In this document: piece by piece, positions 1 to 64,000 of the stretch
How positions within the stretch are numbered: the stretch's first letter is position 1
Layout of the letters: each line of letters starts with the position of its first letter
DNA from: Methanolobus vulcani
GTDB taxonomy: Archaea > Halobacteriota > Methanosarcinia > Methanosarcinales > Methanosarcinaceae
Length of the DNA: 64,000 nucleotides
Assembly (NCBI RefSeq): GCF_006546655.1
Contig: NZ_VIAQ01000006.1
Location: forward strand, 62,001-126,000
Direction: 5' to 3'
The notes under the pieces: model-generated
The model's database searches: none
Seen by the model: the letters and a program-made list of their open reading frames with translations, nothing else
Told to the model about the DNA's origin: nothing
Translations under genes and position numbers: made by a program

Positions 1-137
1 GTACAGCAGTGATAGATTCAGCAGGGGAAGTAATACCGGTTGGTGTGAACGTAGGCCAGACAAAGCGCATTATCCTGCTAAAGGATGAGAGCTCGGGAAA
101 TACCGAGACCCTTGTAATGTCATTCAGGGTGTGGTAA
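1..137 (+). CDS. C-terminal end of a type IV pilin-like membrane protein (DUF7287-like), copy A, truncated by window edge
   Basis: Only the last 44 codons are present; reading begins at base 3 and ends at TAA 135-137. The tail (GVNVGQTKRIILLKDES ... SFRVW) matches the tail of the protein at 4487-4966 (GNVGQTKRIVIVRND ... AVRVW), so this is the equivalent first gene of an upstream copy of the duplicated six-gene cluster. In that homologue the N-terminus is a short charged leader followed by one hydrophobic helix, as in archaeal pilin-like proteins. The next gene starts one base after the stop, so the two are probably translationally coupled. Assignment to DUF7287 is from memory of the haloarchaeal families and is inference. 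Confidence 0.75.
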   Translation, partial: TAVIDSAGEVIPVGVNVGQTKRIILLKDESSGNTETLVMSFRVW

Positions 138-138
138 T

Positions 139-756
139 GTGAATGGAAAACTATTACCTGATATCAGAACAAGTACCTCAGCCCAGATGCACACCCTGGA
201 AGCTATCATTGCAGCGATGATAATGGTGGGCATAATAATTTTCGCGGTGCAGGCAACATCCCTCACTCCACTCACATCCTCAACAGCCAATGCTCACATA
301 GAAGCGCAGCTTCAGTCAATGGGCCAGGATATGCTCAACACACTTTCATATTCATCATACGGAGAGGATTCACAACTTAAAGAGGACATAGAGAACTGGG
401 ATGGAAATGAATATGTCTGGAACGGCAGTGCCTACCAGATATTCGACTCCGAGAATGAAACCCTTCAGAACAGTTCACTAGCAGACGTTCTGCTAATGGT
501 TGCTGTCCCCAGAGGTATCGCCCATAATGTGCATTTTGGATGGGTGGATGAGAACGGCATTCTAAGGGACAGACGATACATCTACAACGGTGAACCATCG
601 GACAATGCCGTTATAATCTCAAAGAAGGTCCTGCTGTCCGATAATGACATAGGTAATACATCGATATTCTATGCAAATACCACCATCCCGGATGCAGATG
701 AGGTCACCGATTTTTACAATGTCGTTGACGTGAGAATGACACTATGGAGAATGTAA
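139..756 (+). CDS. Pilin-like membrane-anchored surface protein, DUF7288-like, copy A
   Basis: The 205-residue protein has a basic N-terminus, then SAQMHTLEAIIAAMIMVG, a single hydrophobic helix (about residues 17-42) and an extracellular Asn/Ser-rich domain. The motif ATSLTPLTSSTANAHIE is shared almost unchanged with copy B and resembles the haloarchaeal DUF7288 signature (HTLEA ... TPLTAST ... HIE). The start is GTG at 139, directly after the TAA of the previous gene. The role is inferred to be a minor pilin or pseudopilin-like component of a surface filament or secretion apparatus. The secretion ATPase and membrane platform normally found beside such clusters are not in the window and may lie upstream. 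Confidence 0.8.
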   Translation: MNGKLLPDIRTSTSAQMHTLEAIIAAMIMVGIIIFAVQATSLTPLTSSTANAHIEAQLQSMGQDMLNTLSYSSYGEDSQLKEDIENWDGNEYVWNGSAYQIFDSENETLQNSSLADVLLMVAVPRGIAHNVHFGWVDENGILRDRRYIYNGEPSDNAVIISKKVLLSDNDIGNTSIFYANTTIPDADEVTDFYNVVDVRMTLWRM

Positions 757-775
757 AACCGGAGAAGTGAACAAT

Positions 776-1651
776 ATGAGAAGGTTCGATGATTCCGCAC
801 AGTTATTATTGATCGCAGGTTTTGCAGTGGGTGTAGGCATAGTGGTTATCACCATCATGCTTAACAATGTCATATACGCCAGCAATATAGCCTCAGAATC
901 CAGTATCGATACTTCACGCTACGACATGGCAAACGCCGTCCAGATGACCACCGAAGCATGTGAGGATGCATACCAGTACTCCATAACAAACGGGTCACAC
1001 AGTAGTATAGATAATGATGCTTTCGAACAGTACATGGAAAATTATACTGACAAAGTGTCACAGAACTTTGGAATAGCAGGACTTACGTTCTCCTGCCAGA
1101 ACTACAATACATCAACGGCACACTTCACCCACAGCGGACTTGCAGATGGAGAGGATGACTGGACGGTAGTGGAGAACATCAATACCACAGACTCATTCGC
1201 ACTGTCCATTAATGATACATCATTGCTTGGAAATGAATCCAACAAGGTCATGATAAAAGCTACAAGCACATCAGGAACCATGTTGTGGTCAATGGAATTC
1301 TATAATTCCAGCAGTGGAAAGATCAATATCACTGTCTCAAACCAATCATCGACCATTGAGAATTTCCAGGGAGATAGAGAGATCAACATCACAGATAACC
1401 GAATAGATAATGGAGCAAGCGGTTCTTCTGATTTTCACTTCTCGGACCTCACCCTGGGCCAGGAATATTCCATTAGTATCATAAACGGAAGTCAGGCAGT
1501 TGGAACCTATTCGATATCAGGAAATCTGTCCACAGGTCAGACTTTTATTCAGGCACGGTACTGGGTAGTGAACCCCACGATAACCCTGTCTTCAAGAGAG
1601 ATGACCATCAACCGGACCGTTCCAATCACACTTCCGGGAGGAGTCCTATGA
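776..1651 (+). CDS. Pilin-like membrane-anchored surface protein, DUF7261-like, copy A
   Basis: The protein has a short basic leader (MRRFDDSAQ), one hydrophobic helix (LLLIAGFAVGVGIVVITIML, about residues 10-29) and an ectodomain rich in N-x-S/T sequons. ATG 776 is preferred over GTG 767 because GGAG at 761-764 is well spaced from 776 and too close to 767; copy B aligns with this shorter start. The gene overlaps the next by 4 bases (ATGA), indicating coupled translation. DUF7261 membership is recalled from the haloarchaeal SAQL/GQLVL-type N-terminus. The function is unknown beyond a probable structural surface role. Confidence 0.8.
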   Translation: MRRFDDSAQLLLIAGFAVGVGIVVITIMLNNVIYASNIASESSIDTSRYDMANAVQMTTEACEDAYQYSITNGSHSSIDNDAFEQYMENYTDKVSQNFGIAGLTFSCQNYNTSTAHFTHSGLADGEDDWTVVENINTTDSFALSINDTSLLGNESNKVMIKATSTSGTMLWSMEFYNSSSGKINITVSNQSSTIENFQGDREINITDNRIDNGASGSSDFHFSDLTLGQEYSISIINGSQAVGTYSISGNLSTGQTFIQARYWVVNPTITLSSREMTINRTVPITLPGGVL

Positions 1652-2121
1652 GAAAACTGACAGAGGATGAAAGTGCAGTCTCCATATCAATAGGATTCAT
1701 CCTTACATTCTCGATAACAGTACTGATACTTGTGACCATCCTGACATCTTTCTATTCTATGATGGACCAGGCTGAACAGAGAGTCATGCGTGATGAGTTC
1801 GAGATACATGGCAGTGATCTTGCAGTGAAGATAACGACCATCGATACAATAGCAGGAGCTGCGATGGATTCCGGTGCAACTGTTGGAGAGATCAGCTACG
1901 AAGTATCCCTTCCTGAAAAGATAGCAGGAAAACATTATGCTATTGAGATCGACAATACAACTAAAGAAATAATCATTTCCTCGGAAGAAAGGGATGAGAC
2001 ACGTGTCAAAATACCTTTTTCGACTGACGATACAACAGTCCTTTCGACAACCCTGTACAGCCCAAAGGGCGAATTCCTGATAACTTACGACCCGGACACA
2101 AATACCATTGAGATGTCCTGA
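1648..2121 (+). CDS. Pilin-like membrane-anchored protein, DUF7266-like, copy A
   Basis: The 157-residue protein begins MRKLTEDESAVSISIGFILT, a basic leader followed by a hydrophobic helix, typical of archaeal class III signal (pilin-like) proteins where cleavage would occur just before the helix. A conserved block after the helix (MRDEFEIHG) is identical in copy B. A strong Shine-Dalgarno (GGGAGG) precedes ATG 1648, which overlaps the upstream TGA. No enzymatic motif is visible. A structural minor-pilin role is inferred from size, topology and operon context. Confidence 0.8.
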   Translation: MRKLTEDESAVSISIGFILTFSITVLILVTILTSFYSMMDQAEQRVMRDEFEIHGSDLAVKITTIDTIAGAAMDSGATVGEISYEVSLPEKIAGKHYAIEIDNTTKEIIISSEERDETRVKIPFSTDDTTVLSTTLYSPKGEFLITYDPDTNTIEMS

Positions 2122-2135
2122 AAGCGATAATATAA

Positions 2136-2933
2136 ATGATAGATATGACAGCCAGAGAGAACAGAAACAAAGGTATCGGTTCATCCGAGGAAGCACTTAC
2201 CGAGGTGGTCGATTTTGTAATTACCCTTGGAGTGATGCTTTTAGCTCTGGCAGTCATTGGAATTGCAGGTTATCCGATGCTTGAGCATATGCAGGAAAGC
2301 GGACACCTCCAAAATATCGAACAAAGTTTCTCTGTCCTTAAACCGAATATGAACAAAGTAGTATACGGCAAAGCACCTTCGCAATCAGTGGAACTGAAAA
2401 TGTACGGCGGACGAGTTGCGATTACAGGTGATAGTTATATTATCGTCAGCATGCAGGCATGGAATGAATCCTCATCGTCAATAGAAACCGTATCTGTTGA
2501 GAACAATCTGAGGATGATAGAGAACGAATATGAAGAGACCTCCATAGCCTATGAGAATACCGGAGCATGGGTAAAATACCCTCAGGGAAATGCTGTAGCC
2601 ATCTCAAAACCTGACATCAGCTATAATCAGAACACACTTTTGATACCAATAGTCCCTATTACAGGCACCGAAGGGATTTCGGGATCAGGTCTTATCAGAG
2701 TAATATCTGAAAGCGGACAATTGTCACTTGAAAGGTTCGAGAACGTGTCACAGGTAAACATTACCATGAAAAGTGATTATTATACAGGATGGGAAAGCTT
2801 CCTTAACGAATCGATAGGAATGCAGATAACAGATGTTGATACAACCAACAACACATTCACTGCAAGCAGAACCTACAATCCGAACATTGAGGTCCTTATT
2901 TCCATTTCACCCATTACTGCAACATTAGAATAA
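2136..2933 (+). CDS. Pilin-like surface protein, DUF7289-like, first paralogue of copy A
   Basis: The 265-residue protein has an N-terminal hydrophobic helix (VVDFVITLGVMLLALAVIGI) followed by an ectodomain. The block NMNKVVYGKAPSQSVELKMYG is nearly the same in copy B and is distantly echoed in the next gene (SRTSKVALGESPSQT), so the two genes are themselves paralogues. ATG 2136 and ATG 2145 are both possible starts; I see no clear Shine-Dalgarno to decide. It probably contributes to the same surface assembly as its neighbours. Function is not demonstrated. Confidence 0.75.
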   Translation: MIDMTARENRNKGIGSSEEALTEVVDFVITLGVMLLALAVIGIAGYPMLEHMQESGHLQNIEQSFSVLKPNMNKVVYGKAPSQSVELKMYGGRVAITGDSYIIVSMQAWNESSSSIETVSVENNLRMIENEYEETSIAYENTGAWVKYPQGNAVAISKPDISYNQNTLLIPIVPITGTEGISGSGLIRVISESGQLSLERFENVSQVNITMKSDYYTGWESFLNESIGMQITDVDTTNNTFTASRTYNPNIEVLISISPITATLE

Positions 2934-2949
2934 AAAGATGTGATGAACT

Positions 2950-4419
2950 ATGAAAAAGCTGCTTGAATCAGAAAATGCCGTTTCTGCAGTGGTCGGAATG
3001 ATCATTGTCCTTGCACTCACCATTACATCCATAAGTGTGATACTACTTTACGCAATGCCTACCCTTGATGACATGCAGGATATGGCAAACGCCCAGGGTG
3101 TGGAGCAGGCATTTACAGTTTTTGATTCAAGAACAAGCAAGGTAGCTCTGGGAGAATCACCAAGCCAGACAACATCGTTTTCCATCAGTGATGGAAGTAT
3201 GGAAGTAAACGGAGGCAATGATTCATACAATGACAGCAGGATAGTTGTTATCTGTGCTGACACAAATGCTACATGGTTCGATGATTTTGAAACGAATATG
3301 TATACGTGGGAAGCATGGGCACCTCATCTTGGAAAATCAGGAATGAGCGAGTTCAATGCATCCATGGGCAGTATCACATACACCAAAGATGAACGTATCA
3401 TTGGTTATGAAGGTGGAGGTATATGGTCAAAGTACCCCACTGGAAATGCCATTATGATATCCCCTCCAGAGTTCCATTATAACGGAGAAACAGTCACACT
3501 GCCCATCATGACGATAACAGGAACTGAAACTTCCAGCGGAACAACCGATGTAGACGTGACGATAAGTTCCAGTAATATGCCAGTGGTATTATATCCGGAC
3601 CCTGCAGCAGACCCCAATAGAATCAATCCCGTGGAAGTGGATAAAGTGCTTATCTACATAAAAAGCGAGTTCTACGATGCATGGGCAGACTATGCAGAAA
3701 CACTGGTTTCAACAAATATTGCCTTGGACCATGCAAACAAAACAGCGATTGTGGAACTAGATACATTACCTGACATGGGAACACAAACACTGGACTCTAA
3801 TTTCCGAATTGTGCAGCTGAATGAGTCCAATGCTGAACCAATAACTGATTTCGCATATTACTTTGAAGCAATATCACATGATGCATCAAATTTCAATGCG
3901 GTTGAAACTTATGTCACCGCATCTTCAGGAACGAAATACCTTGAATATGAAATCAAGAAGAATGTCATCGAACACATAAAGTACACAGACTCTTCCGTTG
4001 GTACTGATGAAGAAACCTGGGTCAGTATATCAGGAGACTCCAATAGTTCATTCCCTATAAATATAGATCCTTCCAAGAAAAAAGAGGCTAATAGTACCTT
4101 TGACCTTCTCAGTAATACCTATCTTCTGGAATATAATGATCATGACGGAACGGAGTTTTCCTGGAATGTGACAGGTTCCACAACAATGCCACCGGATATC
4201 GTAATCAACGATGGGGATATACAGTCACTGAACAACATAACCCAACACTACTTCAAACTCATGGCAGAAGATGGAAGTGTCAGATGTACCTGGAGCCAAA
4301 AGAAGAATACGAAACTTGATGTTGAGGGATCCAGCTACACCCTAACATATGATGGAGGAGGAGCTGTCATCACATATCTGCACGTAACCCGCAATGACCT
4401 TACTGCAACATTGAACTAA
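2950..4419 (+). CDS. Large pilin-like surface protein, DUF7289-like, last gene of copy A
   Basis: The 489-residue protein starts MKKLLESENAVSAVVGMIIV, a basic leader and hydrophobic helix of archaeal pilin type, then carries a long Asn/Thr/Ser-rich ectodomain with many glycosylation sequons. It aligns along its whole length with the protein at 7729-9231, including EGGGIWSKYPTGN and a shared C-terminal stretch (SLNNITQHY ... YDGGGAVITYLH). Its size suggests a main external subunit or an adhesin-like tip, which is inference. A TATA-like element lies 30 bases after the stop, so copy B can be transcribed separately. Confidence 0.8.
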   Translation: MKKLLESENAVSAVVGMIIVLALTITSISVILLYAMPTLDDMQDMANAQGVEQAFTVFDSRTSKVALGESPSQTTSFSISDGSMEVNGGNDSYNDSRIVVICADTNATWFDDFETNMYTWEAWAPHLGKSGMSEFNASMGSITYTKDERIIGYEGGGIWSKYPTGNAIMISPPEFHYNGETVTLPIMTITGTETSSGTTDVDVTISSSNMPVVLYPDPAADPNRINPVEVDKVLIYIKSEFYDAWADYAETLVSTNIALDHANKTAIVELDTLPDMGTQTLDSNFRIVQLNESNAEPITDFAYYFEAISHDASNFNAVETYVTASSGTKYLEYEIKKNVIEHIKYTDSSVGTDEETWVSISGDSNSSFPINIDPSKKKEANSTFDLLSNTYLLEYNDHDGTEFSWNVTGSTTMPPDIVINDGDIQSLNNITQHYFKLMAEDGSVRCTWSQKKNTKLDVEGSSYTLTYDGGGAVITYLHVTRNDLTATLN

Positions 4420-4450
4420 AAACAGGATGCAACCAATTTACAATCATCCT

Positions 4451-4460
4451 TTTATATAAT
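4451..4460 (+). promoter_or_regulatory. TATA box for copy B of the pilin-like cluster
   Basis: TTTATATAAT lies about 32 bases before ATG 4487, which would give a short-leader or near-leaderless transcript. It also argues against ATG 4463, which sits immediately after the box and would be upstream of the transcription start. Confidence 0.55.
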
Positions 4461-4486
4461 AAATGGCTTATATATTCTGTGGAATT

Positions 4487-4966
4487 ATGAGAGACGATCA
4501 TGGGCAGATGCACATAGATTACCTAATAGGCATCGCTATTTTCCTGACAAGTATAATTTTTGTGTTTTCATACACTGCAGGGCTTTTCACCCCTTTCCAG
4601 TCGAATTCGGATGAAGTGACACTAATAGCTGACAGAATAGCGACGAATCTCATTGAACAGAATATGAGTGCTGAAAGCATACGTACACCAAATATGCTTA
4701 GCAGTACAAAAGTTGATGATTTTTTTAATAATAGTGGAGATTATGAGAGTATAATCGACTACCATGGAATGAATAGTTCATACCTGCGTTATGAACTCAA
4801 TGTAACGTTAGAGAATATTGGCACAGGGCCAATGTCACTTGACTATTCTACTGGCAAGACCCTGCCAGTACAGGGAAATGTAGGACAGACTAAAAGGATA
4901 GTTATTGTCCGGAATGATGATACAGGGGATGAAACCCTTGGAATACTAGCTGTGAGGGTGTGGTAA
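4487..4966 (+). CDS. Pilin-like membrane-anchored protein, DUF7287-like, copy B
   Basis: The protein reads MRDDHGQMHIDYLIGIAIFL at its start, with a hydrophobic helix at about residues 13-35 and then FTPFQSN. This layout fits the haloarchaeal DUF7287 pattern as I recall it. I chose ATG 4487 over ATG 4463 because the TATA box at 4451-4460 ends two bases before 4463 and the extra eight residues lack a pilin-like leader character. The C-terminus aligns with the fragment at 1-137. It is the first gene of the second copy of the cluster. Confidence 0.75.
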   Translation: MRDDHGQMHIDYLIGIAIFLTSIIFVFSYTAGLFTPFQSNSDEVTLIADRIATNLIEQNMSAESIRTPNMLSSTKVDDFFNNSGDYESIIDYHGMNSSYLRYELNVTLENIGTGPMSLDYSTGKTLPVQGNVGQTKRIVIVRNDDTGDETLGILAVRVW

Positions 4967-4967
4967 A

Positions 4968-5576
4968 ATAAGTCGCAGAATTAACAGATCGCTTAGAGCA
5001 GAGATTTCTGCACAGTTGCATACACTTGAAGCCCTGATAGTAGTTATAATTATAACGGGAGTAATCATCTTCACAGTTCAGGCAACATCCCTTACTCCCC
5101 TTACATCATCAACTGCAAATGCACACATAGAAGCACAGCTACAGACAATTGGACAGGATATACTGACTGTGCTTGACCATACTTCTCAGGGACAGAACTC
5201 AAGCCTTAAAGAGGATATATTGAACTGGAACAGAGAGGAATATACCTGGAATTCAACAGCCTATTGCTCAGAACAGAACAATACACTAAATAGCAATACT
5301 GCTGAGATTCTGGGATCTGTTATCGTACCAAAAGGTATCGCACATAATGTTGAATTTACATACATCAGTGATTCCGAATCCGTAGTAACTCTTGCATATA
5401 TCTACAGCGGTGAACCTTCTGATAATGCAGTAACAATCTCCAGAAGAGTTCTATTATCAAATTCAGACATGTCAGATAGTTCTGTATTCCAATCAACTAC
5501 AGGCATACAGGATGCAGATACAAGTACCGATTTCTATAATCTCATAGATGTGAAAATGACACTATGGAGAATGTAA
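4968..5576 (+). CDS. Pilin-like surface protein, DUF7288-like, copy B, with no standard start codon in the expected place
   Basis: From TTG 5016 the frame encodes a protein aligned with 139-756 (HTLEA, ATSLTPLTSSTANAHIE). Homology extends upstream of 5016: the in-frame codons 4968-5015 give a basic leader ending SAQ, exactly as in copy A. Between the in-frame stop at 4953-4955 and 5016 there is no ATG, GTG or TTG. Translation therefore either starts at ATA 4968 or ATT 4980, coupled to the TAA at 4964-4966, or begins at TTG 5016 and loses the leader. I give 4968 as the homology-based start. It ends at TAA just before the next gene's Shine-Dalgarno. Confidence 0.65.
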   Translation: MSRRINRSLRAEISAQLHTLEALIVVIIITGVIIFTVQATSLTPLTSSTANAHIEAQLQTIGQDILTVLDHTSQGQNSSLKEDILNWNREEYTWNSTAYCSEQNNTLNSNTAEILGSVIVPKGIAHNVEFTYISDSESVVTLAYIYSGEPSDNAVTISRRVLLSNSDMSDSSVFQSTTGIQDADTSTDFYNLIDVKMTLWRM

Positions 5577-5587
5577 GAGGCGATCAA

Positions 5588-6448
5588 ATGAAAAGACTGG
5601 ATGAACACGGGCAGATGATATTGATCGCTGGTTTTATAATAGGCATAGGGATAGTGGTTCTTACCGTAATGCTCAACAACATTATCTATGCCAGTAACAC
5701 TGCATCAGAGTCCAGCATAGAAACAAATGTCTTTGATTACTCAAATGTTGTTGATACTACCATTGAAGCCTATGAGAAAGCCTATGCAAATTCAGGCCAA
5801 CCATACAATGATACTGCATTCAATGCCTATATGGCAGATTACTCGGAAAGAATGGTGAAAAGTTATTCGCTTTCTGGATTCATATTCACTCTGGATACTG
5901 GCCCGATGCAGGATGCTTATTTTACTGAAAACGGACTTGCTGATGGAAATGATGACTGGATTGTCATTGAAAGAGTGAATAACACTGATTCTTTCTTACT
6001 AGACAAACTAAATAAATCGATTTTAGGAAACAAGTCAAACAAGTTTGTAATTGAAGTCAATAACCAGTCAGGAACAATCTGGTCAGCCAGTGTATTCAAT
6101 TCAAATGGAACTATAGCTCTCAATGTTTCTAATCAGTCAACAATCATTGGGAATTATACTAGTAGTAATAGTACTGGATTTATAAATATAACTGGCAATC
6201 AGATTGATGGCTTGCCCGTCACTCCATTCTGTTTCCCAGACAATGTAACAGGACAGAAATATTCAATCACTTTTATAAACGGAAGCCAAGCTATGGGAAC
6301 CTTCTGTCTGAAAGGGAATCTTACGAACGGTGACCCATTCTATATTGAAAGAGTGGAAGTTGTCAACAGTACAATAAAGCTGAATAAGAATGATCATCTT
6401 GAAATCAATGTGACAATACCAATCATTCTTCCCAGGGGGCATGTATAA
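5588..6448 (+). CDS. Pilin-like membrane-anchored surface protein, DUF7261-like, copy B
   Basis: It begins MKRLDEHGQMILIAGFIIGIG, a basic leader plus hydrophobic helix, and aligns with 776-1651. ATG 5588 is preferred over an in-frame ATG at 5564 inside the upstream gene, because GAGG at 5577-5580 is 7 bases from 5588 and copy A supports the short form. The ectodomain carries many N-x-S/T sequons. The stop overlaps the next start by one base (TAATG). Confidence 0.8.
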   Translation: MKRLDEHGQMILIAGFIIGIGIVVLTVMLNNIIYASNTASESSIETNVFDYSNVVDTTIEAYEKAYANSGQPYNDTAFNAYMADYSERMVKSYSLSGFIFTLDTGPMQDAYFTENGLADGNDDWIVIERVNNTDSFLLDKLNKSILGNKSNKFVIEVNNQSGTIWSASVFNSNGTIALNVSNQSTIIGNYTSSNSTGFINITGNQIDGLPVTPFCFPDNVTGQKYSITFINGSQAMGTFCLKGNLTNGDPFYIERVEVVNSTIKLNKNDHLEINVTIPIILPRGHV

Positions 6449-6921
6449 TGCTTCCTTTCAAAGATGATGAAAGAGCTGTGTCCATATCTGTAGGCTTCAT
6501 ATTGACCCTTTCAATAACCTTGATAACAATGATGGTTGTCATCAGTTCGTTCTATACCATGATGGACAGGGCAGAGCAGACCATCATGAGAGATGAGTTC
6601 GAGATACATGGGAACGATATAGCTTTACAGTTATCCAATATTGACACTGCGGTGCAGATCACCAAGAGTGCAGGCGGAGAGGTTGGAAGTTTTGATTTCA
6701 AACTGCTGCTTCCCACTGAAATCGCAGGCCAGCAATATTCTATGGAAATATCAAATCAAACAAAAGAGATCATATTTGAATCACATGGGAAAGACGCTAC
6801 ACGCGTGAAAGTGCCATATCAAGTACATGAAATAGAAGTTACATCTGTAAAATTGTTCAGTGGCTCAAATGATTTTGTATTGCATTATGATCCTGCATCT
6901 AACATGATTGAAGTATATTAA
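6448..6921 (+). CDS. Pilin-like membrane-anchored protein, DUF7266-like, copy B
   Basis: The 157-residue protein has exactly the same length as its copy A counterpart (1648-2121). It carries ERAVSISVGFILTLSITLIT and the conserved MRDEFEIHG block after the helix. The start ATG shares its first base with the upstream TAA. The role is inferred from the cluster: a small pilin-like component with no catalytic motif. Confidence 0.8.
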   Translation: MLPFKDDERAVSISVGFILTLSITLITMMVVISSFYTMMDRAEQTIMRDEFEIHGNDIALQLSNIDTAVQITKSAGGEVGSFDFKLLLPTEIAGQQYSMEISNQTKEIIFESHGKDATRVKVPYQVHEIEVTSVKLFSGSNDFVLHYDPASNMIEVY

Positions 6922-6932
6922 AGGAGAGTTGC

Positions 6933-7706
6933 ATGAAACATAGTATAACGAAAGATGATGGTGCTGTTTCCGAAATGGTGGACTATAGCATCATCCTGGG
7001 AATCATACTTCTTGCAACCGCCATCATTACTGTAGCTGGCGTACCTATGCTAAAACATATGCAGGAAACACAGCATACAGAGAACATGGAACAGAGTTTT
7101 CAGGTTCTTGCACTGAACATGAACAAAGTGGTGTTCGGAAACGCTCCTTCCCAATCCGTTGAGCTGAAAATGTATGGAGGAGAGCTATCTATCTCAGGCG
7201 ATAATGAAATAATCATTGATCTACAGGTGTGGAATTCTACCTCAAATGCTACTGAAATGGAGCCTACAGATGCATATAAAATAAAAAGGATAGAGAACAG
7301 TTATCGAGATACAAGCATTTCTTATGAAAATACTGGCGTATGGGCAAAATATGAAGATGGTGGAGCAGTGATGATATCTGAGCCACGTATCACCTACGCA
7401 AACAATGTCATGGTAATACCCATTTCTTCTATATATGGAAGTGATTCGCTATCCGGCTCCGGCCTTGTAAGAGTGACTGCAGACGCAACCAGTAAAAATG
7501 TATACAAATATGAAAATGTCTCAATGATTAACCTATCTGTCACAAGCGATTACTATGAAGCATGGGGTCGATACCTTAATGAAACCCTGCAGATGCCAAT
7601 CATTATGGAAGATAGTAACAATCGAACTGTGAACTGTAGTAAAATTTACCATCCCAATGTTGATGTCTATGTAATTTATTCACCCATGAAAATTACAATA
7701 GACTAG
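6933..7706 (+). CDS. Pilin-like surface protein, DUF7289-like, first paralogue of copy B
   Basis: The 257-residue protein has MVDYSIILGIILLATAIITV as its N-terminal helix and the conserved MNKVVFGNAPSQSVELKMYG block, aligning with 2136-2933. GGAG at 6923-6926 is well spaced from ATG 6933. It lies 11 bases after the previous gene in the same apparent operon. Confidence 0.8.
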   Translation: MKHSITKDDGAVSEMVDYSIILGIILLATAIITVAGVPMLKHMQETQHTENMEQSFQVLALNMNKVVFGNAPSQSVELKMYGGELSISGDNEIIIDLQVWNSTSNATEMEPTDAYKIKRIENSYRDTSISYENTGVWAKYEDGGAVMISEPRITYANNVMVIPISSIYGSDSLSGSGLVRVTADATSKNVYKYENVSMINLSVTSDYYEAWGRYLNETLQMPIIMEDSNNRTVNCSKIYHPNVDVYVIYSPMKITID

Positions 7707-7728
7707 TAGGTCAGAGAAGGTGAAGGTC

Positions 7729-9231
7729 TTGAAAAATATATGGAAAAGTAATATGGCGGTGTCATCGGTCATCGGTATTTCAATAATACTTACTATTACT
7801 TTGTTGTCTATAGGTCTAATGATACTGTACACTGCTCCTATTATAAGTGAAACACAAGATATGGCCAAAACCCAGAAGATTGAGCAGGCATTTACCGTGC
7901 TTGATTCAAGAACTAGTAAAGCATCACTTGGTGAATCTCCCCTTCAGACAACCTCAGTTTCCCTTATGGGAGAAAATATAGAAGTATATGGCAACAATGA
8001 TTCCTATAATGAGAGCAGGATGGAGATCGTGTTTTTGAACTCCAGCTCACCCTGGTACACTAATTTCTACTCAGAACATGAAGTGTGGGGCGCATGGGAG
8101 AACTATGAGAATAACTATTCCGATTTCGCAGGATTGAATGCTTCCATGGGATCAGTGAGATACTATCTGGATGACAGAGTGATAGCATATGAAGGAGGGG
8201 GTGTTTGGTCAAGATATCCAGATGGAGGTACGATTATGACTTCACCTCCGGAATTCCACTATAATGGTGAAACTTTGACCCTGCCTATTGTGAAAGTGAT
8301 CGGTAATGACTCCGTTACAGGAAGCTCTAATGTTGATATAGCTATAAAATCTTCAAATACACCTGTCATACTCTACCCCAATACCAGCACGAATGCGAAT
8401 TTCATAAATCCTATTGTTGCTAATAAAATCCTGATATATATCAATAGTGATTTTTATGATGGATGGGCAAAATATGCAGAAACCCTTACGTCCACTACTG
8501 CAACTCTGGATCATGAGAATAACACCACAATTATTGAAATGGATACGGAACCAGAAATGGGAACGTTTCCCATGATGGATTTTGAGATTCCAGCTGTGAA
8601 CTATTCCAACCCCGAACCATTCTATAATTTTTCGTTTTATTTGTATACTGATGATAGTGCCGACTTCTTTAAGAGCTCGGGGCTAAAGCTGACAGTTACA
8701 TCAGGAACGAAAACCCTTGTATATAGCTTCAATAAGGATGGTGATAATGTAATACTGGATAAAAACAATAATGTTGATACTTCTTATGCGATAGAATATA
8801 CTGATAGCTCGGCCGGATTAAGTGAAGTATGGGAAACTAATTCCACCTGTATTTTTATAGTTAATTCATTCAAGGATGGTAATATAAAAAATGCAAATAC
8901 TACGATAGATTTCCTCAATGATTCTTACCTGATGGATTACGACAGCATTGAAACAGCCTCTTCCTGGGGTTCTGGGAGCTCACTTTCACCGGCACCGAAC
9001 ATAAATATATCATATGGTAACGCAAACAGTACTCAGTCACTGAATAACATTACTCAGCATTATCTGAGACTCATTGCTCAGGACGGTACTATTAAGTGCT
9101 CAGTGGTCCAAAAAGGCAACGATAAAATTGAATTCGATGATTCCACATATACTCTGGATTATGACTCTGGAGGAGCAATCCTCAATTATCTGCACATCAC
9201 GCTTAACGAGCTTGAAGTGATGTTGAATTAA
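7729..9231 (+). CDS. Large pilin-like surface protein, DUF7289-like, last gene of copy B
   Basis: The protein of about 500 residues aligns with 2950-4419 over its full length, with EGGGVWSRYPDGG and the C-terminal SLNNITQHYLRLIAQDG. TTG 7729 is my preferred start: the protein then begins MKNIWKSNMAVSSVIG, matching copy A, and the AAGGTGA at 7718-7724 sits at a normal distance. GTG 7720 is the alternative and would add three residues but leave no spacing for the ribosome site. Its middle is more divergent from copy A than its ends. Confidence 0.78.
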   Translation: MKNIWKSNMAVSSVIGISIILTITLLSIGLMILYTAPIISETQDMAKTQKIEQAFTVLDSRTSKASLGESPLQTTSVSLMGENIEVYGNNDSYNESRMEIVFLNSSSPWYTNFYSEHEVWGAWENYENNYSDFAGLNASMGSVRYYLDDRVIAYEGGGVWSRYPDGGTIMTSPPEFHYNGETLTLPIVKVIGNDSVTGSSNVDIAIKSSNTPVILYPNTSTNANFINPIVANKILIYINSDFYDGWAKYAETLTSTTATLDHENNTTIIEMDTEPEMGTFPMMDFEIPAVNYSNPEPFYNFSFYLYTDDSADFFKSSGLKLTVTSGTKTLVYSFNKDGDNVILDKNNNVDTSYAIEYTDSSAGLSEVWETNSTCIFIVNSFKDGNIKNANTTIDFLNDSYLMDYDSIETASSWGSGSSLSPAPNINISYGNANSTQSLNNITQHYLRLIAQDGTIKCSVVQKGNDKIEFDDSTYTLDYDSGGAILNYLHITLNELEVMLN

Positions 9232-9300
9232 GTGAAAGTTAGCTGCATAGAAATCCTTAAATCAACCCCGACCATTAAGAAATCCCATAAGGTGAAATTC

Positions 9301-9732
9301 ATGAAGAAAGCAATCATCGAGACCGATAAAGGAAATATTGTCCTTGAATTGTTCGAGAAGGACGCACCAAAGACCGTTGCAAACTTTGAGAAACTCATTA
9401 AGGAAGGATTCTATGACGGACTTGCTTTCCACAGAGTGATTCCAAACTTCGTTATTCAGGGAGGGTGCCCAAGAGGAGATGGAACCGGCGGACCAGGATA
9501 CTCAATTAAGTGTGAAACAAAGGGCAACCCACGAAAACACGGAACCGGTGCACTTTCAATGGCACACGCAGGTAAGGACACCGGTGGAAGCCAGTTCTTC
9601 ATCACACACTCTCCACAGCCACACCTTGATGGCGTACACACCGTCTTCGGTCAGGTAATCGAAGGTCAGGATGTCGTCAACAAGATCAAGGCAAGAGACA
9701 AGATGAACAAAGTCACTGTTGTGGAAGAATAA
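9301..9732 (+). CDS. Cyclophilin-type peptidyl-prolyl cis-trans isomerase
   Basis: The 143-residue single-domain cyclophilin catalyses cis-trans isomerisation of X-Pro bonds in the cytoplasm. Signatures seen are [13 protein letters not shown] (including the active-site Arg and Gln), [16 protein letters not shown] and [14 protein letters not shown] 9301 is chosen because AAGGTGA at 9289-9295 precedes it. Reading from 9232 would add an unrelated extension starting right at the previous gene's stop. No signal peptide is present. It is probably a separate unit that ends at the terminator at 9746. Confidence 0.93.
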
Positions 9733-9745
9733 TTATTTTGTTTTG

Positions 9746-9774
9746 GCAGCTTTTGTGCTGCTACTCTCTTTTTT
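9746..9774 (+). terminator. Hairpin plus T-run terminator after the cyclophilin gene
   Basis: GCAGC (9746-9750) pairs with GCTGC (9757-9761) around a 6-base loop, followed by a T-rich run ending in TTTTTT at 9769-9774. Confidence 0.6.
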
Positions 9775-9836
9775 AAGATACATTTTTAATCTACATGGTT
9801 AAGTTATAGAAAGCGAACTTGGAAATTATTCATAGA

Positions 9837-9892
9837 TTAAATCAAAAAGGACTGGAAAGTGTAAAGAAAGGTTTCCAGTCCTTTTGATTTAA
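9837..9892. repeat. Long near-perfect inverted repeat (about 21-bp arms, 13-base spacer)
   Basis: The arm at 9837-9858 reads TTAAATCAAAAAGGACTGG and on. The arm at 9872-9892 is its reverse complement apart from one extra A in the first arm. The stem contains the GC core GGACTGGAAA/TTTCCAGTCC. It is far longer than the intrinsic terminators elsewhere in this window. It could be a MITE or insertion remnant, a structured RNA, or a strong bidirectional terminator. No transposase is next to it. Confidence 0.7.
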
Positions 9893-9953
9893 CTAATGCT
9901 TCGTGTATCAAAATTAACGTAGAACAGATGATAAATTTACCACCTTGGATAAG

Positions 9954-10082
9954 ATGATAACATCCCTTGTTGAATTGTTGGAAGAAAAGGGTATTTTAGA
10001 GTATGCAGAATGGGAAAATAAGCTGCGTGAGAAATTGGATGCTGTTAAAGGATTGACCAAGTTCGATGACTTAGATGATTAA
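9954..10082 (+). CDS. Small acidic coiled-coil-like protein or gene remnant (42 residues)
   Basis: ATG 9954 opens a 42-residue frame reading MITSLVELLEEKGILEYAEW and ending in an acidic tail, TKFDDLDD. The amphipathic Leu/Glu/Lys pattern is protein-like. The frame stays protein-like for about 12 codons upstream (RTDDKFTTLDK) back to a stop at 9915-9917, so this may be the 3' remnant of a longer gene whose start is lost. There is no clear Shine-Dalgarno at 9954. Function unknown. Confidence 0.4.
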   Translation: MITSLVELLEEKGILEYAEWENKLREKLDAVKGLTKFDDLDD

Positions 10083-10379
10083 AAAATTGAATGCTGGATT
10101 AAAAATATATGTGATTAGAATCATTCATTTTCTAACATAATGGCATGTTTAGTAATGATTGCATTATTGAACCCGACAACTTCAGTTATTACTTCGGTTG
10201 CTATTTGCTTGTCAATGGTAATGGTGATAAAAATGAAGTTAGAAGTTTCGATTAAACTAAGAACAAGAATGGTGACAAGCATAACATTGGAAAGTATCCT
10301 CAGGGCAAGCATGGAAAAAATAACTTTCCAGTGTTGTTGGTTTAATGATGCAATCAGAAAATATGTTCTTTGGATACTA
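10083..10379. other. Gene-poor stretch with no convincing gene
   Basis: Two overlapping frames exist here on opposite strands. The plus frame (10140-10418) runs into the tRNA-like fragment. The minus frame (10121-10312) would encode a 63-residue hydrophobic peptide without a clear ribosome site. Neither is supported, and together with the fragment at 10380-10406 the stretch looks like decayed insertion DNA. Confidence 0.4.
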
Positions 10380-10406
10380 GGGGGGGTTCGAATCCCTCCC
10401 TTGCCG
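10380..10406 (+). other. Stranded tRNA 3' end (T-arm plus acceptor 3' strand), possible old attachment site
   Basis: GGGGG (10382-10386), TTCGAAT (10387-10393) and CCCTC (10394-10398) form a complete T-stem and loop. CCTTGCC plus G (10399-10406) fits an acceptor 3' strand and discriminator base. The matching 5' acceptor (GGCAAGG), D-arm and anticodon arm are absent upstream, so this is not a functional tRNA gene. Such fragments mark the far end of elements that integrate into tRNA genes. An intact tRNA with this 3' end was not found in the window. Confidence 0.55.
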
Positions 10407-10418
10407 TTTTATCACTAA

Positions 10419-10892
10419 TTAATTACAAAATAGCGACTCAAAAAAATCAATAATATCAGATACAATTGGTCGCATATCTTTTTCATCATCTCCAAGTGCT
10501 ACAAATGTTCCAAAAATGATAGGAAAATTCATTGGAAACGATGAACCATTAATACATTTTACTTTTGGAAAACATTTTTTTGCACCGTGTTTTGAGTGAT
10601 TGCATATAAGACGAACAAGGCGCATTTTCTCTTCAATTGATGAAATCGTACCTATGGTGTTGTCATTCTCTATATATTCTTTAATTTTCTTGTTCTCAGC
10701 CTTTGATTCAGTAGATATACTGGCATCTTTTGCAATCCAATCGGGTAGTGCGTTTAAAGATAATAAGCAATCCATGAAACTATATATCTCATTATCTTCA
10801 CAATGTCTTTTAAAATCATATTTTGCCTTATCTAAAACGTCATTGGATGACTCAAAACCTTGAACTGACCCATGCTCTTTAGAAGTAGACAT
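10419..10892 (-). CDS. Hypothetical protein with a HEPN-like Rx4H motif
   Basis: The 157-residue soluble helical protein has no signal peptide or membrane segment. Its C-terminal half contains RLVRLICNHSKHGAKK, where R-LICN-H fits the Rx4-6H motif of HEPN-family RNases, and this layout is common in small HEPN proteins. I do not recognise a named family. It sits 12 bases from the tRNA 3' fragment on an otherwise decayed stretch, which suggests horizontally acquired cargo. A HEPN nuclease or toxin role is inference only. Confidence 0.6.
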   Translation of the reverse strand: MSTSKEHGSVQGFESSNDVLDKAKYDFKRHCEDNEIYSFMDCLLSLNALPDWIAKDASISTESKAENKKIKEYIENDNTIGTISSIEEKMRLVRLICNHSKHGAKKCFPKVKCINGSSFPMNFPIIFGTFVALGDDEKDMRPIVSDIIDFFESLFCN

Positions 10893-11084
10893 AACAAAAT
10901 ATATCCCATAATTTGATTTAATAATTTCTTTTAGCTTATCTTAGTTGCCATCTTTTTTTATAATGTTTAATTAATGATACAAAATTCACCATTCTATAAC
11001 CAAATCCTTATATCCATTTGAAATACTCCTTAACTTAACAGTATCACTATCAGGAAAATTACTTATATCAGAATGAGGAAGTTA

Positions 11085-11110
11085 GCGTTATGTGGTCAAG
11101 AACATAACGC
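11085..11110. promoter_or_regulatory. Perfect inverted repeat upstream of modA, probable ModE-type operator
   Basis: GCGTTATGT (11085-11093), an 8-base spacer and ACATAACGC (11102-11110) form a perfect dyad. Size, spacing and the CGTTAT/ATAACG core resemble ModE boxes that repress molybdate transport genes when molybdate is bound. A TATA-like CTTATATC at 11062-11069 lies just upstream, so a bound protein would block transcription initiation. No modE gene is in the window. Confidence 0.65.
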
Positions 11111-11167
11111 ATATTTAATGCATATTTTACGTTAAGTCCGCTGACTGCATTCAGGAAGGTAGTAATT

Positions 11168-11995
11168 ATGACATTTAACAAAAAACTAATTCTGGCTATT
11201 GCAGCCATACTTGCGCTTGTGGTATTTGTAAGCGGCTGTACTGATACCAGTACAACAGGTGAAGATGTAGAGACTGACGTAAATACCGATAGTGGTTCAG
11301 GTGAAGTAACAACCATTACGGTATCTGCAGCAGCGAGTCTTACAGAAGCATTCACAGAACTTGAAACCGTTTTTGAAGAAGAGAATCCTGATATCGATGT
11401 AAACTATAACTTTGCAGGTTCAGGAACACTCAGGATGCAGATCGAAGGTGGAGCACCAATTGACGTGTTTGCATCAGCATCACAGAGCCATATGAATATA
11501 TTAAGCAACCAGTCCTTAATAGTTGAAGACTCAAGAAAGGACTTCGCAGCAAACACAGTTGTACTGATAACACCGGTTGACAGTGAACTGGAAATAACAG
11601 AAGCTGAAGACCTCCTTTCAGATGATGTTGAGACAATAAGTATTGGAAACCCGGAAACAGCCCCTGTTGGAAAATACACAGTCGAAGCACTTGAAGAAGC
11701 AGGTCTCTGGGATGAACTTGAATCCAAAACATTGCTTGCAGATGATGTAAAGCAGGTGCTCGTATATGTTGAAAGAGGAGAGGTTGATGCCGGATTTGTC
11801 TACAGCACAGATGCAGCAACAGCAGATGAAGGAACAATTGAAGTAAAGGCAACCATTCCAACTGTAACCCCTATCAGCTATCCGATTGCAGTAGTTGCAG
11901 GATCTGAGCACGAAACGCAAGCACAGACCTTTGTTGACTTTGTCACATCTGAAGAAGGAATGTCAATCCTCGAGTCCTACGGATTCACAGCTTAA
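11168..11995 (+). CDS. modA: Molybdate ABC transporter substrate-binding lipoprotein
   Basis: The 275-residue protein begins with a lipoprotein-type signal peptide (hydrophobic residues 6-22, lipobox VSGC), then an acidic Thr/Ser linker, then a ModA domain. The domain carries VSAAASLTEAF, YNFAGSGTLRMQIEGGAPID and VFASAS, the usual oxyanion-binding and fold signatures. It captures molybdate (possibly tungstate) outside the membrane and hands it to ModB. GGAAGGT precedes ATG 11168. It is the first gene of modABC and lies downstream of the dyad at 11085-11110. The GAGAPI-like loop and absence of the WtpA pattern favour ModA. Confidence 0.93.
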   Translation: MTFNKKLILAIAAILALVVFVSGCTDTSTTGEDVETDVNTDSGSGEVTTITVSAAASLTEAFTELETVFEEENPDIDVNYNFAGSGTLRMQIEGGAPIDVFASASQSHMNILSNQSLIVEDSRKDFAANTVVLITPVDSELEITEAEDLLSDDVETISIGNPETAPVGKYTVEALEEAGLWDELESKTLLADDVKQVLVYVERGEVDAGFVYSTDAATADEGTIEVKATIPTVTPISYPIAVVAGSEHETQAQTFVDFVTSEEGMSILESYGFTA

Positions 11996-12009
11996 AAGGA
12001 AAATAGATA

Positions 12010-12678
12010 ATGTTCGACCAGATTGGATTTCCCCTGTTGATCACACTTAAAATCGCCGGCCTGTCCACATTAATTGTGGCAATCATAGGAATGGTGATAT
12101 CATACATACTTGCAAGACGTGATTTTCGCGGGAAATGGCTGGCCGACATTCTTGTAACCTTGCCCCTTGTACTCCCACCTACAGTAACAGGTTACCTTCT
12201 GGTAGTGTTGCTTGGGAAAAAGGGAGTACTTGGGAGCATACTTTACGATTTAACAGGATGGAGTATAGTATTCACCTGGCAGGCAGCGGTAATTGCAGCT
12301 TTTGTTGTGTCCCTGCCGCTAATGGTCAAAACCACCACTGCAGCCATTGAAGCAGTGGACAGGGAATATGAATATGCGGCTTTCACCCTTGGAAGAAAAG
12401 AACTTGATACTGCGCTTTTCATCACACTTCCACTTGCAAAGAAAGGAATACTTGCAGGAATTGTCCTCAGTTTTGCAAGGGCAGTGGGTGAATTCGGTGC
12501 AACACTTATGTTTGCCGGAAACATTCCCGGAAGAACTAACACAATGTCAATTTCAATATACAGCGCATTCCAGGCAGGAAATAATGAGCTTGCCAATATG
12601 CTGGTTATCATACTGATAGTAATGTCCCTGCTTTCAATGGCCATAACTGCAAAGGTTGTAAACAGCTGGAAGATATGA
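12010..12678 (+). CDS. modB: Molybdate ABC transporter permease
   Basis: The 222-residue integral membrane protein has about five transmembrane helices. The EAA cytoplasmic loop that contacts the ATPase is visible as YEYAAFTLGRKELDTALFIT, and VLSFARAVGEFGATLMFAGN is the typical ModB/CysT-like stretch. It starts 14 bases after modA behind AAAGGA and is followed by modC after 9 bases, so the three genes form one operon. Confidence 0.93.
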   Translation: MFDQIGFPLLITLKIAGLSTLIVAIIGMVISYILARRDFRGKWLADILVTLPLVLPPTVTGYLLVVLLGKKGVLGSILYDLTGWSIVFTWQAAVIAAFVVSLPLMVKTTTAAIEAVDREYEYAAFTLGRKELDTALFITLPLAKKGILAGIVLSFARAVGEFGATLMFAGNIPGRTNTMSISIYSAFQAGNNELANMLVIILIVMSLLSMAITAKVVNSWKI

Positions 12679-12687
12679 GGTGACATC

Positions 12688-13806
12688 ATGGGCATTAAAG
12701 CGGATTTCAGAAAAAGGTATTATCGTAAAAAAAGTGATAAAAGAAAAGGCATCGAAGCCGCTTTCACACTTGATGCCCAGTTTGAGGTTGGTGATGAACT
12801 GGCAGTGTTTTTCGGACGCTCGGGTTCAGGAAAAACAACAGCTCTCCAGTGTATCTCAGGACTGCTGGAACCAAATGGTGGCAAAATAATTGTCAACGGA
12901 AATGTCTATTTTGATTGTCACAAAAGAGTCAACCTGCCCGTACAACAGCGAAGCCTTGGTTACGTATTCCAGAACTACGCACTCTTTCCTCATATGGATG
13001 TGAAAAAGAACATAGCCTATGGGCTGAAAGGATGGAATGAAAAAGACAAGGAAAGCAGGGTTGATGAGATGCTCCGGATGCTTGACATCAAGGGACTGCA
13101 GAACAATTATCCATCTCAACTTTCAGGTGGCCAGAAACAAAGGGTTGCGCTGGCACGAGCACTGGCTCCAAAACCGGACATACTTTTACTGGATGAACCA
13201 TTCTCTGCTCTTGACAGAATTGTCCGTATGAAACTCAGGGAGAAGATCAAGGAGATACAGAGAGAACTGAAGATTCCCATACTTTTCATTACCCACAACC
13301 ATGTGGAAGCTTTCACAATCGCAGACAAGATTGTTGTATTCTATGATGGCAAGGTTCAGCAAATAGGAACTCCAGAAGAGGTGTTCTATCATCCGAAGAA
13401 CTGTCATGTTGCCGAACTTGTGGGTGTGACAAACATATTTGAGGAGTCCTCGGTAGTCAAAGATGATGAGATGGCAGGAACACTCACTATTTGTTGTGAA
13501 AATCTGAAGGTAACTGCAAAAAGACCTGAATGCCAGGTTAAAGAAATGATATCATGGGGCATAAGACCTGAGAACCTGCGCATCCTGCCTGAGACAGATG
13601 AAACTACCATAAATGAGAATACGTTCAATGCATGTGTAAAGAGCATAGTGAACAAAGGATCAACTAAAACCCTTGCCCTTGAGATAAAAGAACACGGCAA
13701 TCTTATGATAGCTGAGATATCTGACCAGTTCTTTGAGAATCTCAACCTGAAAGAAGATGACAGATGTCTTGTTCGTATTGAAAGAGACAGGATTGTCCTT
13801 TTCTGA
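12688..13806 (+). CDS. modC: Molybdate ABC transporter ATP-binding protein with C-terminal TOBE-like region
   Basis: The 372-residue ATPase shows Walker A GRSGSGKTT (about 43-51), Q-loop VFQNYALFPH, signature LSGGQKQR (145-152), Walker B ILLLDEP and the switch His in LFITHN. Residues from about 240 onward form a TOBE-like oxyanion-sensing extension. It energises ModB. AGGTGA precedes ATG 12688. An extended basic N-terminus (FRKRYYRKKSDKRKG) before the first strand is slightly unusual. The gene ends 2 bases before the stop of the convergent gene at 13809. Confidence 0.92.
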   Translation: MGIKADFRKRYYRKKSDKRKGIEAAFTLDAQFEVGDELAVFFGRSGSGKTTALQCISGLLEPNGGKIIVNGNVYFDCHKRVNLPVQQRSLGYVFQNYALFPHMDVKKNIAYGLKGWNEKDKESRVDEMLRMLDIKGLQNNYPSQLSGGQKQRVALARALAPKPDILLLDEPFSALDRIVRMKLREKIKEIQRELKIPILFITHNHVEAFTIADKIVVFYDGKVQQIGTPEEVFYHPKNCHVAELVGVTNIFEESSVVKDDEMAGTLTICCENLKVTAKRPECQVKEMISWGIRPENLRILPETDETTINENTFNACVKSIVNKGSTKTLALEIKEHGNLMIAEISDQFFENLNLKEDDRCLVRIERDRIVLF

Positions 13807-13808
13807 TA

Positions 13809-15017
13809 TTATTGATTGTTATTTTTGAACCTGCTGTCAATGTACTCTATAAGCTTGCTTCCCGATATTTCCAGACTTGCTGCAGATGAACGTATATAGA
13901 ACTCCTCTTTGCCATCGTCTTTCAGGAAGACTGGCTTGTCACTTGGAGTACAATCAACCTTCAGCACGAATTTGTCATCGACCCAGATTAGATCGGAGTT
14001 TATGTATGGAAGGTACTCGTTGCCGATATTATGACCGATTATATTGGAAAAGTGCTGGTTGAATTTATCATTGTTCTGGAAATTATCAGCTTCAATTCCA
14101 AGAATGCTGCCATCATCTGAAATTCCCACAAGCAGGCAGCCACCATCAGAGTTCAGATAGGCCACTATGGTCTTGGCTACTGCATGTTCAATACGTTTGT
14201 CAGGTTTTGAAGTATGCAGGTTTATCCTCATTGTGGATTTGAACTCCAGGGAGTTACCTTCGCCTCTGGCAATCAGTTCCAGTAACTTATTTGAAGGATT
14301 TGTAGTATCATCGGCCTGATTGAAGAAGTATGGGTTTCTTTCAATAAAACTGGTTACCATTTTGTCAAGCAAATTTCCTTTTTGATGACGGATATAAACA
14401 TATCCTGCAAGTGAAACCAAAAAAGAAACCAGAAGGTCAATAAAAAGATTTGATGTCATATTTGGAGCTGTAATCCCCATGTCATATCGGGGAGCATCAA
14501 ATCCGAAAAGGTTCACAAGTGCTACAATGGATATTTCCATCACTGTTGCAATTGTAAATGAAAGACATAAAGAGAACATTGCAATTATGGCAGGTGTCAT
14601 AACCGTATGTGATTTCTTCTCCCAGAAGAGCACATATACGAGTGAGAAAGCTATAGCTCCAATAACTACTGTTGAGAGGGCATTTAATGCGAAATCGCCC
14701 CACCATAGATTCATTACTACGGGACCCATGATCTCAGGGAATACTGAAAGATAGATGAAAATCAGTATCATGATCTCAAACAACGAAGGGAAATGTATCT
14801 CCCATCTCTTTTGAATCAAAGTTGGCAAAAATGTCAGAATCAGTGCAAAGAGAGATAATGAAAGATTAAGCAGATCATCCCTGAGTAAAGAACTCACGGC
14901 TGCAACTATTAACAATGTCCTGAATATAGTGGAAAAAAATAATCGAGCCCTTCGTACATTGTCACGTCGGGAGGGATTATTAGTCATCTGCTTTTTTTGG
15001 AACATTTTTACCATCAA
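13809..15017 (-). CDS. Multi-pass membrane protein with C-terminal AlbA_2 (Schlafen-type) ATP-binding-like domain
   Basis: The first half of this 402-residue protein has about six hydrophobic segments (residues 30-210). The second half contains GEGNSLEFKSTMR, KTIVAYLNSDGGCLLVGISD, GSILGIEAD and FYIRSSAAS, the hallmark order of the AlbA_2/Schlafen-like domain. Such domains are found in regulators and some defence proteins. The membrane-anchored form here suggests a sensor-like role, which is inference. Several Met codons lie close together at the start (15017, 15005 and later). It converges tightly with modC. Confidence 0.75.
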   Translation of the reverse strand: MMVKMFQKKQMTNNPSRRDNVRRARLFFSTIFRTLLIVAAVSSLLRDDLLNLSLSLFALILTFLPTLIQKRWEIHFPSLFEIMILIFIYLSVFPEIMGPVVMNLWWGDFALNALSTVVIGAIAFSLVYVLFWEKKSHTVMTPAIIAMFSLCLSFTIATVMEISIVALVNLFGFDAPRYDMGITAPNMTSNLFIDLLVSFLVSLAGYVYIRHQKGNLLDKMVTSFIERNPYFFNQADDTTNPSNKLLELIARGEGNSLEFKSTMRINLHTSKPDKRIEHAVAKTIVAYLNSDGGCLLVGISDDGSILGIEADNFQNNDKFNQHFSNIIGHNIGNEYLPYINSDLIWVDDKFVLKVDCTPSDKPVFLKDDGKEEFYIRSSAASLEISGSKLIEYIDSRFKNNNQ

Positions 15018-15168
15018 ACATACATATAATATTATTTACAATTGTAATGGAATATTAGTAGAATAATATGTGATTACTATATACATATTACGAGAAAAGA
15101 GTTGATTCTTACTCCAATTGAATGCCCAATAAACTTTTAAAGTTACATCACCTTTTCTGTATGAAGAG

Positions 15169-16467
15169 ATGAAATTCATTGAAAGGCTTTTTGGAAAAAA
15201 GCAGGAAAAAGAAGAATCTCACTCAGCTGTTTTTGAGTTCAGGGAACTTGCTACAATCGTGGCAGAGGAATCTGGAAAACAGATAGAGAAACTCAAGCCT
15301 GCTGTAGATGGCAATTATGTTTCAATAAAGACAGCATTAGAGGAACTTGAAAAACTGAAGGAAGAGTTGCTGGCTGCTGAACCCATTGAGAATGTCAGCA
15401 AACGCGGAGAAAAGCTTGGTGACTCCAACAGGGATAATGTTGCCAATAACCTGAAGATTATTAACGATAAACTGAAAGTCCCGGAAGATACTTCTCCATT
15501 AAATGCCTCCGAATTCTATAATGATGCAAAATCAGTCCTTAAAACTGTTCTTGATAACACCAGTCGTAGTCTGATGTACATTAAAGCCCTTTACCCCCAG
15601 GAACACCAGAAGATAAATAATGGTCTTGCTGAACTTGAGGATGCTCTTGATGAACTTTACTCCTCTATTATGCAGGGAATCAAAAAGATTGAAGACCTGA
15701 ACAAAATTGCATCCGGTATTGAGGAGGTAAAAGGAATAGAAGAGGAAATGGACAACAGTGCCAAAAAGATACAGGAAATGCATTCCAGATATGACGCTGC
15801 AAAAGAGAAACTTAGCAAAGCAGATTCAAGACTTGCAGAACTGGAAAACTGTGCGGAATTTGAAAAAGCACGGCAACTGAAAGATGAGATAAAAACTGTT
15901 GAATCAGATATCAGTGGCATCGAAGCGGAAGCAAGGAGATTATTTACACCTCTCTCCAAAGCGATTTCAAGAATGGAAAAGCAGGATGATAATGAAAGAT
16001 GTGTATTATCACCTGAGAACAGGGCAATACTAAAATCGATAAAAGAAGAGCCTGCTGCTGCAATTGAACAGGATATCGATTTATTCCTTGCTGAACTTAC
16101 AAACCGTATTGAAAGCGGAGAACTTGGTCTAAAAGACCAGATGTGTGAAAAAGCCCTGAAGCAGATAGATGTTCTCAACGACAAGAAAGTAATTTCATCA
16201 CTTGTAGAACACAGGAAAGAGCATCTTGAAGAGAAAGATGAGCTTCTTGCTGAACTGAACAATCTTAGTATCTACCAGGAGAAAGAAGATATCGAGAAGG
16301 AAGCGGAGAAATACAGTCAAAGTATGAAAGATGTGAACAACGACATCGACTCCGAGAGCAAGCGCCTCTATAATCTTAAAGATGATATTGATATGGCTAA
16401 ATCGACGCTTCTTTCTAATGTAAGAGCTGTTTTTGGTGAAGAAGCTGAGATCAAATACTGTGAATGA
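15169..16467 (+). CDS. Coiled-coil protein of unknown function
   Basis: The 432-residue, highly charged protein has long Glu/Lys/Leu heptad-like stretches (for example residues 60-90, 165-250 and 330-410) and no signal peptide or membrane segment. It starts MKFIERLFGKKQEKEE, an amphipathic basic N-terminus that could touch membrane or DNA. No nucleotide-binding or catalytic motif is visible. The upstream gap contains TATA-like ACTATATACA near 15077. A structural or scaffold role is plausible but unproven. Confidence 0.7.
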   Translation: MKFIERLFGKKQEKEESHSAVFEFRELATIVAEESGKQIEKLKPAVDGNYVSIKTALEELEKLKEELLAAEPIENVSKRGEKLGDSNRDNVANNLKIINDKLKVPEDTSPLNASEFYNDAKSVLKTVLDNTSRSLMYIKALYPQEHQKINNGLAELEDALDELYSSIMQGIKKIEDLNKIASGIEEVKGIEEEMDNSAKKIQEMHSRYDAAKEKLSKADSRLAELENCAEFEKARQLKDEIKTVESDISGIEAEARRLFTPLSKAISRMEKQDDNERCVLSPENRAILKSIKEEPAAAIEQDIDLFLAELTNRIESGELGLKDQMCEKALKQIDVLNDKKVISSLVEHRKEHLEEKDELLAELNNLSIYQEKEDIEKEAEKYSQSMKDVNNDIDSESKRLYNLKDDIDMAKSTLLSNVRAVFGEEAEIKYCE

Positions 16468-16556
16468 ACTCTTTTAGACTTGTAAAATCAGATTCTGGTT
16501 AATATATTCCAGCCTTATGCTAGGAGATAAATATAAAAAGAAGAAAAAAGAAGAGC

Positions 16557-16573
16557 CCAGAATTTTATTCTGG
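16557..16573. terminator. Hairpin between convergent genes, overlapping the protease stop codon
   Basis: CCAGAAT (16557-16563) pairs with ATTCTGG (16567-16573) around a TTT loop. It overlaps the final codons of the minus-strand protease and lies about 90 bases after the coiled-coil gene. Confidence 0.4.
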
Positions 16574-19500
16574 TTTCTTCATTTTGACGACTAATCCCAG
16601 AACTGTAACCACTATCAAACCAGATATAATCGTTAATGTGTTTACAGGATTATCCCCGGATTGCCCGGAATCCTGTGGAGAATCCGGCACAATATTCTCT
16701 GAAACTGCATCTCCACATGTGTTTTCCAACGAGGAGCCTGCAGTAACCTGGCTTTCTCCTGAAGTATCCACACAAATCATGAATGGGGAGAAACCTGTAG
16801 TGGTTGCTTCAAAGTAGAAGTACTCATCATCTTCACCTGTTACAACAGTTGGGAGTATGTCCCAGACATCTTCTGAGAAGTGTTCCATGAATATGTCAGA
16901 TTCATCAAATCCATTAGACTCAAGCCACTCTTTTGATACTGAGAAAGATATTTTTGCATCACCAATTCCAGATGAAAACTCCTCATCACCAAGGAGAATT
17001 TCCATTCCCTGATAAACCGTTGCTGATGAAGGCGCAGGAGAACTTTCCGGCAAACCATCAAGAAGGCTGACACTTGCCATAACATAACCCTCATTTATTT
17101 CAGACTCAAAACTTATCTCGTTTACCGGAGTGGACCCATCTGTGAATACATATTCCACTTCAGCATCTCTACCAACGAAACATACACTGGAATCAGTTGC
17201 AACTATACCTGAAGTAGATGATGTAGGTGTGGCTATTTTCACATGAATTCCATCGCCATTATCATTGCTGGAACTTTCATCTGAAACAGTTGGTTGAACA
17301 CTATTCAAGGTCAATGGAAGATAGTCAGTATTGTTTCCGTCTTCTGTAATTTCATATATATCACAGAATCCATTTCCAACGGAGTATTCGGTCTGGCTCC
17401 AGCCGGTTCCATCCGGCTTTGCCCAGAAATTCCCTCCAAGGTAACTTCCGTTGATGACATTAGTGCCTGATGTTCTTGTGATATTCCATTGATTAAAACC
17501 GCTGAGTAAGATATCAGTATTGTCACTGTTGTTGAAATAATTATTATAAATCAGGTTATCAGCACTATCATACATATCTATACCAGGAGAACTATCAGAT
17601 ATTGTACAACCCTCTATTGTATTATTAAATGAAAATAATAAACTGAGACCACCAAAATGAGTATTATTTATGTTGCAATCCTCTATCACATTGTTGTATG
17701 ATGAATATAAAGAGATGCCCTCACTATTACTGTCAGATGTGCAATTTGAAATTGTAACATTGTTGCTGTTCTCAAGATAAAGACCATATGCATTATTTTC
17801 TACATATAAATCCCTTATTGAGAGATTAGAACAATTAAACAGATACACAACACCAGCATTGGAACTCGCATCGACGATAAGATCTGAAACGTCTACAAGG
17901 TAATAAATTGGCTTTCCATCAACCGTATTACTCGTGTCTACGTCATTGGGATGAGAACCAAATCGGGAATTGATCGTATTATTCAACATCGAATTATTTT
18001 TTAAAATATTATCCAATGAAGAAGATAACATCTGAAAACCAATGTCATTTTCACTAATAATACAGTTGGAAATGTTACATCCCTGCGAAGAAGAGAGCGC
18101 TATCCCAAAATAACCATTTGAAGCCGTAATACCTAAAATAGTAATATTATCTGCATTAATATCAAGGGCAGCATAACCATCTTCATTACATATGATCCTG
18201 ACATCTGCAGGATTGCCAGTCGATGAAACAAGAGTCACGTTGTTTTCTGTAATCGTTACCCTTTCATTGTATACTCCTGATTCTACCAATATGGTATCGC
18301 CATCTTGTGCCAGATCAACAGCCCCGTTTATTGTTGAAAAAGCAGAAGTATCACTGCTATTAACGATAAGAGTGGAATTACTTACATAGATTACAGAATT
18401 CTTTGTTGAAACATTACTTCCAAATGAGTTGGATACATTCAGAGATACATCATAGAATCCCGGACTTGTGTAAACATGTGAAGGATTCTGCTCTGATGAT
18501 GTCGAACCATCTCCAAAATCCCATTCCCATGTATTCGGAGAAAAGAGACTTATATCCTTAAAATCCACAGTTTCATTAACATAGACATAATTCGACCCTA
18601 CATAAAAACTTGATTCCGGCCCCCTTTCCTCGGTAGTGAAAGCTTTGATACAAATATTCTTCTCCGATACGGATACATCCTCCCACTCATTTCCATCTGA
18701 ACTCATATAGCTCTGTCCGGGTTCTGCATCTGCATTACTATAACCGTAAATGGGATACTCTACAGCTATAGGGTAATCATAATTTGGAGTCATGAATTGT
18801 ACAACAACAGAAAAATTTTGTCCGGCACTAAGTGAAACATTTGTATCAAGATCAATGGTATGATAACCTGCCATAGGAATTGTTCCATTTTGAACAGACA
18901 ACGGACCGGAAATGTTGACAGGACCGGATTCCGGATTAAGATAGATAGAAATGTTGTAAAATGAGTTTGAATCCACGGTATAAAAACTTACAGCTTCAAG
19001 AGTCTCGTGTGAACTTGCTGTGAACACGTTTGCTCCGTATGCAGTGCTGTTATTGTATCCTATACAACACGCCCATCCGAGAGGGTCATACTGATAGATA
19101 TGATCGTAGTTGTTGACGTCTTCTGCAGTGTACAGGAAATTGCCCAGATATGGCCGTGTTCCAATTCCATCCATGCCTTCATCGTTTCCCATAACTGTGT
19201 CATAATAGGATAGGTAAAAATACCCGTCTTCCCCCCAGTTATCTCCCCAGGAATTTTTGATAATAAATGCACCATTTCCCGGAGCTTTTGGAGTGAAGTT
19301 GGAAGCTGCATAATCATCATCCCAACCAACCAGAGTTATGGCATGGTTCGCATATTCAACCGGACCATCGTAATAATAACTATTATTAGTATAATCAAAA
19401 TAAGAATCTCCATACCACATTGCTACTGATATAGCTCCATACTCCATCAACATTGATTTGTAAAGAGGATCATCGCCCTCAAACCCAGGAAGTATTAATA

Positions 19501-20263
19501 TTTCCTGAACATGCTTTACAACTGGAAGGTTATCTGGGGACACACCGGATGAAGCATCATATGGATCATCTGATTCTCTTACTGGACCACTCCATCTGGT
19601 ATAATAAGCAGCCGGGTAAAGGTCAAATCCACCATCATCGTGTGTACGGTCATATCCATCCGGATAACTGCTTGAAAGAACATTCTTTAAATTATTCTCT
19701 GAAAAATCCCATGTTTCTGATCTGTTGTGAAGAAGGAAGGATTCGAGGGAAGCTGTTGCAGAATGTGCCCAGCAGCTTCCGGCATAGCCCTGATTCCTTA
19801 CTGCTGTGACACCATTGACATCACGAAGGTCATATTGTGCCGGGAATGATACTTCAGATCCCATAAGTTCAAGACCTGAAGTCCTGATGGTATCATCGGC
19901 AAGCAAGGAATCCATGCTTACGGGAGAGAGATGAGATAGATCTACAGGTGACGGAATAAGACCAGTAGGATGGTCTAACGTTTCAGAAGGCATATCATTT
20001 GTTGAACTAACAGGCAATGTTAGACTTGAAAAAGTTAAATCGTTTGAGCTTACCGCGACTGAATTTTGTTCTTCCTCTGTTTCCTGCTGATATTCTACAA
20101 ATGCAGGATTCAAAGGTGCAGTACAAATACCAGAGGAGGAGCCATTCTGATCAGAAATTATATCATTATCATTTTCTGTTGCAGTACAACAGGATGATAC
20201 TAATATCAATACGACACAATATGTAAATAACAAATGATTTGATAATAATGGATTTTTCATCAT
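16565..20263 (-). CDS. Giant secreted papain-like (C1A) protease with PKD, beta-helix and PGF-pre-PGF modules
   Basis: The 1232-residue protein has an N-terminal signal peptide, a C1A peptidase domain with GSCWAHS (Cys164), HAITLVGW (His307) and IKNSWGDNWGEDGYF (Asn337), then a lectin-like stretch. A PKD domain (WEWDFGDGSTSSEQNPSHVY, about 580-600), a NosD-like right-handed beta-helix with repeated NCS/NN turns (about 650-960) and a PGF-pre-PGF domain (about 1000-1165) follow. The C-terminal hydrophobic helix ends in KMKKPE. It should act outside the cell, anchored at the surface, cutting proteins or processing S-layer material. AAGGT precedes the double ATG. It is a tandem paralogue of the gene at 20415-24110. 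Confidence 0.88.
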   Translation of the reverse strand: MMKNPLLSNHLLFTYCVVLILVSSCCTATENDNDIISDQNGSSSGICTAPLNPAFVEYQQETEEEQNSVAVSSNDLTFSSLTLPVSSTNDMPSETLDHPTGLIPSPVDLSHLSPVSMDSLLADDTIRTSGLELMGSEVSFPAQYDLRDVNGVTAVRNQGYAGSCWAHSATASLESFLLHNRSETWDFSENNLKNVLSSSYPDGYDRTHDDGGFDLYPAAYYTRWSGPVRESDDPYDASSGVSPDNLPVVKHVQEILILPGFEGDDPLYKSMLMEYGAISVAMWYGDSYFDYTNNSYYYDGPVEYANHAITLVGWDDDYAASNFTPKAPGNGAFIIKNSWGDNWGEDGYFYLSYYDTVMGNDEGMDGIGTRPYLGNFLYTAEDVNNYDHIYQYDPLGWACCIGYNNSTAYGANVFTASSHETLEAVSFYTVDSNSFYNISIYLNPESGPVNISGPLSVQNGTIPMAGYHTIDLDTNVSLSAGQNFSVVVQFMTPNYDYPIAVEYPIYGYSNADAEPGQSYMSSDGNEWEDVSVSEKNICIKAFTTEERGPESSFYVGSNYVYVNETVDFKDISLFSPNTWEWDFGDGSTSSEQNPSHVYTSPGFYDVSLNVSNSFGSNVSTKNSVIYVSNSTLIVNSSDTSAFSTINGAVDLAQDGDTILVESGVYNERVTITENNVTLVSSTGNPADVRIICNEDGYAALDINADNITILGITASNGYFGIALSSSQGCNISNCIISENDIGFQMLSSSLDNILKNNSMLNNTINSRFGSHPNDVDTSNTVDGKPIYYLVDVSDLIVDASSNAGVVYLFNCSNLSIRDLYVENNAYGLYLENSNNVTISNCTSDSNSEGISLYSSYNNVIEDCNINNTHFGGLSLLFSFNNTIEGCTISDSSPGIDMYDSADNLIYNNYFNNSDNTDILLSGFNQWNITRTSGTNVINGSYLGGNFWAKPDGTGWSQTEYSVGNGFCDIYEITEDGNNTDYLPLTLNSVQPTVSDESSSNDNGDGIHVKIATPTSSTSGIVATDSSVCFVGRDAEVEYVFTDGSTPVNEISFESEINEGYVMASVSLLDGLPESSPAPSSATVYQGMEILLGDEEFSSGIGDAKISFSVSKEWLESNGFDESDIFMEHFSEDVWDILPTVVTGEDDEYFYFEATTTGFSPFMICVDTSGESQVTAGSSLENTCGDAVSENIVPDSPQDSGQSGDNPVNTLTIISGLIVVTVLGLVVKMKKPE

Positions 20264-20403
20264 AGTTACCTTCTTAAAACGAAAGAATACAATATATATT
20301 TTTTAAAAATATAAAATTCACTGTTGAAATAATCAATACAAAATGCAGAGCAAAAAAGTATGAGAGATTAAGATCCAACTTTTGTTCTGTTTCATTTAAA
20401 ATA

Positions 20404-20430
20404 AAAAGGAGGGATCAGATCCCACCTTTT
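20404..20430 (-). terminator. Hairpin at the end of the second C1A protease gene
   Basis: AAAAGG-A-GGGAT pairs with ATCCC-A-CCTTTT around a 3-base loop, giving an 11-bp stem with one mismatch that spans the stop codon at 20415-20417. Confidence 0.5.
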
Positions 20431-23400
20431 GTCCCCTTCTTCCAGTATATGACACCTATGGCTCCAACTATCAACAATATAACAAAGATAGATAGCAGAT
20501 TACCTGAATCAGAACTGTTGTTCACATTAGTAACCTGAATATCCTCGTTTGTGACCGTGGAACCGGAACTGCTTGCAACTGTTACAGAGTCCGTAGATTG
20601 AACAGTATTCGCAGTAGAAACATTAGCATCATCAACACAAATCATGAATGGAGAGAAACCTGTAGTGGTTGCTTCAAAGTAGAAGTACTCATCATCTTCA
20701 CCTGTCACAACCGTTGGGAGTATGTTCCAGACATCTTCTGAGAAGTGTTCCATGAGTATGTCAGATTCGTCAAATCCATTAGACTCGAGCCACTCTTTTG
20801 AAACTGAGAAGGATATCTTTGCATCACTAATACCAGATGAAAATTCCTCATCTCCAAGGAGAATTTCCATTCCCTGATAAACCATTGCTGATGAAGGTGC
20901 AGGAGAGCTTTCCGGCAAACCATCAAGAAGGCTGACACTTGCCATTACATAACCCTCATTTATTTCAGACTCAAAGCTGATCTCGTTTACCGGAGTGGAA
21001 CCATCTGTGAATACATATTCCACTTCAGCATCCCTACCAACAAAACGTACGCTTGAGTCCGTTGCAACGATATCTGAAGTAGATGATGTTGGTGTGGCCA
21101 TTTTCACATGAATTCCATCGTCATCATTGCTGGAACTTTCATCTGAAACAGTCGGTTGAACATCATTCAATGTTAATGGAAGATAATCAGTATTGTTTCC
21201 ATCATCTGTAATCTCATATGCAGCACAGAAACCATTTCCAACGGAATATTCTGTCTGACTCCAGCCTGTTCCGGCAGGTGTTGCCCAGAAGTTTCCACCA
21301 AGGAAGCTTCCGTTAATAATATTAGCGCCTGTTGTTCTTGTGGTGTTCCATTCGTTGAAACCACCACCTGAAACATGGATATTATTGCTGTTGTTGAAAT
21401 AGTTATTATAGATCAGATTGTCACTGCATTCTATCAATGAAAGACCGTAAGAGTAAATATCACTGATATTGCAACTATATATTGTGTTATTATCTGAAGA
21501 AGAGAGATAAACACCATATCGATTATCAGTGCTCGTACAGTTTTCAATGCTTACACTGTCACTGTCGTAGAGATAAAATCCATAATAATTATTCTCAACT
21601 TCCAGACTTTCTACTGTTATGTTAGAACAATTAAGCAAATAGACAAGTCCGGCATTGGAAATGGCATCTATAACCAGGTCAGAGCTGTTCACAAGATAAT
21701 ATATTGGTTTTCCATCTACCAGATTATCTGTTCCTACAATATTGGCATTTGAATCAAAATATGAATTAAACGTGTTGTTATACATAGAACTATTATTCAA
21801 CATATTGTTCCCAGAACCACGTAAACGCAGTCCATATGTGTTCTCATAAGAAGTACAATTAAAGACACTGTTATCCTGAGAGTCATAGAAATAAATACCA
21901 TATGTATTTCCGGATACATAGCAATTACTTATGTTACACCCACTTGATGAATCGATGATTATTCCAGCAGCTCCATCTACAGCACTCATGCCTGAAATCG
22001 TGATGTTATCTGCTATTAGGTAAATAGCAACGTTACTGGAGGACGAGGAAACTATCCTTACATCTTCAGGGTTGCCTGTCGATGAAATCAGACTGATGTT
22101 ATCATTTTTGAAATGCAGATTCTCATTATAAGTGCCAGGTTCAACACTGATTGTATCACCATCAGAGGCAGCATTAATTGCGTCGCTGATAGTAGTAAAA
22201 TCAGCACTGCCACTGCTGTTGACAACAATTGTTGAATTCAGAACATGGATAAAAGAAGTTCTTGTGGAAATATTGTTTCCAAAAGTGTTTGCTGCATTCA
22301 GTGATACATTATAAACACCTTCATCCGAATAAGAATGCAACGGATTCTGTACAGATGATGTAGAACTGTCTCCAAAATCCCATTCCCAGCTTTCCGGTGA
22401 GAAGAGACTTGCATCATGGAAATCTACAGCCTCATTTATGTGAACATATTTTGTACCTGCAACAAATGCAGCTTCAGGCACTTTATTCTCTGTAGTGAAT
22501 GCTTTGATGCATATATTAGTATCAGATTCGCTTATATCTTCCCATTCAATTCCATTATAACTTACATAACTCTGACCTGCTTCAGCATGTGCATTACTAC
22601 TATAACCTGACATTGGATATTCTACTGGCAGAGGATAGTTATAGTCAGGTGTTGTGAATTGTACTACCACTGAAAAATTCTGTCCGGCGTTAAGTGAAAC
22701 ATTTGTATCAAGGTCAATAGTGTGATATCCGGCAATTGCCATTGTTCCGTTTTGTACCGATACAGGACCTGAACTGTTAAGTGGACCGGAATCGGGATCT
22801 TTATAAACAGAGATATTGTAGAAGGAATTTGAATCGGTTGTGTAGAAGCTCACCGCCTCCAGAGTTTCATTTGTTGATGCAGTAAAAATATTTGCTCCAT
22901 ATCCGATAGTATTATAAAAACCAGAACTTGTGACCCAGCCAAGTTCATCATATTGATAGATATGATCAAAATGGCTTACATTATCAGCAGTAAAAATTGT
23001 GTTGGAATATCGAAGCGTATTGTCGTAATATGAAATATAGAAATATCCATCTTCGCCCCAGCTATCTCCCCAGGAATTCTTGATTATATAAGCGCCATCA
23101 TCAGGAGCAGTGGGTGTAAAGTTATATTTGCTGTAGTTGTCATCCCAGCCCACAAGAGTTACAAAGTGATTTCCACTATCAACTTCATCAGGATCACTAC
23201 TGAAGTAGTAACTATTGTTTTCTAAATTCATCGAAGAGTCATAAAACTCCATGAATATTGCTATTCCACCATAATTGGTTAAACCCCATCTAAAGGTATC
23301 ATCCGAATGATTTAGTTCTGGAAGCATAAGTACTTCTTGAACGTGTTTTGCCACTGTGATGTCTGATGGAGATATACCTGATAAGTCATTGTATGGATCA

Positions 23401-24110
23401 TCAGATTCAAGTACAGGTCCATCCCACCTAGTGAGATAGGCAGCTGTCATGGAAGGACTTCCTCCTCCATCGTGTGTTCGGTCAAATCCATCCTGATTTG
23501 GGTATGCAAGAACATTCTTTACATTATTCTCGGAAAAATCCCAGGTTTCTGATCTGTTGTAAAGAAGATAAGATTCAAGGGATGCTATTGATGCATGTGC
23601 CCAGCAACTTCCAGCCTGACCCTGATCTCTTACTGATGTAACACCACCTTCATTACGAAGATCGTATCGTGCCGGGTATGATACTTCAGATCCCATAAGT
23701 TCAAGACCTGAAGTCCTAATAGTATCATCAGCAAGCAAGGCATCCATGCTTACAGGGGAAAGATGAGAAAGGTCTACAGGTGACGGAATTAAACCGGTAG
23801 TATGAGTAAATATATCAGATGATTCATTCTCATTTGAAGATAGTAAATTTGATTGACTGTCCGGTAATACCAAACTAGACAAGGATATCAAATTATCTGA
23901 ATCTGATACTTTATTTTGGCTCTGTTCCAGTGATTCCTGATATTCTACAAATGCAGGATTTAGAGGTGCCATTGATAATTGTGATCCGTTGTCACTGGAA
24001 CTTAGTTCTGTTTGTGAATCTAACTCTGCTGCATTGACAGGAATAATAGTAAAGAACATAATTAAGCAGCATATTAAGGATAAAATGTAGCATTTTACTT
24101 GTTTTTTCAT
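20415..24110 (-). CDS. Giant secreted papain-like (C1A) protease, tandem paralogue
   Basis: The architecture is the same as the gene at 16565-20263: signal peptide (MKKQVKCYILSLICC), C1A domain with GSCWAHA, HFVTLVGWDD and IKNSWGDSWGEDGYF, PKD domain (WEWDFGDSSTSSVQNPLHSY), beta-helix, PGF-pre-PGF domain and terminal hydrophobic helix followed by KKGTKGG. I prefer the start at 24110 because it gives a normal signal peptide; an in-frame ATG at 24137 adds nine residues. The PGF-pre-PGF region is nearly identical in DNA to that of the neighbour while the middle is clearly diverged. A cell-surface peptidase role is inferred from domains. Confidence 0.87.
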   Translation of the reverse strand: MKKQVKCYILSLICCLIMFFTIIPVNAAELDSQTELSSSDNGSQLSMAPLNPAFVEYQESLEQSQNKVSDSDNLISLSSLVLPDSQSNLLSSNENESSDIFTHTTGLIPSPVDLSHLSPVSMDALLADDTIRTSGLELMGSEVSYPARYDLRNEGGVTSVRDQGQAGSCWAHASIASLESYLLYNRSETWDFSENNVKNVLAYPNQDGFDRTHDGGGSPSMTAAYLTRWDGPVLESDDPYNDLSGISPSDITVAKHVQEVLMLPELNHSDDTFRWGLTNYGGIAIFMEFYDSSMNLENNSYYFSSDPDEVDSGNHFVTLVGWDDNYSKYNFTPTAPDDGAYIIKNSWGDSWGEDGYFYISYYDNTLRYSNTIFTADNVSHFDHIYQYDELGWVTSSGFYNTIGYGANIFTASTNETLEAVSFYTTDSNSFYNISVYKDPDSGPLNSSGPVSVQNGTMAIAGYHTIDLDTNVSLNAGQNFSVVVQFTTPDYNYPLPVEYPMSGYSSNAHAEAGQSYVSYNGIEWEDISESDTNICIKAFTTENKVPEAAFVAGTKYVHINEAVDFHDASLFSPESWEWDFGDSSTSSVQNPLHSYSDEGVYNVSLNAANTFGNNISTRTSFIHVLNSTIVVNSSGSADFTTISDAINAASDGDTISVEPGTYNENLHFKNDNISLISSTGNPEDVRIVSSSSSNVAIYLIADNITISGMSAVDGAAGIIIDSSSGCNISNCYVSGNTYGIYFYDSQDNSVFNCTSYENTYGLRLRGSGNNMLNNSSMYNNTFNSYFDSNANIVGTDNLVDGKPIYYLVNSSDLVIDAISNAGLVYLLNCSNITVESLEVENNYYGFYLYDSDSVSIENCTSTDNRYGVYLSSSDNNTIYSCNISDIYSYGLSLIECSDNLIYNNYFNNSNNIHVSGGGFNEWNTTRTTGANIINGSFLGGNFWATPAGTGWSQTEYSVGNGFCAAYEITDDGNNTDYLPLTLNDVQPTVSDESSSNDDDGIHVKMATPTSSTSDIVATDSSVRFVGRDAEVEYVFTDGSTPVNEISFESEINEGYVMASVSLLDGLPESSPAPSSAMVYQGMEILLGDEEFSSGISDAKISFSVSKEWLESNGFDESDILMEHFSEDVWNILPTVVTGEDDEYFYFEATTTGFSPFMICVDDANVSTANTVQSTDSVTVASSSGSTVTNEDIQVTNVNNSSDSGNLLSIFVILLIVGAIGVIYWKKGTKGGI

Positions 24111-24289
24111 CTTATACTCGCGACCATTGACATACATTGTGAAAATATAATAATCAAAAAATATGCAATCTAATATAATTGTAACCCTCTGGAAAATATA
24201 AGGAGGTCCTGTTTTTTAGTAAGGCAACAAAAAAACCTAAAAGGATACAAAAGATATGTAACTGAAGATAATATTCAGGAGATAAAAAC

Positions 24290-24415
24290 ATGGGAAATGA
24301 TGAAACAAATTTGCATAGACTTAAAGAAGTTAATGAGTTTGTAAAGACCAGTAAAAAAGAGAGAAAAGAAGAGAAGAAAAAAGATAAAAGAAACATTCTT
24401 GGTCTTAATGACTAA
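24290..24415 (+). CDS. Small, very highly charged protein (41 residues)
   Basis: A CAGGAG Shine-Dalgarno at 24276-24281 precedes ATG 24290. The frame reads MGNDETNLHRLKEVNEFVKT and continues with a KKERKEEKKKDKR run, ending NILGLND. The clean ribosome site and uniform amphipathic character suggest a real small gene. It lies divergent from the protease. Function unknown; a nucleic-acid or protein-binding micropeptide is possible. Confidence 0.55.
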   Translation: MGNDETNLHRLKEVNEFVKTSKKERKEEKKKDKRNILGLND

Positions 24416-24788
24416 GTCCTATTTTTTCATTTATACTCTGTTTCCAGCTTTTTTTCCAATATTTGAGAAAAAAGTGAAAACAATATTTACCATAGCAATT
24501 CTTTTTTCCAGGCCATATTGACCATTCCATGTGCCTATATAGATTCTTTTGCCTAGAACTAAATACGAGTCTGAACTAGTATGCTCCGAGTAACATGTTA
24601 CTCACCTGTGGTGCCTTCCTAAAGCATTTTTGAAAAACGAATTGGTGTACGAACGGGCGTCTAACTGGTTCACCGACGCCCATACTTTTCATTAAATTCC
24701 GGGCTTTTCAAAGCTAAAGAAAGACGAGATATGAGAAATCTCAATAAAGATTCACAAATAACCTGAAATTGAACTTAAAAAGAAGAAA
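24416..24788. other. 373-bp non-coding stretch with palindromes, left flank of the integrated element
   Basis: No gene is seen. The stretch contains a perfect 16-bp palindrome GAGTAACATGTTACTC (24588-24603) and a hairpin with arms GGGCGTC (24655-24661) and GACGCCC (24675-24681). It could hold a small RNA, regulatory sites, or remains of earlier insertions at this attachment site. Confidence 0.45.
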
Positions 24789-24806
24789 AGCGATCCCGAA
24801 GGGATT
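24789..24806. repeat. Left attachment site of the integrative element
   Basis: An exact 18-bp copy of the tRNA-Arg 3' end without the rest of the tRNA. The bases flanking it on both sides differ from those at 42117-42134, so identity stops at the core. Confidence 0.82.
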
Positions 24807-24846
24807 ATTGAACTAAAATATATAATCCTAGACCACTTTTTACAAT

Positions 24847-26052
24847 GTGATGACTCGCAATGTAGACGATGTACACTCTTTTGAAACAGGGTTTATTCGT
24901 GCAAAGGAAAGAATAGAGAACGCAGGCATTTCACAGAGGAACAAGGATCTTATCAACAGGTTCATTGTCCACTGCAGAAGGGAAGGCCTGAAGAAAAGCA
25001 CGATAACCACATATGTTAATTTTCTCAGGTGGATGATTGAGAAGCTTGAAAAAATCGGATATACAAAGGATATTGACGAATTAGAACAAGATGACTTCGA
25101 TGAGTTCTTGATCTACCTTGAAGATGAGGAAGAAGCTTCACCAGGAACTATCCGGAACTACAAGAAAGTCACTAAAAAGTTTTTTCGATTCCTCACTGAT
25201 GATGATGTCCCTAAATGGGTAAGAAAGCTTAAGCTGGGACAAGTAGAGACCCACATACAACCCCAGGATCTTCCTGACAGCAAAGACATTGATAAGATGA
25301 TTGAGGTCTGCACGAATGCCAGAAATAGGGCAATAGTAGCTACTTTATACGACGGAGGATTTAGGCCAGGGGCTTTGGCATCGTGCCGAGTGGGCAGCGT
25401 GGAGTCAAACCAGTATAGCTCTATCATTTACCTGCCAAGGACAAGCAAGGCCAGGAAGACAACACCACCAAAAGGAATACCCCTCACATGGGCCTCCGGA
25501 TATCTGCAGCAATGGTTGGCTGTGCACCCCCTCAAGGATGATCCTTACGCTCCTCTGTGGGTTACTCTGGACAAGAACCAAACCGCACTGAGTTACAACA
25601 CATTTAGAAAGACAATCAAGGATATCGCCGTAAAGGCAGGCATTAAGAAAAGGTTCTATCCTTACCTGTTCAGACACAAAGCTGTTACAAACTGGATTCT
25701 TGATGGATACAACGAACAAGAGATCAAACATAGAGCTGGATGGTCAAAAGGATCCACACGGATGTTCCAGGTATATGCTAATTTCACAGACCAGGAGATC
25801 AACGATAGGATCTATGAGAAGTGTGGGTTGAAAACTGAGGATAAACGCCATATAACCCTCAAGAAATGCCCCAGGTGCAGTAGTGTGCTTAAGCCTAATG
25901 ATAGGTTCTGTTCACAATGTTCTCTTGTCCTGGACCATCAGGCACAAGATGAGATTGGCAAGTATGAGGCGAAGTTGCCGGAGATCCTGCAAATGATTAT
26001 GCAGAGTGAGAAAGCCAGAGAAATGCTGGCGAATATTCAGAAGGAAGTGTGA
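24847..26052 (+). CDS. Tyrosine recombinase integrase with C-terminal zinc ribbon
   Basis: The 401-residue protein has an N-terminal SAM-like core-binding domain (about 25-120) and a catalytic domain with Arg173 (GGFRPGAL), Arg276-His277 (YLFRHKAV), Trp299 and nucleophile Tyr310 (FQVYANF). The usual His of HxxR is Tyr273. A zinc ribbon CPRC...CSQC (341-358) follows, as in many methanogen integrases. It should catalyse integration and excision between the 18-bp att sites. GTG 24847 or ATG 24850 is the start; a TATA box (AAAATATATA, 24815-24824) suggests a leaderless transcript, and the promoter lies inside the element. Confidence 0.92.
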   Translation: MMTRNVDDVHSFETGFIRAKERIENAGISQRNKDLINRFIVHCRREGLKKSTITTYVNFLRWMIEKLEKIGYTKDIDELEQDDFDEFLIYLEDEEEASPGTIRNYKKVTKKFFRFLTDDDVPKWVRKLKLGQVETHIQPQDLPDSKDIDKMIEVCTNARNRAIVATLYDGGFRPGALASCRVGSVESNQYSSIIYLPRTSKARKTTPPKGIPLTWASGYLQQWLAVHPLKDDPYAPLWVTLDKNQTALSYNTFRKTIKDIAVKAGIKKRFYPYLFRHKAVTNWILDGYNEQEIKHRAGWSKGSTRMFQVYANFTDQEINDRIYEKCGLKTEDKRHITLKKCPRCSSVLKPNDRFCSQCSLVLDHQAQDEIGKYEAKLPEILQMIMQSEKAREMLANIQKEV

Positions 26053-26090
26053 TTTTTTTGAAATCATCCCCTTCGTTTTTTACGGGATCT

Positions 26091-26825
26091 TCATTCCCCG
26101 GTGGATACAAGTTCATTTAATTCATTCTCGAGCGATTCTATATCTTCCTGGATTGCTGATTTAACTCTCCTGCATACGCCATATGACTTTGGTGAGGTAA
26201 TATTTAGAGTGCAGTGCCCATCGAAAACGAATGTTTCAAAGTGTTTTTTCCCAGTGTTCTCTGGCCTGAACAGATATCTTTTACGAAGAAACTCTGAAAA
26301 ATCTACTATCTCGGTAAATTCATCGGCCCCTTCAATCCCCGTAAAATCTGTTTTAGTTTCAAAAGAATAACCTGGAATAGAGGTACTTTCTATTTCAGAG
26401 CTCCCCGCTGCGACGCCATCTCTTAAAAAATTGATTTCCTTGTATTTGTCCATGACTTCCAGTAATGGATAATAGAGTTGTTCTAATTGACTTGAAATGT
26501 ATTTGATTCTTCTCTCCTTTTGTGCATCCTGCAGCACCTCTTTTGTTACTCGAACGTTCTCAGATGTTTCTCGGGCTATCCGTGCTGTGAATGCGACATA
26601 GATAATTGTGGCCAGCAAAAGAACGACTGAAGATGTGACTGCTAAATATTCATTAGCAGGATCAAAATGTGTGAAAATGGGTTCAGACTGAGAAGATCCA
26701 ACAGCCACGAACAACACTAAAAGAGCGTATATCACAACCAGAAGAAAAGATGCAATAAAAATTATAACAGGAATTAATAGAATCGTTATAATTGGGTGAG
26801 ATTTCCAGAGTTCTTTTAGATCCAT
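26091..26825 (-). CDS. Two-helix membrane protein of unknown function
   Basis: The protein of about 244 residues has two hydrophobic segments near the N-terminus (about residues 15-45 and 65-85), then a soluble helical part with KEVLQDAQKERRIKYISSQL and a mixed C-terminal domain. This topology (short N-terminal hairpin, then a cytoplasmic coiled-coil region) is common in hypothetical proteins next to mobile-element integrases. ATG 26825 is chosen; GTG 26837 is in frame. It is divergent from 26898 and convergent with the integrase. No family recognised. Confidence 0.65.
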   Translation of the reverse strand: MDLKELWKSHPIITILLIPVIIFIASFLLVVIYALLVLFVAVGSSQSEPIFTHFDPANEYLAVTSSVVLLLATIIYVAFTARIARETSENVRVTKEVLQDAQKERRIKYISSQLEQLYYPLLEVMDKYKEINFLRDGVAAGSSEIESTSIPGYSFETKTDFTGIEGADEFTEIVDFSEFLRKRYLFRPENTGKKHFETFVFDGHCTLNITSPKSYGVCRRVKSAIQEDIESLENELNELVSTGE

Positions 26826-26897
26826 AGTTAGTTTCACAGCCTACGTTATCAATCAATTAATAGAAATATTTTTCTAAATTTACAATTATTTCATAAT

Positions 26898-27698
26898 ATG
26901 GCAAAACCTGCAGATACTCCACGCCCTTTACCATGGGAATCTTGGCGTGATTGGCTTGAAAGAAATAAGATATTCTTAGAAGCAGGGGCCATGGTTGCCT
27001 TAACACTGATGTCGGTGATTGTCGGCATTAGTGCGAACGATATTGCAGGCAGCCAGTTACGAGTAGAAAAAATAAATCATCAACCTGTTTTCGAGTTCGA
27101 AAGATACAATGATCCTACTAATTCATTCGAGTGGCTAAGAGTACATAATACCGGTTTCCCGACTGAAAGTATAGAAATATGTGAACCAATTGTCCTTTTA
27201 AACGTGCATTATACGGATGATGATAATTCGGAAAGAACTGCGTCGTTTGTTTTGGAGGGATTCTATCGAAACACTCGCCATCCTTCATTGCCAGGTGAGC
27301 ATGAATTGTTTAGGTTTGGAAATATTTGGCATGATTATACATATGAAAATTTCAGCGAAAGATACACAATAGAACAGGGGAACGTGTTTAAGTTAAATGG
27401 ACTGCTGGATGAAATTATCAACATCAATCAAAAAGGCAATTTATCAATTCGTACTCTCACCGTGCCTCGCCTTGTTCATATCAAATATAATGACATGTAT
27501 GGTGATACACACGAAGCACTTTACCATACATCCAGTGTAACCCTCTACAAAATACACGATAACAATTTTGAACGCGAATTTGAAGCCATCGAACGTTTGA
27601 AAGAAGATGGTTACATAATTGATCTTAATAATTATTCATCGGAACAAATTAATGGAAAATTAATGGAGAATAAATTCCCTATCCGATTCTCTTTTTAA
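26898..27698 (+). CDS. Single-helix membrane protein of unknown function
   Basis: The 266-residue protein has an N-terminal proline-rich and charged stretch (PADTPRPLPWESWRDWLERN), one membrane helix (about residues 32-50) and a soluble beta-rich domain with many aromatic residues. It is transcribed divergently from the two-helix protein at 26091-26825, with 72 bases between the two starts. The pairing suggests co-regulation. No known domain recognised; nothing shows a catalytic site. Confidence 0.65.
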   Translation: MAKPADTPRPLPWESWRDWLERNKIFLEAGAMVALTLMSVIVGISANDIAGSQLRVEKINHQPVFEFERYNDPTNSFEWLRVHNTGFPTESIEICEPIVLLNVHYTDDDNSERTASFVLEGFYRNTRHPSLPGEHELFRFGNIWHDYTYENFSERYTIEQGNVFKLNGLLDEIININQKGNLSIRTLTVPRLVHIKYNDMYGDTHEALYHTSSVTLYKIHDNNFEREFEAIERLKEDGYIIDLNNYSSEQINGKLMENKFPIRFSF

Positions 27699-28198
27699 AC
27701 ACTTTTGGAATTAATATTGATGTCGTGGGGGGAAACGAGAAACGTTACATATCCACGCTATTTTTAAAGGCGGAACTGCCTGATTTGGCACTATATTGAA
27801 ACATGTGGAAGCATTGGAAAAACTCGGAAGTTATTGTTAGGTTTGGAATAAAAGGCAATTGTATTCATACCTCAAACTATTATATCAATTTTAAATATAT
27901 TACAGATTCTATATTACATTTTAAAAAAATATAATCCGTCAGTAAAGTATATAACTTAATAATAATATAAAGAAATCCATAATTTCTTCAGAATTACATC
28001 TGAAGACAAAAACGGAGCTGATATAAAACGAAACATACTCAACAATAAAACCACGTTGAATCCTCACTTTCAACCTGATGTTGCCTTGTCTTTGTTGTGT
28101 ACTTTCGTTGTGAACTCAAAACTATATAAGTATTGCGGATTTTCTCGATTTTTATAAATCGTACTCGATAGTAGTTGAAACACTTAACGGAGGTTATG
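27699..28198. other. 500-bp AT-rich gap without a supported gene
   Basis: Only promoter-like elements and short dyads are visible, including CTTCAGA-ATTACA-TCTGAAG at about 27986-28005 and a TATA-like ACTATATAAG near 28122-28131 that probably serves the gene at 28199. Confidence 0.45.
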
Positions 28199-28420
28199 AT
28201 GAACATATCATTAAAACAACCAGGTAACATTGCAGGAATGCTCATGTTCTTCGGAATACTGTCATATATTGCATCCTGTATATTTGCGGGCACCCTTCCA
28301 GAAGAAGGTATGGACTCCCTTGCAGGGTTTGGAATAGCTATATTCATACCCGGATTTTTAGTATGGTTTGGGTTCAGTGCCGTTTCTTGGATTAGAAATG
28401 TCAACAAAATAAAATGGTGA
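28199..28420 (+). CDS. Small two-helix membrane protein (73 residues)
   Basis: A very strong GGAGGT (28189-28194) precedes ATG 28199; an ATG at 28196 is too close and TTG 28175 lies upstream of the ribosome site. The protein has two hydrophobic segments (about 12-30 and 42-64) separated by LPEEGMDSLAG and ends in a basic tail. It is followed by a perfect hairpin terminator, so it is a single-gene unit. Function unknown. Confidence 0.65.
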   Translation: MNISLKQPGNIAGMLMFFGILSYIASCIFAGTLPEEGMDSLAGFGIAIFIPGFLVWFGFSAVSWIRNVNKIKW

Positions 28421-28432
28421 ACAACACCATAA

Positions 28433-28467
28433 ATGTATTCCTCTTTCTGAGGAATACATCCTATTTT
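28433..28467 (+). terminator. Perfect 11-bp hairpin terminator after the small membrane protein gene
   Basis: ATGTATTCCTC (28433-28443) and GAGGAATACAT (28449-28459) flank a 5-base loop, followed by CCTATTTTT. Confidence 0.7.
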
Positions 28468-28501
28468 TAGTAAACTGGTAAAACTATGTGGAGAAGTTTG
28501 T

Positions 28502-28948
28502 TTGAAAATAATTAGAGTATTGATTTTACTTGTTTTATTCATGCTAATCTCAGGATGTGTTTCTACAAATACACCAGAGGAAACGGTTACTTCGTTTGCC
28601 TATTCTGCAAGTATAGGTGACACCAATGCTTGTTATGGGCTGATGTCCAGTAAATACAAGAACAATACCACTTTTGAAATGTTTTCTGTCCACATACTTG
28701 ATGATGGGGACAACTGGTACGAATACAAGTTCATTGGTATAGTTGATGGTAGCAAGAAATTTACAAATGATACTGTTTTTCTTGATGTTGAATATGAAAA
28801 AGAGTCTGTGTCTGATAAGAATACAATGGGACTAACAAAGATACTTGGTAAAGCGATTGGTCAAGAGTATGTATTCAGAAAAAAAATTGAATTGGTAAAT
28901 GAGTCGGATGGTTGGAAAATTGAAGATTTCCACACTGAATTAAGGTGA
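28502..28948 (+). CDS. Small lipoprotein, possibly NTF2/DUF4878-like
   Basis: The 148-residue protein starts at TTG 28502 behind GGAG (28490-28493). The signal peptide ends in the lipobox ISGC. The exported part begins with ETVTSFAYSASIGDTNACYGLMSSKY, a pattern reminiscent of DUF4878-type NTF2-like lipoproteins, and finishes with ESDGWKIEDF. It should be anchored outside the membrane. The function of the family is unknown. It lies inside the integrative element as cargo. Confidence 0.65.
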   Translation: MKIIRVLILLVLFMLISGCVSTNTPEETVTSFAYSASIGDTNACYGLMSSKYKNNTTFEMFSVHILDDGDNWYEYKFIGIVDGSKKFTNDTVFLDVEYEKESVSDKNTMGLTKILGKAIGQEYVFRKKIELVNESDGWKIEDFHTELR

Positions 28949-28953
28949 AATAA

Positions 28954-29135
28954 TTACACAAGCTGCTCAAACTGGATCCTGTTGTCACCACCATATGATT
29001 CAATGTGTCAAACTCATTAAACAGGATGTCCTCCGGTATTCCATCAGGATAAGCAATACACTTCATTGGCCCAAGCTCATTGATCAGGTGCTTACATTTC
29101 ATGCATAATGGAGCCGGTCCTATCATCGATACCAC
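28954..29135 (-). pseudogene. Small Cys-rich protein gene with a frameshift near its 3' end
   Basis: The first frame encodes IGPAPLCMKCKHLIN, MKCIAYPDGIPEDILFN and then DTLNH, the pattern of a common small protein with CxxCKH and a CxAxPxGIPxxI segment. After H the frame runs into unrelated sequence, but the other frame continues sensibly as YGGDNRIQFEQLV and stops at 28954-28956. One missing base around 28990-29000 explains this. Length from ATG 29135 is 182 bases, one short of a whole number of codons. It is either a real inactivating mutation or a sequencing error. Confidence 0.65.
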
Positions 29136-29150
29136 CCCTTGATATTATTT

Positions 29151-30053
29151 TTAGGGTTTTTGATTTTTCTTTGATACTTTCTTCAAAAGCACTTTAATAT
29201 GATCTGTGAATTCTTTCTTTGCTTCTTGGTTGTGGACGACTTCGGTGATCATGTGGATTAATGGCATTCTTATTAAGTATGCAATGTCAATGCAATCTTC
29301 ATCTGATGAAGAATGTAACCCTACACTTAAAGCTTGATATAATATATCCATTGGGTTAGTTCCCTCGACATTTAGAGAAGGTGGCAAAATGTCTTTTACA
29401 AGCTTGATTTTATCTTTAGCTACTGGTTGGTGTCTTGTTTCGCTTAGTGCTTTTTCATACGCTTCTTTGTTTTCGTCGTTTTCAGGAATTATATGATAAA
29501 TATCATCTAATAATTGATCAATGATCAATTCTAAAATACGTCGATAATAGGAATATGCTGCAATTCCATAGCTCTGTGATTCACAAATTAAGCCTTTTTG
29601 ATATAACTCGGTATTTGATTCACCCAGTGTTTTGGAAACGTCTTTTGGAACTGAGATATCATAAGGAGGATATTGGCCAATTTTAATTAAGGATGTGAAG
29701 TTATCTACAATTTTTATTGAAACGTATTGGTGGTATTTACCACATCCTTTGCACAAGAAATCCAGATGTAAAACAGATCCGTCCATCTCTTCCCATGTTT
29801 TTCGATAATGCTCTGCCTCTGAAATATATACTTCCCCAGGCACATGGCCCTTAATATATGGTCGGTTGAGTAAATCATGGACTTCTTTTCCATATGTGGA
29901 CTCATAATGAACAAAAACCTGTTCTGATTTACATTCTTTGCAACGTATGTAAAGTGCAGTATCTTTGAATTCACTAAAAACGTTTGAGGGTTCAGCTTTA
30001 TATTTCCTATATAGTGGATAGCTTTCTAAAAAATCGACATAAAGTGTAGACAT
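29151..30053 (-). CDS. DUF4145-like protein with N-terminal zinc-binding Cys pairs
   Basis: The protein of about 300 residues has two Cys pairs (RCKECKSE near residue 37 and CKGCGKYH near residue 100) and a C-terminal helical domain ending in MDILYQALSVGLHSSSDEDCIDIA. That last stretch resembles the HEPN-like DUF4145 signature (alternating helix, lS..lH.....eC). HEPN/DUF4145 proteins are frequent accessory parts of restriction and defence loci. ATG 30053 is chosen because GGGTGA lies just before it; GTG 30062 overlaps that site. A role in defence or stress is inference. Confidence 0.7.
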   Translation of the reverse strand: MSTLYVDFLESYPLYRKYKAEPSNVFSEFKDTALYIRCKECKSEQVFVHYESTYGKEVHDLLNRPYIKGHVPGEVYISEAEHYRKTWEEMDGSVLHLDFLCKGCGKYHQYVSIKIVDNFTSLIKIGQYPPYDISVPKDVSKTLGESNTELYQKGLICESQSYGIAAYSYYRRILELIIDQLLDDIYHIIPENDENKEAYEKALSETRHQPVAKDKIKLVKDILPPSLNVEGTNPMDILYQALSVGLHSSSDEDCIDIAYLIRMPLIHMITEVVHNQEAKKEFTDHIKVLLKKVSKKNQKP

Positions 30054-30123
30054 TTTCTTCACCCGTAACTAATAATCTACAGATATTTCATCAAGTTCGC
30101 TGCCATCAAGGATATCGTTGTCT

Positions 30124-30549
30124 TCAGTCAGAGGAAGACTTGTCGTCGTCTTCTGAATCTTCCGATATCTCATCTGCTTCTTCCCATCTCTCTTCTTTAT
30201 ACGTTGCAATAACACGCAAATCGTCCTCTTCTCTGACAATCTCAACGTGTTCAGGTCCTAATTTCGTAATGAGAAACTTTGTTCCTGGTTCCCCATAATA
30301 GTGAATTTGTACATCGTCGGGGATGCTTGGCCAGTCATTAACAAACCGCCTATCCTTTGTTATTAAAGCGATGATGTCTTGGAAATAGTGTCCTTTCTTC
30401 TCAGATGCTTCTATTGCATGAAGCATTTGCACAGCTTTAATAACACCATCAGTTCTGTTTTTAATGAGCCCTTTATTCACCAACTCGTCCAGACTATCGA
30501 GTGTTTCTTGTGGCAGCCGGAAGCCACTTACTTTTTCTCTGTCAGCCAT
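30124..30549 (-). CDS. Ribbon-helix-helix DNA-binding protein with acidic tail
   Basis: Residues 1-45 (VSGFRLPQETLDSLDELVNKG) form a ribbon-helix-helix fold of CopG/MetJ type: one strand and two helices. The C-terminus is strongly acidic (DEISEDSEDDDKSSSD). It should act as a dimeric repressor. It is divergent from the AbrB-like gene at 30639, and TGGTTA-type palindromes lie between the two. A TATA-like GTATATAAAAC (minus strand, 30571-30581) is about 27 bases before its start, so the transcript is nearly leaderless. Confidence 0.72.
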   Translation of the reverse strand: MADREKVSGFRLPQETLDSLDELVNKGLIKNRTDGVIKAVQMLHAIEASEKKGHYFQDIIALITKDRRFVNDWPSIPDDVQIHYYGEPGTKFLITKLGPEHVEIVREEDDLRVIATYKEERWEEADEISEDSEDDDKSSSD

Positions 30550-30596
30550 GTGTTTAATTATGGGTCAGAAGTTTTATATACATTTGTACTAATGTA

Positions 30597-30626
30597 TGGT
30601 TAACCAATAACACAACCAAATGGTTA
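30597..30626. promoter_or_regulatory. Paired TGGTTA/TAACCA palindromes between divergent regulator genes
   Basis: TGGTTAACCA (30597-30606) is a perfect palindrome, and AACCAAATGGTTA (30614-30626) is a second, spaced dyad of the same half-site. Both lie in the divergent promoter of the RHH and AbrB-like genes, a position expected for autoregulatory operators. Confidence 0.55.
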
Positions 30627-30638
30627 AAGGTGACTGTT

Positions 30639-30794
30639 ATGTCTAAAAGAAAGATAAATCAGAACTCAGGAAACAGAATCTCAGTTTCAATCCCTGCTTA
30701 CCTCAGGGATAAATACGACCTCAAAAAAGGAACAACTGTTGACGTGACAGATGATGGGAATAGCATAGTTATCACTCCAATCAAGGAGCAATAA
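30639..30794 (+). CDS. AbrB/SpoVT-like swapped-hairpin DNA-binding protein (51 residues)
   Basis: The small protein reads NRISVSIPAYLRDKYDLKKG followed by TTVDVTDDGNSIVITPI, the compact AbrB/MazE-type beta-hairpin DNA-binding fold. AAAGGTGA precedes ATG 30639. It can act as an antitoxin or as a transcription switch. No partner toxin is directly adjacent, so a switch role opposite the divergent RHH gene is more likely. Too short for many annotation cut-offs. Confidence 0.75.
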   Translation: MSKRKINQNSGNRISVSIPAYLRDKYDLKKGTTVDVTDDGNSIVITPIKEQ

Positions 30795-30933
30795 TCAAGA
30801 AAAGATAATGCATTAAAGGGATCTCCGAGGCGGACCCCAGAAACCCACCATAATGACTCGCACTCATATGTATGGTTTCTGGCTTTATAAATTTTCGTCC
30901 TCGTGGGATTCCACAACCTAAGAGGAATTAGAA

Positions 30934-31092
30934 ATGAACCAGAAAGCATGGATTTGCATGAATTGTGGAAAAGTTGTTTATTTTCCAAGTGTAGCCCCTG
31001 AAACAAGAGAAGTAGTATGCAACCACTGCAATGCAGCTGCATTAGAAGAGATCCCACAAGAACAGCTCGCACCATTAGAGGTGACAGCATAA
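30934..31092 (+). CDS. Small zinc-ribbon protein (52 residues)
   Basis: The protein has two Cys pairs (ICMNCGK and VCNHCNA) about 19 residues apart, a typical rubredoxin-like zinc knuckle pair, followed by a short acidic tail. AGAGGAA precedes ATG 30934. Its TAA overlaps the next ATG by one base, so it is translationally coupled to 31092. It is the first of several very small zinc-binding genes in a row. The function is unknown; nucleic-acid or protein binding is likely. Confidence 0.7.
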   Translation: MNQKAWICMNCGKVVYFPSVAPETREVVCNHCNAAALEEIPQEQLAPLEVTA

Positions 31093-31394
31093 TGTTTGTC
31101 CTCGTCAAATCCCCGACCACAGGAGAAGAATTCTATGTAGATATCGGGGTGAGAGTCATAGAGACCCCAGCGGGTATCAACGTCACATCCCTGCAGGTAT
31201 ATGATGCTGCAGAGGTCGGTGAACTCGAGGGACAGATCACTAAACAGCTTCATGGCCACCACGTGAAGGACGGTGGGCATATGAAGCAGATTTTGAATGA
31301 TGTATTCAGAGTATCAACTGAAGCATGTCCTGATTTAGTGAGTACGGTTGAACAGAATCTGATGAATGCTGCAGGTGCGGAGGTGGGACTGTGA
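31092..31394 (+). CDS. Hypothetical protein (100 residues) in the zinc-ribbon gene run
   Basis: The protein begins MFVLVKSPTTGEEFYVDIGV and has no Cys pair, membrane segment or recognised motif. ATG 31092 is preferred over an earlier in-frame start inside the zinc-ribbon gene because of the TAATG coupling. The stop overlaps the following GTG by 4 bases. It belongs to the compact plus-strand replication and regulation module of the element. Confidence 0.65.
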   Translation: MFVLVKSPTTGEEFYVDIGVRVIETPAGINVTSLQVYDAAEVGELEGQITKQLHGHHVKDGGHMKQILNDVFRVSTEACPDLVSTVEQNLMNAAGAEVGL

Positions 31395-31720
31395 GTGAAA
31401 GAAAACGTGCTCATTGTCCCAACTGTGGATCTCTGACAATTGACTGGAAGCAGATTGAAGGAAGGTGGAAATGTCGCCAATGCGGATGGAAAGGATATCA
31501 ACCAGTGTACAAGTCACAGGAATCATGGGAGATAACCAAACAGGATAACACCAACTGGCTAAAACAACTCTATGATCTCCACAGGGAACACCCTGAGTAC
31601 AACAAATCCGATCTACGCAAATATGGCATGATGGGAGAGGGTACAGTGAATCGCTACTGGAAGATGTTCGTTACTGGCAAAATCCATGTTATCAGGCCAT
31701 GGGGCGAGGTGGGTATATGA
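31391..31720 (+). CDS. Zinc-ribbon plus helix-turn-helix-like protein
   Basis: The 109-residue protein has HCPNCGS ... KCRQCGWKGY at residues 8-35, a zinc ribbon, then a helical part with LYDLHREHPEYNKSDLRKYG and GEGTVNRYWKMF that looks like a winged or simple HTH. It starts at GTG 31391, overlapping the upstream gene by 4 bases, and overlaps the next ATG by 4 bases. A DNA-binding regulator of the element is likely. Confidence 0.7.
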   Translation: MSERKRAHCPNCGSLTIDWKQIEGRWKCRQCGWKGYQPVYKSQESWEITKQDNTNWLKQLYDLHREHPEYNKSDLRKYGMMGEGTVNRYWKMFVTGKIHVIRPWGEVGI

Positions 31721-31803
31721 AAATGAAACAAAGGTGCGGTCGATGTGGCCGCCTTCTTCCACATTGTGGTCAGTGTAAGAGCTGCAGAGGGAGGAGGAAA
31801 TGA
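31717..31803 (+). CDS. 28-residue zinc-knuckle micropeptide
   Basis: ATG 31717 overlaps the upstream stop (ATGA). The peptide has four Cys in two CxxC pairs (CGRCGRLLPHCGQCKSC) and a basic tail RGRRK. The overlap, the perfect Cys spacing and the position at the end of a coupled gene run support translation despite the tiny size. It would bind one zinc ion and probably nucleic acid. Confidence 0.6.
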   Translation: MKMKQRCGRCGRLLPHCGQCKSCRGRRK

Positions 31804-31835
31804 CCAGGGATAGTTTAATGATTTTTCAACTTTCC

Positions 31836-31843
31836 TTTATATA
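31836..31843 (+). promoter_or_regulatory. TATA box before the small RHH gene
   Basis: TTTATATA lies 45 bases upstream of ATG 31888, predicting a leader of about 20 bases that contains the GGAGG ribosome site. Confidence 0.55.
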
Positions 31844-31887
31844 CGATTAATAAAAAAATAACAATATCTGATACGGAGGACACAGCG

Positions 31888-32013
31888 ATGGACGACTGGA
31901 AACACATACTTGTCAAGAAATCCACACATGATAAAATCAGGCAGGAAGCGGAACGCAAAGGGATGAAGATTTACGCACTTGTTGATCACGCATTTCCTGG
32001 GAAAGATGACTGA
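31888..32013 (+). CDS. Small ribbon-helix-helix-like protein (41 residues)
   Basis: The protein reads HILVKKSTHDKIRQEAERKG followed by MKIYALVDHAF, a strand-helix-helix arrangement of the Arc/CopG type. A strong GGAGG precedes ATG 31888, and a TATA box is at 31836. It is likely a DNA-binding regulator located just before the replication gene and the repeat-rich gap. It may control primase-helicase expression or plasmid copy number (inference). Confidence 0.68.
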   Translation: MDDWKHILVKKSTHDKIRQEAERKGMKIYALVDHAFPGKDD

Positions 32014-32392
32014 TGACACAAAGAATGCGTTTGTTATCACTAACGATTAAAAAACATTGATTAACGCGGTGTGAAATAGATTAAAACAATAATCAGAAAG
32101 CCACAGGAGTGTTCGAGCACCCCTGAAGCTTAGAACAGTAATACAAAGAACAAAGTTTTGCCGACGACGTTCCCAATGGTATTACCTTAAATTTACCATT
32201 GTTAATTGTCTGTTAATAACGCTGTTGGTATGACAATATGTCATAACAAAATGTATCCTGTTTTGAGCGTGTGGCTTTCGGGAAGTCGCATATGAACGAA
32301 TCCAACAGTGAAAAAAGAGTTTTGTGGGGCAGATGCCCCCTGAACAAACATATAACCACCATCGTACGACTCAACGGAGGTCACTTTTTACT
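32014..32392. other. Dyad-rich intergenic region upstream of the replication gene
   Basis: No gene is seen. The region holds a hairpin CAGGAGTG-TTCGAG-CACCCCTG (32104-32125, one mismatch), the dyad TATGACA-ATA-TGTCATA (32229-32245), and a sequence at 32130-32167 that recurs imperfectly at 36498-36534. GGAGGT for the next gene is at its right end. It could be an origin or control region. Confidence 0.5.
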
Positions 32393-32581
32393 ATGACTAC
32401 AATGGCATATATTAGCAGTGGCTCTAGCTCCGATGATCTCCAGGCACTGAAAGAGAATCCATTGATTCAGGAGTATGCATCCATGGACGATGAGATTTAC
32501 AACCTGATCAAAGCAACTAATCCAACGCTATTGATGTTTGTAGATCTTGCCAAGAAGATTGTGAGTGGTGGGAATGAATGA
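32393..32581 (+). CDS. Small acidic protein upstream of the primase-helicase (62 residues)
   Basis: ATG 32393 follows GGAGGT (32375-32380), which excludes the longer frame from 32324. The protein has a Ser-rich start and a helical acidic body (DDLQALKENPLIQEYASMDD). It overlaps the primase-helicase by 4 bases (ATGA), so the two are translated together. It may be a regulatory or accessory subunit. No homology recognised. Confidence 0.65.
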   Translation: MTTMAYISSGSSSDDLQALKENPLIQEYASMDDEIYNLIKATNPTLLMFVDLAKKIVSGGNE

Positions 32582-35500
32582 GTCCTGCATGTAACAGGGA
32601 TGTCATTGAAGATATCAAATCAAAAATAGACATCGTGGACCTCGTAGGTGAAACTGTCCAGTTGAAGCAAAAGGGAGCTAGCTACAGAGGTGCAACCTCT
32701 ACAAGTTCCAAGTCCGGAGCATCTCTCATTGTGGATCCACAATTGCAGATGTATAAGAACTTCGCAGAAGATGACGGTGGAGATATCTTCAACTGGATAT
32801 CCTACCGAGAAGGCCTAGACATCGACTCAGACTTCCCGAAGATACTCGAGATAGCAGCTGAGAAGGCAGGAGTGGTCCTGGAACACCAGAGCCAAGAAGA
32901 TCTTACTGAAAAGGGCCTGATTCTTTCATTTCTCCGTGCAGCTGCAGGATACTACCACAGCCAGCTAACAGATGAATGTCGTGATTACATCCATAACACA
33001 TGGGGTATCAGTGACAAGATGATTGATGAGCTCCAGATAGGTTGGGCCCCTGGTAACAGTCGCCTGCAGAGAGAGATGGCAGATCTGTTCCCATCCGATG
33101 TGATGGAAATGTCTGGTCTATTTCACGTCTCCGGAAACAGGAAACTCAGAGATGTCTTCCGGGGCTGTATTATTTTCCCATACTGGAAAGGTGGGAAGGT
33201 TGTTTATTTCATCGGCAGAGATCCTAAATGGAACAAAGACAGCACCGGTCCAAAATACTTCAAGCAGCTGGTGCATTCCGAGCAAAGACCACATATCAGC
33301 AAGGTCATTGACAACTCGGTGTTCTATGGGGAGGACTCCATTAAAAGAGCAGATTCGGTCATAATAACTGAAGGCGTGACCGACTGCATAAAGGTTCTCC
33401 AGGAAGGTCTGCCATGTATTTCTCCTGTAACTGTTCGCATAAAAGAAGAACAAAAGGAGTATGCTTATGATCTCATTAAAACCAAGTCCGAGGTCATAAT
33501 CTGTAACGACAACGAAGACAACGAAACGGGAAAGAATGGGGCTATAGCAACTGCAGAATACCTTGAGCACAAGGGGGTTCAAGTAAGCTTGATAGAGCTT
33601 CCAAGGCCAAATGATGTGGATAAAATAGACCTGGCTGAGTACCTGCAGGAGAACACCAAAGAAGACTTCCTGCAGCTGGAGTCTAACAATGTCTGGGAGA
33701 TCAAACTAAATTCACAAAATGTCCCTGAAGGCAACGTGGAGAAGGCCAGAACTGTAAAGAGATTCATTCTGAACGATCTGAAACTGATGGATTCTTCCAT
33801 TCGAGATATATTCATTCGTAATGATGTCCGGAAATACTTCGACCTGAGCAAGACGGACATGAACACTATTCTGAAATCTGTCAGGTTCAATGATGATGAG
33901 ATCACCCAAGAAGACGACCAGGATTTCTTCACTGTCCGCGGTAAGCTTCGTGTGAAGAAGCTCGGTGAGTACGTGATGTCATTGGCTAGGTACATCACCT
34001 TTGATGATACAAAGAGCATCTACGTTTATCGAAATGGAGTGTATGTTCCTCGCGGAGAAGACACAATTGCAAGGATAGTACAGACCTCTCTGGGGGATGC
34101 ATCCAAGAAGCATCACATTTCTGAGATCATCAATTATGTGCAGCTGGAAACGCTGACACCAAGGTCAAAGATCAATCATGACATCAACAAGATCAATATC
34201 CTCAACGGCCTGTATAATTTGAATACTGGCCAGCTGGATCCACATTCACCCGACTACATTTCTATTGTACAGCTACCAATCACATACGATCCCGATGCGA
34301 CATGTCCTGCAGTTGACAAGTTCATCTCAGAGGTTCTTGAGGAAAAGTACCAAAGTGTGATCTATGAGATCCTTGGTTACTGCATGATACCAGACACACG
34401 GATCGAGAAGTCTGTGATGTTCCTGGGGAAAGGTGCCAACGGAAAGTCAGTGATGCTCAACATGTTCGGTGAGTTCCTGGGATCCCACAATGTGGCAGCT
34501 GAATCCCTGCACATGCTTGAAAAGGATCCTTACTCTCTTGCAGAACTCTACGGAAAGCTGGCCAACATCTTTCCGGATCTAGCATCCGGAGCACTCTATG
34601 AGAATTCAACCTTCAAAATGTTGACAGGCAACGAAAAGGAGCTTAGAGCACAAAGAAAGTATGAGCATCCGTTCAAATTCAGGAACACGGCCAGGCTGGT
34701 ATTCAGTGCAAATGAACTTCCACCTGTCCCGGGACATGACTTTGCATACTTCCGGAGATGGATCCTGCTGAAGTTCCCATACACATTTGAAGGGAAGAAA
34801 GCCGACAAGGGTCTGATAGATAAACTGACGACTCCAGAGGAGCTTTCGGGGCTGTTCAATAGGTGTGTGGTGGCTTTGAGAGCTTTGTTGGCCAGGGGCG
34901 AGTACAGCTACGATATGACGACAGATGAAGTCATGAAGATGTACAAGGTCAACTCTGACCCGATTGCAGCATTTGCAGATGAGGTGGTGGTATTCGCAGA
35001 GAAGCACACTCCAAAAAAGGCAATGTTTAGTGAGTATGTAGAATGGTGCAAATCTAACGGGATAGATCCAGCAGCTGAGAATATATTTGCCAAACGTTTC
35101 AAGAAACTAGGATATGTACCAGGCAGGGAACCAACTGGTGACAGGCCGTATGTTTGGGAGAACTGCACAATCAAAGGCCAATCCGTCTGGGTTAAAGAAA
35201 ACAACCCAGACGGCAAAAACCAAGAGCAAGATGTATCTCCGTCTAACTGTCTGGGTTTATCCTCTAATTGTAATGTAGTACAAAATGTAAATAAGAAAGA
35301 TAGTGAAAATAATTACACGTATATAAACAATAGAGAAATAACCCAGGAACCCAGACGGATTGAATGTGAACAATCTCTCCTGCAATCGAATACTTCTTGT
35401 CCGGGTTCTCGTCGGGGTTCAGACATCAGTTTTTCACTTGGAGAAAAAATGAATCTCTTTAGACAAATCTCTAAACATTCAAACAATCTGCAAGAACTTG

Positions 35501-35613
35501 TCGCAAACTCTCGAGCAGCTGGTATAGAGGATCCATGGGAGATCATGGACAAGATGGAATCATCGGGGGAATTCGTACGAATATCACAGACAGAGTTCAA
35601 GATGGTGAGTTGA
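32578..35613 (+). CDS. Fused primase-helicase: CHC2-like region without zinc ligands, Toprim domain, SF3 (D5/P4-type) helicase
   Basis: The 1011-residue protein is the element's replication protein. Residues 5-100 align with DnaG-type CHC2 modules (VIEDIKSKIDIVDLVGETV, DGGDIFNWI) but no Cys or His ligand remains. A Toprim domain follows with ITEGVTD (E265, D269) and DNED (311-314). The SF3 helicase has D5_N-like sequence, Walker A GKGANGKS (617-624), Walker B NIFPDL and the sensor stretch ARLVFSANELP. The last 200 residues are low-complexity and then helical. It should prime and unwind DNA at the element's origin. It is coupled to the small gene upstream and abuts the next one. Confidence 0.9.
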   Translation: MSPACNRDVIEDIKSKIDIVDLVGETVQLKQKGASYRGATSTSSKSGASLIVDPQLQMYKNFAEDDGGDIFNWISYREGLDIDSDFPKILEIAAEKAGVVLEHQSQEDLTEKGLILSFLRAAAGYYHSQLTDECRDYIHNTWGISDKMIDELQIGWAPGNSRLQREMADLFPSDVMEMSGLFHVSGNRKLRDVFRGCIIFPYWKGGKVVYFIGRDPKWNKDSTGPKYFKQLVHSEQRPHISKVIDNSVFYGEDSIKRADSVIITEGVTDCIKVLQEGLPCISPVTVRIKEEQKEYAYDLIKTKSEVIICNDNEDNETGKNGAIATAEYLEHKGVQVSLIELPRPNDVDKIDLAEYLQENTKEDFLQLESNNVWEIKLNSQNVPEGNVEKARTVKRFILNDLKLMDSSIRDIFIRNDVRKYFDLSKTDMNTILKSVRFNDDEITQEDDQDFFTVRGKLRVKKLGEYVMSLARYITFDDTKSIYVYRNGVYVPRGEDTIARIVQTSLGDASKKHHISEIINYVQLETLTPRSKINHDINKINILNGLYNLNTGQLDPHSPDYISIVQLPITYDPDATCPAVDKFISEVLEEKYQSVIYEILGYCMIPDTRIEKSVMFLGKGANGKSVMLNMFGEFLGSHNVAAESLHMLEKDPYSLAELYGKLANIFPDLASGALYENSTFKMLTGNEKELRAQRKYEHPFKFRNTARLVFSANELPPVPGHDFAYFRRWILLKFPYTFEGKKADKGLIDKLTTPEELSGLFNRCVVALRALLARGEYSYDMTTDEVMKMYKVNSDPIAAFADEVVVFAEKHTPKKAMFSEYVEWCKSNGIDPAAENIFAKRFKKLGYVPGREPTGDRPYVWENCTIKGQSVWVKENNPDGKNQEQDVSPSNCLGLSSNCNVVQNVNKKDSENNYTYINNREITQEPRRIECEQSLLQSNTSCPGSRRGSDISFSLGEKMNLFRQISKHSNNLQELVANSRAAGIEDPWEIMDKMESSGEFVRISQTEFKMVS

Positions 35614-36039
35614 ATGGAGTCCAAAAAGGAACATTCTGGTGTTTTCTCTATGGCATCCGCATGCTTCTATCAGTCGTCAGAAGAGATTCCACTCTCTGAT
35701 ATGATGGAGATCAAAGCACAGCACGTTTTACATGGTGAACATAGCTTGGAAGAACAGGCTCTTCTCCTCTACAAGATAGATGTGTCACAAGAAGATCCAC
35801 TTGGTTTTTACACCTGCCAGGATTTGCCGGATAAAGACACGGAGTTTATCCAGTGCCTTAATGCAGATCTGAAACACTGGCTCATATTCTATGGGGCTCC
35901 GGAACCCTGCACTCTTGCGTGGTGGACCGTTGTAGTGCATCACAGGGATAGAACAACCCAGGAGAAATGCGCTTCAATATACCACCGGTATGTAGGCCTG
36001 TTTGATGAAATGTGTCCTAATGAGGAAGTGAAAACATGA
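35614..36039 (+). CDS. Hypothetical protein (141 residues) in the replication operon
   Basis: The protein follows the primase-helicase without a gap (TGA then ATG). It contains LACF/Trp-rich segments such as HWLIFYGAPEPCTLAWWTVV and EKCASIYHRYVGLF. No membrane signal or known motif is seen. Its position suggests a replication or copy-number accessory role, which is unproven. It overlaps the next gene by 4 bases. Confidence 0.62.
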   Translation: MESKKEHSGVFSMASACFYQSSEEIPLSDMMEIKAQHVLHGEHSLEEQALLLYKIDVSQEDPLGFYTCQDLPDKDTEFIQCLNADLKHWLIFYGAPEPCTLAWWTVVVHHRDRTTQEKCASIYHRYVGLFDEMCPNEEVKT

Positions 36040-36224
36040 GAAACATCCAGGACCTAACACCAAGTGAACGAGATAGGATCCTACAGGATGCTGATAGGCG
36101 GTGTTACAGTGAAATTGCCGATGACATGGATGTATCTGTCTACACTGTGAGAAGGGTGATCCGAAAGCATAATAGAAAGATGCTGAAGCGATATGATCAT
36201 ACCAGGGATGATGAAGTTCTATGA
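36036..36224 (+). CDS. Small helix-turn-helix protein (62 residues)
   Basis: The sequence SERDRILQDADRRCYSEIAD followed by DMDVSVYTVRRVIRKHNRKM is a simple HTH of the homeodomain-like type. It is the last gene of the primase operon and lies immediately upstream of the iteron-like repeats at 36256-36467, so it is a candidate origin-binding or repressor protein. Confidence 0.68.
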   Translation: MRNIQDLTPSERDRILQDADRRCYSEIADDMDVSVYTVRRVIRKHNRKMLKRYDHTRDDEVL

Positions 36225-36255
36225 TTATGCGTTTGTAGGTTCATAAATGCGTAAA

Positions 36256-36467
36256 TATTCGAATCAGAACCGAATCGATTCGAATTCAAAAATGCCGTAA
36301 AATGTCGCAAAATGTCACATAATTATGCAGTTTATAAGCCATTATTCAATATGCATCGGCATAATTTTAAAAACGTAGGTTACCCTGACATTAGCAAGGT
36401 ACACTGTTTAAGTATTCGAATCGAAAATTGAGCACATATAGAGCGAACAATCGGATTGATTCGAAAC
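36256..36467. repeat. Iteron-like repeat region, candidate replication origin of the element
   Basis: TATTCGAATC occurs at 36256-36265 and 36413-36422. Related sites are GAATCGATTCGAATTC (36272-36287) and GATTGATTCGAAAC (36454-36467). Between them lie three tandem 10-mers, AAAATGCCGT, AAAATGTCGC and AAAATGTCAC (36289-36318). The region is non-coding, AT-rich and directly downstream of the replication and HTH genes. Confidence 0.6.
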
Positions 36468-36515
36468 ATGGGCGAAACCAATAACAGTATATCATTTTAG
36501 AACAATACTAAGAAC

Positions 36516-36773
36516 GTGTTCGTTTGCCGACGAGATAATGAATTAAGAGTATGCACTTCTGAGTGCGAATACCGTTCAGAATGCCAAGAGCGGAGACTAT
36601 CTCTTTTACTTTACACGGCAAACTTCTCATGCATTTCTCCGAAACAAAAAGATGCCGATGTCCCTGCTACTAAATTCAACGTTATCGGTATGAAGCCAGA
36701 CTCCTACATCAACAATGCTGTGAGCCATGACGGACTTAGTACAATTGATTTGCAGTCGTCCAGACTGCGATAA
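36516..36773 (+). CDS. Cys-rich small protein (85 residues), uncertain start
   Basis: GTG 36516 opens a frame with CRRDNELRVCTSECEYRSEC near the start, four closely spaced Cys that could bind zinc or an iron-sulfur cluster. The rest has no recognisable motif. The start region coincides with a repeat shared with 32130-32167, so the true start is uncertain. It overlaps the next gene by 47 bases in another frame, which lowers confidence in its C-terminus. Confidence 0.45.
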   Translation: MFVCRRDNELRVCTSECEYRSECQERRLSLLLYTANFSCISPKQKDADVPATKFNVIGMKPDSYINNAVSHDGLSTIDLQSSRLR

Positions 36774-36912
36774 CCAAATAATCACAACTCGGAAACAGAA
36801 GAGGGAGCTGTTCTCGGTCTATTACATTAAATACGGCCAGATAGAACTGCCTTATTGTTCAAAAGAGTGTCAAGAAAAGCATATGGAGGAGTTACAGGGT
36901 GGTATAGGTTGA
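36727..36912 (+). CDS. Small zinc-finger protein (61 residues)
   Basis: The protein has CSRPDCDN and, 36 residues on, YCSKECQEKH, a treble-clef-like CxxxxC...CxxxC layout. It starts at ATG 36727 inside the end of the upstream frame. It is the last small gene before the SIR2 gene. DNA or protein binding is likely; function unknown. Confidence 0.6.
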   Translation: MTDLVQLICSRPDCDNQIITTRKQKRELFSVYYIKYGQIELPYCSKECQEKHMEELQGGIG

Positions 36913-36940
36913 TGTGAGTGATTAAGTTAATTAAAAAAGA

Positions 36941-36982
36941 TTTTATTCAGTAAGTACATTCAATTGAGTTGTTTGAATAAAA
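36941..36982. promoter_or_regulatory. Inverted repeat just upstream of the SIR2 gene
   Basis: TTTTATTCA (36941-36949) and TGAATAAAA (36974-36982) form perfect 9-bp arms 24 bases apart, ending 22 bases before ATG 37005. Position and symmetry suit an operator that keeps the gene silent, but no regulator is identified. Confidence 0.4.
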
Positions 36983-37004
36983 CCAAAACAATGGAGAATG
37001 TATA

Positions 37005-40000
37005 ATGCCTGCTTTCGTTATCAACGGCCCGGATATTCCAGAGAAGCTTTTAGAAGCTCATGAAGGAGGAAAAGTTATCTTTTTTTGTGGTGCAGGTATT
37101 TCCTATCCAGCAAACCTTCCTGGCTTTGAGGACCTAGTTGGCCAAATATATGCTGACCTTCATTTAACAATGACATCTGTAGAAGAACAAGCATATGAAA
37201 GCAAGCGGTATGATACAACATTAGATTTATTGGAGCGTCGCCATCCTGGTAAACGTCTTGCAGTCAGAAAAGCATTAGCTAGTGTCCTCGACATCTCACA
37301 GGTTAATAAAGATGCTATGGTGACACACAAATCTCTGATTCAATTAGCTACTAATCGAACTGATAATAAAGTTAGACTGGTTACAACCAATTTTGACAGA
37401 CTTTTCCAACAAGTGATCTCAAAAGATAGTTTACCTATTCCGCCTTATTCTGCTCCTTTTTTACCCATTCCTAAAAAGAGCCGCTGGGATGGAATTGTGT
37501 ATCTTCACGGATTGCTACCTGATTCTATAGATGAAATTGCACTTAATAGGCTTGTGATTACGAGTGGAGATTTTGGTTTGGCATATCTTGCCGAACGATG
37601 GGCATCTCGTTTTGTTACTGAGTTATTTAGGCAGTATACAGTTTGCTTTGTAGGATACAGCCTCAACGATCCGGTAATGCGTTACATGATGGATGCACTT
37701 GCAGCGGATGAGTTGCTTGGCGAAAGCCGACCAGAAGCTTTTGCTTTTGTAGATTATTGCAAAAAGGAAAGAGAAAAGACGAAGAGTGAATGGGAAATGA
37801 AAGGCGTTACTCCTCTGCTCTATGAGGTACCTGTTGCGGATAAGGGCAATCATTCTGCACTCCACGATACCTTAAGAGAATGGGCCGCTACATACCGTGA
37901 TGGTGTTCAAGGTAAAGAAATGATTATCTCACAGCACGTAAGCAACCCGCCAAATGCTCCATCAAAAACTGATTATGTTGTCGGGAGAGTATTATGGGCA
38001 CTAACAGATGAGTTAGCCGCGAAACATTTTGCTAATCTTAATCCTGTTCCTCCGCTAGAATGGTTGGGTCCTCTATCAGAGAAGCAGTTTGAATACGACG
38101 ATTTATTGCGGTTTGGTGTTGCAACTGGGTGCAATGAAATCAATGATATACAATTTAGTATCCTTCATCGTCCATCTCCACATACATGCTCACCGTGGAT
38201 GCGTGTTGTTGATGATGGAAGCCAAAGTAGCTCTCTAGATGGCGTAATGTTACACTTATTACATTGGCTCACACGACACCTTAACGATCCTAACCTAATT
38301 ATTTGGCTTGCCAACCAAGGTGATTGTTTACATGAACGTTTCATCGGCTTGATTCTCAGACGACTTGAGGAGTTAGATCACTTTGTAGCAAATAATGAAA
38401 AGGAGAAAATTGATTTTATTCTTGCTAACGCACCTAATGCTATTCCACGCCCAGCAATGAAGACCCTTTGGAGACTCTTTATAGCAGGAAAAATCAAACT
38501 ACACTCCCACATAAATCCCCAAAGCTTTGGTTTATATGACTGGATTGGTTCCCTCAAAAGAGAGGGGTTAACACCTTCTTTAAGGATGCAATTGCGTGAA
38601 CATTTAGCACCGTGTGTAGCTTTGAGATCTTCTTTAAATTTATTTGAGAATATACAGGTCCAATCACAGTCATTGAGAATTAAAGACTTGGTCAATTGGA
38701 AACTTGTATTAAACAGTAATTATGTGCATTCGGTTTTAAATGATTTATCCCAAATCCCGGCTTTTCAGGAAGGTTTGCCCAGCCTCTTGCAAGATTCCAC
38801 AGTGCTTTTGCGGGATGCTATGGATTTGATGCGAGAGTTAGAAGGTGCCAATGAGCACAGTGACTTGTCCTATATCCACCGCCCTTCTATCAGTGACCAT
38901 CCCCAAAATGGTGATTTCTATGATTGGACAGCTTTGATTACTCTTGTTAGAGATTCATGGATAGCAACTGTACAAGACAATACTGTCGTAGCAAAAAATA
39001 CTGCAGAAAATTGGTGGTTACAACCTTACCCGATTTTCAAAAGATTGGCTATGTTTGCAGCTACATATGGTGATATAATTTCACAAAAGAAAGCTCTTAA
39101 CTGGTTACTGGAGGATAATTGTTGGTGGTTATGGTCAAGTGAGACACGACGTGAAGCAATACGTTTAGTAGTTTATTTAGCTCAAATATTAGATGTTCCT
39201 GAGATTGTTGAATTAGAAAAAGCAATTTTAGCTGGCCCCCTACGAGAAATGTTCAGAGGTACTCTTAAGGAAGAAGAGTGGATTCGCATTGTGGATAAAG
39301 ATATATGGCTCCTCCTTACTAAGTTTGGTGATGCTGGTGGAAAGTGGAGTGAAACAGCCAATGCTAGGTTAAGTGAATTGAATAAAAAATACCCTGATTG
39401 GAAACTGGAGGAAGATGAAAAAGATGAGTTCACATTTAGAATAATGGACAGTGATGAATTACATGAATATTCCCATTCCCCCCAGGATATGTCTGAGCTC
39501 ATCATGTGGCTAAAGAAAACAGTTGATCGTCGGGGGGATGATGATTGGCAGCAACGCTGTCGTGAAGACTTCGATACTACATCACATGCACTGCTTGCGT
39601 TGGCTAGACAAAACACATGGCCGGTTGAACGTTGGAAGCAGGCTCTTATGGGTTGGTCTGAAGATAAAAATAACAATACCTCATGGAGTATCATTGGGCC
39701 AGTTTTGAACAAAGCACCTGATGAAATAATAAGTTCACTGCCTAATGAAATTGGTCGATGGCTACAGGTAATTGCTAAATCCTTCAATGGCCAGGAAAAG
39801 ATTTTCTTAAACCTTTGTCAGCGTATTCTTGAACAGGAATATATCGATGAAATAGAGTTTAATGATTCCTTGAATACTGCTATCAATCGACCAGTGGGTA
39901 TCGTGACAGAAGCACTGTTACAATGGTGGTTTAGACGTAAGCTGGAAGATGGCCAAGGTCTTCCAGCAGAACTCAAGCCGATTTTCACTAGTATATGTAA

Positions 40001-40805
40001 TACAAAAATAGACAAATATGTCTATGGTCGCGTATTACTGGCATCGCATGCGGTAACGCTATACCGGGTGGATTCGAATTGGGCAAAAGAGCATCTGATC
40101 CCTTTGTTCGATTGGAACTCGTCAACAGAAGCTAACATGGCGTGGGAAGGATTCCTTTGGTCCCCGCGTTTATATCGCCCTTTCATGGCGGATGTTACAA
40201 GATCATTTTTAGATGGAGCTATGCATTATGGGGAACTTGGAAACTGCGGAGAACGATATGCTGCATTTTTAACATTCGTTGCACTTGATCACGGTGATGT
40301 TTTTACAAATGAAGAGTTAGCTGATGCCGTTGGATCCTTACCAATAAATGGCTTAGAAAACGCAGCTCGAACATTAATACGTGCAATTGAAGGGGCACAT
40401 GATAAACGCAAAGAATATTGGACTAATCGTGTAATTCCATATTTACACAACATCTGGCCAAGAAATATGGCTTTCAAGGAATCAAATATACCAGATATCT
40501 TTGCAGAATTATGTGTAGCTGCAGAAGAAGCATTTCCTTTGGCACTTGAAGAATTGCAAGACCAGATAAAACTCCCGAATCATTCATATTATCTATTTGA
40601 TCTTATGTTCAAGAAGAAACTCTGCACCAATTTCCCAGAAGAGTGCCTTTATTTCTTGAATTTAGTTGTTGATAATCAAACTCAGTGGCTTCCTAAAGAG
40701 TTCAAAGTTTGCCTAGATGAAATAAAGAAAGCAAGTCCACAATTAGCTACTGATCATCGTTTTATTCTTTTGTCGGAGTTAGCCAGAAGATATGCTAGAT
40801 ACTAA
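37005..40805 (+). CDS. SIR2-domain protein of 1266 residues, candidate anti-phage NADase (DSR / SIR2-DUF4020-like)
   Basis: The N-terminal SIR2 domain shows FCGAGIS (27-33), TTNFD (N129, D131), YLHG (H168) and FVGYSLNDP (215-223). These are the NAD-binding and catalytic features of defence-type sirtuins, which deplete NAD when triggered. The opening INGPDIPEKLLEAHEGGKV and the very long alpha-helical remainder (about 1000 residues, Trp-rich) fit the SIR2 plus DUF4020 architecture as I recall it. GGAG at 36993-36996 precedes ATG 37005. The gene ends next to the HEPN-like gene at the tRNA end of the element, a usual cargo position. Abortive-infection activity is inferred. Confidence 0.8.
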   Translation: MPAFVINGPDIPEKLLEAHEGGKVIFFCGAGISYPANLPGFEDLVGQIYADLHLTMTSVEEQAYESKRYDTTLDLLERRHPGKRLAVRKALASVLDISQVNKDAMVTHKSLIQLATNRTDNKVRLVTTNFDRLFQQVISKDSLPIPPYSAPFLPIPKKSRWDGIVYLHGLLPDSIDEIALNRLVITSGDFGLAYLAERWASRFVTELFRQYTVCFVGYSLNDPVMRYMMDALAADELLGESRPEAFAFVDYCKKEREKTKSEWEMKGVTPLLYEVPVADKGNHSALHDTLREWAATYRDGVQGKEMIISQHVSNPPNAPSKTDYVVGRVLWALTDELAAKHFANLNPVPPLEWLGPLSEKQFEYDDLLRFGVATGCNEINDIQFSILHRPSPHTCSPWMRVVDDGSQSSSLDGVMLHLLHWLTRHLNDPNLIIWLANQGDCLHERFIGLILRRLEELDHFVANNEKEKIDFILANAPNAIPRPAMKTLWRLFIAGKIKLHSHINPQSFGLYDWIGSLKREGLTPSLRMQLREHLAPCVALRSSLNLFENIQVQSQSLRIKDLVNWKLVLNSNYVHSVLNDLSQIPAFQEGLPSLLQDSTVLLRDAMDLMRELEGANEHSDLSYIHRPSISDHPQNGDFYDWTALITLVRDSWIATVQDNTVVAKNTAENWWLQPYPIFKRLAMFAATYGDIISQKKALNWLLEDNCWWLWSSETRREAIRLVVYLAQILDVPEIVELEKAILAGPLREMFRGTLKEEEWIRIVDKDIWLLLTKFGDAGGKWSETANARLSELNKKYPDWKLEEDEKDEFTFRIMDSDELHEYSHSPQDMSELIMWLKKTVDRRGDDDWQQRCREDFDTTSHALLALARQNTWPVERWKQALMGWSEDKNNNTSWSIIGPVLNKAPDEIISSLPNEIGRWLQVIAKSFNGQEKIFLNLCQRILEQEYIDEIEFNDSLNTAINRPVGIVTEALLQWWFRRKLEDGQGLPAELKPIFTSICNTKIDKYVYGRVLLASHAVTLYRVDSNWAKEHLIPLFDWNSSTEANMAWEGFLWSPRLYRPFMADVTRSFLDGAMHYGELGNCGERYAAFLTFVALDHGDVFTNEELADAVGSLPINGLENAARTLIRAIEGAHDKRKEYWTNRVIPYLHNIWPRNMAFKESNIPDIFAELCVAAEEAFPLALEELQDQIKLPNHSYYLFDLMFKKKLCTNFPEECLYFLNLVVDNQTQWLPKEFKVCLDEIKKASPQLATDHRFILLSELARRYARY

Positions 40806-41034
40806 AAATGAAACACAATTCAAATTAAATTATACTTTTCCAATCCATAAAAAAGGTAAAATCATGTTGATGAGGTGGCTGTGTGCCAGTAGGAAGAAAT
40901 CGACAGCACATTTATAGATGTTTTTGTCTGGCTTTAAATAACTAATGTAAAGCCATAGTGGAGAGTTCGAACTGCAGTACGGATCAACGTTGTAAAGAAA
41001 ACGTTATATATTCATAGCCTGCCTATTCAGGCAA

Positions 41035-41985
41035 ATGACAAGCACTGAAGTTCCTCAGATTTTTCTCGATATTGCAAAACAAGATCTAAAATCATCCCAA
41101 TTATTATTTGAAAATAAATGTTATCCACAGTCCATTTTTCTATTTCAACAATCGGTTGAAAAAGCGGTGAAATCGATGTCGATATTCACAGGCACTACAA
41201 ATCTCAAAAAGGCGGCAGATAAGATTGGACACAAAGGGGTCACATTCTACAGAATGTTGAATCTAAACTGGATGGAAAATCTCAAATCGATGAGAAAGAA
41301 CAAACAAAAAACAGAAGCATTTGCACAAATGCTTGATGTTGATTCGACGGGTATGGACATTATTGAAGTTGAAAATGACGCGAAAGACTTAGACATTTGG
41401 ACACTTACTTATATCAAAAATACACAAGATCACGTTGAGCTTTCAGATAATGAATTGACTGATATTCTAGCCCATATTTCAGAAATTGAAGAAGAGTATA
41501 TTTATGCACTTTCAGAAGGAACAGACTTCATTAAAACGGATGAAGAATGGCTACAATTTATTGAAGAAGTAACTGAATTTATAAAAAAGGGAGTTCAGTA
41601 TTACGTTGAAAACCCAGAAGAAGTTGATGTTGATATTCCTGAAAATATATCCGAAATTGTGGAAGAAGAATTTAAAAGAGTGTTTGGAGCTACCGATAAA
41701 GAAACCTGGAATCAGTTTGCCAATTTGATTCTAGACAGCCTATACATAAATCATCTCTTGTTTGGTTTATCAATAATAATGGATCCACATGCAATCAGTG
41801 CAAGATATCCAGATGAAGACTTCAATCCTATGGAGTTTTACACTCTTGAATTACCACTTGTAACTAAGTTGCCTAAAATAACAGCTATTACAGAGGGTTT
41901 ACTGGTGTTGTTAGACAATTTCTATTCCAGGGTCCAAGGGTCTGAATTGAGACGTCTTGCTCTTGAAAATAACACAGATATTTGA
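41035..41985 (+). CDS. HEPN-domain-like protein
   Basis: The 316-residue acidic protein starts with IAKQDLKSSQLLFENKCYPQ followed by SIFLFQQSVEKAVKSM, a clear HEPN-type helical start (amine-binding/nucleotide-associated family), and then DKIGHKGVTF. No unambiguous Rx4-6H RNase motif is seen in the right place, so catalysis is uncertain. TTATATAT at 41004-41011 lies 28 bases before ATG 41035, giving a leaderless transcript separate from the SIR2 gene. Location beside a SIR2 gene and attR suggests a defence or toxin role. Confidence 0.68.
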   Translation: MTSTEVPQIFLDIAKQDLKSSQLLFENKCYPQSIFLFQQSVEKAVKSMSIFTGTTNLKKAADKIGHKGVTFYRMLNLNWMENLKSMRKNKQKTEAFAQMLDVDSTGMDIIEVENDAKDLDIWTLTYIKNTQDHVELSDNELTDILAHISEIEEEYIYALSEGTDFIKTDEEWLQFIEEVTEFIKKGVQYYVENPEEVDVDIPENISEIVEEEFKRVFGATDKETWNQFANLILDSLYINHLLFGLSIIMDPHAISARYPDEDFNPMEFYTLELPLVTKLPKITAITEGLLVLLDNFYSRVQGSELRRLALENNTDI

Positions 41986-42116
41986 ATATCATTGTTGCTT
42001 CAATGAAGCCACAATAAGAATGTGATTAAGCTGATTGACCACTACAACATTGTATGTTATATGCATTAAATAAAAAAGAAAATGCCTTATCAAAATAGGA
42101 CTATTGAAAAATATGT

Positions 42117-42134
42117 AGCGATCCCGAAGGGATT
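42117..42134. repeat. Right attachment site, embedded in tRNA-Arg 3' end
   Basis: The exact 18-bp copy of the site at 24789-24806. It covers the discriminator, the acceptor 3' strand, the T-stem 3' side and part of the T-loop of tRNA-Arg, so insertion keeps the tRNA intact. Confidence 0.82.
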
Positions 42135-42193
42135 TGAACCCCTGACCCTCGGGTTAGAAGCCCGATGCTATATCCTGGCTAAGCCACGGGACC
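42119..42193 (-). tRNA. tRNA-Arg (anticodon TCT)
   Basis: Read on the minus strand, acceptor GGTCCCG pairs with CGGGATC plus discriminator G. The anticodon stem TCGGG/CCCGA holds loop CTTCTAA (anticodon TCT). The T-arm is AGGGG-TTCAAAT-CCCTT. Length is 75 bases with no intron and no encoded CCA. A TATA-like element (minus-strand TTTTATACTA, about 42230-42240) precedes it. It is the integration target of the element to its left. Confidence 0.92.
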
Positions 42194-42351
42194 GCTAAGC
42201 ATTGACTGGGATTGGAAATAGGTTTTTTAGTATAAAACACTTTTGTCACGACTTGTTTACATTTACAATTAATCTGAGGGGTTAATGTGAATACAAATAA
42301 ATAATAGTTTAACCTGAACACTAGCAACTATTATTATACTGAGGCTTACAC

Positions 42352-43230
42352 ATGAGTGAATTATTGATTTATTACAACGGTGACTTTGTCCCAAAATCAC
42401 AGGCCACAACCTCCGTCTATGATCACGGATTTTTGTATGGAGATGGTGTCTTTGAGGGAATCAGAGCATACAACGGACGTGTTTTCAAGTTACGTGAGCA
42501 TGTTGACAGGCTCTATGATTCCGCAAGGGCAATAGCTCTTGAAATCCCAATATCCAAAGAAGAGATGGAAGAAGCAATTCTGGAAACACTCAGGAAAAAC
42601 AACCTGACAGATGCATACATCAGACCTATCGTTTCAAGAGGTATCGGTGACCTTGGTCTTGACCCAAGAAACTGTTCAAGACCAAATATCTACATCATCT
42701 CACAGGAATGGGGAGCAATGTATGGGGACCTCTATGAAGTCGGTCTTACCGGTGTTACCGTATCAGTCAGAAGAAACTCCTGTGATGCACTGTCACCAAA
42801 CATCAAGTCACTCAACTACCTGAACAATATCCTCGCAAAGATAGAAGCAAATGAGAAAGGTGGAGATGAAGCAATCTTCTTTGACCAGAACGGTTACCTC
42901 TCTGAAGGTTCAGGAGACAATATATTCATTATCAAGAACGGTAAGGTTTACACACCACCAACAATCAACAACCTGAAGGGAATCACCAGAGCAACAGCTA
43001 TTGAGCTTCTTGCAGAAATGGGAATCGAGACCCATGTTGAGAACCTTGGAATGTTTGACCTCTACACCGCAGATGAGATTTTTGTCACAGGAACCGCAGC
43101 AGAAGCCGCACCTCTTGTAAAGGTTGATGGCCGCCCAATTGGTGATGGAAAGCCAGGGCCTGTCACAAAGAAGATGGTTGCTGCATTTGAAAAGGTAACA
43201 ACCACAACCGGTACACCAATCAATCCCTAA
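42352..43230 (+). CDS. ilvE: Branched-chain amino acid aminotransferase
   Basis: The 292-residue PLP-dependent fold-type IV aminotransferase catalyses the last step of Val, Leu and Ile synthesis with glutamate as amino donor. Motifs are [18 protein letters not shown] at the N-terminus, Schiff-base Lys152 in [15 protein letters not shown], and the PLP phosphate loop [13 protein letters not shown] precedes ATG 42352. It is a stand-alone gene on the chromosomal side of the tRNA. The D-amino acid transaminase family is a close alternative, but length and motif spelling favour IlvE. Confidence 0.92.
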
Positions 43231-43453
43231 ATAAGATTCACTTAAATGAAGACATAGTTCTTCATACTCTTTTTTTCTTTATGTCTGACTCTTTCAACTA
43301 TGAGCTTAGCTTTGCATGCTCGTGTCATCTATGAATTTTCAAAACATTAATTAGGCATAAGCCATGTAATATATAAGTATAATAATAATTACATATATAT
43401 TCCGAATGGACTAAAGACTGAGAGATAATAGTCTTATTAATGAGGTTATAAGA

Positions 43454-43702
43454 ATGGAAGAAAAGGGAAGAATAGATAAAATCGTTCTGAAGAACCTGAA
43501 ATATCTGAATGATTCAGTGTTGGCCATATTACTTTTGATGCCTGTTACCCTTGTCATCACTTTTGAAGCACTGGATGATACAGGAAGCCTCAAATGGATC
43601 TCCATTGCAACATGGATCGTATATCTTATGGGACTCTGGTACGTAGCTACAAGAGTATTCAGACTTAACAAAAAGCTTATTGGGTATATAGACGAAGAGT
43701 AA
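43454..43702 (+). CDS. Small two-helix membrane protein (82 residues)
   Basis: The protein has a charged N-terminus, one hydrophobic segment (LAILLLMPVTLVITF) and a second (WISIATWIVYLMGLWYV), followed by a basic stretch. GAGG precedes ATG 43454, and a TATA-like AATATATAAG is at 43368-43377. It lies 10 bases upstream of the MoeA-like gene and is likely co-transcribed with it. Function unknown. Confidence 0.68.
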   Translation: MEEKGRIDKIVLKNLKYLNDSVLAILLLMPVTLVITFEALDDTGSLKWISIATWIVYLMGLWYVATRVFRLNKKLIGYIDEE

Positions 43703-43712
43703 TCAGACCAGA

Positions 43713-45623
43713 ATGGAAAGGAAAGAATTCAGAGAGCTGACATCCGTAGAGGATGCAAGAGAACTGGTTGACAACATAAAAGTTCAACCACAAGTTACTG
43801 TTTTACCTATTGAGGAAGCCGCAGGACACATAATTGCAGAAGACATACTTTCAGGGCTCGATGTGCCTGCTTTCAACCGCTCTGTAAAAGACGGCTATGC
43901 TGTCAGGGCAAAAGATACTTATCAGGCAAGCGAACCAGCTCCAACCGAGCTTAAAGTTATAGGAGCTATACCTGCCGGATGCGAAGATAGCTTTTTTGTT
44001 GATGACGGCGAAGCTGTCGAAATCTCAACCGGTGCACCAATTCCCGAGGGTGTTGATGCTGTTGTAATGGTTGAGAGCACAAAACAAAGTGGAGACTCAC
44101 TTTTTGTCTACCTGCCGGTACACATAAATGAGAATATAATGCGTGCAGGAACTGACATAATGAAAGGCGAGAGAATTCTGAGGAAAAACACTCGCATAGG
44201 TTCCCGTGAAATCGGCGTTATGGCATCCATCGGAATGGATAAAGTTCCTGTAAAAAAGCTGGCAGTAGGAATCATTTCAACCGGCAGCGAACTTATCAGA
44301 CCCGGAGAAAAACTTGGAATCAGCAAGATATATGATGCTAATTCATACGCTATTGCCGCTGCAATCGAGGAATGTGGTGGCACTCCCCGAATATACGGAA
44401 TCGTGCGTGATGAAGAGAAACTCATGGAAGAAGCTCTTGACAGGGCTATTTCAGAATGTGATATTGTGCTCACATCAGGAAGTACTTCCGCAGGCGCTGG
44501 CGACATCATGTACATGATTATTGAGAGAAAGGGAGAAACTCTTACTCACGGAATTGCCATCAAACCAGGAAAACCTGTTGTCATTGGTATGATCAATAAT
44601 GTCCCGACGATCGGGCTTCCGGGAAACCCTACATCTGCTCTCAGTATTTTCAACGAATTTGTTGCACCGATTATTTACAATTCACTTGGCGTTAAGCCAT
44701 CATTTAAGACAAAAATAACTGCAGTTATGGGAACCGGAATACGTTCCGGTGGCAGAGAGGAACTATTCCCTGTGGGCGTTGTCCGTGGAAAAGTATATCC
44801 TGCGGATAAAACATCAGGAGCTATCACCACACTGTCAGATGCAGACGGAATATTTGAGATCAGGCCACATACTGAGTACATCGAGCCCGGTGAAGAAGTT
44901 GAAGTTACGATGTTCGGTAACGTCAGGAGTCCTGACCTGATGCTTGTTGGCGGACAGTGTCCCGGAATTGACCTGCTTGAAGAGATGACAGGACTTACGT
45001 TCAGGACTTTGAACATGGGATCAAGTGCAGGTTTTACAGCAATGTCAGGCGGTATTGCAGATATTGCATGTGTCAACATGGTTGATGTAGATGGCAACTA
45101 CAATTCATCTGTTCTTAAGAGAATGAACCTTGACAATGTTGTACTTGTGAAAGGATACAGACGCGAGCAAGGGCTTATATTCACACCGGACAATCACATC
45201 TATGGACTTGAAGATATAATCAATCTCCAGATTATCAACAGGAACAGAGGTTCTGGTACAAGGGCACTTCTTGACAGGGAGATGGGTCTTCTGGCTGAAG
45301 GGAAAGGAATCTCTAAAAGTGAGATGATTAAGAGCCTTAAGGGATATAATTCCGGTTCTAAGACCCATAGGTCAGTATGTGATGCTGTGAAAAGTGGCAA
45401 AGTTGATGTTGGATTTGGTCTGAGAGCTGCGGCAGAGGAAGCAGGACTTGAGTTCATTCCACTGGCGGAGGATGAGTTTGATTTTGTGATAAGAAAAGAC
45501 CTCCTGGAAATTGAGGAGATACAGAATTTCCTTGCTGTATTGCGTTCTGAGGAGTTCTCTAAGAAACTTCCGGAAGGAATCAGTACTTATGAAATGACCG
45601 GTAGTATAATATCCTCCTTTTAA
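43713..45623 (+). CDS. MoeA-like molybdopterin molybdotransferase fused to a periplasmic-binding-protein-like domain
   Basis: The 636-residue protein has MoeA domains in residues 1-400: PAFNRSVKDGYAVRA, EISTGAPIPEGVDAVVMVE, the MoaB-like GIISTGSEL, TSGSTSAGAGD and GLPGNPTSA. Residues about 405-630 form a PBP-like domain (GSSAGFTAMSGGIADIACVN, NRNRGSGTRALLD). MoeA inserts molybdenum or tungsten into molybdopterin. The fused domain is the archaeal type thought to sense metal or a cofactor. No signal peptide, so cytoplasmic. It complements the modABC uptake genes in the same window. moeA is a possible name, but this fused paralogue may be regulatory. Confidence 0.88.
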   Translation: MERKEFRELTSVEDARELVDNIKVQPQVTVLPIEEAAGHIIAEDILSGLDVPAFNRSVKDGYAVRAKDTYQASEPAPTELKVIGAIPAGCEDSFFVDDGEAVEISTGAPIPEGVDAVVMVESTKQSGDSLFVYLPVHINENIMRAGTDIMKGERILRKNTRIGSREIGVMASIGMDKVPVKKLAVGIISTGSELIRPGEKLGISKIYDANSYAIAAAIEECGGTPRIYGIVRDEEKLMEEALDRAISECDIVLTSGSTSAGAGDIMYMIIERKGETLTHGIAIKPGKPVVIGMINNVPTIGLPGNPTSALSIFNEFVAPIIYNSLGVKPSFKTKITAVMGTGIRSGGREELFPVGVVRGKVYPADKTSGAITTLSDADGIFEIRPHTEYIEPGEEVEVTMFGNVRSPDLMLVGGQCPGIDLLEEMTGLTFRTLNMGSSAGFTAMSGGIADIACVNMVDVDGNYNSSVLKRMNLDNVVLVKGYRREQGLIFTPDNHIYGLEDIINLQIINRNRGSGTRALLDREMGLLAEGKGISKSEMIKSLKGYNSGSKTHRSVCDAVKSGKVDVGFGLRAAAEEAGLEFIPLAEDEFDFVIRKDLLEIEEIQNFLAVLRSEEFSKKLPEGISTYEMTGSIISSF

Positions 45624-45686
45624 CGTTAAGTCATCACTTGAAATTCGGGAAAATCTTTTTTATTTTGACGTTATGGTAGGTTGCAA

Positions 45687-46778
45687 ATGGGATTACACGA
45701 GGATATACAGGAAGTTGAAGAGGAGATCAAGAAGACTTCTTACAACAAAGCTACATCACACCACATAGGCAGACTGAAGGCAAAGCTTGCACGTCTGCGT
45801 GATGAGGTTGTGAAGAAGGCCGCAAGTAAGGGTGGCGGTGAAGGATACTCCGTTAGGAAATCAGGAGATGCCACAGTTACACTTGTAGGTTTCCCGTCTG
45901 TTGGTAAATCCACGTTGCTTAACCAGCTCACCGGCGCAAATTCAGAGGTTGGTGCCTATGAGTTTACTACACTTGATGTAATTCCCGGTGTGCTTGAGTA
46001 CAATAATGCAACCATCCAGATTCTTGATGTACCGGGACTTGTGAAAGGTGCAGCCAGCGGCAGAGGTCGTGGAAGAGAAGTAATCGCAGTTGTGAGGAAC
46101 TGTGACCTTGTTGTTTTTGTACTGGATGTTTTCCAGAACTACCACCATGAAGTCCTTACACAGGAATTGTACGATGCAGGTATTCGCCTTAACCAGAAGG
46201 CACCTGATGTTGTTATCAAAAGACAGGACCGTGGCGGGATTACTATTAGCAGCACCCTTGACCTGGAAATGTCAGACGACCTGATCAAGGCCGTACTTAA
46301 CGATTATAAGATTCATAACGCCCACGTACTTATCAGGGACCATATCGATGTGGATCAGCTTATTGATGCTGTTATGGGTAACAGGGTTTATATTCCTGCG
46401 GTAATCGTTGTGAATAAAGTGGATATGGCTGATGAGTTTGTGCTGAAGAAATGCAAAGAAGAATATCCAGATGCCACATACATTTCCGCCAATGAAGGCC
46501 AGAACCTTGAAGCTGTGAAAGACCTGATATATGACGCCCTTGATTTCATCCGTATCTACCTGAAACCTCAGGGGGGACCTGCTGATATGGAAGAGCCTCT
46601 GATTGTAAGGAATGGCGTCACCGTGGGTGATATCTGTGACCACCTGCACCGTGATTTCAGGAGAAAGTTCAGATATTCCCAGGTATGGGGAACTTCTGCA
46701 AAGCACCCCGGACAGAGAGCCGGTCTTGACCATGTGCTTGAGGATAAGGACTTGCTAACTCTTATCATCGCCAAATGA
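45687..46778 (+). CDS. DRG-type GTP-binding protein (OBG/HflX superfamily) with TGS domain
   Basis: The 363-residue GTPase has a helical N-terminus, G1 GFPSVGKST (about 68-76), G3 DVPGLVKGAA, G4 NKVD and an ISA-type G5. A C-terminal TGS domain is marked by VRNGVTVGDICDHLHRDF and WGTSAKHPGQRAGLDHVL. DRG GTPases associate with translating ribosomes in archaea and eukaryotes. ATG 45687 is chosen over TTG 45681. It is a conserved core gene, directly followed by tRNA-Gln. Confidence 0.94.
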   Translation: MGLHEDIQEVEEEIKKTSYNKATSHHIGRLKAKLARLRDEVVKKAASKGGGEGYSVRKSGDATVTLVGFPSVGKSTLLNQLTGANSEVGAYEFTTLDVIPGVLEYNNATIQILDVPGLVKGAASGRGRGREVIAVVRNCDLVVFVLDVFQNYHHEVLTQELYDAGIRLNQKAPDVVIKRQDRGGITISSTLDLEMSDDLIKAVLNDYKIHNAHVLIRDHIDVDQLIDAVMGNRVYIPAVIVVNKVDMADEFVLKKCKEEYPDATYISANEGQNLEAVKDLIYDALDFIRIYLKPQGGPADMEEPLIVRNGVTVGDICDHLHRDFRRKFRYSQVWGTSAKHPGQRAGLDHVLEDKDLLTLIIAK

Positions 46779-46844
46779 TGAACTTAAATGCCTTGCCTGC
46801 ATAACAAATAAGTATTATTATGTATTTATTCAGCTAATCATTGT

Positions 46845-46917
46845 AGTCCCGTAGGGTAGCGGTCAATCCTTTCGGCCTTTGGAGCCGAAGACTCCGATTC
46901 GAATTCGGGCGGGACTA
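46845..46917 (+). tRNA. tRNA-Gln (anticodon TTG)
   Basis: Acceptor AGTCCCG pairs with CGGGACT, discriminator A. The anticodon stem TCGGC/GCCGA holds loop CTTTGGA (anticodon TTG). The T-loop is TTCGAAT. Length is 73 bases, intronless, with no encoded CCA. Confidence 0.92.
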
Positions 46918-47132
46918 TCTTCTTTTAAGGTTTCAGCTTTGATTAAGCTTTGATTTATATAAATGATTCTTTTAATTAAGTTATTTCAGATTCAAAGCAA
47001 TTATAACTACCCTTATCGTTCCAACTTACCCACTCATAAAGTACCTCAACACTTTCTTCGATAAATGAAATACTTTCACACCACTTTCCTCCAATTTATA
47101 TGAACTAAAATCTTAAGGACATATGATCAACA

Positions 47133-47459
47133 ATGGCAGATCTTGAAAATAACAAACCTGTTAATACTCGTCAAATTTTAGCTGAACAATATAAGGGAAT
47201 ACATTACCGCAAGAACTGTGACCGATTCCCTCATTATATAGAATTCAGCGATTGTACTGGAATGGATATTCGTCTTCCTGTTACTCCCAATATCCTGACT
47301 AATGAGATGATTGATGATTTCATTGAGAAATACATAATTCAGGATTATCCAACCCAACTCCATACAATAGTAAAGGGAGATGTTGAAATAGATGTCAAGG
47401 ATCAACAATTGGTTGTTCAATCAAGGTCAAAAACAAAAAGATTCACTAGCCGTAGATAA
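47133..47459 (+). CDS. Hypothetical soluble protein (108 residues)
   Basis: The protein reads MADLENNKPVNTRQILAEQY at its start and has no membrane or signal segment. It contains NCDRFPHYIEFSDCTGMDIR and a basic tail (SRSKTKRFTSRR). No recognised domain. It is a single gene in a low-density stretch after tRNA-Gln, a region often visited by insertions, so it could be acquired. A weak ribosome site (AAGGACA) lies 15 bases upstream. Confidence 0.55.
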   Translation: MADLENNKPVNTRQILAEQYKGIHYRKNCDRFPHYIEFSDCTGMDIRLPVTPNILTNEMIDDFIEKYIIQDYPTQLHTIVKGDVEIDVKDQQLVVQSRSKTKRFTSRR

Positions 47460-47634
47460 TAGTAACAAAATCAACTTAGGATTAGAACCGATTGTTTCAG
47501 ATTTAACCAGCTATCCAGTTAACACAAACAATTAATCACATACAACATTGTAATATAAAAGCAAAGTCGAAACACAAAATTAAAATCTCTACGAGTTCAT
47601 ATAACTAAATAACAAAGAATGGGAGTGAAAGGGA

Positions 47635-47808
47635 ATGGGAACTAAATTTGAGATTTACACGGAAGATGGAAAACACATTACAACCATTACTGCAAAAGAT
47701 ATTAAAATAACAGCAGATGCCACACTACTTGGTGAGTTCCAGGCTGACGGGGCATTTGAAGCAAAGGCAGTAATTCCTAGAAACTGGGCAATAATTGAAG
47801 CGCAGTGA
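47635..47808 (+). CDS. Small beta-rich hypothetical protein (57 residues)
   Basis: The frame reads MGTKFEIYTEDGKHITTITA and ends with VIPRNWAIIEAQ. GGGAGTGAAAGGGA precedes ATG 47635. Alternating hydrophobic and polar residues suggest a small beta fold. It is followed by the hairpin at 47877-47901. No homologue recognised. Confidence 0.55.
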   Translation: MGTKFEIYTEDGKHITTITAKDIKITADATLLGEFQADGAFEAKAVIPRNWAIIEAQ

Positions 47809-47876
47809 TTTACACTGTTCTTAAATTTGCTGCAACTGCATCAACAGTACATTAGAGCAATATTATCTATCAAAAC

Positions 47877-47901
47877 CTATCAATTTCCATCAAATTGATA
47901 G
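47877..47901 (+). terminator. Hairpin with 10-bp perfect arms after the 57-residue gene
   Basis: CTATCAATTT (47877-47886) and AAATTGATAG (47892-47901) flank a 5-base loop. A longer-range alternative pairing (TATCTATCAA upstream with TTGATAGATA downstream) overlaps it, so two mutually exclusive hairpins are possible. Confidence 0.5.
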
Positions 47902-47961
47902 ATATTGATAATTAACTAACTTAGTACATATTAAATCGGAATAAAAAACAAAAAAGAATCC

Positions 47962-47985
47962 AATGGAAGCCTTAAGGCTCCCATT
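47962..47985 (-). terminator. Hairpin terminator of the VIT/VWA gene
   Basis: AATGG-A-AGCCTTAAGGCT-C-CCATT is a dyad with a 12-bp palindromic centre, followed on the minus strand by a T-rich run. Confidence 0.55.
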
Positions 47986-47998
47986 ATCTAAAACATAA

Positions 47999-49942
47999 CT
48001 ATTCTTTCCTATGTCTGAAAGCAATCATTCCAAGTCCAAACATTGACAATGCAAGCATCAGACTAAATCCGGGAGAGTCTTCTTCTGCATAGCCATCTAC
48101 AGATTCCTCAACAGGCATTGAGTCAACGATTTCTTCCTCTTCTACAGTTTCCGCGACCATTGCATCATCATATGATGCTGTCGGAACCTCCATCGCTTCT
48201 TCAACTTCATATTCCACAGAATCTGAATCATATTCTGGCTCTTCAGCCTGTGGAATCTCTACAAAGAACGAGGTGTAAGGAGTGACAAAACCATATTCAA
48301 GTGAAAGGGCTGTAACCTCTGAGATAAGTTCATCAGTTTCACCTTCAACTTTCATCATATCAAGCTTGTTTCTGATAGTGTTATAAGCCCACAGACGTGG
48401 AACGAAGCTATTTTCATCCGAGGTTTGAACAGAGAAAGCATGGTCGGAAACATACTCTCCATTTCTGGTGTCACCATCTGCCATTGCAATGACAGTTGTT
48501 GCATCCTCATCGTAATTACCAAGGATAATAGTCTCGGAGCCAACGAAAAGGTGATCCTTTCCTGTAAGAACTACATTCGTGCCTTCGTCGTAGCTGAACA
48601 CCAGGTCTGTAACAAGTGGCGTAGAAATCGTATCGTAGAAATCACTGATACCTTCCGATGCTTCGGAGTTCTCCTCGAAATAGACCGCAATACCTTTGTT
48701 CTCAAGACTCAATGCCTGCAGGAAATTGAAATCATAATTATTCTCACTTCCAAACGCGATGGTGAATATAGCTGCATCAACATCATTTGCATCAAGCACA
48801 TTTCGCCTTATGAGCGCAGTTGAAGTAATGCCTTCGGTAGGTTCACCATCTGTCAGGAAGACCACTATCGGAACATTCTCACTTTCAACACCAAACATTT
48901 CGATTGCTTCCACCAGTGCATCGTTTATGTTAGTGCCTCCTGATGCGTATGTATCAAGCACCTGCGATGCAGAGTTGTTCTTATTGGTCTCTGTTGCAGA
49001 CATGATCACACTACTCTGTGGATCTACATCATCATCAAAGAACACTACATTGAAATTATCATCTTCAGGAAGGTCATCTATGATAGATGAGAAAGCAACC
49101 TTCACCTGTTCTATCTTGAAACCTGACATTGAACCTGATTTGTCTATGACAAAGATGATATCCTTATTGAGAGGAGAAGTCCCCAGCTCATCGGCTGTAG
49201 GAGAGAAAACATGCATGAAATAACCGGTCCCGTTCATTTCATAGAACAACATCTCACCATCGGCATCGGTATTCTCGGTACTGAATACAATGTTCAGGTT
49301 TGAACCGGGCAGGCCTTTTGAAGTGTATTCCACCTTTGCGCTATCCGTTGTAGGATAAGTAATATCTGCATCAAATCCCGGAGTATCAACGCTCAGGATA
49401 TCTGTTGATGAACTGATATCAACAGTAACACTCAGGTCTTCAACTTCATGGTTGCTTCTGAGATATTGAAGATACTCGTACTCATCCATCGTCCTTGTAA
49501 GAGCCTGTTCGTAGGTGAGTTTTACTATGATACTCTGGTTAGCCTCAAAGTTAAGAGAATATGAAAACAACTCTGTATCTCTTGTTTCCAGCAGACCTGC
49601 TGTTCTTCCACTTGATACAGCTTCTTCAAATTTCTGCTGCGCCTCCTCATTCTCAAGTATGTCCGCCTGATACTCCTCACCATCTATAGTCATGGAGAAC
49701 GCTGACATGAAAGCACCATCAGGAATCAGGAACTGGAACTTGTCCGTTACAGATGCATTGTTTACGTTGTCAAGTTTCTCCTCAATGGTGGTTATGGCAT
49801 AACCGTCGTGTATTTTGACATCTATGTTCAGGTAATCAGACTCAATATTCGATTGTGCCAGAGAAGGCAACATCAGCGATACACATGCTAGAGATAATAG
49901 CAATAGAACCACAGCTCTTGAAGAGCTTTTTTTAATATCCAT
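47999..49942 (-). CDS. Secreted VIT and von Willebrand factor A domain protein with PGF-CTERM anchor
   Basis: The protein of about 647 residues begins with a signal peptide (after MDIKKSSSRAVVLL), then a VIT domain (EEKLDNVNNASVTDKFQFLI, ENEEAQQKFEEAVSSGRTAG) and a VWA domain with MIDAS DKSGSMS near residue 268 and a TDGEPT loop. A C-terminal acidic linker precedes SPGFSLMLALSMFGLGMIAF-RHRKE. The last element is a PGF-CTERM-type sorting signal, so archaeosortase would cleave it and attach the protein to membrane lipid. It probably binds a metal-dependent ligand at the surface. ATG 49942 is used; GTG 49951 is in frame. Confidence 0.88.
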   Translation of the reverse strand: MDIKKSSSRAVVLLLLSLACVSLMLPSLAQSNIESDYLNIDVKIHDGYAITTIEEKLDNVNNASVTDKFQFLIPDGAFMSAFSMTIDGEEYQADILENEEAQQKFEEAVSSGRTAGLLETRDTELFSYSLNFEANQSIIVKLTYEQALTRTMDEYEYLQYLRSNHEVEDLSVTVDISSSTDILSVDTPGFDADITYPTTDSAKVEYTSKGLPGSNLNIVFSTENTDADGEMLFYEMNGTGYFMHVFSPTADELGTSPLNKDIIFVIDKSGSMSGFKIEQVKVAFSSIIDDLPEDDNFNVVFFDDDVDPQSSVIMSATETNKNNSASQVLDTYASGGTNINDALVEAIEMFGVESENVPIVVFLTDGEPTEGITSTALIRRNVLDANDVDAAIFTIAFGSENNYDFNFLQALSLENKGIAVYFEENSEASEGISDFYDTISTPLVTDLVFSYDEGTNVVLTGKDHLFVGSETIILGNYDEDATTVIAMADGDTRNGEYVSDHAFSVQTSDENSFVPRLWAYNTIRNKLDMMKVEGETDELISEVTALSLEYGFVTPYTSFFVEIPQAEEPEYDSDSVEYEVEEAMEVPTASYDDAMVAETVEEEEIVDSMPVEESVDGYAEEDSPGFSLMLALSMFGLGMIAFRHRKE

Positions 49943-50006
49943 AATGACCACATATCCCGTCTAAATAGTTCTGTACCTTGAAGGTTGAACTTCTACTTTG
50001 AAATGT

Positions 50007-50020
50007 GTTTTGGCCAAAAC
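50007..50020. promoter_or_regulatory. Perfect 14-bp palindrome between divergent VWA loci
   Basis: GTTTTGGCCAAAAC lies midway between the VIT/VWA gene and the MoxR-type gene and is symmetric, so it could serve both promoters. Confidence 0.4.
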
Positions 50021-50100
50021 TCAAACTATAGTTCACAGAAACTCCTGCACAGCACATTTAAACCAGAAAAGGATAGATTACTATCAAAAGGAGGATTGCT

Positions 50101-50931
50101 ATGGCAATGAAATGCGCTTTATCCGAGGAACTGCCGGTTGATGAATACCTGATTACTGAAGAACCGTATTACGTACCCGTAGGCAACGAAGTGGAGATTT
50201 TTATAGCTGCTTACAGGAACAAACTTCCGGTAAATCTAAAAGGACCGACTGGTTGTGGAAAAACACGATTCATGGAATATATGGCATGGAAATTACAGCG
50301 TCCTCTGATAACAATTGCCTGCCACGAAGACCTCACAGCAACCGACCTTGTGGGAAGATTCCTCATCAAAGGTGAGAACGTTGAATGGAATGACGGACCA
50401 CTCACAAAAGCCGTAAAAAGCGGAGCAATCTGCTACCTTGATGAAGTTGTCGAAGCCAGAAAGGATACCATAGTAGTCATTCACCCGCTCACTGATGACA
50501 GGCGCATAATCCCAATCGACAAACTTGGAGTTATCGTAAAAGCACCGGATGAGTTCATGCTCTCAGTTTCATACAACCCCGGCTACCAGAGCATTGTCAA
50601 GGACATGAAACAGAGTACAAGACAACGTTTTGTTGCAATTGAATTCGATTATCCTCCTGCTGAACTGGAAAAGCAGATAGTTGCTCATGAGACACATGTA
50701 GACGAGCAAACAGCAGCCAGACTCGTTGAAATAGGGCAGAGCATCAGGAACTTCAAGCACCACGGACTCGAAGAAGGTGTAAGTACTCGTTTGCTCATCT
50801 ACGCAGGTAAGCTCATACAGGAAGGCATCGAGGCAAAAGAAGCCTGCAAAATAGCAATGTCACAGCCTATTACTGATAATCCGGACCTACAGAAAAGTAT
50901 TGATGAGATTATCGCCGCAATTATGGGATAA
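50101..50931 (+). CDS. MoxR/CbbQ-type AAA+ ATPase
   Basis: The 276-residue AAA+ protein has Walker A GPTGCGKT (about 43-50), Walker [11 protein letters not shown], an arginine-containing [11 protein letters not shown] stretch and a CbbQ/NirQ/NorQ-type C-terminus. Such ATPases work with a VWA partner to remodel or insert metal cofactors into target enzymes. AGGAGG precedes ATG 50101. The partner is probably the next gene, 67 bases downstream. The target enzyme cannot be named from this window. Confidence 0.9.
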
Positions 50932-50998
50932 ATACCAGGATAAATGGGTACTGGAGTAAATCATCACGCCAACTGACAACTCTGAAAGAAGAGAATCT

Positions 50999-53900
50999 AT
51001 GAGTATTGAAAAAATTACAGGACTTATATCATCACATTTTCCATCACTGGAAAGTTCACTGCTTTCTGAGCTTGCAACGGGATTTGATGATCTTGATGAC
51101 AATGCACTGGAGATTATAATCCATGCAGGAAAAGGTGCTCAGAAACGAGGACAAAGAGTTCTTATTGCTTATCTTGGAGCAGCGCCCGGAGTATACAAAG
51201 CTCTTGGAAAAGATGAGTTCAACAATTGGCGTGAGCTCGCAAAGAAAGTATCTCAACTTAGCATTTCATGTTGTGAAGGATTCTTTGATTCATCAATAGA
51301 TATTATCAAAAAAGGCGGATTTGAACTTCTCGAAAACTGGACCCTGAGAGGAATAGAGCTATCAGCCCAGAACAAATGGATAGCTATAGCCTATTTCAAA
51401 TATACAGGAAAAGTTGTTGTCACCACAAAACCTGAAAGATTCCTGAAACTGGTATCCCATGGAAGTGAGCTTGGAAATATCAACACAAAAGTTGCAGAAG
51501 CTTATTTTGAACATCTGCTACAGCTCAATTCACTAATTGATGAAGCCGACTTTCCAACCTACTGCAAGATAGTAGATAAAATCAGCAGCATACACTGGCT
51601 TACAGGTATAGAGCTAATTGACATCACTGAAAAGATATTAGCCGAGATTCCAGCTCAAAAAAGAAAGAAGCTTCTAACTTCAATGAAAGAAACATTGGAA
51701 TGCGGCGAACTTGTCACAATGGCATTATTCCGAAATGCCGGAACAATTGTGAAAAAAACAGATGATGAAAAGCTGAGTAAACTAATTGATGCCACCTGTA
51801 GTCTTGCAGATGAAGACAAAAAAAGTGCAGGTTATTTTCTAAAAACATACTCACAGCATATTGATACACTGGAACTTTCCGAAGCATTGGAATGGATAAA
51901 CAAAGGAAGCAGGGAATTAAGAAACAACAAAGAGGCACTCCGTGTTTTTGTCTCCACCGTCTTTGAACTTGGAAAGTATGAAGATACAACTCCTGAGGCA
52001 AGATCAGCAATCGTAGATTCAGGAATTAATCTGGCAGATATCCAAACTGAATGTCTTGAAAGCTATTTTGAAAATGCTTCAGTTGCCTACAACGTTCTTG
52101 GCAAAGATATGTTCATCACCTGGACAGAAATTGGCGAAGGAATCGCATTACAAAACCCGGATGATGCCAGAGAATATTACGAAAGATCAGTTACATCGTT
52201 ATCAAAAATACCACCTCAACTACACGAGGAAATATTCAATATAGCTGACAGGCTTCTTCAGAAAGAAGGAATTCTTACCAGTGCATTCTTTGCTAATCTC
52301 GGGAACTTTTCAGAGAAAAACAAACCTGAAAATGCAGAAAAATGGGCGGACATAGGAACCAGAGTTTACAGAAAAGACAGAAACCTTGCACTGGATTTCT
52401 TTGCAAATTCACCCGGCCTTCTTGAAAAACTGGACATGGAAGAACTAGAAGAGTGGACTCTTAATGGACTGGAAACCGCAGACGGGAAGAAGCCTGCTGG
52501 AAAAGCCTATTTCTCACTTGAATCAAAAAGCTCAAGGGAACTTGTGGAAGAATTCACCGGTGCTGTAGCTCTTAAAAAAGTTGCCAATATCCTGAGATAC
52601 TATGCCCTCGGTCTTTCAGGCAGCAATTTCATAATACGTTCTATGGCAGCTCTGCCTCTGCAAATCGAAGTTAAGGGAATGAATCCTATCATCGCAGGAA
52701 ATACAATCTATCTTGCACCAAAGATGGGAGTTTACGAGAACATAGAGGAGAACTTCAAAATCTACAAGCTCAGTGTGATGCATGAGGTTGGACATGCACG
52801 CTACAGTTCACTGGATGTTGAACCGGAAAAGTTGAATGAACTGAAAAAGAATATCATAGAAAAATATCCTCCTGCAAATTCCGGCTATAAACGAGATGAT
52901 GAAAATATTGATCTTGTTGACCTGCTCTCACTTTTACGGAACCAGATACTTGCAGCAACCATATTTGGAATACTGGAAGATGCACGTGTCGAGTATATGA
53001 TAATGGAGCATTACAGGGGAGTTCGTGCTGACCTTGAAGAAGTCCGACACAAGATGCTTTTAATGAGAGAGATGCCTGAAGATGAGCTTGAAAAGTTTAT
53101 GGAAGGTTTGTTATGGATTTCCACGGGACACGATCCAAAAGCTGAACTTGGACTGGATAAAACTACAATTGGAATGCTAAACAGTCTTCAGGACAAGCTT
53201 GAAAACAGGATATTAACTACGGAATCCAGCACTTTTTCAAGCTTCGAGATGGCTTTTGAAATATACTACTCTCTGGAAGAGAAACTTGGACCACTTGATG
53301 AGATCAACTACAAAATGATCAAAAACATAGAGTATCGTGGAATGGATGTCGGTGCAACCGGACAAACTGACCCTATGATGACAAAACCATACGAAAATGT
53401 CATCAAAAACTTCATCCCGGAAACTGAAGCGGACCTTACTGCTGATGAGGATAGACCTAAAGAGCAGGCTACCGACAAGCCAACGCAACCCTTTGAGAAT
53501 AACTGGCGTGTGCTTGGCAGTTACAAATATGATGAGTGGGACAGCACCATCAACGATTATCGCTCAGAGTGGAGCACTGTAAATGAAATGGAACCCCATG
53601 GAGGGAACACTGCTTACTACAAAAAAGCATTGGAACATTACGGAAATGAGATTGCGCTTCTCAGGCATACATTCGGTCTTATGAAACCGGAAGCATTCCA
53701 TCGGATGAAAGGACAGAACGATGGTACAGAGATAGATATTGATGCCTACACAGAATCTCTGATAACAAAAAGATGCGGAGCAAATCCCGATGACGGAATG
53801 TACATCAGGTGGGATAAACAGGAGAGGGATGTTGCAACCTTATTCCTTATGGATGTGAGCGCCTCCACACGCAAAATACTTGGAATGGATGGAAGAAGCA

Positions 53901-54421
53901 TACTTGAGGTTGAGAAAGATGCTTTGATAATAATGAGCCAAGCGCTTGAAAGTATTGGTGACAAGTATGCTATCTATGCATTTTCCGGGAAAAGCAAGGA
54001 TAACGTGGAATACTTCAAGATCAAGGAATTCGATGAAAGATTCTCAGATGATGTTGCAAGGAGAATGAGCATACTGGCATCAGAATCCAATACCCGGCTT
54101 GGACCGGCAATCAGGCATTCAATTAAGAAACTTGAAAAAGCCGGTGCAAGAACTAAAATACTGGTTTTGCTGTCTGACGGTGAACCCTATGATAGAGCCA
54201 GAGGGGAGGATTCGTATCAGGGTGACATTGCACAGGAAGACACCCGAATGGCAATCTCAGAAGGAAAAAACCGTGGAATGCATTTCTTCTGCATAACAGT
54301 GGATAAAAATCCGGGAGAATACCTCAATAACATCTTTTCCGATGTTGGATATACCATTATTGATGATGTATTGATGTTGCCGGAAATGCTGCCTCTTTTG
54401 TATAAGAGACTGACAACCTGA
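50999..54421 (+). CDS. CbbO/NorD-like VWA protein with long helical-repeat N-terminus and HEXXH motif
   Basis: The 1140-residue cytoplasmic protein has three parts. Residues 1-530 consist of degenerate helical repeats with recurring AYF, GxxL and W..G positions. Around residue 595 there is MHEVGHARYSS, an HEXXH metal-binding motif, followed by EDARVEYMI. The C-terminal VWA domain has MIDAS DVSAST near residue 951 and SDGEPYD. CbbO/NorD proteins pair with CbbQ/NorQ ATPases, as here, to activate metalloenzymes. The unusually long repeat region may bind the client. ATG 50999 lacks a strong ribosome site but follows AAAGAAGAGA. Confidence 0.85.
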   Translation: MSIEKITGLISSHFPSLESSLLSELATGFDDLDDNALEIIIHAGKGAQKRGQRVLIAYLGAAPGVYKALGKDEFNNWRELAKKVSQLSISCCEGFFDSSIDIIKKGGFELLENWTLRGIELSAQNKWIAIAYFKYTGKVVVTTKPERFLKLVSHGSELGNINTKVAEAYFEHLLQLNSLIDEADFPTYCKIVDKISSIHWLTGIELIDITEKILAEIPAQKRKKLLTSMKETLECGELVTMALFRNAGTIVKKTDDEKLSKLIDATCSLADEDKKSAGYFLKTYSQHIDTLELSEALEWINKGSRELRNNKEALRVFVSTVFELGKYEDTTPEARSAIVDSGINLADIQTECLESYFENASVAYNVLGKDMFITWTEIGEGIALQNPDDAREYYERSVTSLSKIPPQLHEEIFNIADRLLQKEGILTSAFFANLGNFSEKNKPENAEKWADIGTRVYRKDRNLALDFFANSPGLLEKLDMEELEEWTLNGLETADGKKPAGKAYFSLESKSSRELVEEFTGAVALKKVANILRYYALGLSGSNFIIRSMAALPLQIEVKGMNPIIAGNTIYLAPKMGVYENIEENFKIYKLSVMHEVGHARYSSLDVEPEKLNELKKNIIEKYPPANSGYKRDDENIDLVDLLSLLRNQILAATIFGILEDARVEYMIMEHYRGVRADLEEVRHKMLLMREMPEDELEKFMEGLLWISTGHDPKAELGLDKTTIGMLNSLQDKLENRILTTESSTFSSFEMAFEIYYSLEEKLGPLDEINYKMIKNIEYRGMDVGATGQTDPMMTKPYENVIKNFIPETEADLTADEDRPKEQATDKPTQPFENNWRVLGSYKYDEWDSTINDYRSEWSTVNEMEPHGGNTAYYKKALEHYGNEIALLRHTFGLMKPEAFHRMKGQNDGTEIDIDAYTESLITKRCGANPDDGMYIRWDKQERDVATLFLMDVSASTRKILGMDGRSILEVEKDALIIMSQALESIGDKYAIYAFSGKSKDNVEYFKIKEFDERFSDDVARRMSILASESNTRLGPAIRHSIKKLEKAGARTKILVLLSDGEPYDRARGEDSYQGDIAQEDTRMAISEGKNRGMHFFCITVDKNPGEYLNNIFSDVGYTIIDDVLMLPEMLPLLYKRLTT

Positions 54422-54451
54422 TTTTATCGAGAATTATCAAAAATAAAAATA

Positions 54452-54473
54452 AAACGGAGATTTAACTCCGTTT
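54452..54473. terminator. Bidirectional hairpin between the VWA gene and the surface-protein gene
   Basis: AAACGGAG (54452-54459) and CTCCGTTT (54466-54473) flank a 6-base loop, with A-rich sequence on one side and T-rich on the other. It overlaps the last codons of the minus-strand gene. Confidence 0.6.
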
Positions 54474-57400
54474 ATTGTATGCAACAAATGCACCTACTAG
54501 CAGAACTGAAACACCTCCAAGTACTGCAAGAATACCTGTTGAACTGCTAGATGACTCTGGTTCTTCTTCAGTATCAATATCTTCTGCAATTGTATCATCA
54601 ACCGACATAAGACTATCTTCTTCCACAGTCTCAATTACCTCTGCTTCTGAACCAATCGCAAATGGAGAGAATCCCGGGGTTTCACTCTCTAAGGAAACAA
54701 ATTCATTGTCTTCCTCTGTTACAGATGTTGGAAGTGCATTCCATGAACCATCCGAATATCTATAGAGACTGACTGTACTTGCTTCGATATTGTTTTCTTC
54801 AAGCCATGATTTTTCAACCTTGAAAGTGATCAACAGGTTCTCAACATTATCAGGAGTTACGAAGCCAGATTTACCAACCCAGATATTCATCTGCTGGTAG
54901 ACAGTACCCGGTGCATCAACATCTGCAAATGAGGATCTATCATTCAACACTTCAACAATAGTAGAGATTGTGCCTGAGTTCTTCAGGGAATCGAACTGAA
55001 CTGATGTGATAGCATTGCCCTCTTTTGTGAACTCGTAATTAATATGAGAATCCTTGTTGATGAAAATGCTTAGCACATCCTTTACAAAGATATTCTCATA
55101 CTTTTCACCGGTGGTACCTCCGCCACCACTGCCTCCAGAGGAGCCGCCGCTGGATGATCTTTTGTTATCCCCATCGTCATCACCTGAATCATTGTCTACG
55201 ACATCATCAGGATAAGTTCCAGTAATTCCATACGTCGAGAAATGAGACACATAGGCAGTCCAGTAATTTTTCCCATTGATTGTTTCTATTGAGGTTGTAC
55301 AGTTATCCCAATATCCTGTAGTCTCATTGTAATAACGAATGACAACATCATCTTCCGTCATTCCATCAGGCAAATCCACTGAATCTGTAGGTATTGAAAT
55401 CTTAGCACCTGACATATTCTCTGCAAGAGACACATCCAGTTCAACATTAAAGAAATAAAGACCTATGGAACCATCGGTCAGGTTTTCCATTGGAACAGTA
55501 CTTTCGGTCACAATTATGTTTCCAGTAGTATTGTTTGTTCCATCGAAAGTAATGGACATACCAAATTCACTACTATTGAATATACCAGTTCCATTTTCAT
55601 AGGTTACAGTTTCAATGTATAGTATGGAAGTGCTTTCACCAGTATTTCCTGCAAGGTCAGTTCCTGTGACGTTCACATAGAACAGATTTTCATTGTCCAG
55701 TGGGAAACAGCCGGTCCATTTGCTACCATTCTGATATACTGAGATTAACTCAGAGTTCACTTCAACAATAGGATTACCAGTTATGTTTTCGGAAACACTT
55801 ACAGAGACATTCCTATATGTATCATTACACTGAGAAGTTATTGATGAGAATACAGGAGATGTATGATCAATTACCACCTGTATGTCAGACATCGTGGAAT
55901 TAATATTCGATGCAGCATCAGTTGCAGTTACTGTCAGGTTATAAATACCTTCACTCAGTGATGAAAGATTAAATGTTGCCGTCCAATTATTGTTGATAAA
56001 TTCTGCACTCTTTCCTGCGCTTATACCTGAAATTTCATCATAATCTGAGGATGTAGGGTTAAGGAAGTAGTCTACAGAGTTCACATCCTCGGATGTTGAT
56101 GTATTCACCGTAAGTGAGGAGTTACTATATGCATAATCTCCTTCTTGAGTAAAGTAACCAAAGATGTCATCGATATCAATTATAGGCGCTGTGTTGTCTA
56201 CAACAACATCTTTCTCTTCTGATGCCAGGTGACCGAATTCATCGAAACTTGTCAGAACCATGGTGTAATCTCCGCTAGGTACTGGTTCACCTGACTGGTT
56301 GCTTGCATTCCATGTCAAAGTCAAGTTATATCCACCTGAAATTATGGACTCTGTTAAATCCTCGGTGAAAACTATATCTCCTGAACTGTTAACGATCAGG
56401 AACTCACTTCCAAGTGGATACATATCACTGCTGTTGAGAATTATGTCAACTGGATTGTTCACGCTTATATTGCTGTCAAGTCCAACACTGATATTGACAA
56501 AAGGTGCACCATCATCAACTATAATAGTTTCACTTGCTTCAGGTGACCAAGCATAATCATTGTCCTGAACCTTGAAGTAGATAGTATGCTCTCCAGCAGG
56601 CAGATTTGATGTGGAGAAGCTGGCATCTGTACTTAATTGTCCATCAATGCTAGAGGTCCAATTATAAGCAATAACGCTTCCATCAGCGTCTGTTCCTTCT
56701 CCACTGAAAGTAATTGATTCACCCACAACAGAGGTATTAGGTGTGATAGATATTATTGTTGCAGTTGGAATAGAATTGTCCAATATTTCCAATTCTGCTG
56801 AAACAATATCTGACCACGAGTCATCATTATCCTGAACACGGAAACTGATTGTGTGAGTTCCTATAGACAATGATGAAATACTCAACGTTGCTGTATCTCC
56901 AAGGTCACCATTTATGCTTGATGTCCATTCATAAGCAACTATTGAACCATCTGTGTCATCACCAGAACCAATTAATTTAACTAATGCACCTGACTTTGCA
57001 GGATTTGGTAATATTGATTCAATAGTAGCTGTTGGTGCTTCATTTGGTACTGTAATATGAATATAATTCGTCTTTACTATGGAATCGGACCCATAATCAT
57101 TCGTTACTTCCAAACTTACAGTATAATCACCAGCCACATCATATGTATGTAATGGATTCTGGTCTGTGGAAGTTGCACCATCTCCAAAGCTCCATGACCA
57201 CGATGTTGGATTACCACTTGAAGTATCAGTGAACTGCACTTCCAGAGGTACATCACCAGAGGTTACATCAGCAGAGAACGAAGCACCTGGAGGCTGTCTA
57301 TCTGTGATTGGAGTTGTAACTATCGCATAGGCACCGGCATTGTTTGCGAAGAGATAATCAACAATATTATCTTCATTCAAATAAGAATAGGCCGATAACA

Positions 57401-59093
57401 CAGACCATAAAGATGTATATTCATTGGTCATGCCGGTTCCAAATTTCCATATCGTTGAACTGTCAGAGCCATCAATTGCAATGACAAAATTCTCACCGAA
57501 ATGAGTATATTTCCAAGTTTCATCATTCAAGTAACATAAATTGCTTTCAATTTCCATAACTGGATCTATAATGTTATCTCCGTTGATATCACAAATTGCC
57601 CAAGTCCATGTATCAAGATAACTCCATTCAAGGCTCCCCTCTGCAGAGTCTAAAGAATTGATAGTTACATAATCAGACCATTCAAAGATTTGTCGCCCAT
57701 CGTTGCCTTTAAAGATAGCCATAGTAACAAGATACTCATCTTCTGTTACTTCTTCAGAATTTGTGCAAGTTATGTCCTCTATTCCGTCACCATCTATATC
57801 TTCACCCACTTCTATACCGTAAGTAGCAACTGGTGATGTCCAGTCCCAGAAAGATTTACCATCGCTGTTGCTTCGGAATTGTAAACCTACATTACCATAA
57901 TAATCCTCATATAAAAGGGCAAAGTCGGCGAATCCATCACCATCAGCATCTTTTAGGTTTGTAATATACCATGGATAACCATCTATTTCAAATTCCTCAC
58001 TCCAGATGACAGAACCATCGGTCACTCTCAGTGCATTAAGATTTCCTTCATAAGTAAATGTAAGCAGTTCAGAAATTCCATCATTATCTACATCAATAAT
58101 TCCTATTACTCCCACATTGGAAGTGGATTCCCAAACCACTGATTCATCAGTACCTCTAATCACAGCAATATATCTAGACTGAGACTCAGTATCCCAATCT
58201 TCTACCACAAAATCAGTTAAGCCATCACCTGTAAAATCTGCATATTCCCAATATACATAATAAGGAAGTTCACATAAAATCGAGCCATCACTGCTACTCA
58301 AAATATATGAGACCTCATCGTAATCATCTCCAGACTCAATTTCTATTTCTACAAATATATCTTCAGTTCTGTCACCATCTACATCACTTACTGAATCAAG
58401 GCAATCGAAGTCATCTCCAGCCCAAACATCACAACCTTCTATTTTTTTTGTCCAGATTGTTTCTCCATCTGAACCACTCAATAGTGCAACATTAAGATAT
58501 GACTCCTCTAAATCAGGATTAAAAATATGATAAGCGACAACAATGTCATTCTCATTGTTCACCGATATAACAGATTCAACATTTCCAGGACTATCTTTAC
58601 TCCATATAGTAGAACCATCCAAACCGCTTAATGCCAATATTTTATCATCGCCATCTACTTCATCACAAACAACAAAATCATAAATTCCGTCACTATCAAC
58701 ATCATTCAAAGGATACATATCGATATCTAAATAAGATCCGCTACTTTCATAAGTCCAAAGTAGATTTGCATCACCTTCCAATACGCAATAATCAGAGGAA
58801 CTTGATCCAGAAGAAGCTTCAGATATCTGAGTAGTATCACTCAGAATAGCAGAATCAGTTAAACTTGAAAAATCATAATCAGAAACTGTATTCCAATCTC
58901 CTTCCCCTAAAGCTCTTTTCAAATTTTCGAGAGATTCCATTCTCTTTTCGAAAACTTTTTCAGAAACATCAATATTGGAAATGTCTATTTGATCGTTTTC
59001 TTCAAAATCATTCCCAGCCGCATTTGCAACACCGATACTAAATAATGCTAAAATCAGCATTATCTCAATAAATATTATTTTAAGTTTAACCAC
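54462..59093 (-). CDS. Giant surface protein with FG-GAP-like calcium repeats, PKD domains and PGF-pre-PGF domain
   Basis: The protein of about 1543 residues has a signal peptide (KLKIIFIEIMLILALFSIG) and about eight DxDxDG-type calcium-binding turns in a beta-propeller (for example DADGDGFADFALL, DIDGDGIEDITC) over residues 120-620. A canonical PKD domain (WSWSFGDGATSTDQNPLHTY) and two PKD-like repeats (about 690-870), Ig-like modules, a Gly/Ser linker, a PGF-pre-PGF domain and a C-terminal membrane helix follow. GTG 59093 is chosen because AGGTGG lies 4 bases upstream; ATG 59108 is in frame. An S-layer-linked adhesive or structural role is likely. Confidence 0.85.
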   Translation of the reverse strand: MVKLKIIFIEIMLILALFSIGVANAAGNDFEENDQIDISNIDVSEKVFEKRMESLENLKRALGEGDWNTVSDYDFSSLTDSAILSDTTQISEASSGSSSSDYCVLEGDANLLWTYESSGSYLDIDMYPLNDVDSDGIYDFVVCDEVDGDDKILALSGLDGSTIWSKDSPGNVESVISVNNENDIVVAYHIFNPDLEESYLNVALLSGSDGETIWTKKIEGCDVWAGDDFDCLDSVSDVDGDRTEDIFVEIEIESGDDYDEVSYILSSSDGSILCELPYYVYWEYADFTGDGLTDFVVEDWDTESQSRYIAVIRGTDESVVWESTSNVGVIGIIDVDNDGISELLTFTYEGNLNALRVTDGSVIWSEEFEIDGYPWYITNLKDADGDGFADFALLYEDYYGNVGLQFRSNSDGKSFWDWTSPVATYGIEVGEDIDGDGIEDITCTNSEEVTEDEYLVTMAIFKGNDGRQIFEWSDYVTINSLDSAEGSLEWSYLDTWTWAICDINGDNIIDPVMEIESNLCYLNDETWKYTHFGENFVIAIDGSDSSTIWKFGTGMTNEYTSLWSVLSAYSYLNEDNIVDYLFANNAGAYAIVTTPITDRQPPGASFSADVTSGDVPLEVQFTDTSSGNPTSWSWSFGDGATSTDQNPLHTYDVAGDYTVSLEVTNDYGSDSIVKTNYIHITVPNEAPTATIESILPNPAKSGALVKLIGSGDDTDGSIVAYEWTSSINGDLGDTATLSISSLSIGTHTISFRVQDNDDSWSDIVSAELEILDNSIPTATIISITPNTSVVGESITFSGEGTDADGSVIAYNWTSSIDGQLSTDASFSTSNLPAGEHTIYFKVQDNDYAWSPEASETIIVDDGAPFVNISVGLDSNISVNNPVDIILNSSDMYPLGSEFLIVNSSGDIVFTEDLTESIISGGYNLTLTWNASNQSGEPVPSGDYTMVLTSFDEFGHLASEEKDVVVDNTAPIIDIDDIFGYFTQEGDYAYSNSSLTVNTSTSEDVNSVDYFLNPTSSDYDEISGISAGKSAEFINNNWTATFNLSSLSEGIYNLTVTATDAASNINSTMSDIQVVIDHTSPVFSSITSQCNDTYRNVSVSVSENITGNPIVEVNSELISVYQNGSKWTGCFPLDNENLFYVNVTGTDLAGNTGESTSILYIETVTYENGTGIFNSSEFGMSITFDGTNNTTGNIIVTESTVPMENLTDGSIGLYFFNVELDVSLAENMSGAKISIPTDSVDLPDGMTEDDVVIRYYNETTGYWDNCTTSIETINGKNYWTAYVSHFSTYGITGTYPDDVVDNDSGDDDGDNKRSSSGGSSGGSGGGGTTGEKYENIFVKDVLSIFINKDSHINYEFTKEGNAITSVQFDSLKNSGTISTIVEVLNDRSSFADVDAPGTVYQQMNIWVGKSGFVTPDNVENLLITFKVEKSWLEENNIEASTVSLYRYSDGSWNALPTSVTEEDNEFVSLESETPGFSPFAIGSEAEVIETVEEDSLMSVDDTIAEDIDTEEEPESSSSSTGILAVLGGVSVLLVGAFVAYNKRS

Positions 59094-59108
59094 AGTACCA
59101 CCTATCAT

Positions 59109-59582
59109 GAAAAGTAAAGAGAATTAAGAAAATTAGTATAAAAATTTTATCAAATAGATATATTTTAAAAATAGAAGAATAAAATATAGCATATTTATGT
59201 ATATCGAATATCCAGTAATGAATTAATAGCACCTTCCTTAACAAAAATTCACTATTGTTGATTGTACCCTGTATTCTATTGGATATACTTCCGTTGCTAT
59301 GCAAGAATGACAACATGAAAATAGAGAGAAGGTAGTTTGGTGATGGAAGGAAGTATACTATGATTATTTCAAATAAACTTCGTAGCTACATGTGTGCCTT
59401 TGCTACCAAGTTGTATCCTTGGAATATTCCCCTTTTTGTTTCAAGGTTAATCCTGGGTTTAAAACCCATTGTGTTTGAAGCGGATATTTTCACTATTCTT
59501 TGCATTATTTCTATCCACTATTGAAGCATATACATGCTATAAGACAGTAGGAAGATGAAAAAAGTAAATGAAAAAATAATTA
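59109..59582. other. 474-bp gap with promoter-like AT-rich sequence and one possible small gene
   Basis: The left part is AT-rich and presumably carries the promoter of the surface-protein gene. The right part contains the small frame listed at 59360-59524. No repeat or RNA gene was recognised. Confidence 0.45.
59360..59524 (+). CDS. Possible small hydrophobic protein (54 residues)
   Basis: ATG 59360 follows GGAAGGAAG (59346-59353) at a good distance. The frame encodes a peptide with basic N-terminus (MIISNKLRSYMCAFATKLYP) and hydrophobic C-terminal half (DIFTILCIISIHY). No homologue is recognised, so it is a candidate only. Confidence 0.3.
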   Translation: MIISNKLRSYMCAFATKLYPWNIPLFVSRLILGLKPIVFEADIFTILCIISIHY

Positions 59583-60626
59583 TCAGAATACAAGTGTCCA
59601 GCCAGACCGGACTTCCCTGCTGCTGTAATTCACTTCATGCATAAGATTACCATGATTGTCATAAAGACTGATAGTTCCACCACTGTTGGATAGAATTACT
59701 CCTTTTCCGGAAAACAGGATTCTTGTACCTGAACCTGCACGGATCTTGCCTTTAAGATTGGACTTGCGACCTGCTGCGTCTTTAAGTGACCAGCCGGCAA
59801 GGTCAATTGCTTTTGGTGAAGCATTGAAAAGCGTCACTGATTCTTTGCCAGAATCGGTCCCTTCAGGATTTACAAGTGCACCTACAATCAGCACAGAACC
59901 TTCATCTATAGACTCAGGTTCTTTAACATCACATTCCTGAGATGCGGTTTCGGGCTTTTTCTGCACTGGAGCATCGGGTAAACAGTGTCCTGTGAAATCA
60001 TCAGTGTTGAAACACTGTGACTGGAAAGCAAGGAAAATAGCAACCCATCGGTCATCTTCTGGTAAGTGAATGAGCAGACCGCCATCCTGATAGGGGGCAT
60101 CATCAGCCTGCCATTTCTCAGAATTCCCCTGATTCATGTGAATATCGTGGATGCCGCTTCCGGGTCGAAATCCAAAGAAACTGTCAGGTAAAAATGACTC
60201 TGGGCCCCATCGTTCTCCAAAAGCATAGAGCATGCCTCCATCCATGTCAGCGGCTTTATCAACGTACTTCTGTATAAGTTCATTAAGGTCATTGGAAGGA
60301 CCGGGAATATCACATTCCAACGGCACCATTTTTGATGTATCAAAAAGTCCTCCACGGACGTAATCAAGTCGCAGGTCTCTTGAAGACCGGTCAACATTCC
60401 TATATCCCATTTCAAGTTCTGGGAGCTTTTCAATTATAGGATGAATGAAATTATCATCGACAAAATAAAGCAACTCAGACGGAGCCACCCTGGAATTAAC
60501 ATTTACAGCCACACGGTGCTCACTTTTTCCATCATGAACAAGTATCTGGAAATGAGCATTCTTACCCTTGCCTTTTTTCCAGTCTTTCGGCTTCCCTTTC
60601 AATATCCCATAATTTTCAAGAGACAT
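59583..60626 (-). CDS. DUF2278 (YukJ-like) protein with C-terminal lamin-tail domain
   Basis: The 347-residue protein starts MSLENYGILKGKPKDWKKG. Its N-terminal two-thirds match the DUF2278 family (NSRVAPSELLYFVDDNF, YAFGERWGPES, FGFRPGSGIHDIHMNQGN, DGGLLIHLP). The last 110 residues form a lamin-tail domain (VTLFNASPKAIDLAGWSLKD). This combination is known from bacterial YukJ-like proteins. No signal peptide. The biochemical role of the family is unknown to me. Confidence 0.85.
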   Translation of the reverse strand: MSLENYGILKGKPKDWKKGKGKNAHFQILVHDGKSEHRVAVNVNSRVAPSELLYFVDDNFIHPIIEKLPELEMGYRNVDRSSRDLRLDYVRGGLFDTSKMVPLECDIPGPSNDLNELIQKYVDKAADMDGGMLYAFGERWGPESFLPDSFFGFRPGSGIHDIHMNQGNSEKWQADDAPYQDGGLLIHLPEDDRWVAIFLAFQSQCFNTDDFTGHCLPDAPVQKKPETASQECDVKEPESIDEGSVLIVGALVNPEGTDSGKESVTLFNASPKAIDLAGWSLKDAAGRKSNLKGKIRAGSGTRILFSGKGVILSNSGGTISLYDNHGNLMHEVNYSSREVRSGWTLVF

Positions 60627-60691
60627 AGTGAAACTTACTCTGCACCTGAATTAAAACTTTTCTGTGTTTTGTTTCCAAATTGATTAGTAGG

Positions 60692-61161
60692 TTAGACAAA
60701 ATGAGCAACTTTAGATTTCAATCCCGTTGAGGTAAAAGCATCTTTTATCATAAATACCGGACGTTTTTTACTGTAAAAAAGGTGAGAAGAACAGCCGCAA
60801 TCGCCTGCTCCAAAACCACGAATCTGGTTGTTAAAAACATATTCCAATCTACCTGCAAGTTCGCATTCAAACGGCTCATCAGTAATTGCATATACCACTG
60901 ATATAAGTTCGAATTCCTGTGAAACCGAAAGATAATCCACATGCCAGCGTGGTTTTTTATTTTCTCTAATGAGAGCAAAACATGTCTTTTCAGTCTTTTA
61001 AGACCTCCGGTCCCAAGCGCTGAACCGACATATACATGGTAGCCTTTTGAAAACTCGATATTTTTAAGGCGCCCTGCATCAAGAACGCAATTTCCGTTCC
61101 TGAATATAAGGCAATAAACTCCTTTTTCAGAAATGTCCGGAAAATTCCTTTTGTCATGCAC
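60692..61161 (-). pseudogene. GIY-YIG-like (DUF123) nuclease gene split by a homopolymer frameshift
   Basis: Frame one (from 61161) encodes EKGVYCLIFRNGNCVLDAG and GYHVYVGSALGTGGLKRLKRH, the first half of a DUF123/GIY-YIG-like domain. Frame two continues with RWHVDYLSVSQEFELISV, CELAGRLEY and FGAGDCGCSSHLFY, the second half, ending at 60692. The frames join at a run of six A on the coding strand (60953-60958); seven would restore one protein of about 156 residues. This is either an assembly error, a true mutation or slippage-based phase variation. Confidence 0.8.
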
Positions 61162-61272
61162 ATTAAAGAAATGACAAAGAAAGCATTAAATCATTTCCTG
61201 CCAGATTTCAAATGCTAAATTATACGTGAAGCAAATTGAAAAATACAAAAAGCAAAAGAAGGGAAATAACAA

Positions 61273-61632
61273 ATGCCAGATGAAATAAAAGAAGCAAAAG
61301 ATGTGAAAGGATTCCAGCCAAGGGCTGTGACCTATGCTGAAAAAATGGATGATAATTTTGCAGAAGCTGTAGCAGGATTTTACAATTCAGTATGGGATGA
61401 AAGAGAAGATGGGCTTTCAAAGAAGCAGAAGCATCTTCTGGTATTTGCAATCGCATGCTCAAACCAGAAAACAAAAAGTGCTGTGAAGATCCTCCAGAGA
61501 CTTAAGAAATATGGCGTAACCGCCCAGGAGATAAAGGACGTCATGATGATAGCAGCCTGGACAGGTGGCATACAGAATTTCACCAATTTAAGCCCTGAAA
61601 TCCTGAAAGAGATGGAGAGACTGGAGTTTTAA
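61273..61632 (+). CDS. Carboxymuconolactone decarboxylase (CMD) family protein
   Basis: The 119-residue helical protein carries the CMD/AhpD fold pattern (SKKQKHLLVFAIACSNQKTK, GVTAQEIKDVMMIAAWTGG). The usual CxxC...H redox centre of AhpD is reduced to one Cys, so peroxidase-reductase activity is doubtful. AAGGGAAATAAC precedes ATG 61273. It is probably a stand-alone gene. Confidence 0.85.
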   Translation: MPDEIKEAKDVKGFQPRAVTYAEKMDDNFAEAVAGFYNSVWDEREDGLSKKQKHLLVFAIACSNQKTKSAVKILQRLKKYGVTAQEIKDVMMIAAWTGGIQNFTNLSPEILKEMERLEF

Positions 61633-61641
61633 ACTTTAGTC

Positions 61642-61929
61642 TCAACTTAAAACATATAATGGTAGCAGAAACCTGATCAATACATAGATCTGGATCAGCA
61701 GAATAAGAGGCATCCCTATTGTAAAAGAGGAATGCTTTGTCTTATGACGGAAGCGATACATTCCTGCGATGGAACCTATACTGCCACCTATAATCGCAAC
61801 CATAAACAGGGTTTTTTCAGGAATCCTGAATGCACTTTTTTTTGCTTTTCTTTTGTCAGTACACATAAGATAAAATCCAATGATATTGACCAGCAGCAAA
61901 TACATAAGAATTATAAAGGATGTTTCCAT
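61642..61929 (-). CDS. DUF1294 small membrane protein
   Basis: The 95-residue protein has three hydrophobic segments. The motif NIIGFYLMCTDKRKAKKSAF followed by RIPEKTLFMVAIIGGSIGS and GMYRFRHKT is characteristic of DUF1294. The function is unknown. It converges with the CMD gene with only 9 bases between stops. Confidence 0.85.
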   Translation of the reverse strand: METSFIILMYLLLVNIIGFYLMCTDKRKAKKSAFRIPEKTLFMVAIIGGSIGSIAGMYRFRHKTKHSSFTIGMPLILLIQIYVLIRFLLPLYVLS

Positions 61930-62043
61930 AGCCTTTATTTCACTATAAGCCGTATAAATTTACCGGGGATAAGACATGAATTCATTACCCGAAAAAACTG
62001 GCTTTTTTAGAAAGAACAAAACTTAGAATTAGGGTGGTATAAC

Positions 62044-62448
62044 ATGACAAAAAAGTGGTTGATATTAATTACAATACTTATGCTTGCAGGTGTGCTTGTC
62101 AGTGGATGTGCCGACAACGCAGATGATACTGCAACTGATGAACAGATAGAGGACACGACAACAGAAGATGTTGCAGAAGAATTCACAGATGCAGTTGACT
62201 ATGGTATCAGAATGGAATACTATGGTATGATGACACCTTCTGAAATAGAAATTAACAGAGGCGACACATTGGTATGGACAAATTACAAACCACAGAACAC
62301 CTTTGTACTCGTTAGTGATGATGGCCTCTTTGAGGACCAGGAAATGTATGTCCACGACACATGCAATTATACATTCACTGAAAGTGGGACTTACACATTC
62401 AGTATTGTAGATGTACCTGACATGACCCTTGCGGTCACAGTCAACTGA
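62044..62448 (+). CDS. Cupredoxin-like lipoprotein
   Basis: The 134-residue protein has a signal peptide with lipobox VSGC, an acidic Thr/Glu linker and a C-terminal domain resembling plastocyanin-like folds (INRGDTLVWTNYKPQNTFVL, TFTESGTYTFSIVD). The usual copper ligands (His, Cys-x-x-His, Met) are only partly present (HDTC, Met near the end), so copper binding is uncertain. It would sit outside the membrane. AGGGTGG precedes ATG 62044. Confidence 0.75.
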   Translation: MTKKWLILITILMLAGVLVSGCADNADDTATDEQIEDTTTEDVAEEFTDAVDYGIRMEYYGMMTPSEIEINRGDTLVWTNYKPQNTFVLVSDDGLFEDQEMYVHDTCNYTFTESGTYTFSIVDVPDMTLAVTVN

Positions 62449-62469
62449 TCAGAGAGATTACTCTGATCA
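62446..62469. terminator. Bidirectional hairpin between the cupredoxin-like gene and msrB
   Basis: TGATCAGAG (62446-62454) and CTCTGATCA (62461-62469) form a perfect 9-bp stem with a 6-base loop. It includes the stop of the plus gene and lies 6 bases from the end of msrB. Confidence 0.65.
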
Positions 62470-62474
62470 CTACT

Positions 62475-62882
62475 TTACTTCTCTTTTTTAAAATCCAGTG
62501 AAATGGAATTCATGCAGTATCTTTTGCCGGTTGGTGCAGGTCCGTCATCAAAAACATGGCCTAGATGGCTTCCACAACGGCTGCAGACAACCTCTGTCCT
62601 TTCCATGAAATTACTGCGGTCTTCTTTTAGCGAGACTTTTTCCTCGGTAATCGGTTTGAAGAAACTTGGCCATCCAGTACCTGAATCATATTTTGCATCT
62701 GAACTGAACAACTCCTGACCGCAGGCTGCACAGAGATAAAGCCCTTTTTCCTTATTTGCATAGTATTTTCCAGTAAAAGGCGCTTCTGTACCTTTCTGCC
62801 TGAGTACAATGAACTGATCGTTACTCAGTATTTCTTTCCACTGCTTATCTGACTTTTCAATAGTATCTGCCGCATCTGCCAT
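62475..62882 (-). CDS. msrB: Peptide-methionine (R)-S-oxide reductase MsrB
   Basis: The 135-residue enzyme repairs oxidised methionine in proteins. It shows the two zinc CxxC pairs (LCAACGQ, VCSRCGS), GTGWPSFF, HLGHVFDDGP and the catalytic Cys in KRYCMNSISLDF. It is cytoplasmic and single-domain (no MsrA fusion). Start at ATG 62882. Confidence 0.96.
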   Translation of the reverse strand: MADAADTIEKSDKQWKEILSNDQFIVLRQKGTEAPFTGKYYANKEKGLYLCAACGQELFSSDAKYDSGTGWPSFFKPITEEKVSLKEDRSNFMERTEVVCSRCGSHLGHVFDDGPAPTGKRYCMNSISLDFKKEK

Positions 62883-63065
62883 ATTTAAACTCCCATTGAA
62901 ATGGTGAGGGTATTAGAATAAAAAGATGTTGTAACACAAAAAAATAATAGTGAGTTGGCAAAATAAGCAGATACATATAAATATTATTTTTGAGAGAGTA
63001 TATACTGTTGAACAAAATCACAAGATTAAAGTTCAATATTTGGATTTGATCACAGGGGAAATAAC

Positions 63066-63395
63066 ATGTCGGATTGGATTTACTACTATGAAGACAATAA
63101 GCAGACAGCATTGAAGAGAATAAATAACATGGCTCTATCTAATGGTTACAGCCGTGAGCTAAACTGCTGGGTAAACAAATACCTGGATCCTTTTTCAGTT
63201 GCAAGAACAATTGCTGAAGAGAGAAGAAGAAGTCTGGATCCTTTTTCCAGAATTCGTATGGAAGCGGAAAAAGATCTTGAATTCACATTGCTCAGAGCAA
63301 ATAAAAAAGACAGGAACAACTGTGATATCATCTTCTTTGAAAGCAATCTCTTGCTTATGTTCAATCTTATGCTAAAACATATAAGAACTGCATAA
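63066..63395 (+). CDS. Hypothetical protein with a short internal duplication (109 residues)
   Basis: GGGGAAA precedes ATG 63066. The protein contains two copies of an LDPFS-type segment (YLDPFSVARTIAEERRRSLD and LDPFSRIRMEAEKDLE), about 17 residues apart. The corresponding DNA repeats GGATCCTTTTTC at 63186 and 63237. Charged helices follow. No family recognised. It is divergent from msrB. Confidence 0.62.
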   Translation: MSDWIYYYEDNKQTALKRINNMALSNGYSRELNCWVNKYLDPFSVARTIAEERRRSLDPFSRIRMEAEKDLEFTLLRANKKDRNNCDIIFFESNLLLMFNLMLKHIRTA

Positions 63396-63521
63396 ACCAA
63401 TTCAGGAGAAATCTTCCCAATAAACCATAAATGTAATTACCAGAAAAAACGGAAGAAAAGGGATAAATATACCTATTCTGTCTATAGTTTCATCCCCTTT
63501 TCCGGGAAGAAGGCATACTCA

Positions 63522-64000
63522 TTGCACGAAAGAAGTAAACTTTTAGCTGACGAGAACATAGGCAAGCTTCTTTTCAAATTATCTGCACCTGCCACAGTGG
63601 GAATGCTGGTACAGGCCCTTTACAACATTGTGGATACTGTTTTTGTAGGGCAGGCTCTCGGTGAGAACAGCGTTCAGGGTATTGCCGGAATATCCATAGC
63701 TTTCCCGATAATGATGGTAATCATGGCTATCTCACTTGCCATTGGAATTGGCGGGGCTTCTATGATATCCCGCAGTCTTGGAGAAGGAAATCAGGAAAGA
63801 GCAGAGAATGTGATGGGGAACGTTCTGTCACTGGTCCTGATTATGAGCACATTTATCATCATTTCAGGTAGTATTTTCCTGACACCTCTTCTGAAATTGT
63901 TTGGAGCAACGGACACGATTCTGCCCTATGCTACCGAATACATGACAGTTATACTGCATGGTTCAGTGTTCTTCATGTTCGCACTTGCCATGAACAATGT
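63522..64000 (+). CDS. MATE-family efflux transporter, N-terminal part (cut by window edge)
   Basis: TTG 63522 is the probable start, with AGAAGG just upstream, and the frame is open to the window end (159 codons). The sequence shows LLFKLSAPATVGMLVQALYN followed by IVDTVFVGQALG, IAFPIMMVIMAISLAIGIGG and SRSLGEGNQERAENVMGNVL, all typical of MATE transporters (Na+ or H+ coupled multidrug efflux). Four membrane helices are covered. Confidence 0.9.
   Translation, partial: MHERSKLLADENIGKLLFKLSAPATVGMLVQALYNIVDTVFVGQALGENSVQGIAGISIAFPIMMVIMAISLAIGIGGASMISRSLGEGNQERAENVMGNVLSLVLIMSTFIIISGSIFLTPLLKLFGATDTILPYATEYMTVILHGSVFFMFALAMNN

Follow-up and report, generated by a model that had tools for sequence, protein, structure and literature searches.

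A CHC2-like primase-helicase without zinc ligands in an element at tRNA-Arg of Methanolobus vulcani, probably a metal-free DnaG-type primase

The element and its primase-helicase gene

Analysis of the window (the whole 64-kb stretch of Methanolobus vulcani DNA under study) has revealed an element of 17.3 kb (24789-42134) that is bounded at each end by an exact 18-bp copy of the tRNA-Arg 3' end. The features of this element are listed in Table 1. Genes for ParB/methyltransferase and for the terminase small subunit, both caudoviral, were not found within the window, and the element could be a satellite or plasmid-like element. A defence gene and a gene for a HEPN-domain protein are also located in it. 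The primase-helicase gene is preceded by the gene of a small Cys-free protein, and four elements carry a gene of this family (about 55 residues) ahead of that of the Cys-less primase, two of them with an overlap at the primase start. In this element type, the family is a more consistent neighbour than the zinc ribbons considered below. Relatedness between the two families of about 50 residues found upstream of the primases was not demonstrable.

Table 1. Features of the element and of its primase-helicase (window coordinates)
Feature	Position	Strand	Remarks
Left att copy AGCGATCCCGAAGGGATT	24789..24806	.	exact 18-bp repeat of tRNA-Arg 3' end
Tyrosine integrase, beside left att copy	24847..26052	+	PF00589 E 3e-14
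Small Cys4 protein	30934..31092	+	zinc donor candidate, not supported
Small zinc-ribbon protein	31391..31720	+	zinc donor candidate, not supported
Small Cys-free protein	32324..32581	+	stop overlaps primase start; relatives upstream in L111, L112, L113
CHC2-like/DNAG_N/Toprim/SF3 primase-helicase	32578..35613	+	ORF, 1011 aa
CHC2-like domain without zinc ligands, residues 6-100	32593..32877	+	PF01807; AF2 model and Foldseek
First former ligand pair, residues 39-43 ATSTS	32692..32706	+	CPFH / CPNH in Zn-binding relatives
Second former ligand pair, residues 61-64 NFAE	32758..32769	+	CFGC in Zn-binding relatives
DNAG_N, residues 129-228, with R214, K226 and window-only R197C	32962..33261	+	PF08275 E 2.6e-9
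Toprim catalytic domain, residues 260-350, with E265, D269, D311, E313	33355..33627	+	PF13155 E 4.7e-6; Pfam Toprim span 262-349
SF3 helicase region D5_N/DUF5906/Pox_D5, residues 508-866	34099..35175	+	TIGR01613 E 2.6e-56
Small Cys-rich (MYND-like) protein	36727..36912	+	zinc donor candidate, not supported
DSR1-type SIR2 defence gene	37005..40805	+	PADLOC Dsr1, 1453 bits
HEPN-domain protein, after the DSR1-type gene	41035..41985		
Right att copy	42117..42134	.	at 3' end of tRNA-Arg(TCT) 42118-42193 (-)

The N-terminal part of the primase-helicase (residues 7-102) matched PF01807 with 45.3 bits (E 8e-12) against a Pfam cut-off of 24.9, so that the CHC2 module is real and not a chance match, and it is the sole CHC2 domain of the whole genome. 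The DNAG_N and Toprim domains follow with the conserved basic and acidic residues of a DnaG-type core, the second acid of the DxD pair being Glu. The SF3 half has a Walker A motif (GKGANGKS, 617-624) and the SANELP motif (710-715), and the protein scored 190.7 bits with TIGR01613 (primase_Cterm, P4 family) against an NCBIfam cut-off of 108.7. The claim of the original prediction that the catalytic residues of both Toprim and SF3 domains are kept was confirmed by these residues and motifs. The NCBIfam equivalog model of dnaG (TIGR01391) matched residues 6-406 with 139.2 bits, below its cut-off of 283.6, and by this measure the protein is related to bacterial DnaG and is not its orthologue. At residue 197, 63 of the 64 relatives examined have Arg and the window copy alone has Cys, so that this individual copy could be impaired.

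Ligand loss, fold and conservation among relatives

In the alignment to Aquifex DnaG, C-P-F-H corresponds to T40-S41-T42-S43 and C-F-G-C to N61-F-A-E64, which bears out the positions originally predicted for both ligand pairs (TSTS at 40-43 in place of CPFH, and the CxxC position starting at N61). Judging from relatives whose loop has one extra residue (CPNHxSxSHRSL; HPVHGSTSG), the first ligand pair may alternatively lie at A39/T42. Whichever register is taken, there is no Cys, His, Asp or Glu from G38 to V52, and none of the four ligands of the Cys-His-Cys-Cys set is present. The predicted CHC2-like N-terminus devoid of zinc ligands is real on both counts, the PF01807 score and the lack of Cys or His at any ligand position, and the domain is best classified as a PF01807 homologue that is not a zinc-binding member of the family. 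No consistent substitute zinc ribbon in cis emerged when the rest of the Cys-less proteins was searched for CxxC motifs. Gain of a serine loop (SxSxxS) to replace zinc was also considered and dropped, since the Zn-intact CPNHxSxSHRSL relatives have the same serines.

A profile of 15 homologues matched the PDB sequences 1d0q, the zinc-binding domain of DnaG in isolation (E 8e-13), and 2au3 (E 3e-29). The AlphaFold2 model obtained with the profile alignment (pLDDT 88.7) matched 2au3 (E 3.7e-21) and 1d0q (TM 0.79 over the target, rmsd 2.0 A) in Foldseek; AlphaFold2 ignores metals and leans on homology, so that the model cannot show the stability of a zinc-free domain. A fold unrelated to the DnaG zinc-binding domain, which would have spoken against the original prediction, is contradicted by this superposition.

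The ligands are also missing in relatives that are 30-78% identical, from Methanolobus, Methanococcoides, Methanosarcina and other Methanosarcinaceae (Methanosarcinales), with L018, in which one Cys is kept, as the exception among the Methanosarcinales relatives. The former ligand positions are now mostly occupied by small polar residues (A/T, T/S, N/D, E/N/G), and the non-ligand positions of the motif are conserved (L29, G38, S49, L50, V52, Q57, Y/W59, G68, D69). The 17 archaeal and the 17 myxobacterial-type Cys-less sequences retain the catalytic residues E265, D269, D311, E/D313, R214 and K226, and so do 30 Zn-intact ones, with a single conservative change (R at 226). Among eight close sequences, pN/pS was 0.23 in the CHC2 domain compared with 0.21 in the catalytic core, values that are rough because synonymous sites are near saturation; by this estimate, purifying selection on the CHC2 domain is the same as that on the catalytic core.

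A viral Cys-less relative on the IMG/VR contig L102 has lost nearly all of the first knuckle loop (YRGAADWPSLIAW) and still has PSL and GGD. Homologous primase genes with in-frame stops were found in L009/L113 (G139) and L014 (G165), so that some copies of the family are decaying. The Archaeoglobales relatives show HPVH ... CFRC, possibly a four-ligand His/Cys form. The Omnitrophota MAG contig L096 hardly differs from the archaeal L026; it is perhaps a binning contamination, and for this reason a spread of the archaeal clade into bacteria is not claimed. A Zn-intact CHC2-Toprim-AAA protein is encoded in L068, L069, L070 and L073 by DNA of about 10 kb that also contains AAA_24, DUF669 and RecD-like genes and is 94-95% identical across records assigned to different phyla, apparently a recent and promiscuous mobile element. 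In the phage and plasmid collections only SF3-only or Toprim-only matches were found, none of them covering 80% of the protein.

A second loss in Myxococcota and a viral slot shared with AEP primases

Proteins of Myxococcota (L032-L048 and others) have the same domain order as the window protein and have also lost the three Cys ligands. They differ from it in that SPFHPEKTPSF is kept (followed by WHDFSNGG..GGD), with the His present in 9 of 17, and in that the SF3 match is absent in the two proteins scanned. The model of a myxobacterial protein (pLDDT 89.8) also superposes on 1d0q (TMt 0.83). In a tree of the catalytic part only, a single clade of all Cys-less sequences was rejected (AU p 7.7e-6) because the intact sequences L052, L013 and L049 fall inside Cys-less groups, a result that is driven by these few sequences in a tree with weakly supported deep branches. 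This rejection implies that zinc was lost at least twice, and the different loop types of the archaeal and myxobacterial proteins agree with separate losses.

In head-tailed proviruses of Methanolobus (L106-L108, L171-L181), three kinds of replication protein occupy one syntenic slot, which precedes zinc ribbon, ParB/methyltransferase and terminase genes. The occupants are the Cys-less Toprim-SF3 protein (L106-L108), a Prim-Pol fused to a DUF5906 SF3 helicase (L172, L176, L180) and AEP-TOTE (L171, L173, L174, L177, L181). The SF3 halves of the Toprim and Prim-Pol versions are homologous (27% identity, E 3e-30). This alternation beside a homologous helicase argues that the Cys-less CHC2-Toprim half would work as a primase.

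Interpretation and comparison with known primases

In DnaG-type primases, the zinc ribbon is considered to be the template-reading part and to depend on its metal. In the protein described here, the hydrophobic sheet (L29, Y36, S49-L50-V52, Q57, Y59) and the GGD motif are retained and the CHC2 fold would be kept without metal. The metal-free domain would present the template, as a single strand, to the Toprim active site, which is intact, with the C-terminal SF3 motor unwinding and loading at the origin. A looser choice of initiation sites is a plausible consequence. The protein is probably the replicative primase-helicase of the element, a DnaG-type enzyme with a metal-free CHC2 fold for template binding. 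With somewhat less confidence, we also consider it likely that it represents a metal-free DnaG-type subfamily that primes, that had two or more separate origins (in mobile elements and viruses of Methanosarcinales, and in Myxococcota) and whose archaeal form swaps with AEP primases in a viral slot. The loss conserved in relatives and its repetition in myxobacteria make the domain look like a working metal-free version and not like a broken gene.

The main alternative, although unlikely, is a protein with a dead primase half, which would serve solely as SF3 helicase or initiator and whose N-terminus would be vestigial like that of metazoan Twinkle. Human Twinkle, in which the same cysteines are missing, neither binds metal nor primes; Twinkle is among the weaker Foldseek matches, and the R197C change of the window copy points in the same direction. 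However, metazoan Twinkle has also lost residues of motifs IV and V, whereas every Cys-less group retains its Toprim and basic residues. The equal purifying selection on both domains also speaks against a dead primase, as does the AEP primase fused to a homologous SF3 helicase that holds the same slot in sibling proviruses.

The original prediction had also suggested that the zinc function might be supplied in trans by nearby micropeptides, an explanation now considered highly improbable. It was at first favoured, because a zinc-ribbon gene overlaps the primase stop or follows it within 50 bases in L101, L106, L107, L109 and L110, and is found after the primase in five of the six Methanolobus viral relatives (background rates of zinc-ribbon genes were taken from loci only). 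In addition, two Cys4 micropeptides are encoded at most 1.7 kb upstream, the filter applied having picked out no others in the window, and the zinc-finger and polymerase domains of plant Twinkle complement in trans when separate. The whole-genome search and the comparison of slots reversed this view. The ribbon also follows the AEP-TOTE and Prim-Pol-SF3 proteins of sibling proviruses, so that it is a component of the viral replication slot rather than a companion of the zinc loss, and six genomes that lack a Cys-less primase also contain strong matches to its family. The family has no match in the genome of the window; no ribbon was seen next to L108, L111 or L112, and none that was convincing near the myxobacterial Cys-less copies or four other archaeal ones. 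A BLAST of the window neighbours found no homologue of the three small Cys proteins of Table 1 at related loci, and the CHC2-like domain itself persists and is conserved.

Binding of metal through other ligands, such as N/D61, E64 or a nearby Asp, also appears very improbable. Asn or Asp occupies the third ligand position in nearly every Cys-less sequence, archaeal or myxobacterial, but such a residue at the former knuckle can instead cap a turn by hydrogen bonds, and since the archaeal first pair has no usual metal ligand and the residue at 64 varies (E, N, G, T, S), there is no conserved set of four donors. Simple decay of the window copy, to which the loss of all four ligands and the change R197C could be attributed, is scarcely credible with an intact frame, the same losses in all close homologues, as the alignment foreseen in the original prediction has revealed, and the low pN/pS of the domain. 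The conserved loss, the purifying selection, the intact Toprim residues and the second loss indicate that the loss of ligands is not decay, and the reading as a metal-free primase is retained below.

If this reading is true, a conserved and twice-evolved metal-free version with an intact active site separates the role of the fold from that of zinc, and the Cys-less and Cys-intact relatives constitute natural pairs in which template choice can be tested directly. In addition, archaeal viruses here provide a clear case of Toprim and AEP primases that interchange beside the same type of SF3 helicase. No description of a Cys-less Toprim primase group was found in the open-licence literature, and no biochemistry for any member of it. 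Archaeal DnaG is not known to have a CHC2 domain. In vitro priming has been reported for Sulfolobus DnaG, as cited in PMC4227792. Template recognition requires the zinc domain in T7 gp4, DnaG and plant Twinkle (PMC3610141; PMC5429622; PMC10557236). Metal-free precedents are found in other folds or families, such as Cren7/Sul7, derived from zinc ribbons through loss of metal chelation (PMC5906684), and the Cys-less Topo_C_Rpt repeats of topoisomerases (PMC9369019).

Among known systems, bacterial DnaG, with its zinc-binding and RNA polymerase domains (2au3, 1d0q, 1dd9), shares with the window protein the CHC2/DNAG_N/Toprim order, the fold and the catalytic residues, whereas the window protein has no zinc ligands and carries a fused SF3 helicase in place of the DnaB-binding domain. 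The SF3 primase-helicases of phages and plasmids (TIGR01613; Prim-Pol-DUF5906) have the same kind of helicase half as the window protein, whose own is homologous to that of the Prim-Pol version in the sibling proviruses, but the primase half of the window protein is of Toprim and not of AEP type. Metazoan Twinkle, also a Toprim primase-helicase whose zinc-binding domain is without cysteines, is a counter-precedent in which cysteines, other primase motifs and activity were lost together (PMC3610141; PMC8688847), and its helicase is of the T7 gp4 type. The PrimPol of phage NrS-1 is an active primase in which a serine-rich loop replaces the zinc finger (PMC8718748), although it belongs to the AEP superfamily and its zinc motif, located in the active site, is unrelated to CHC2.
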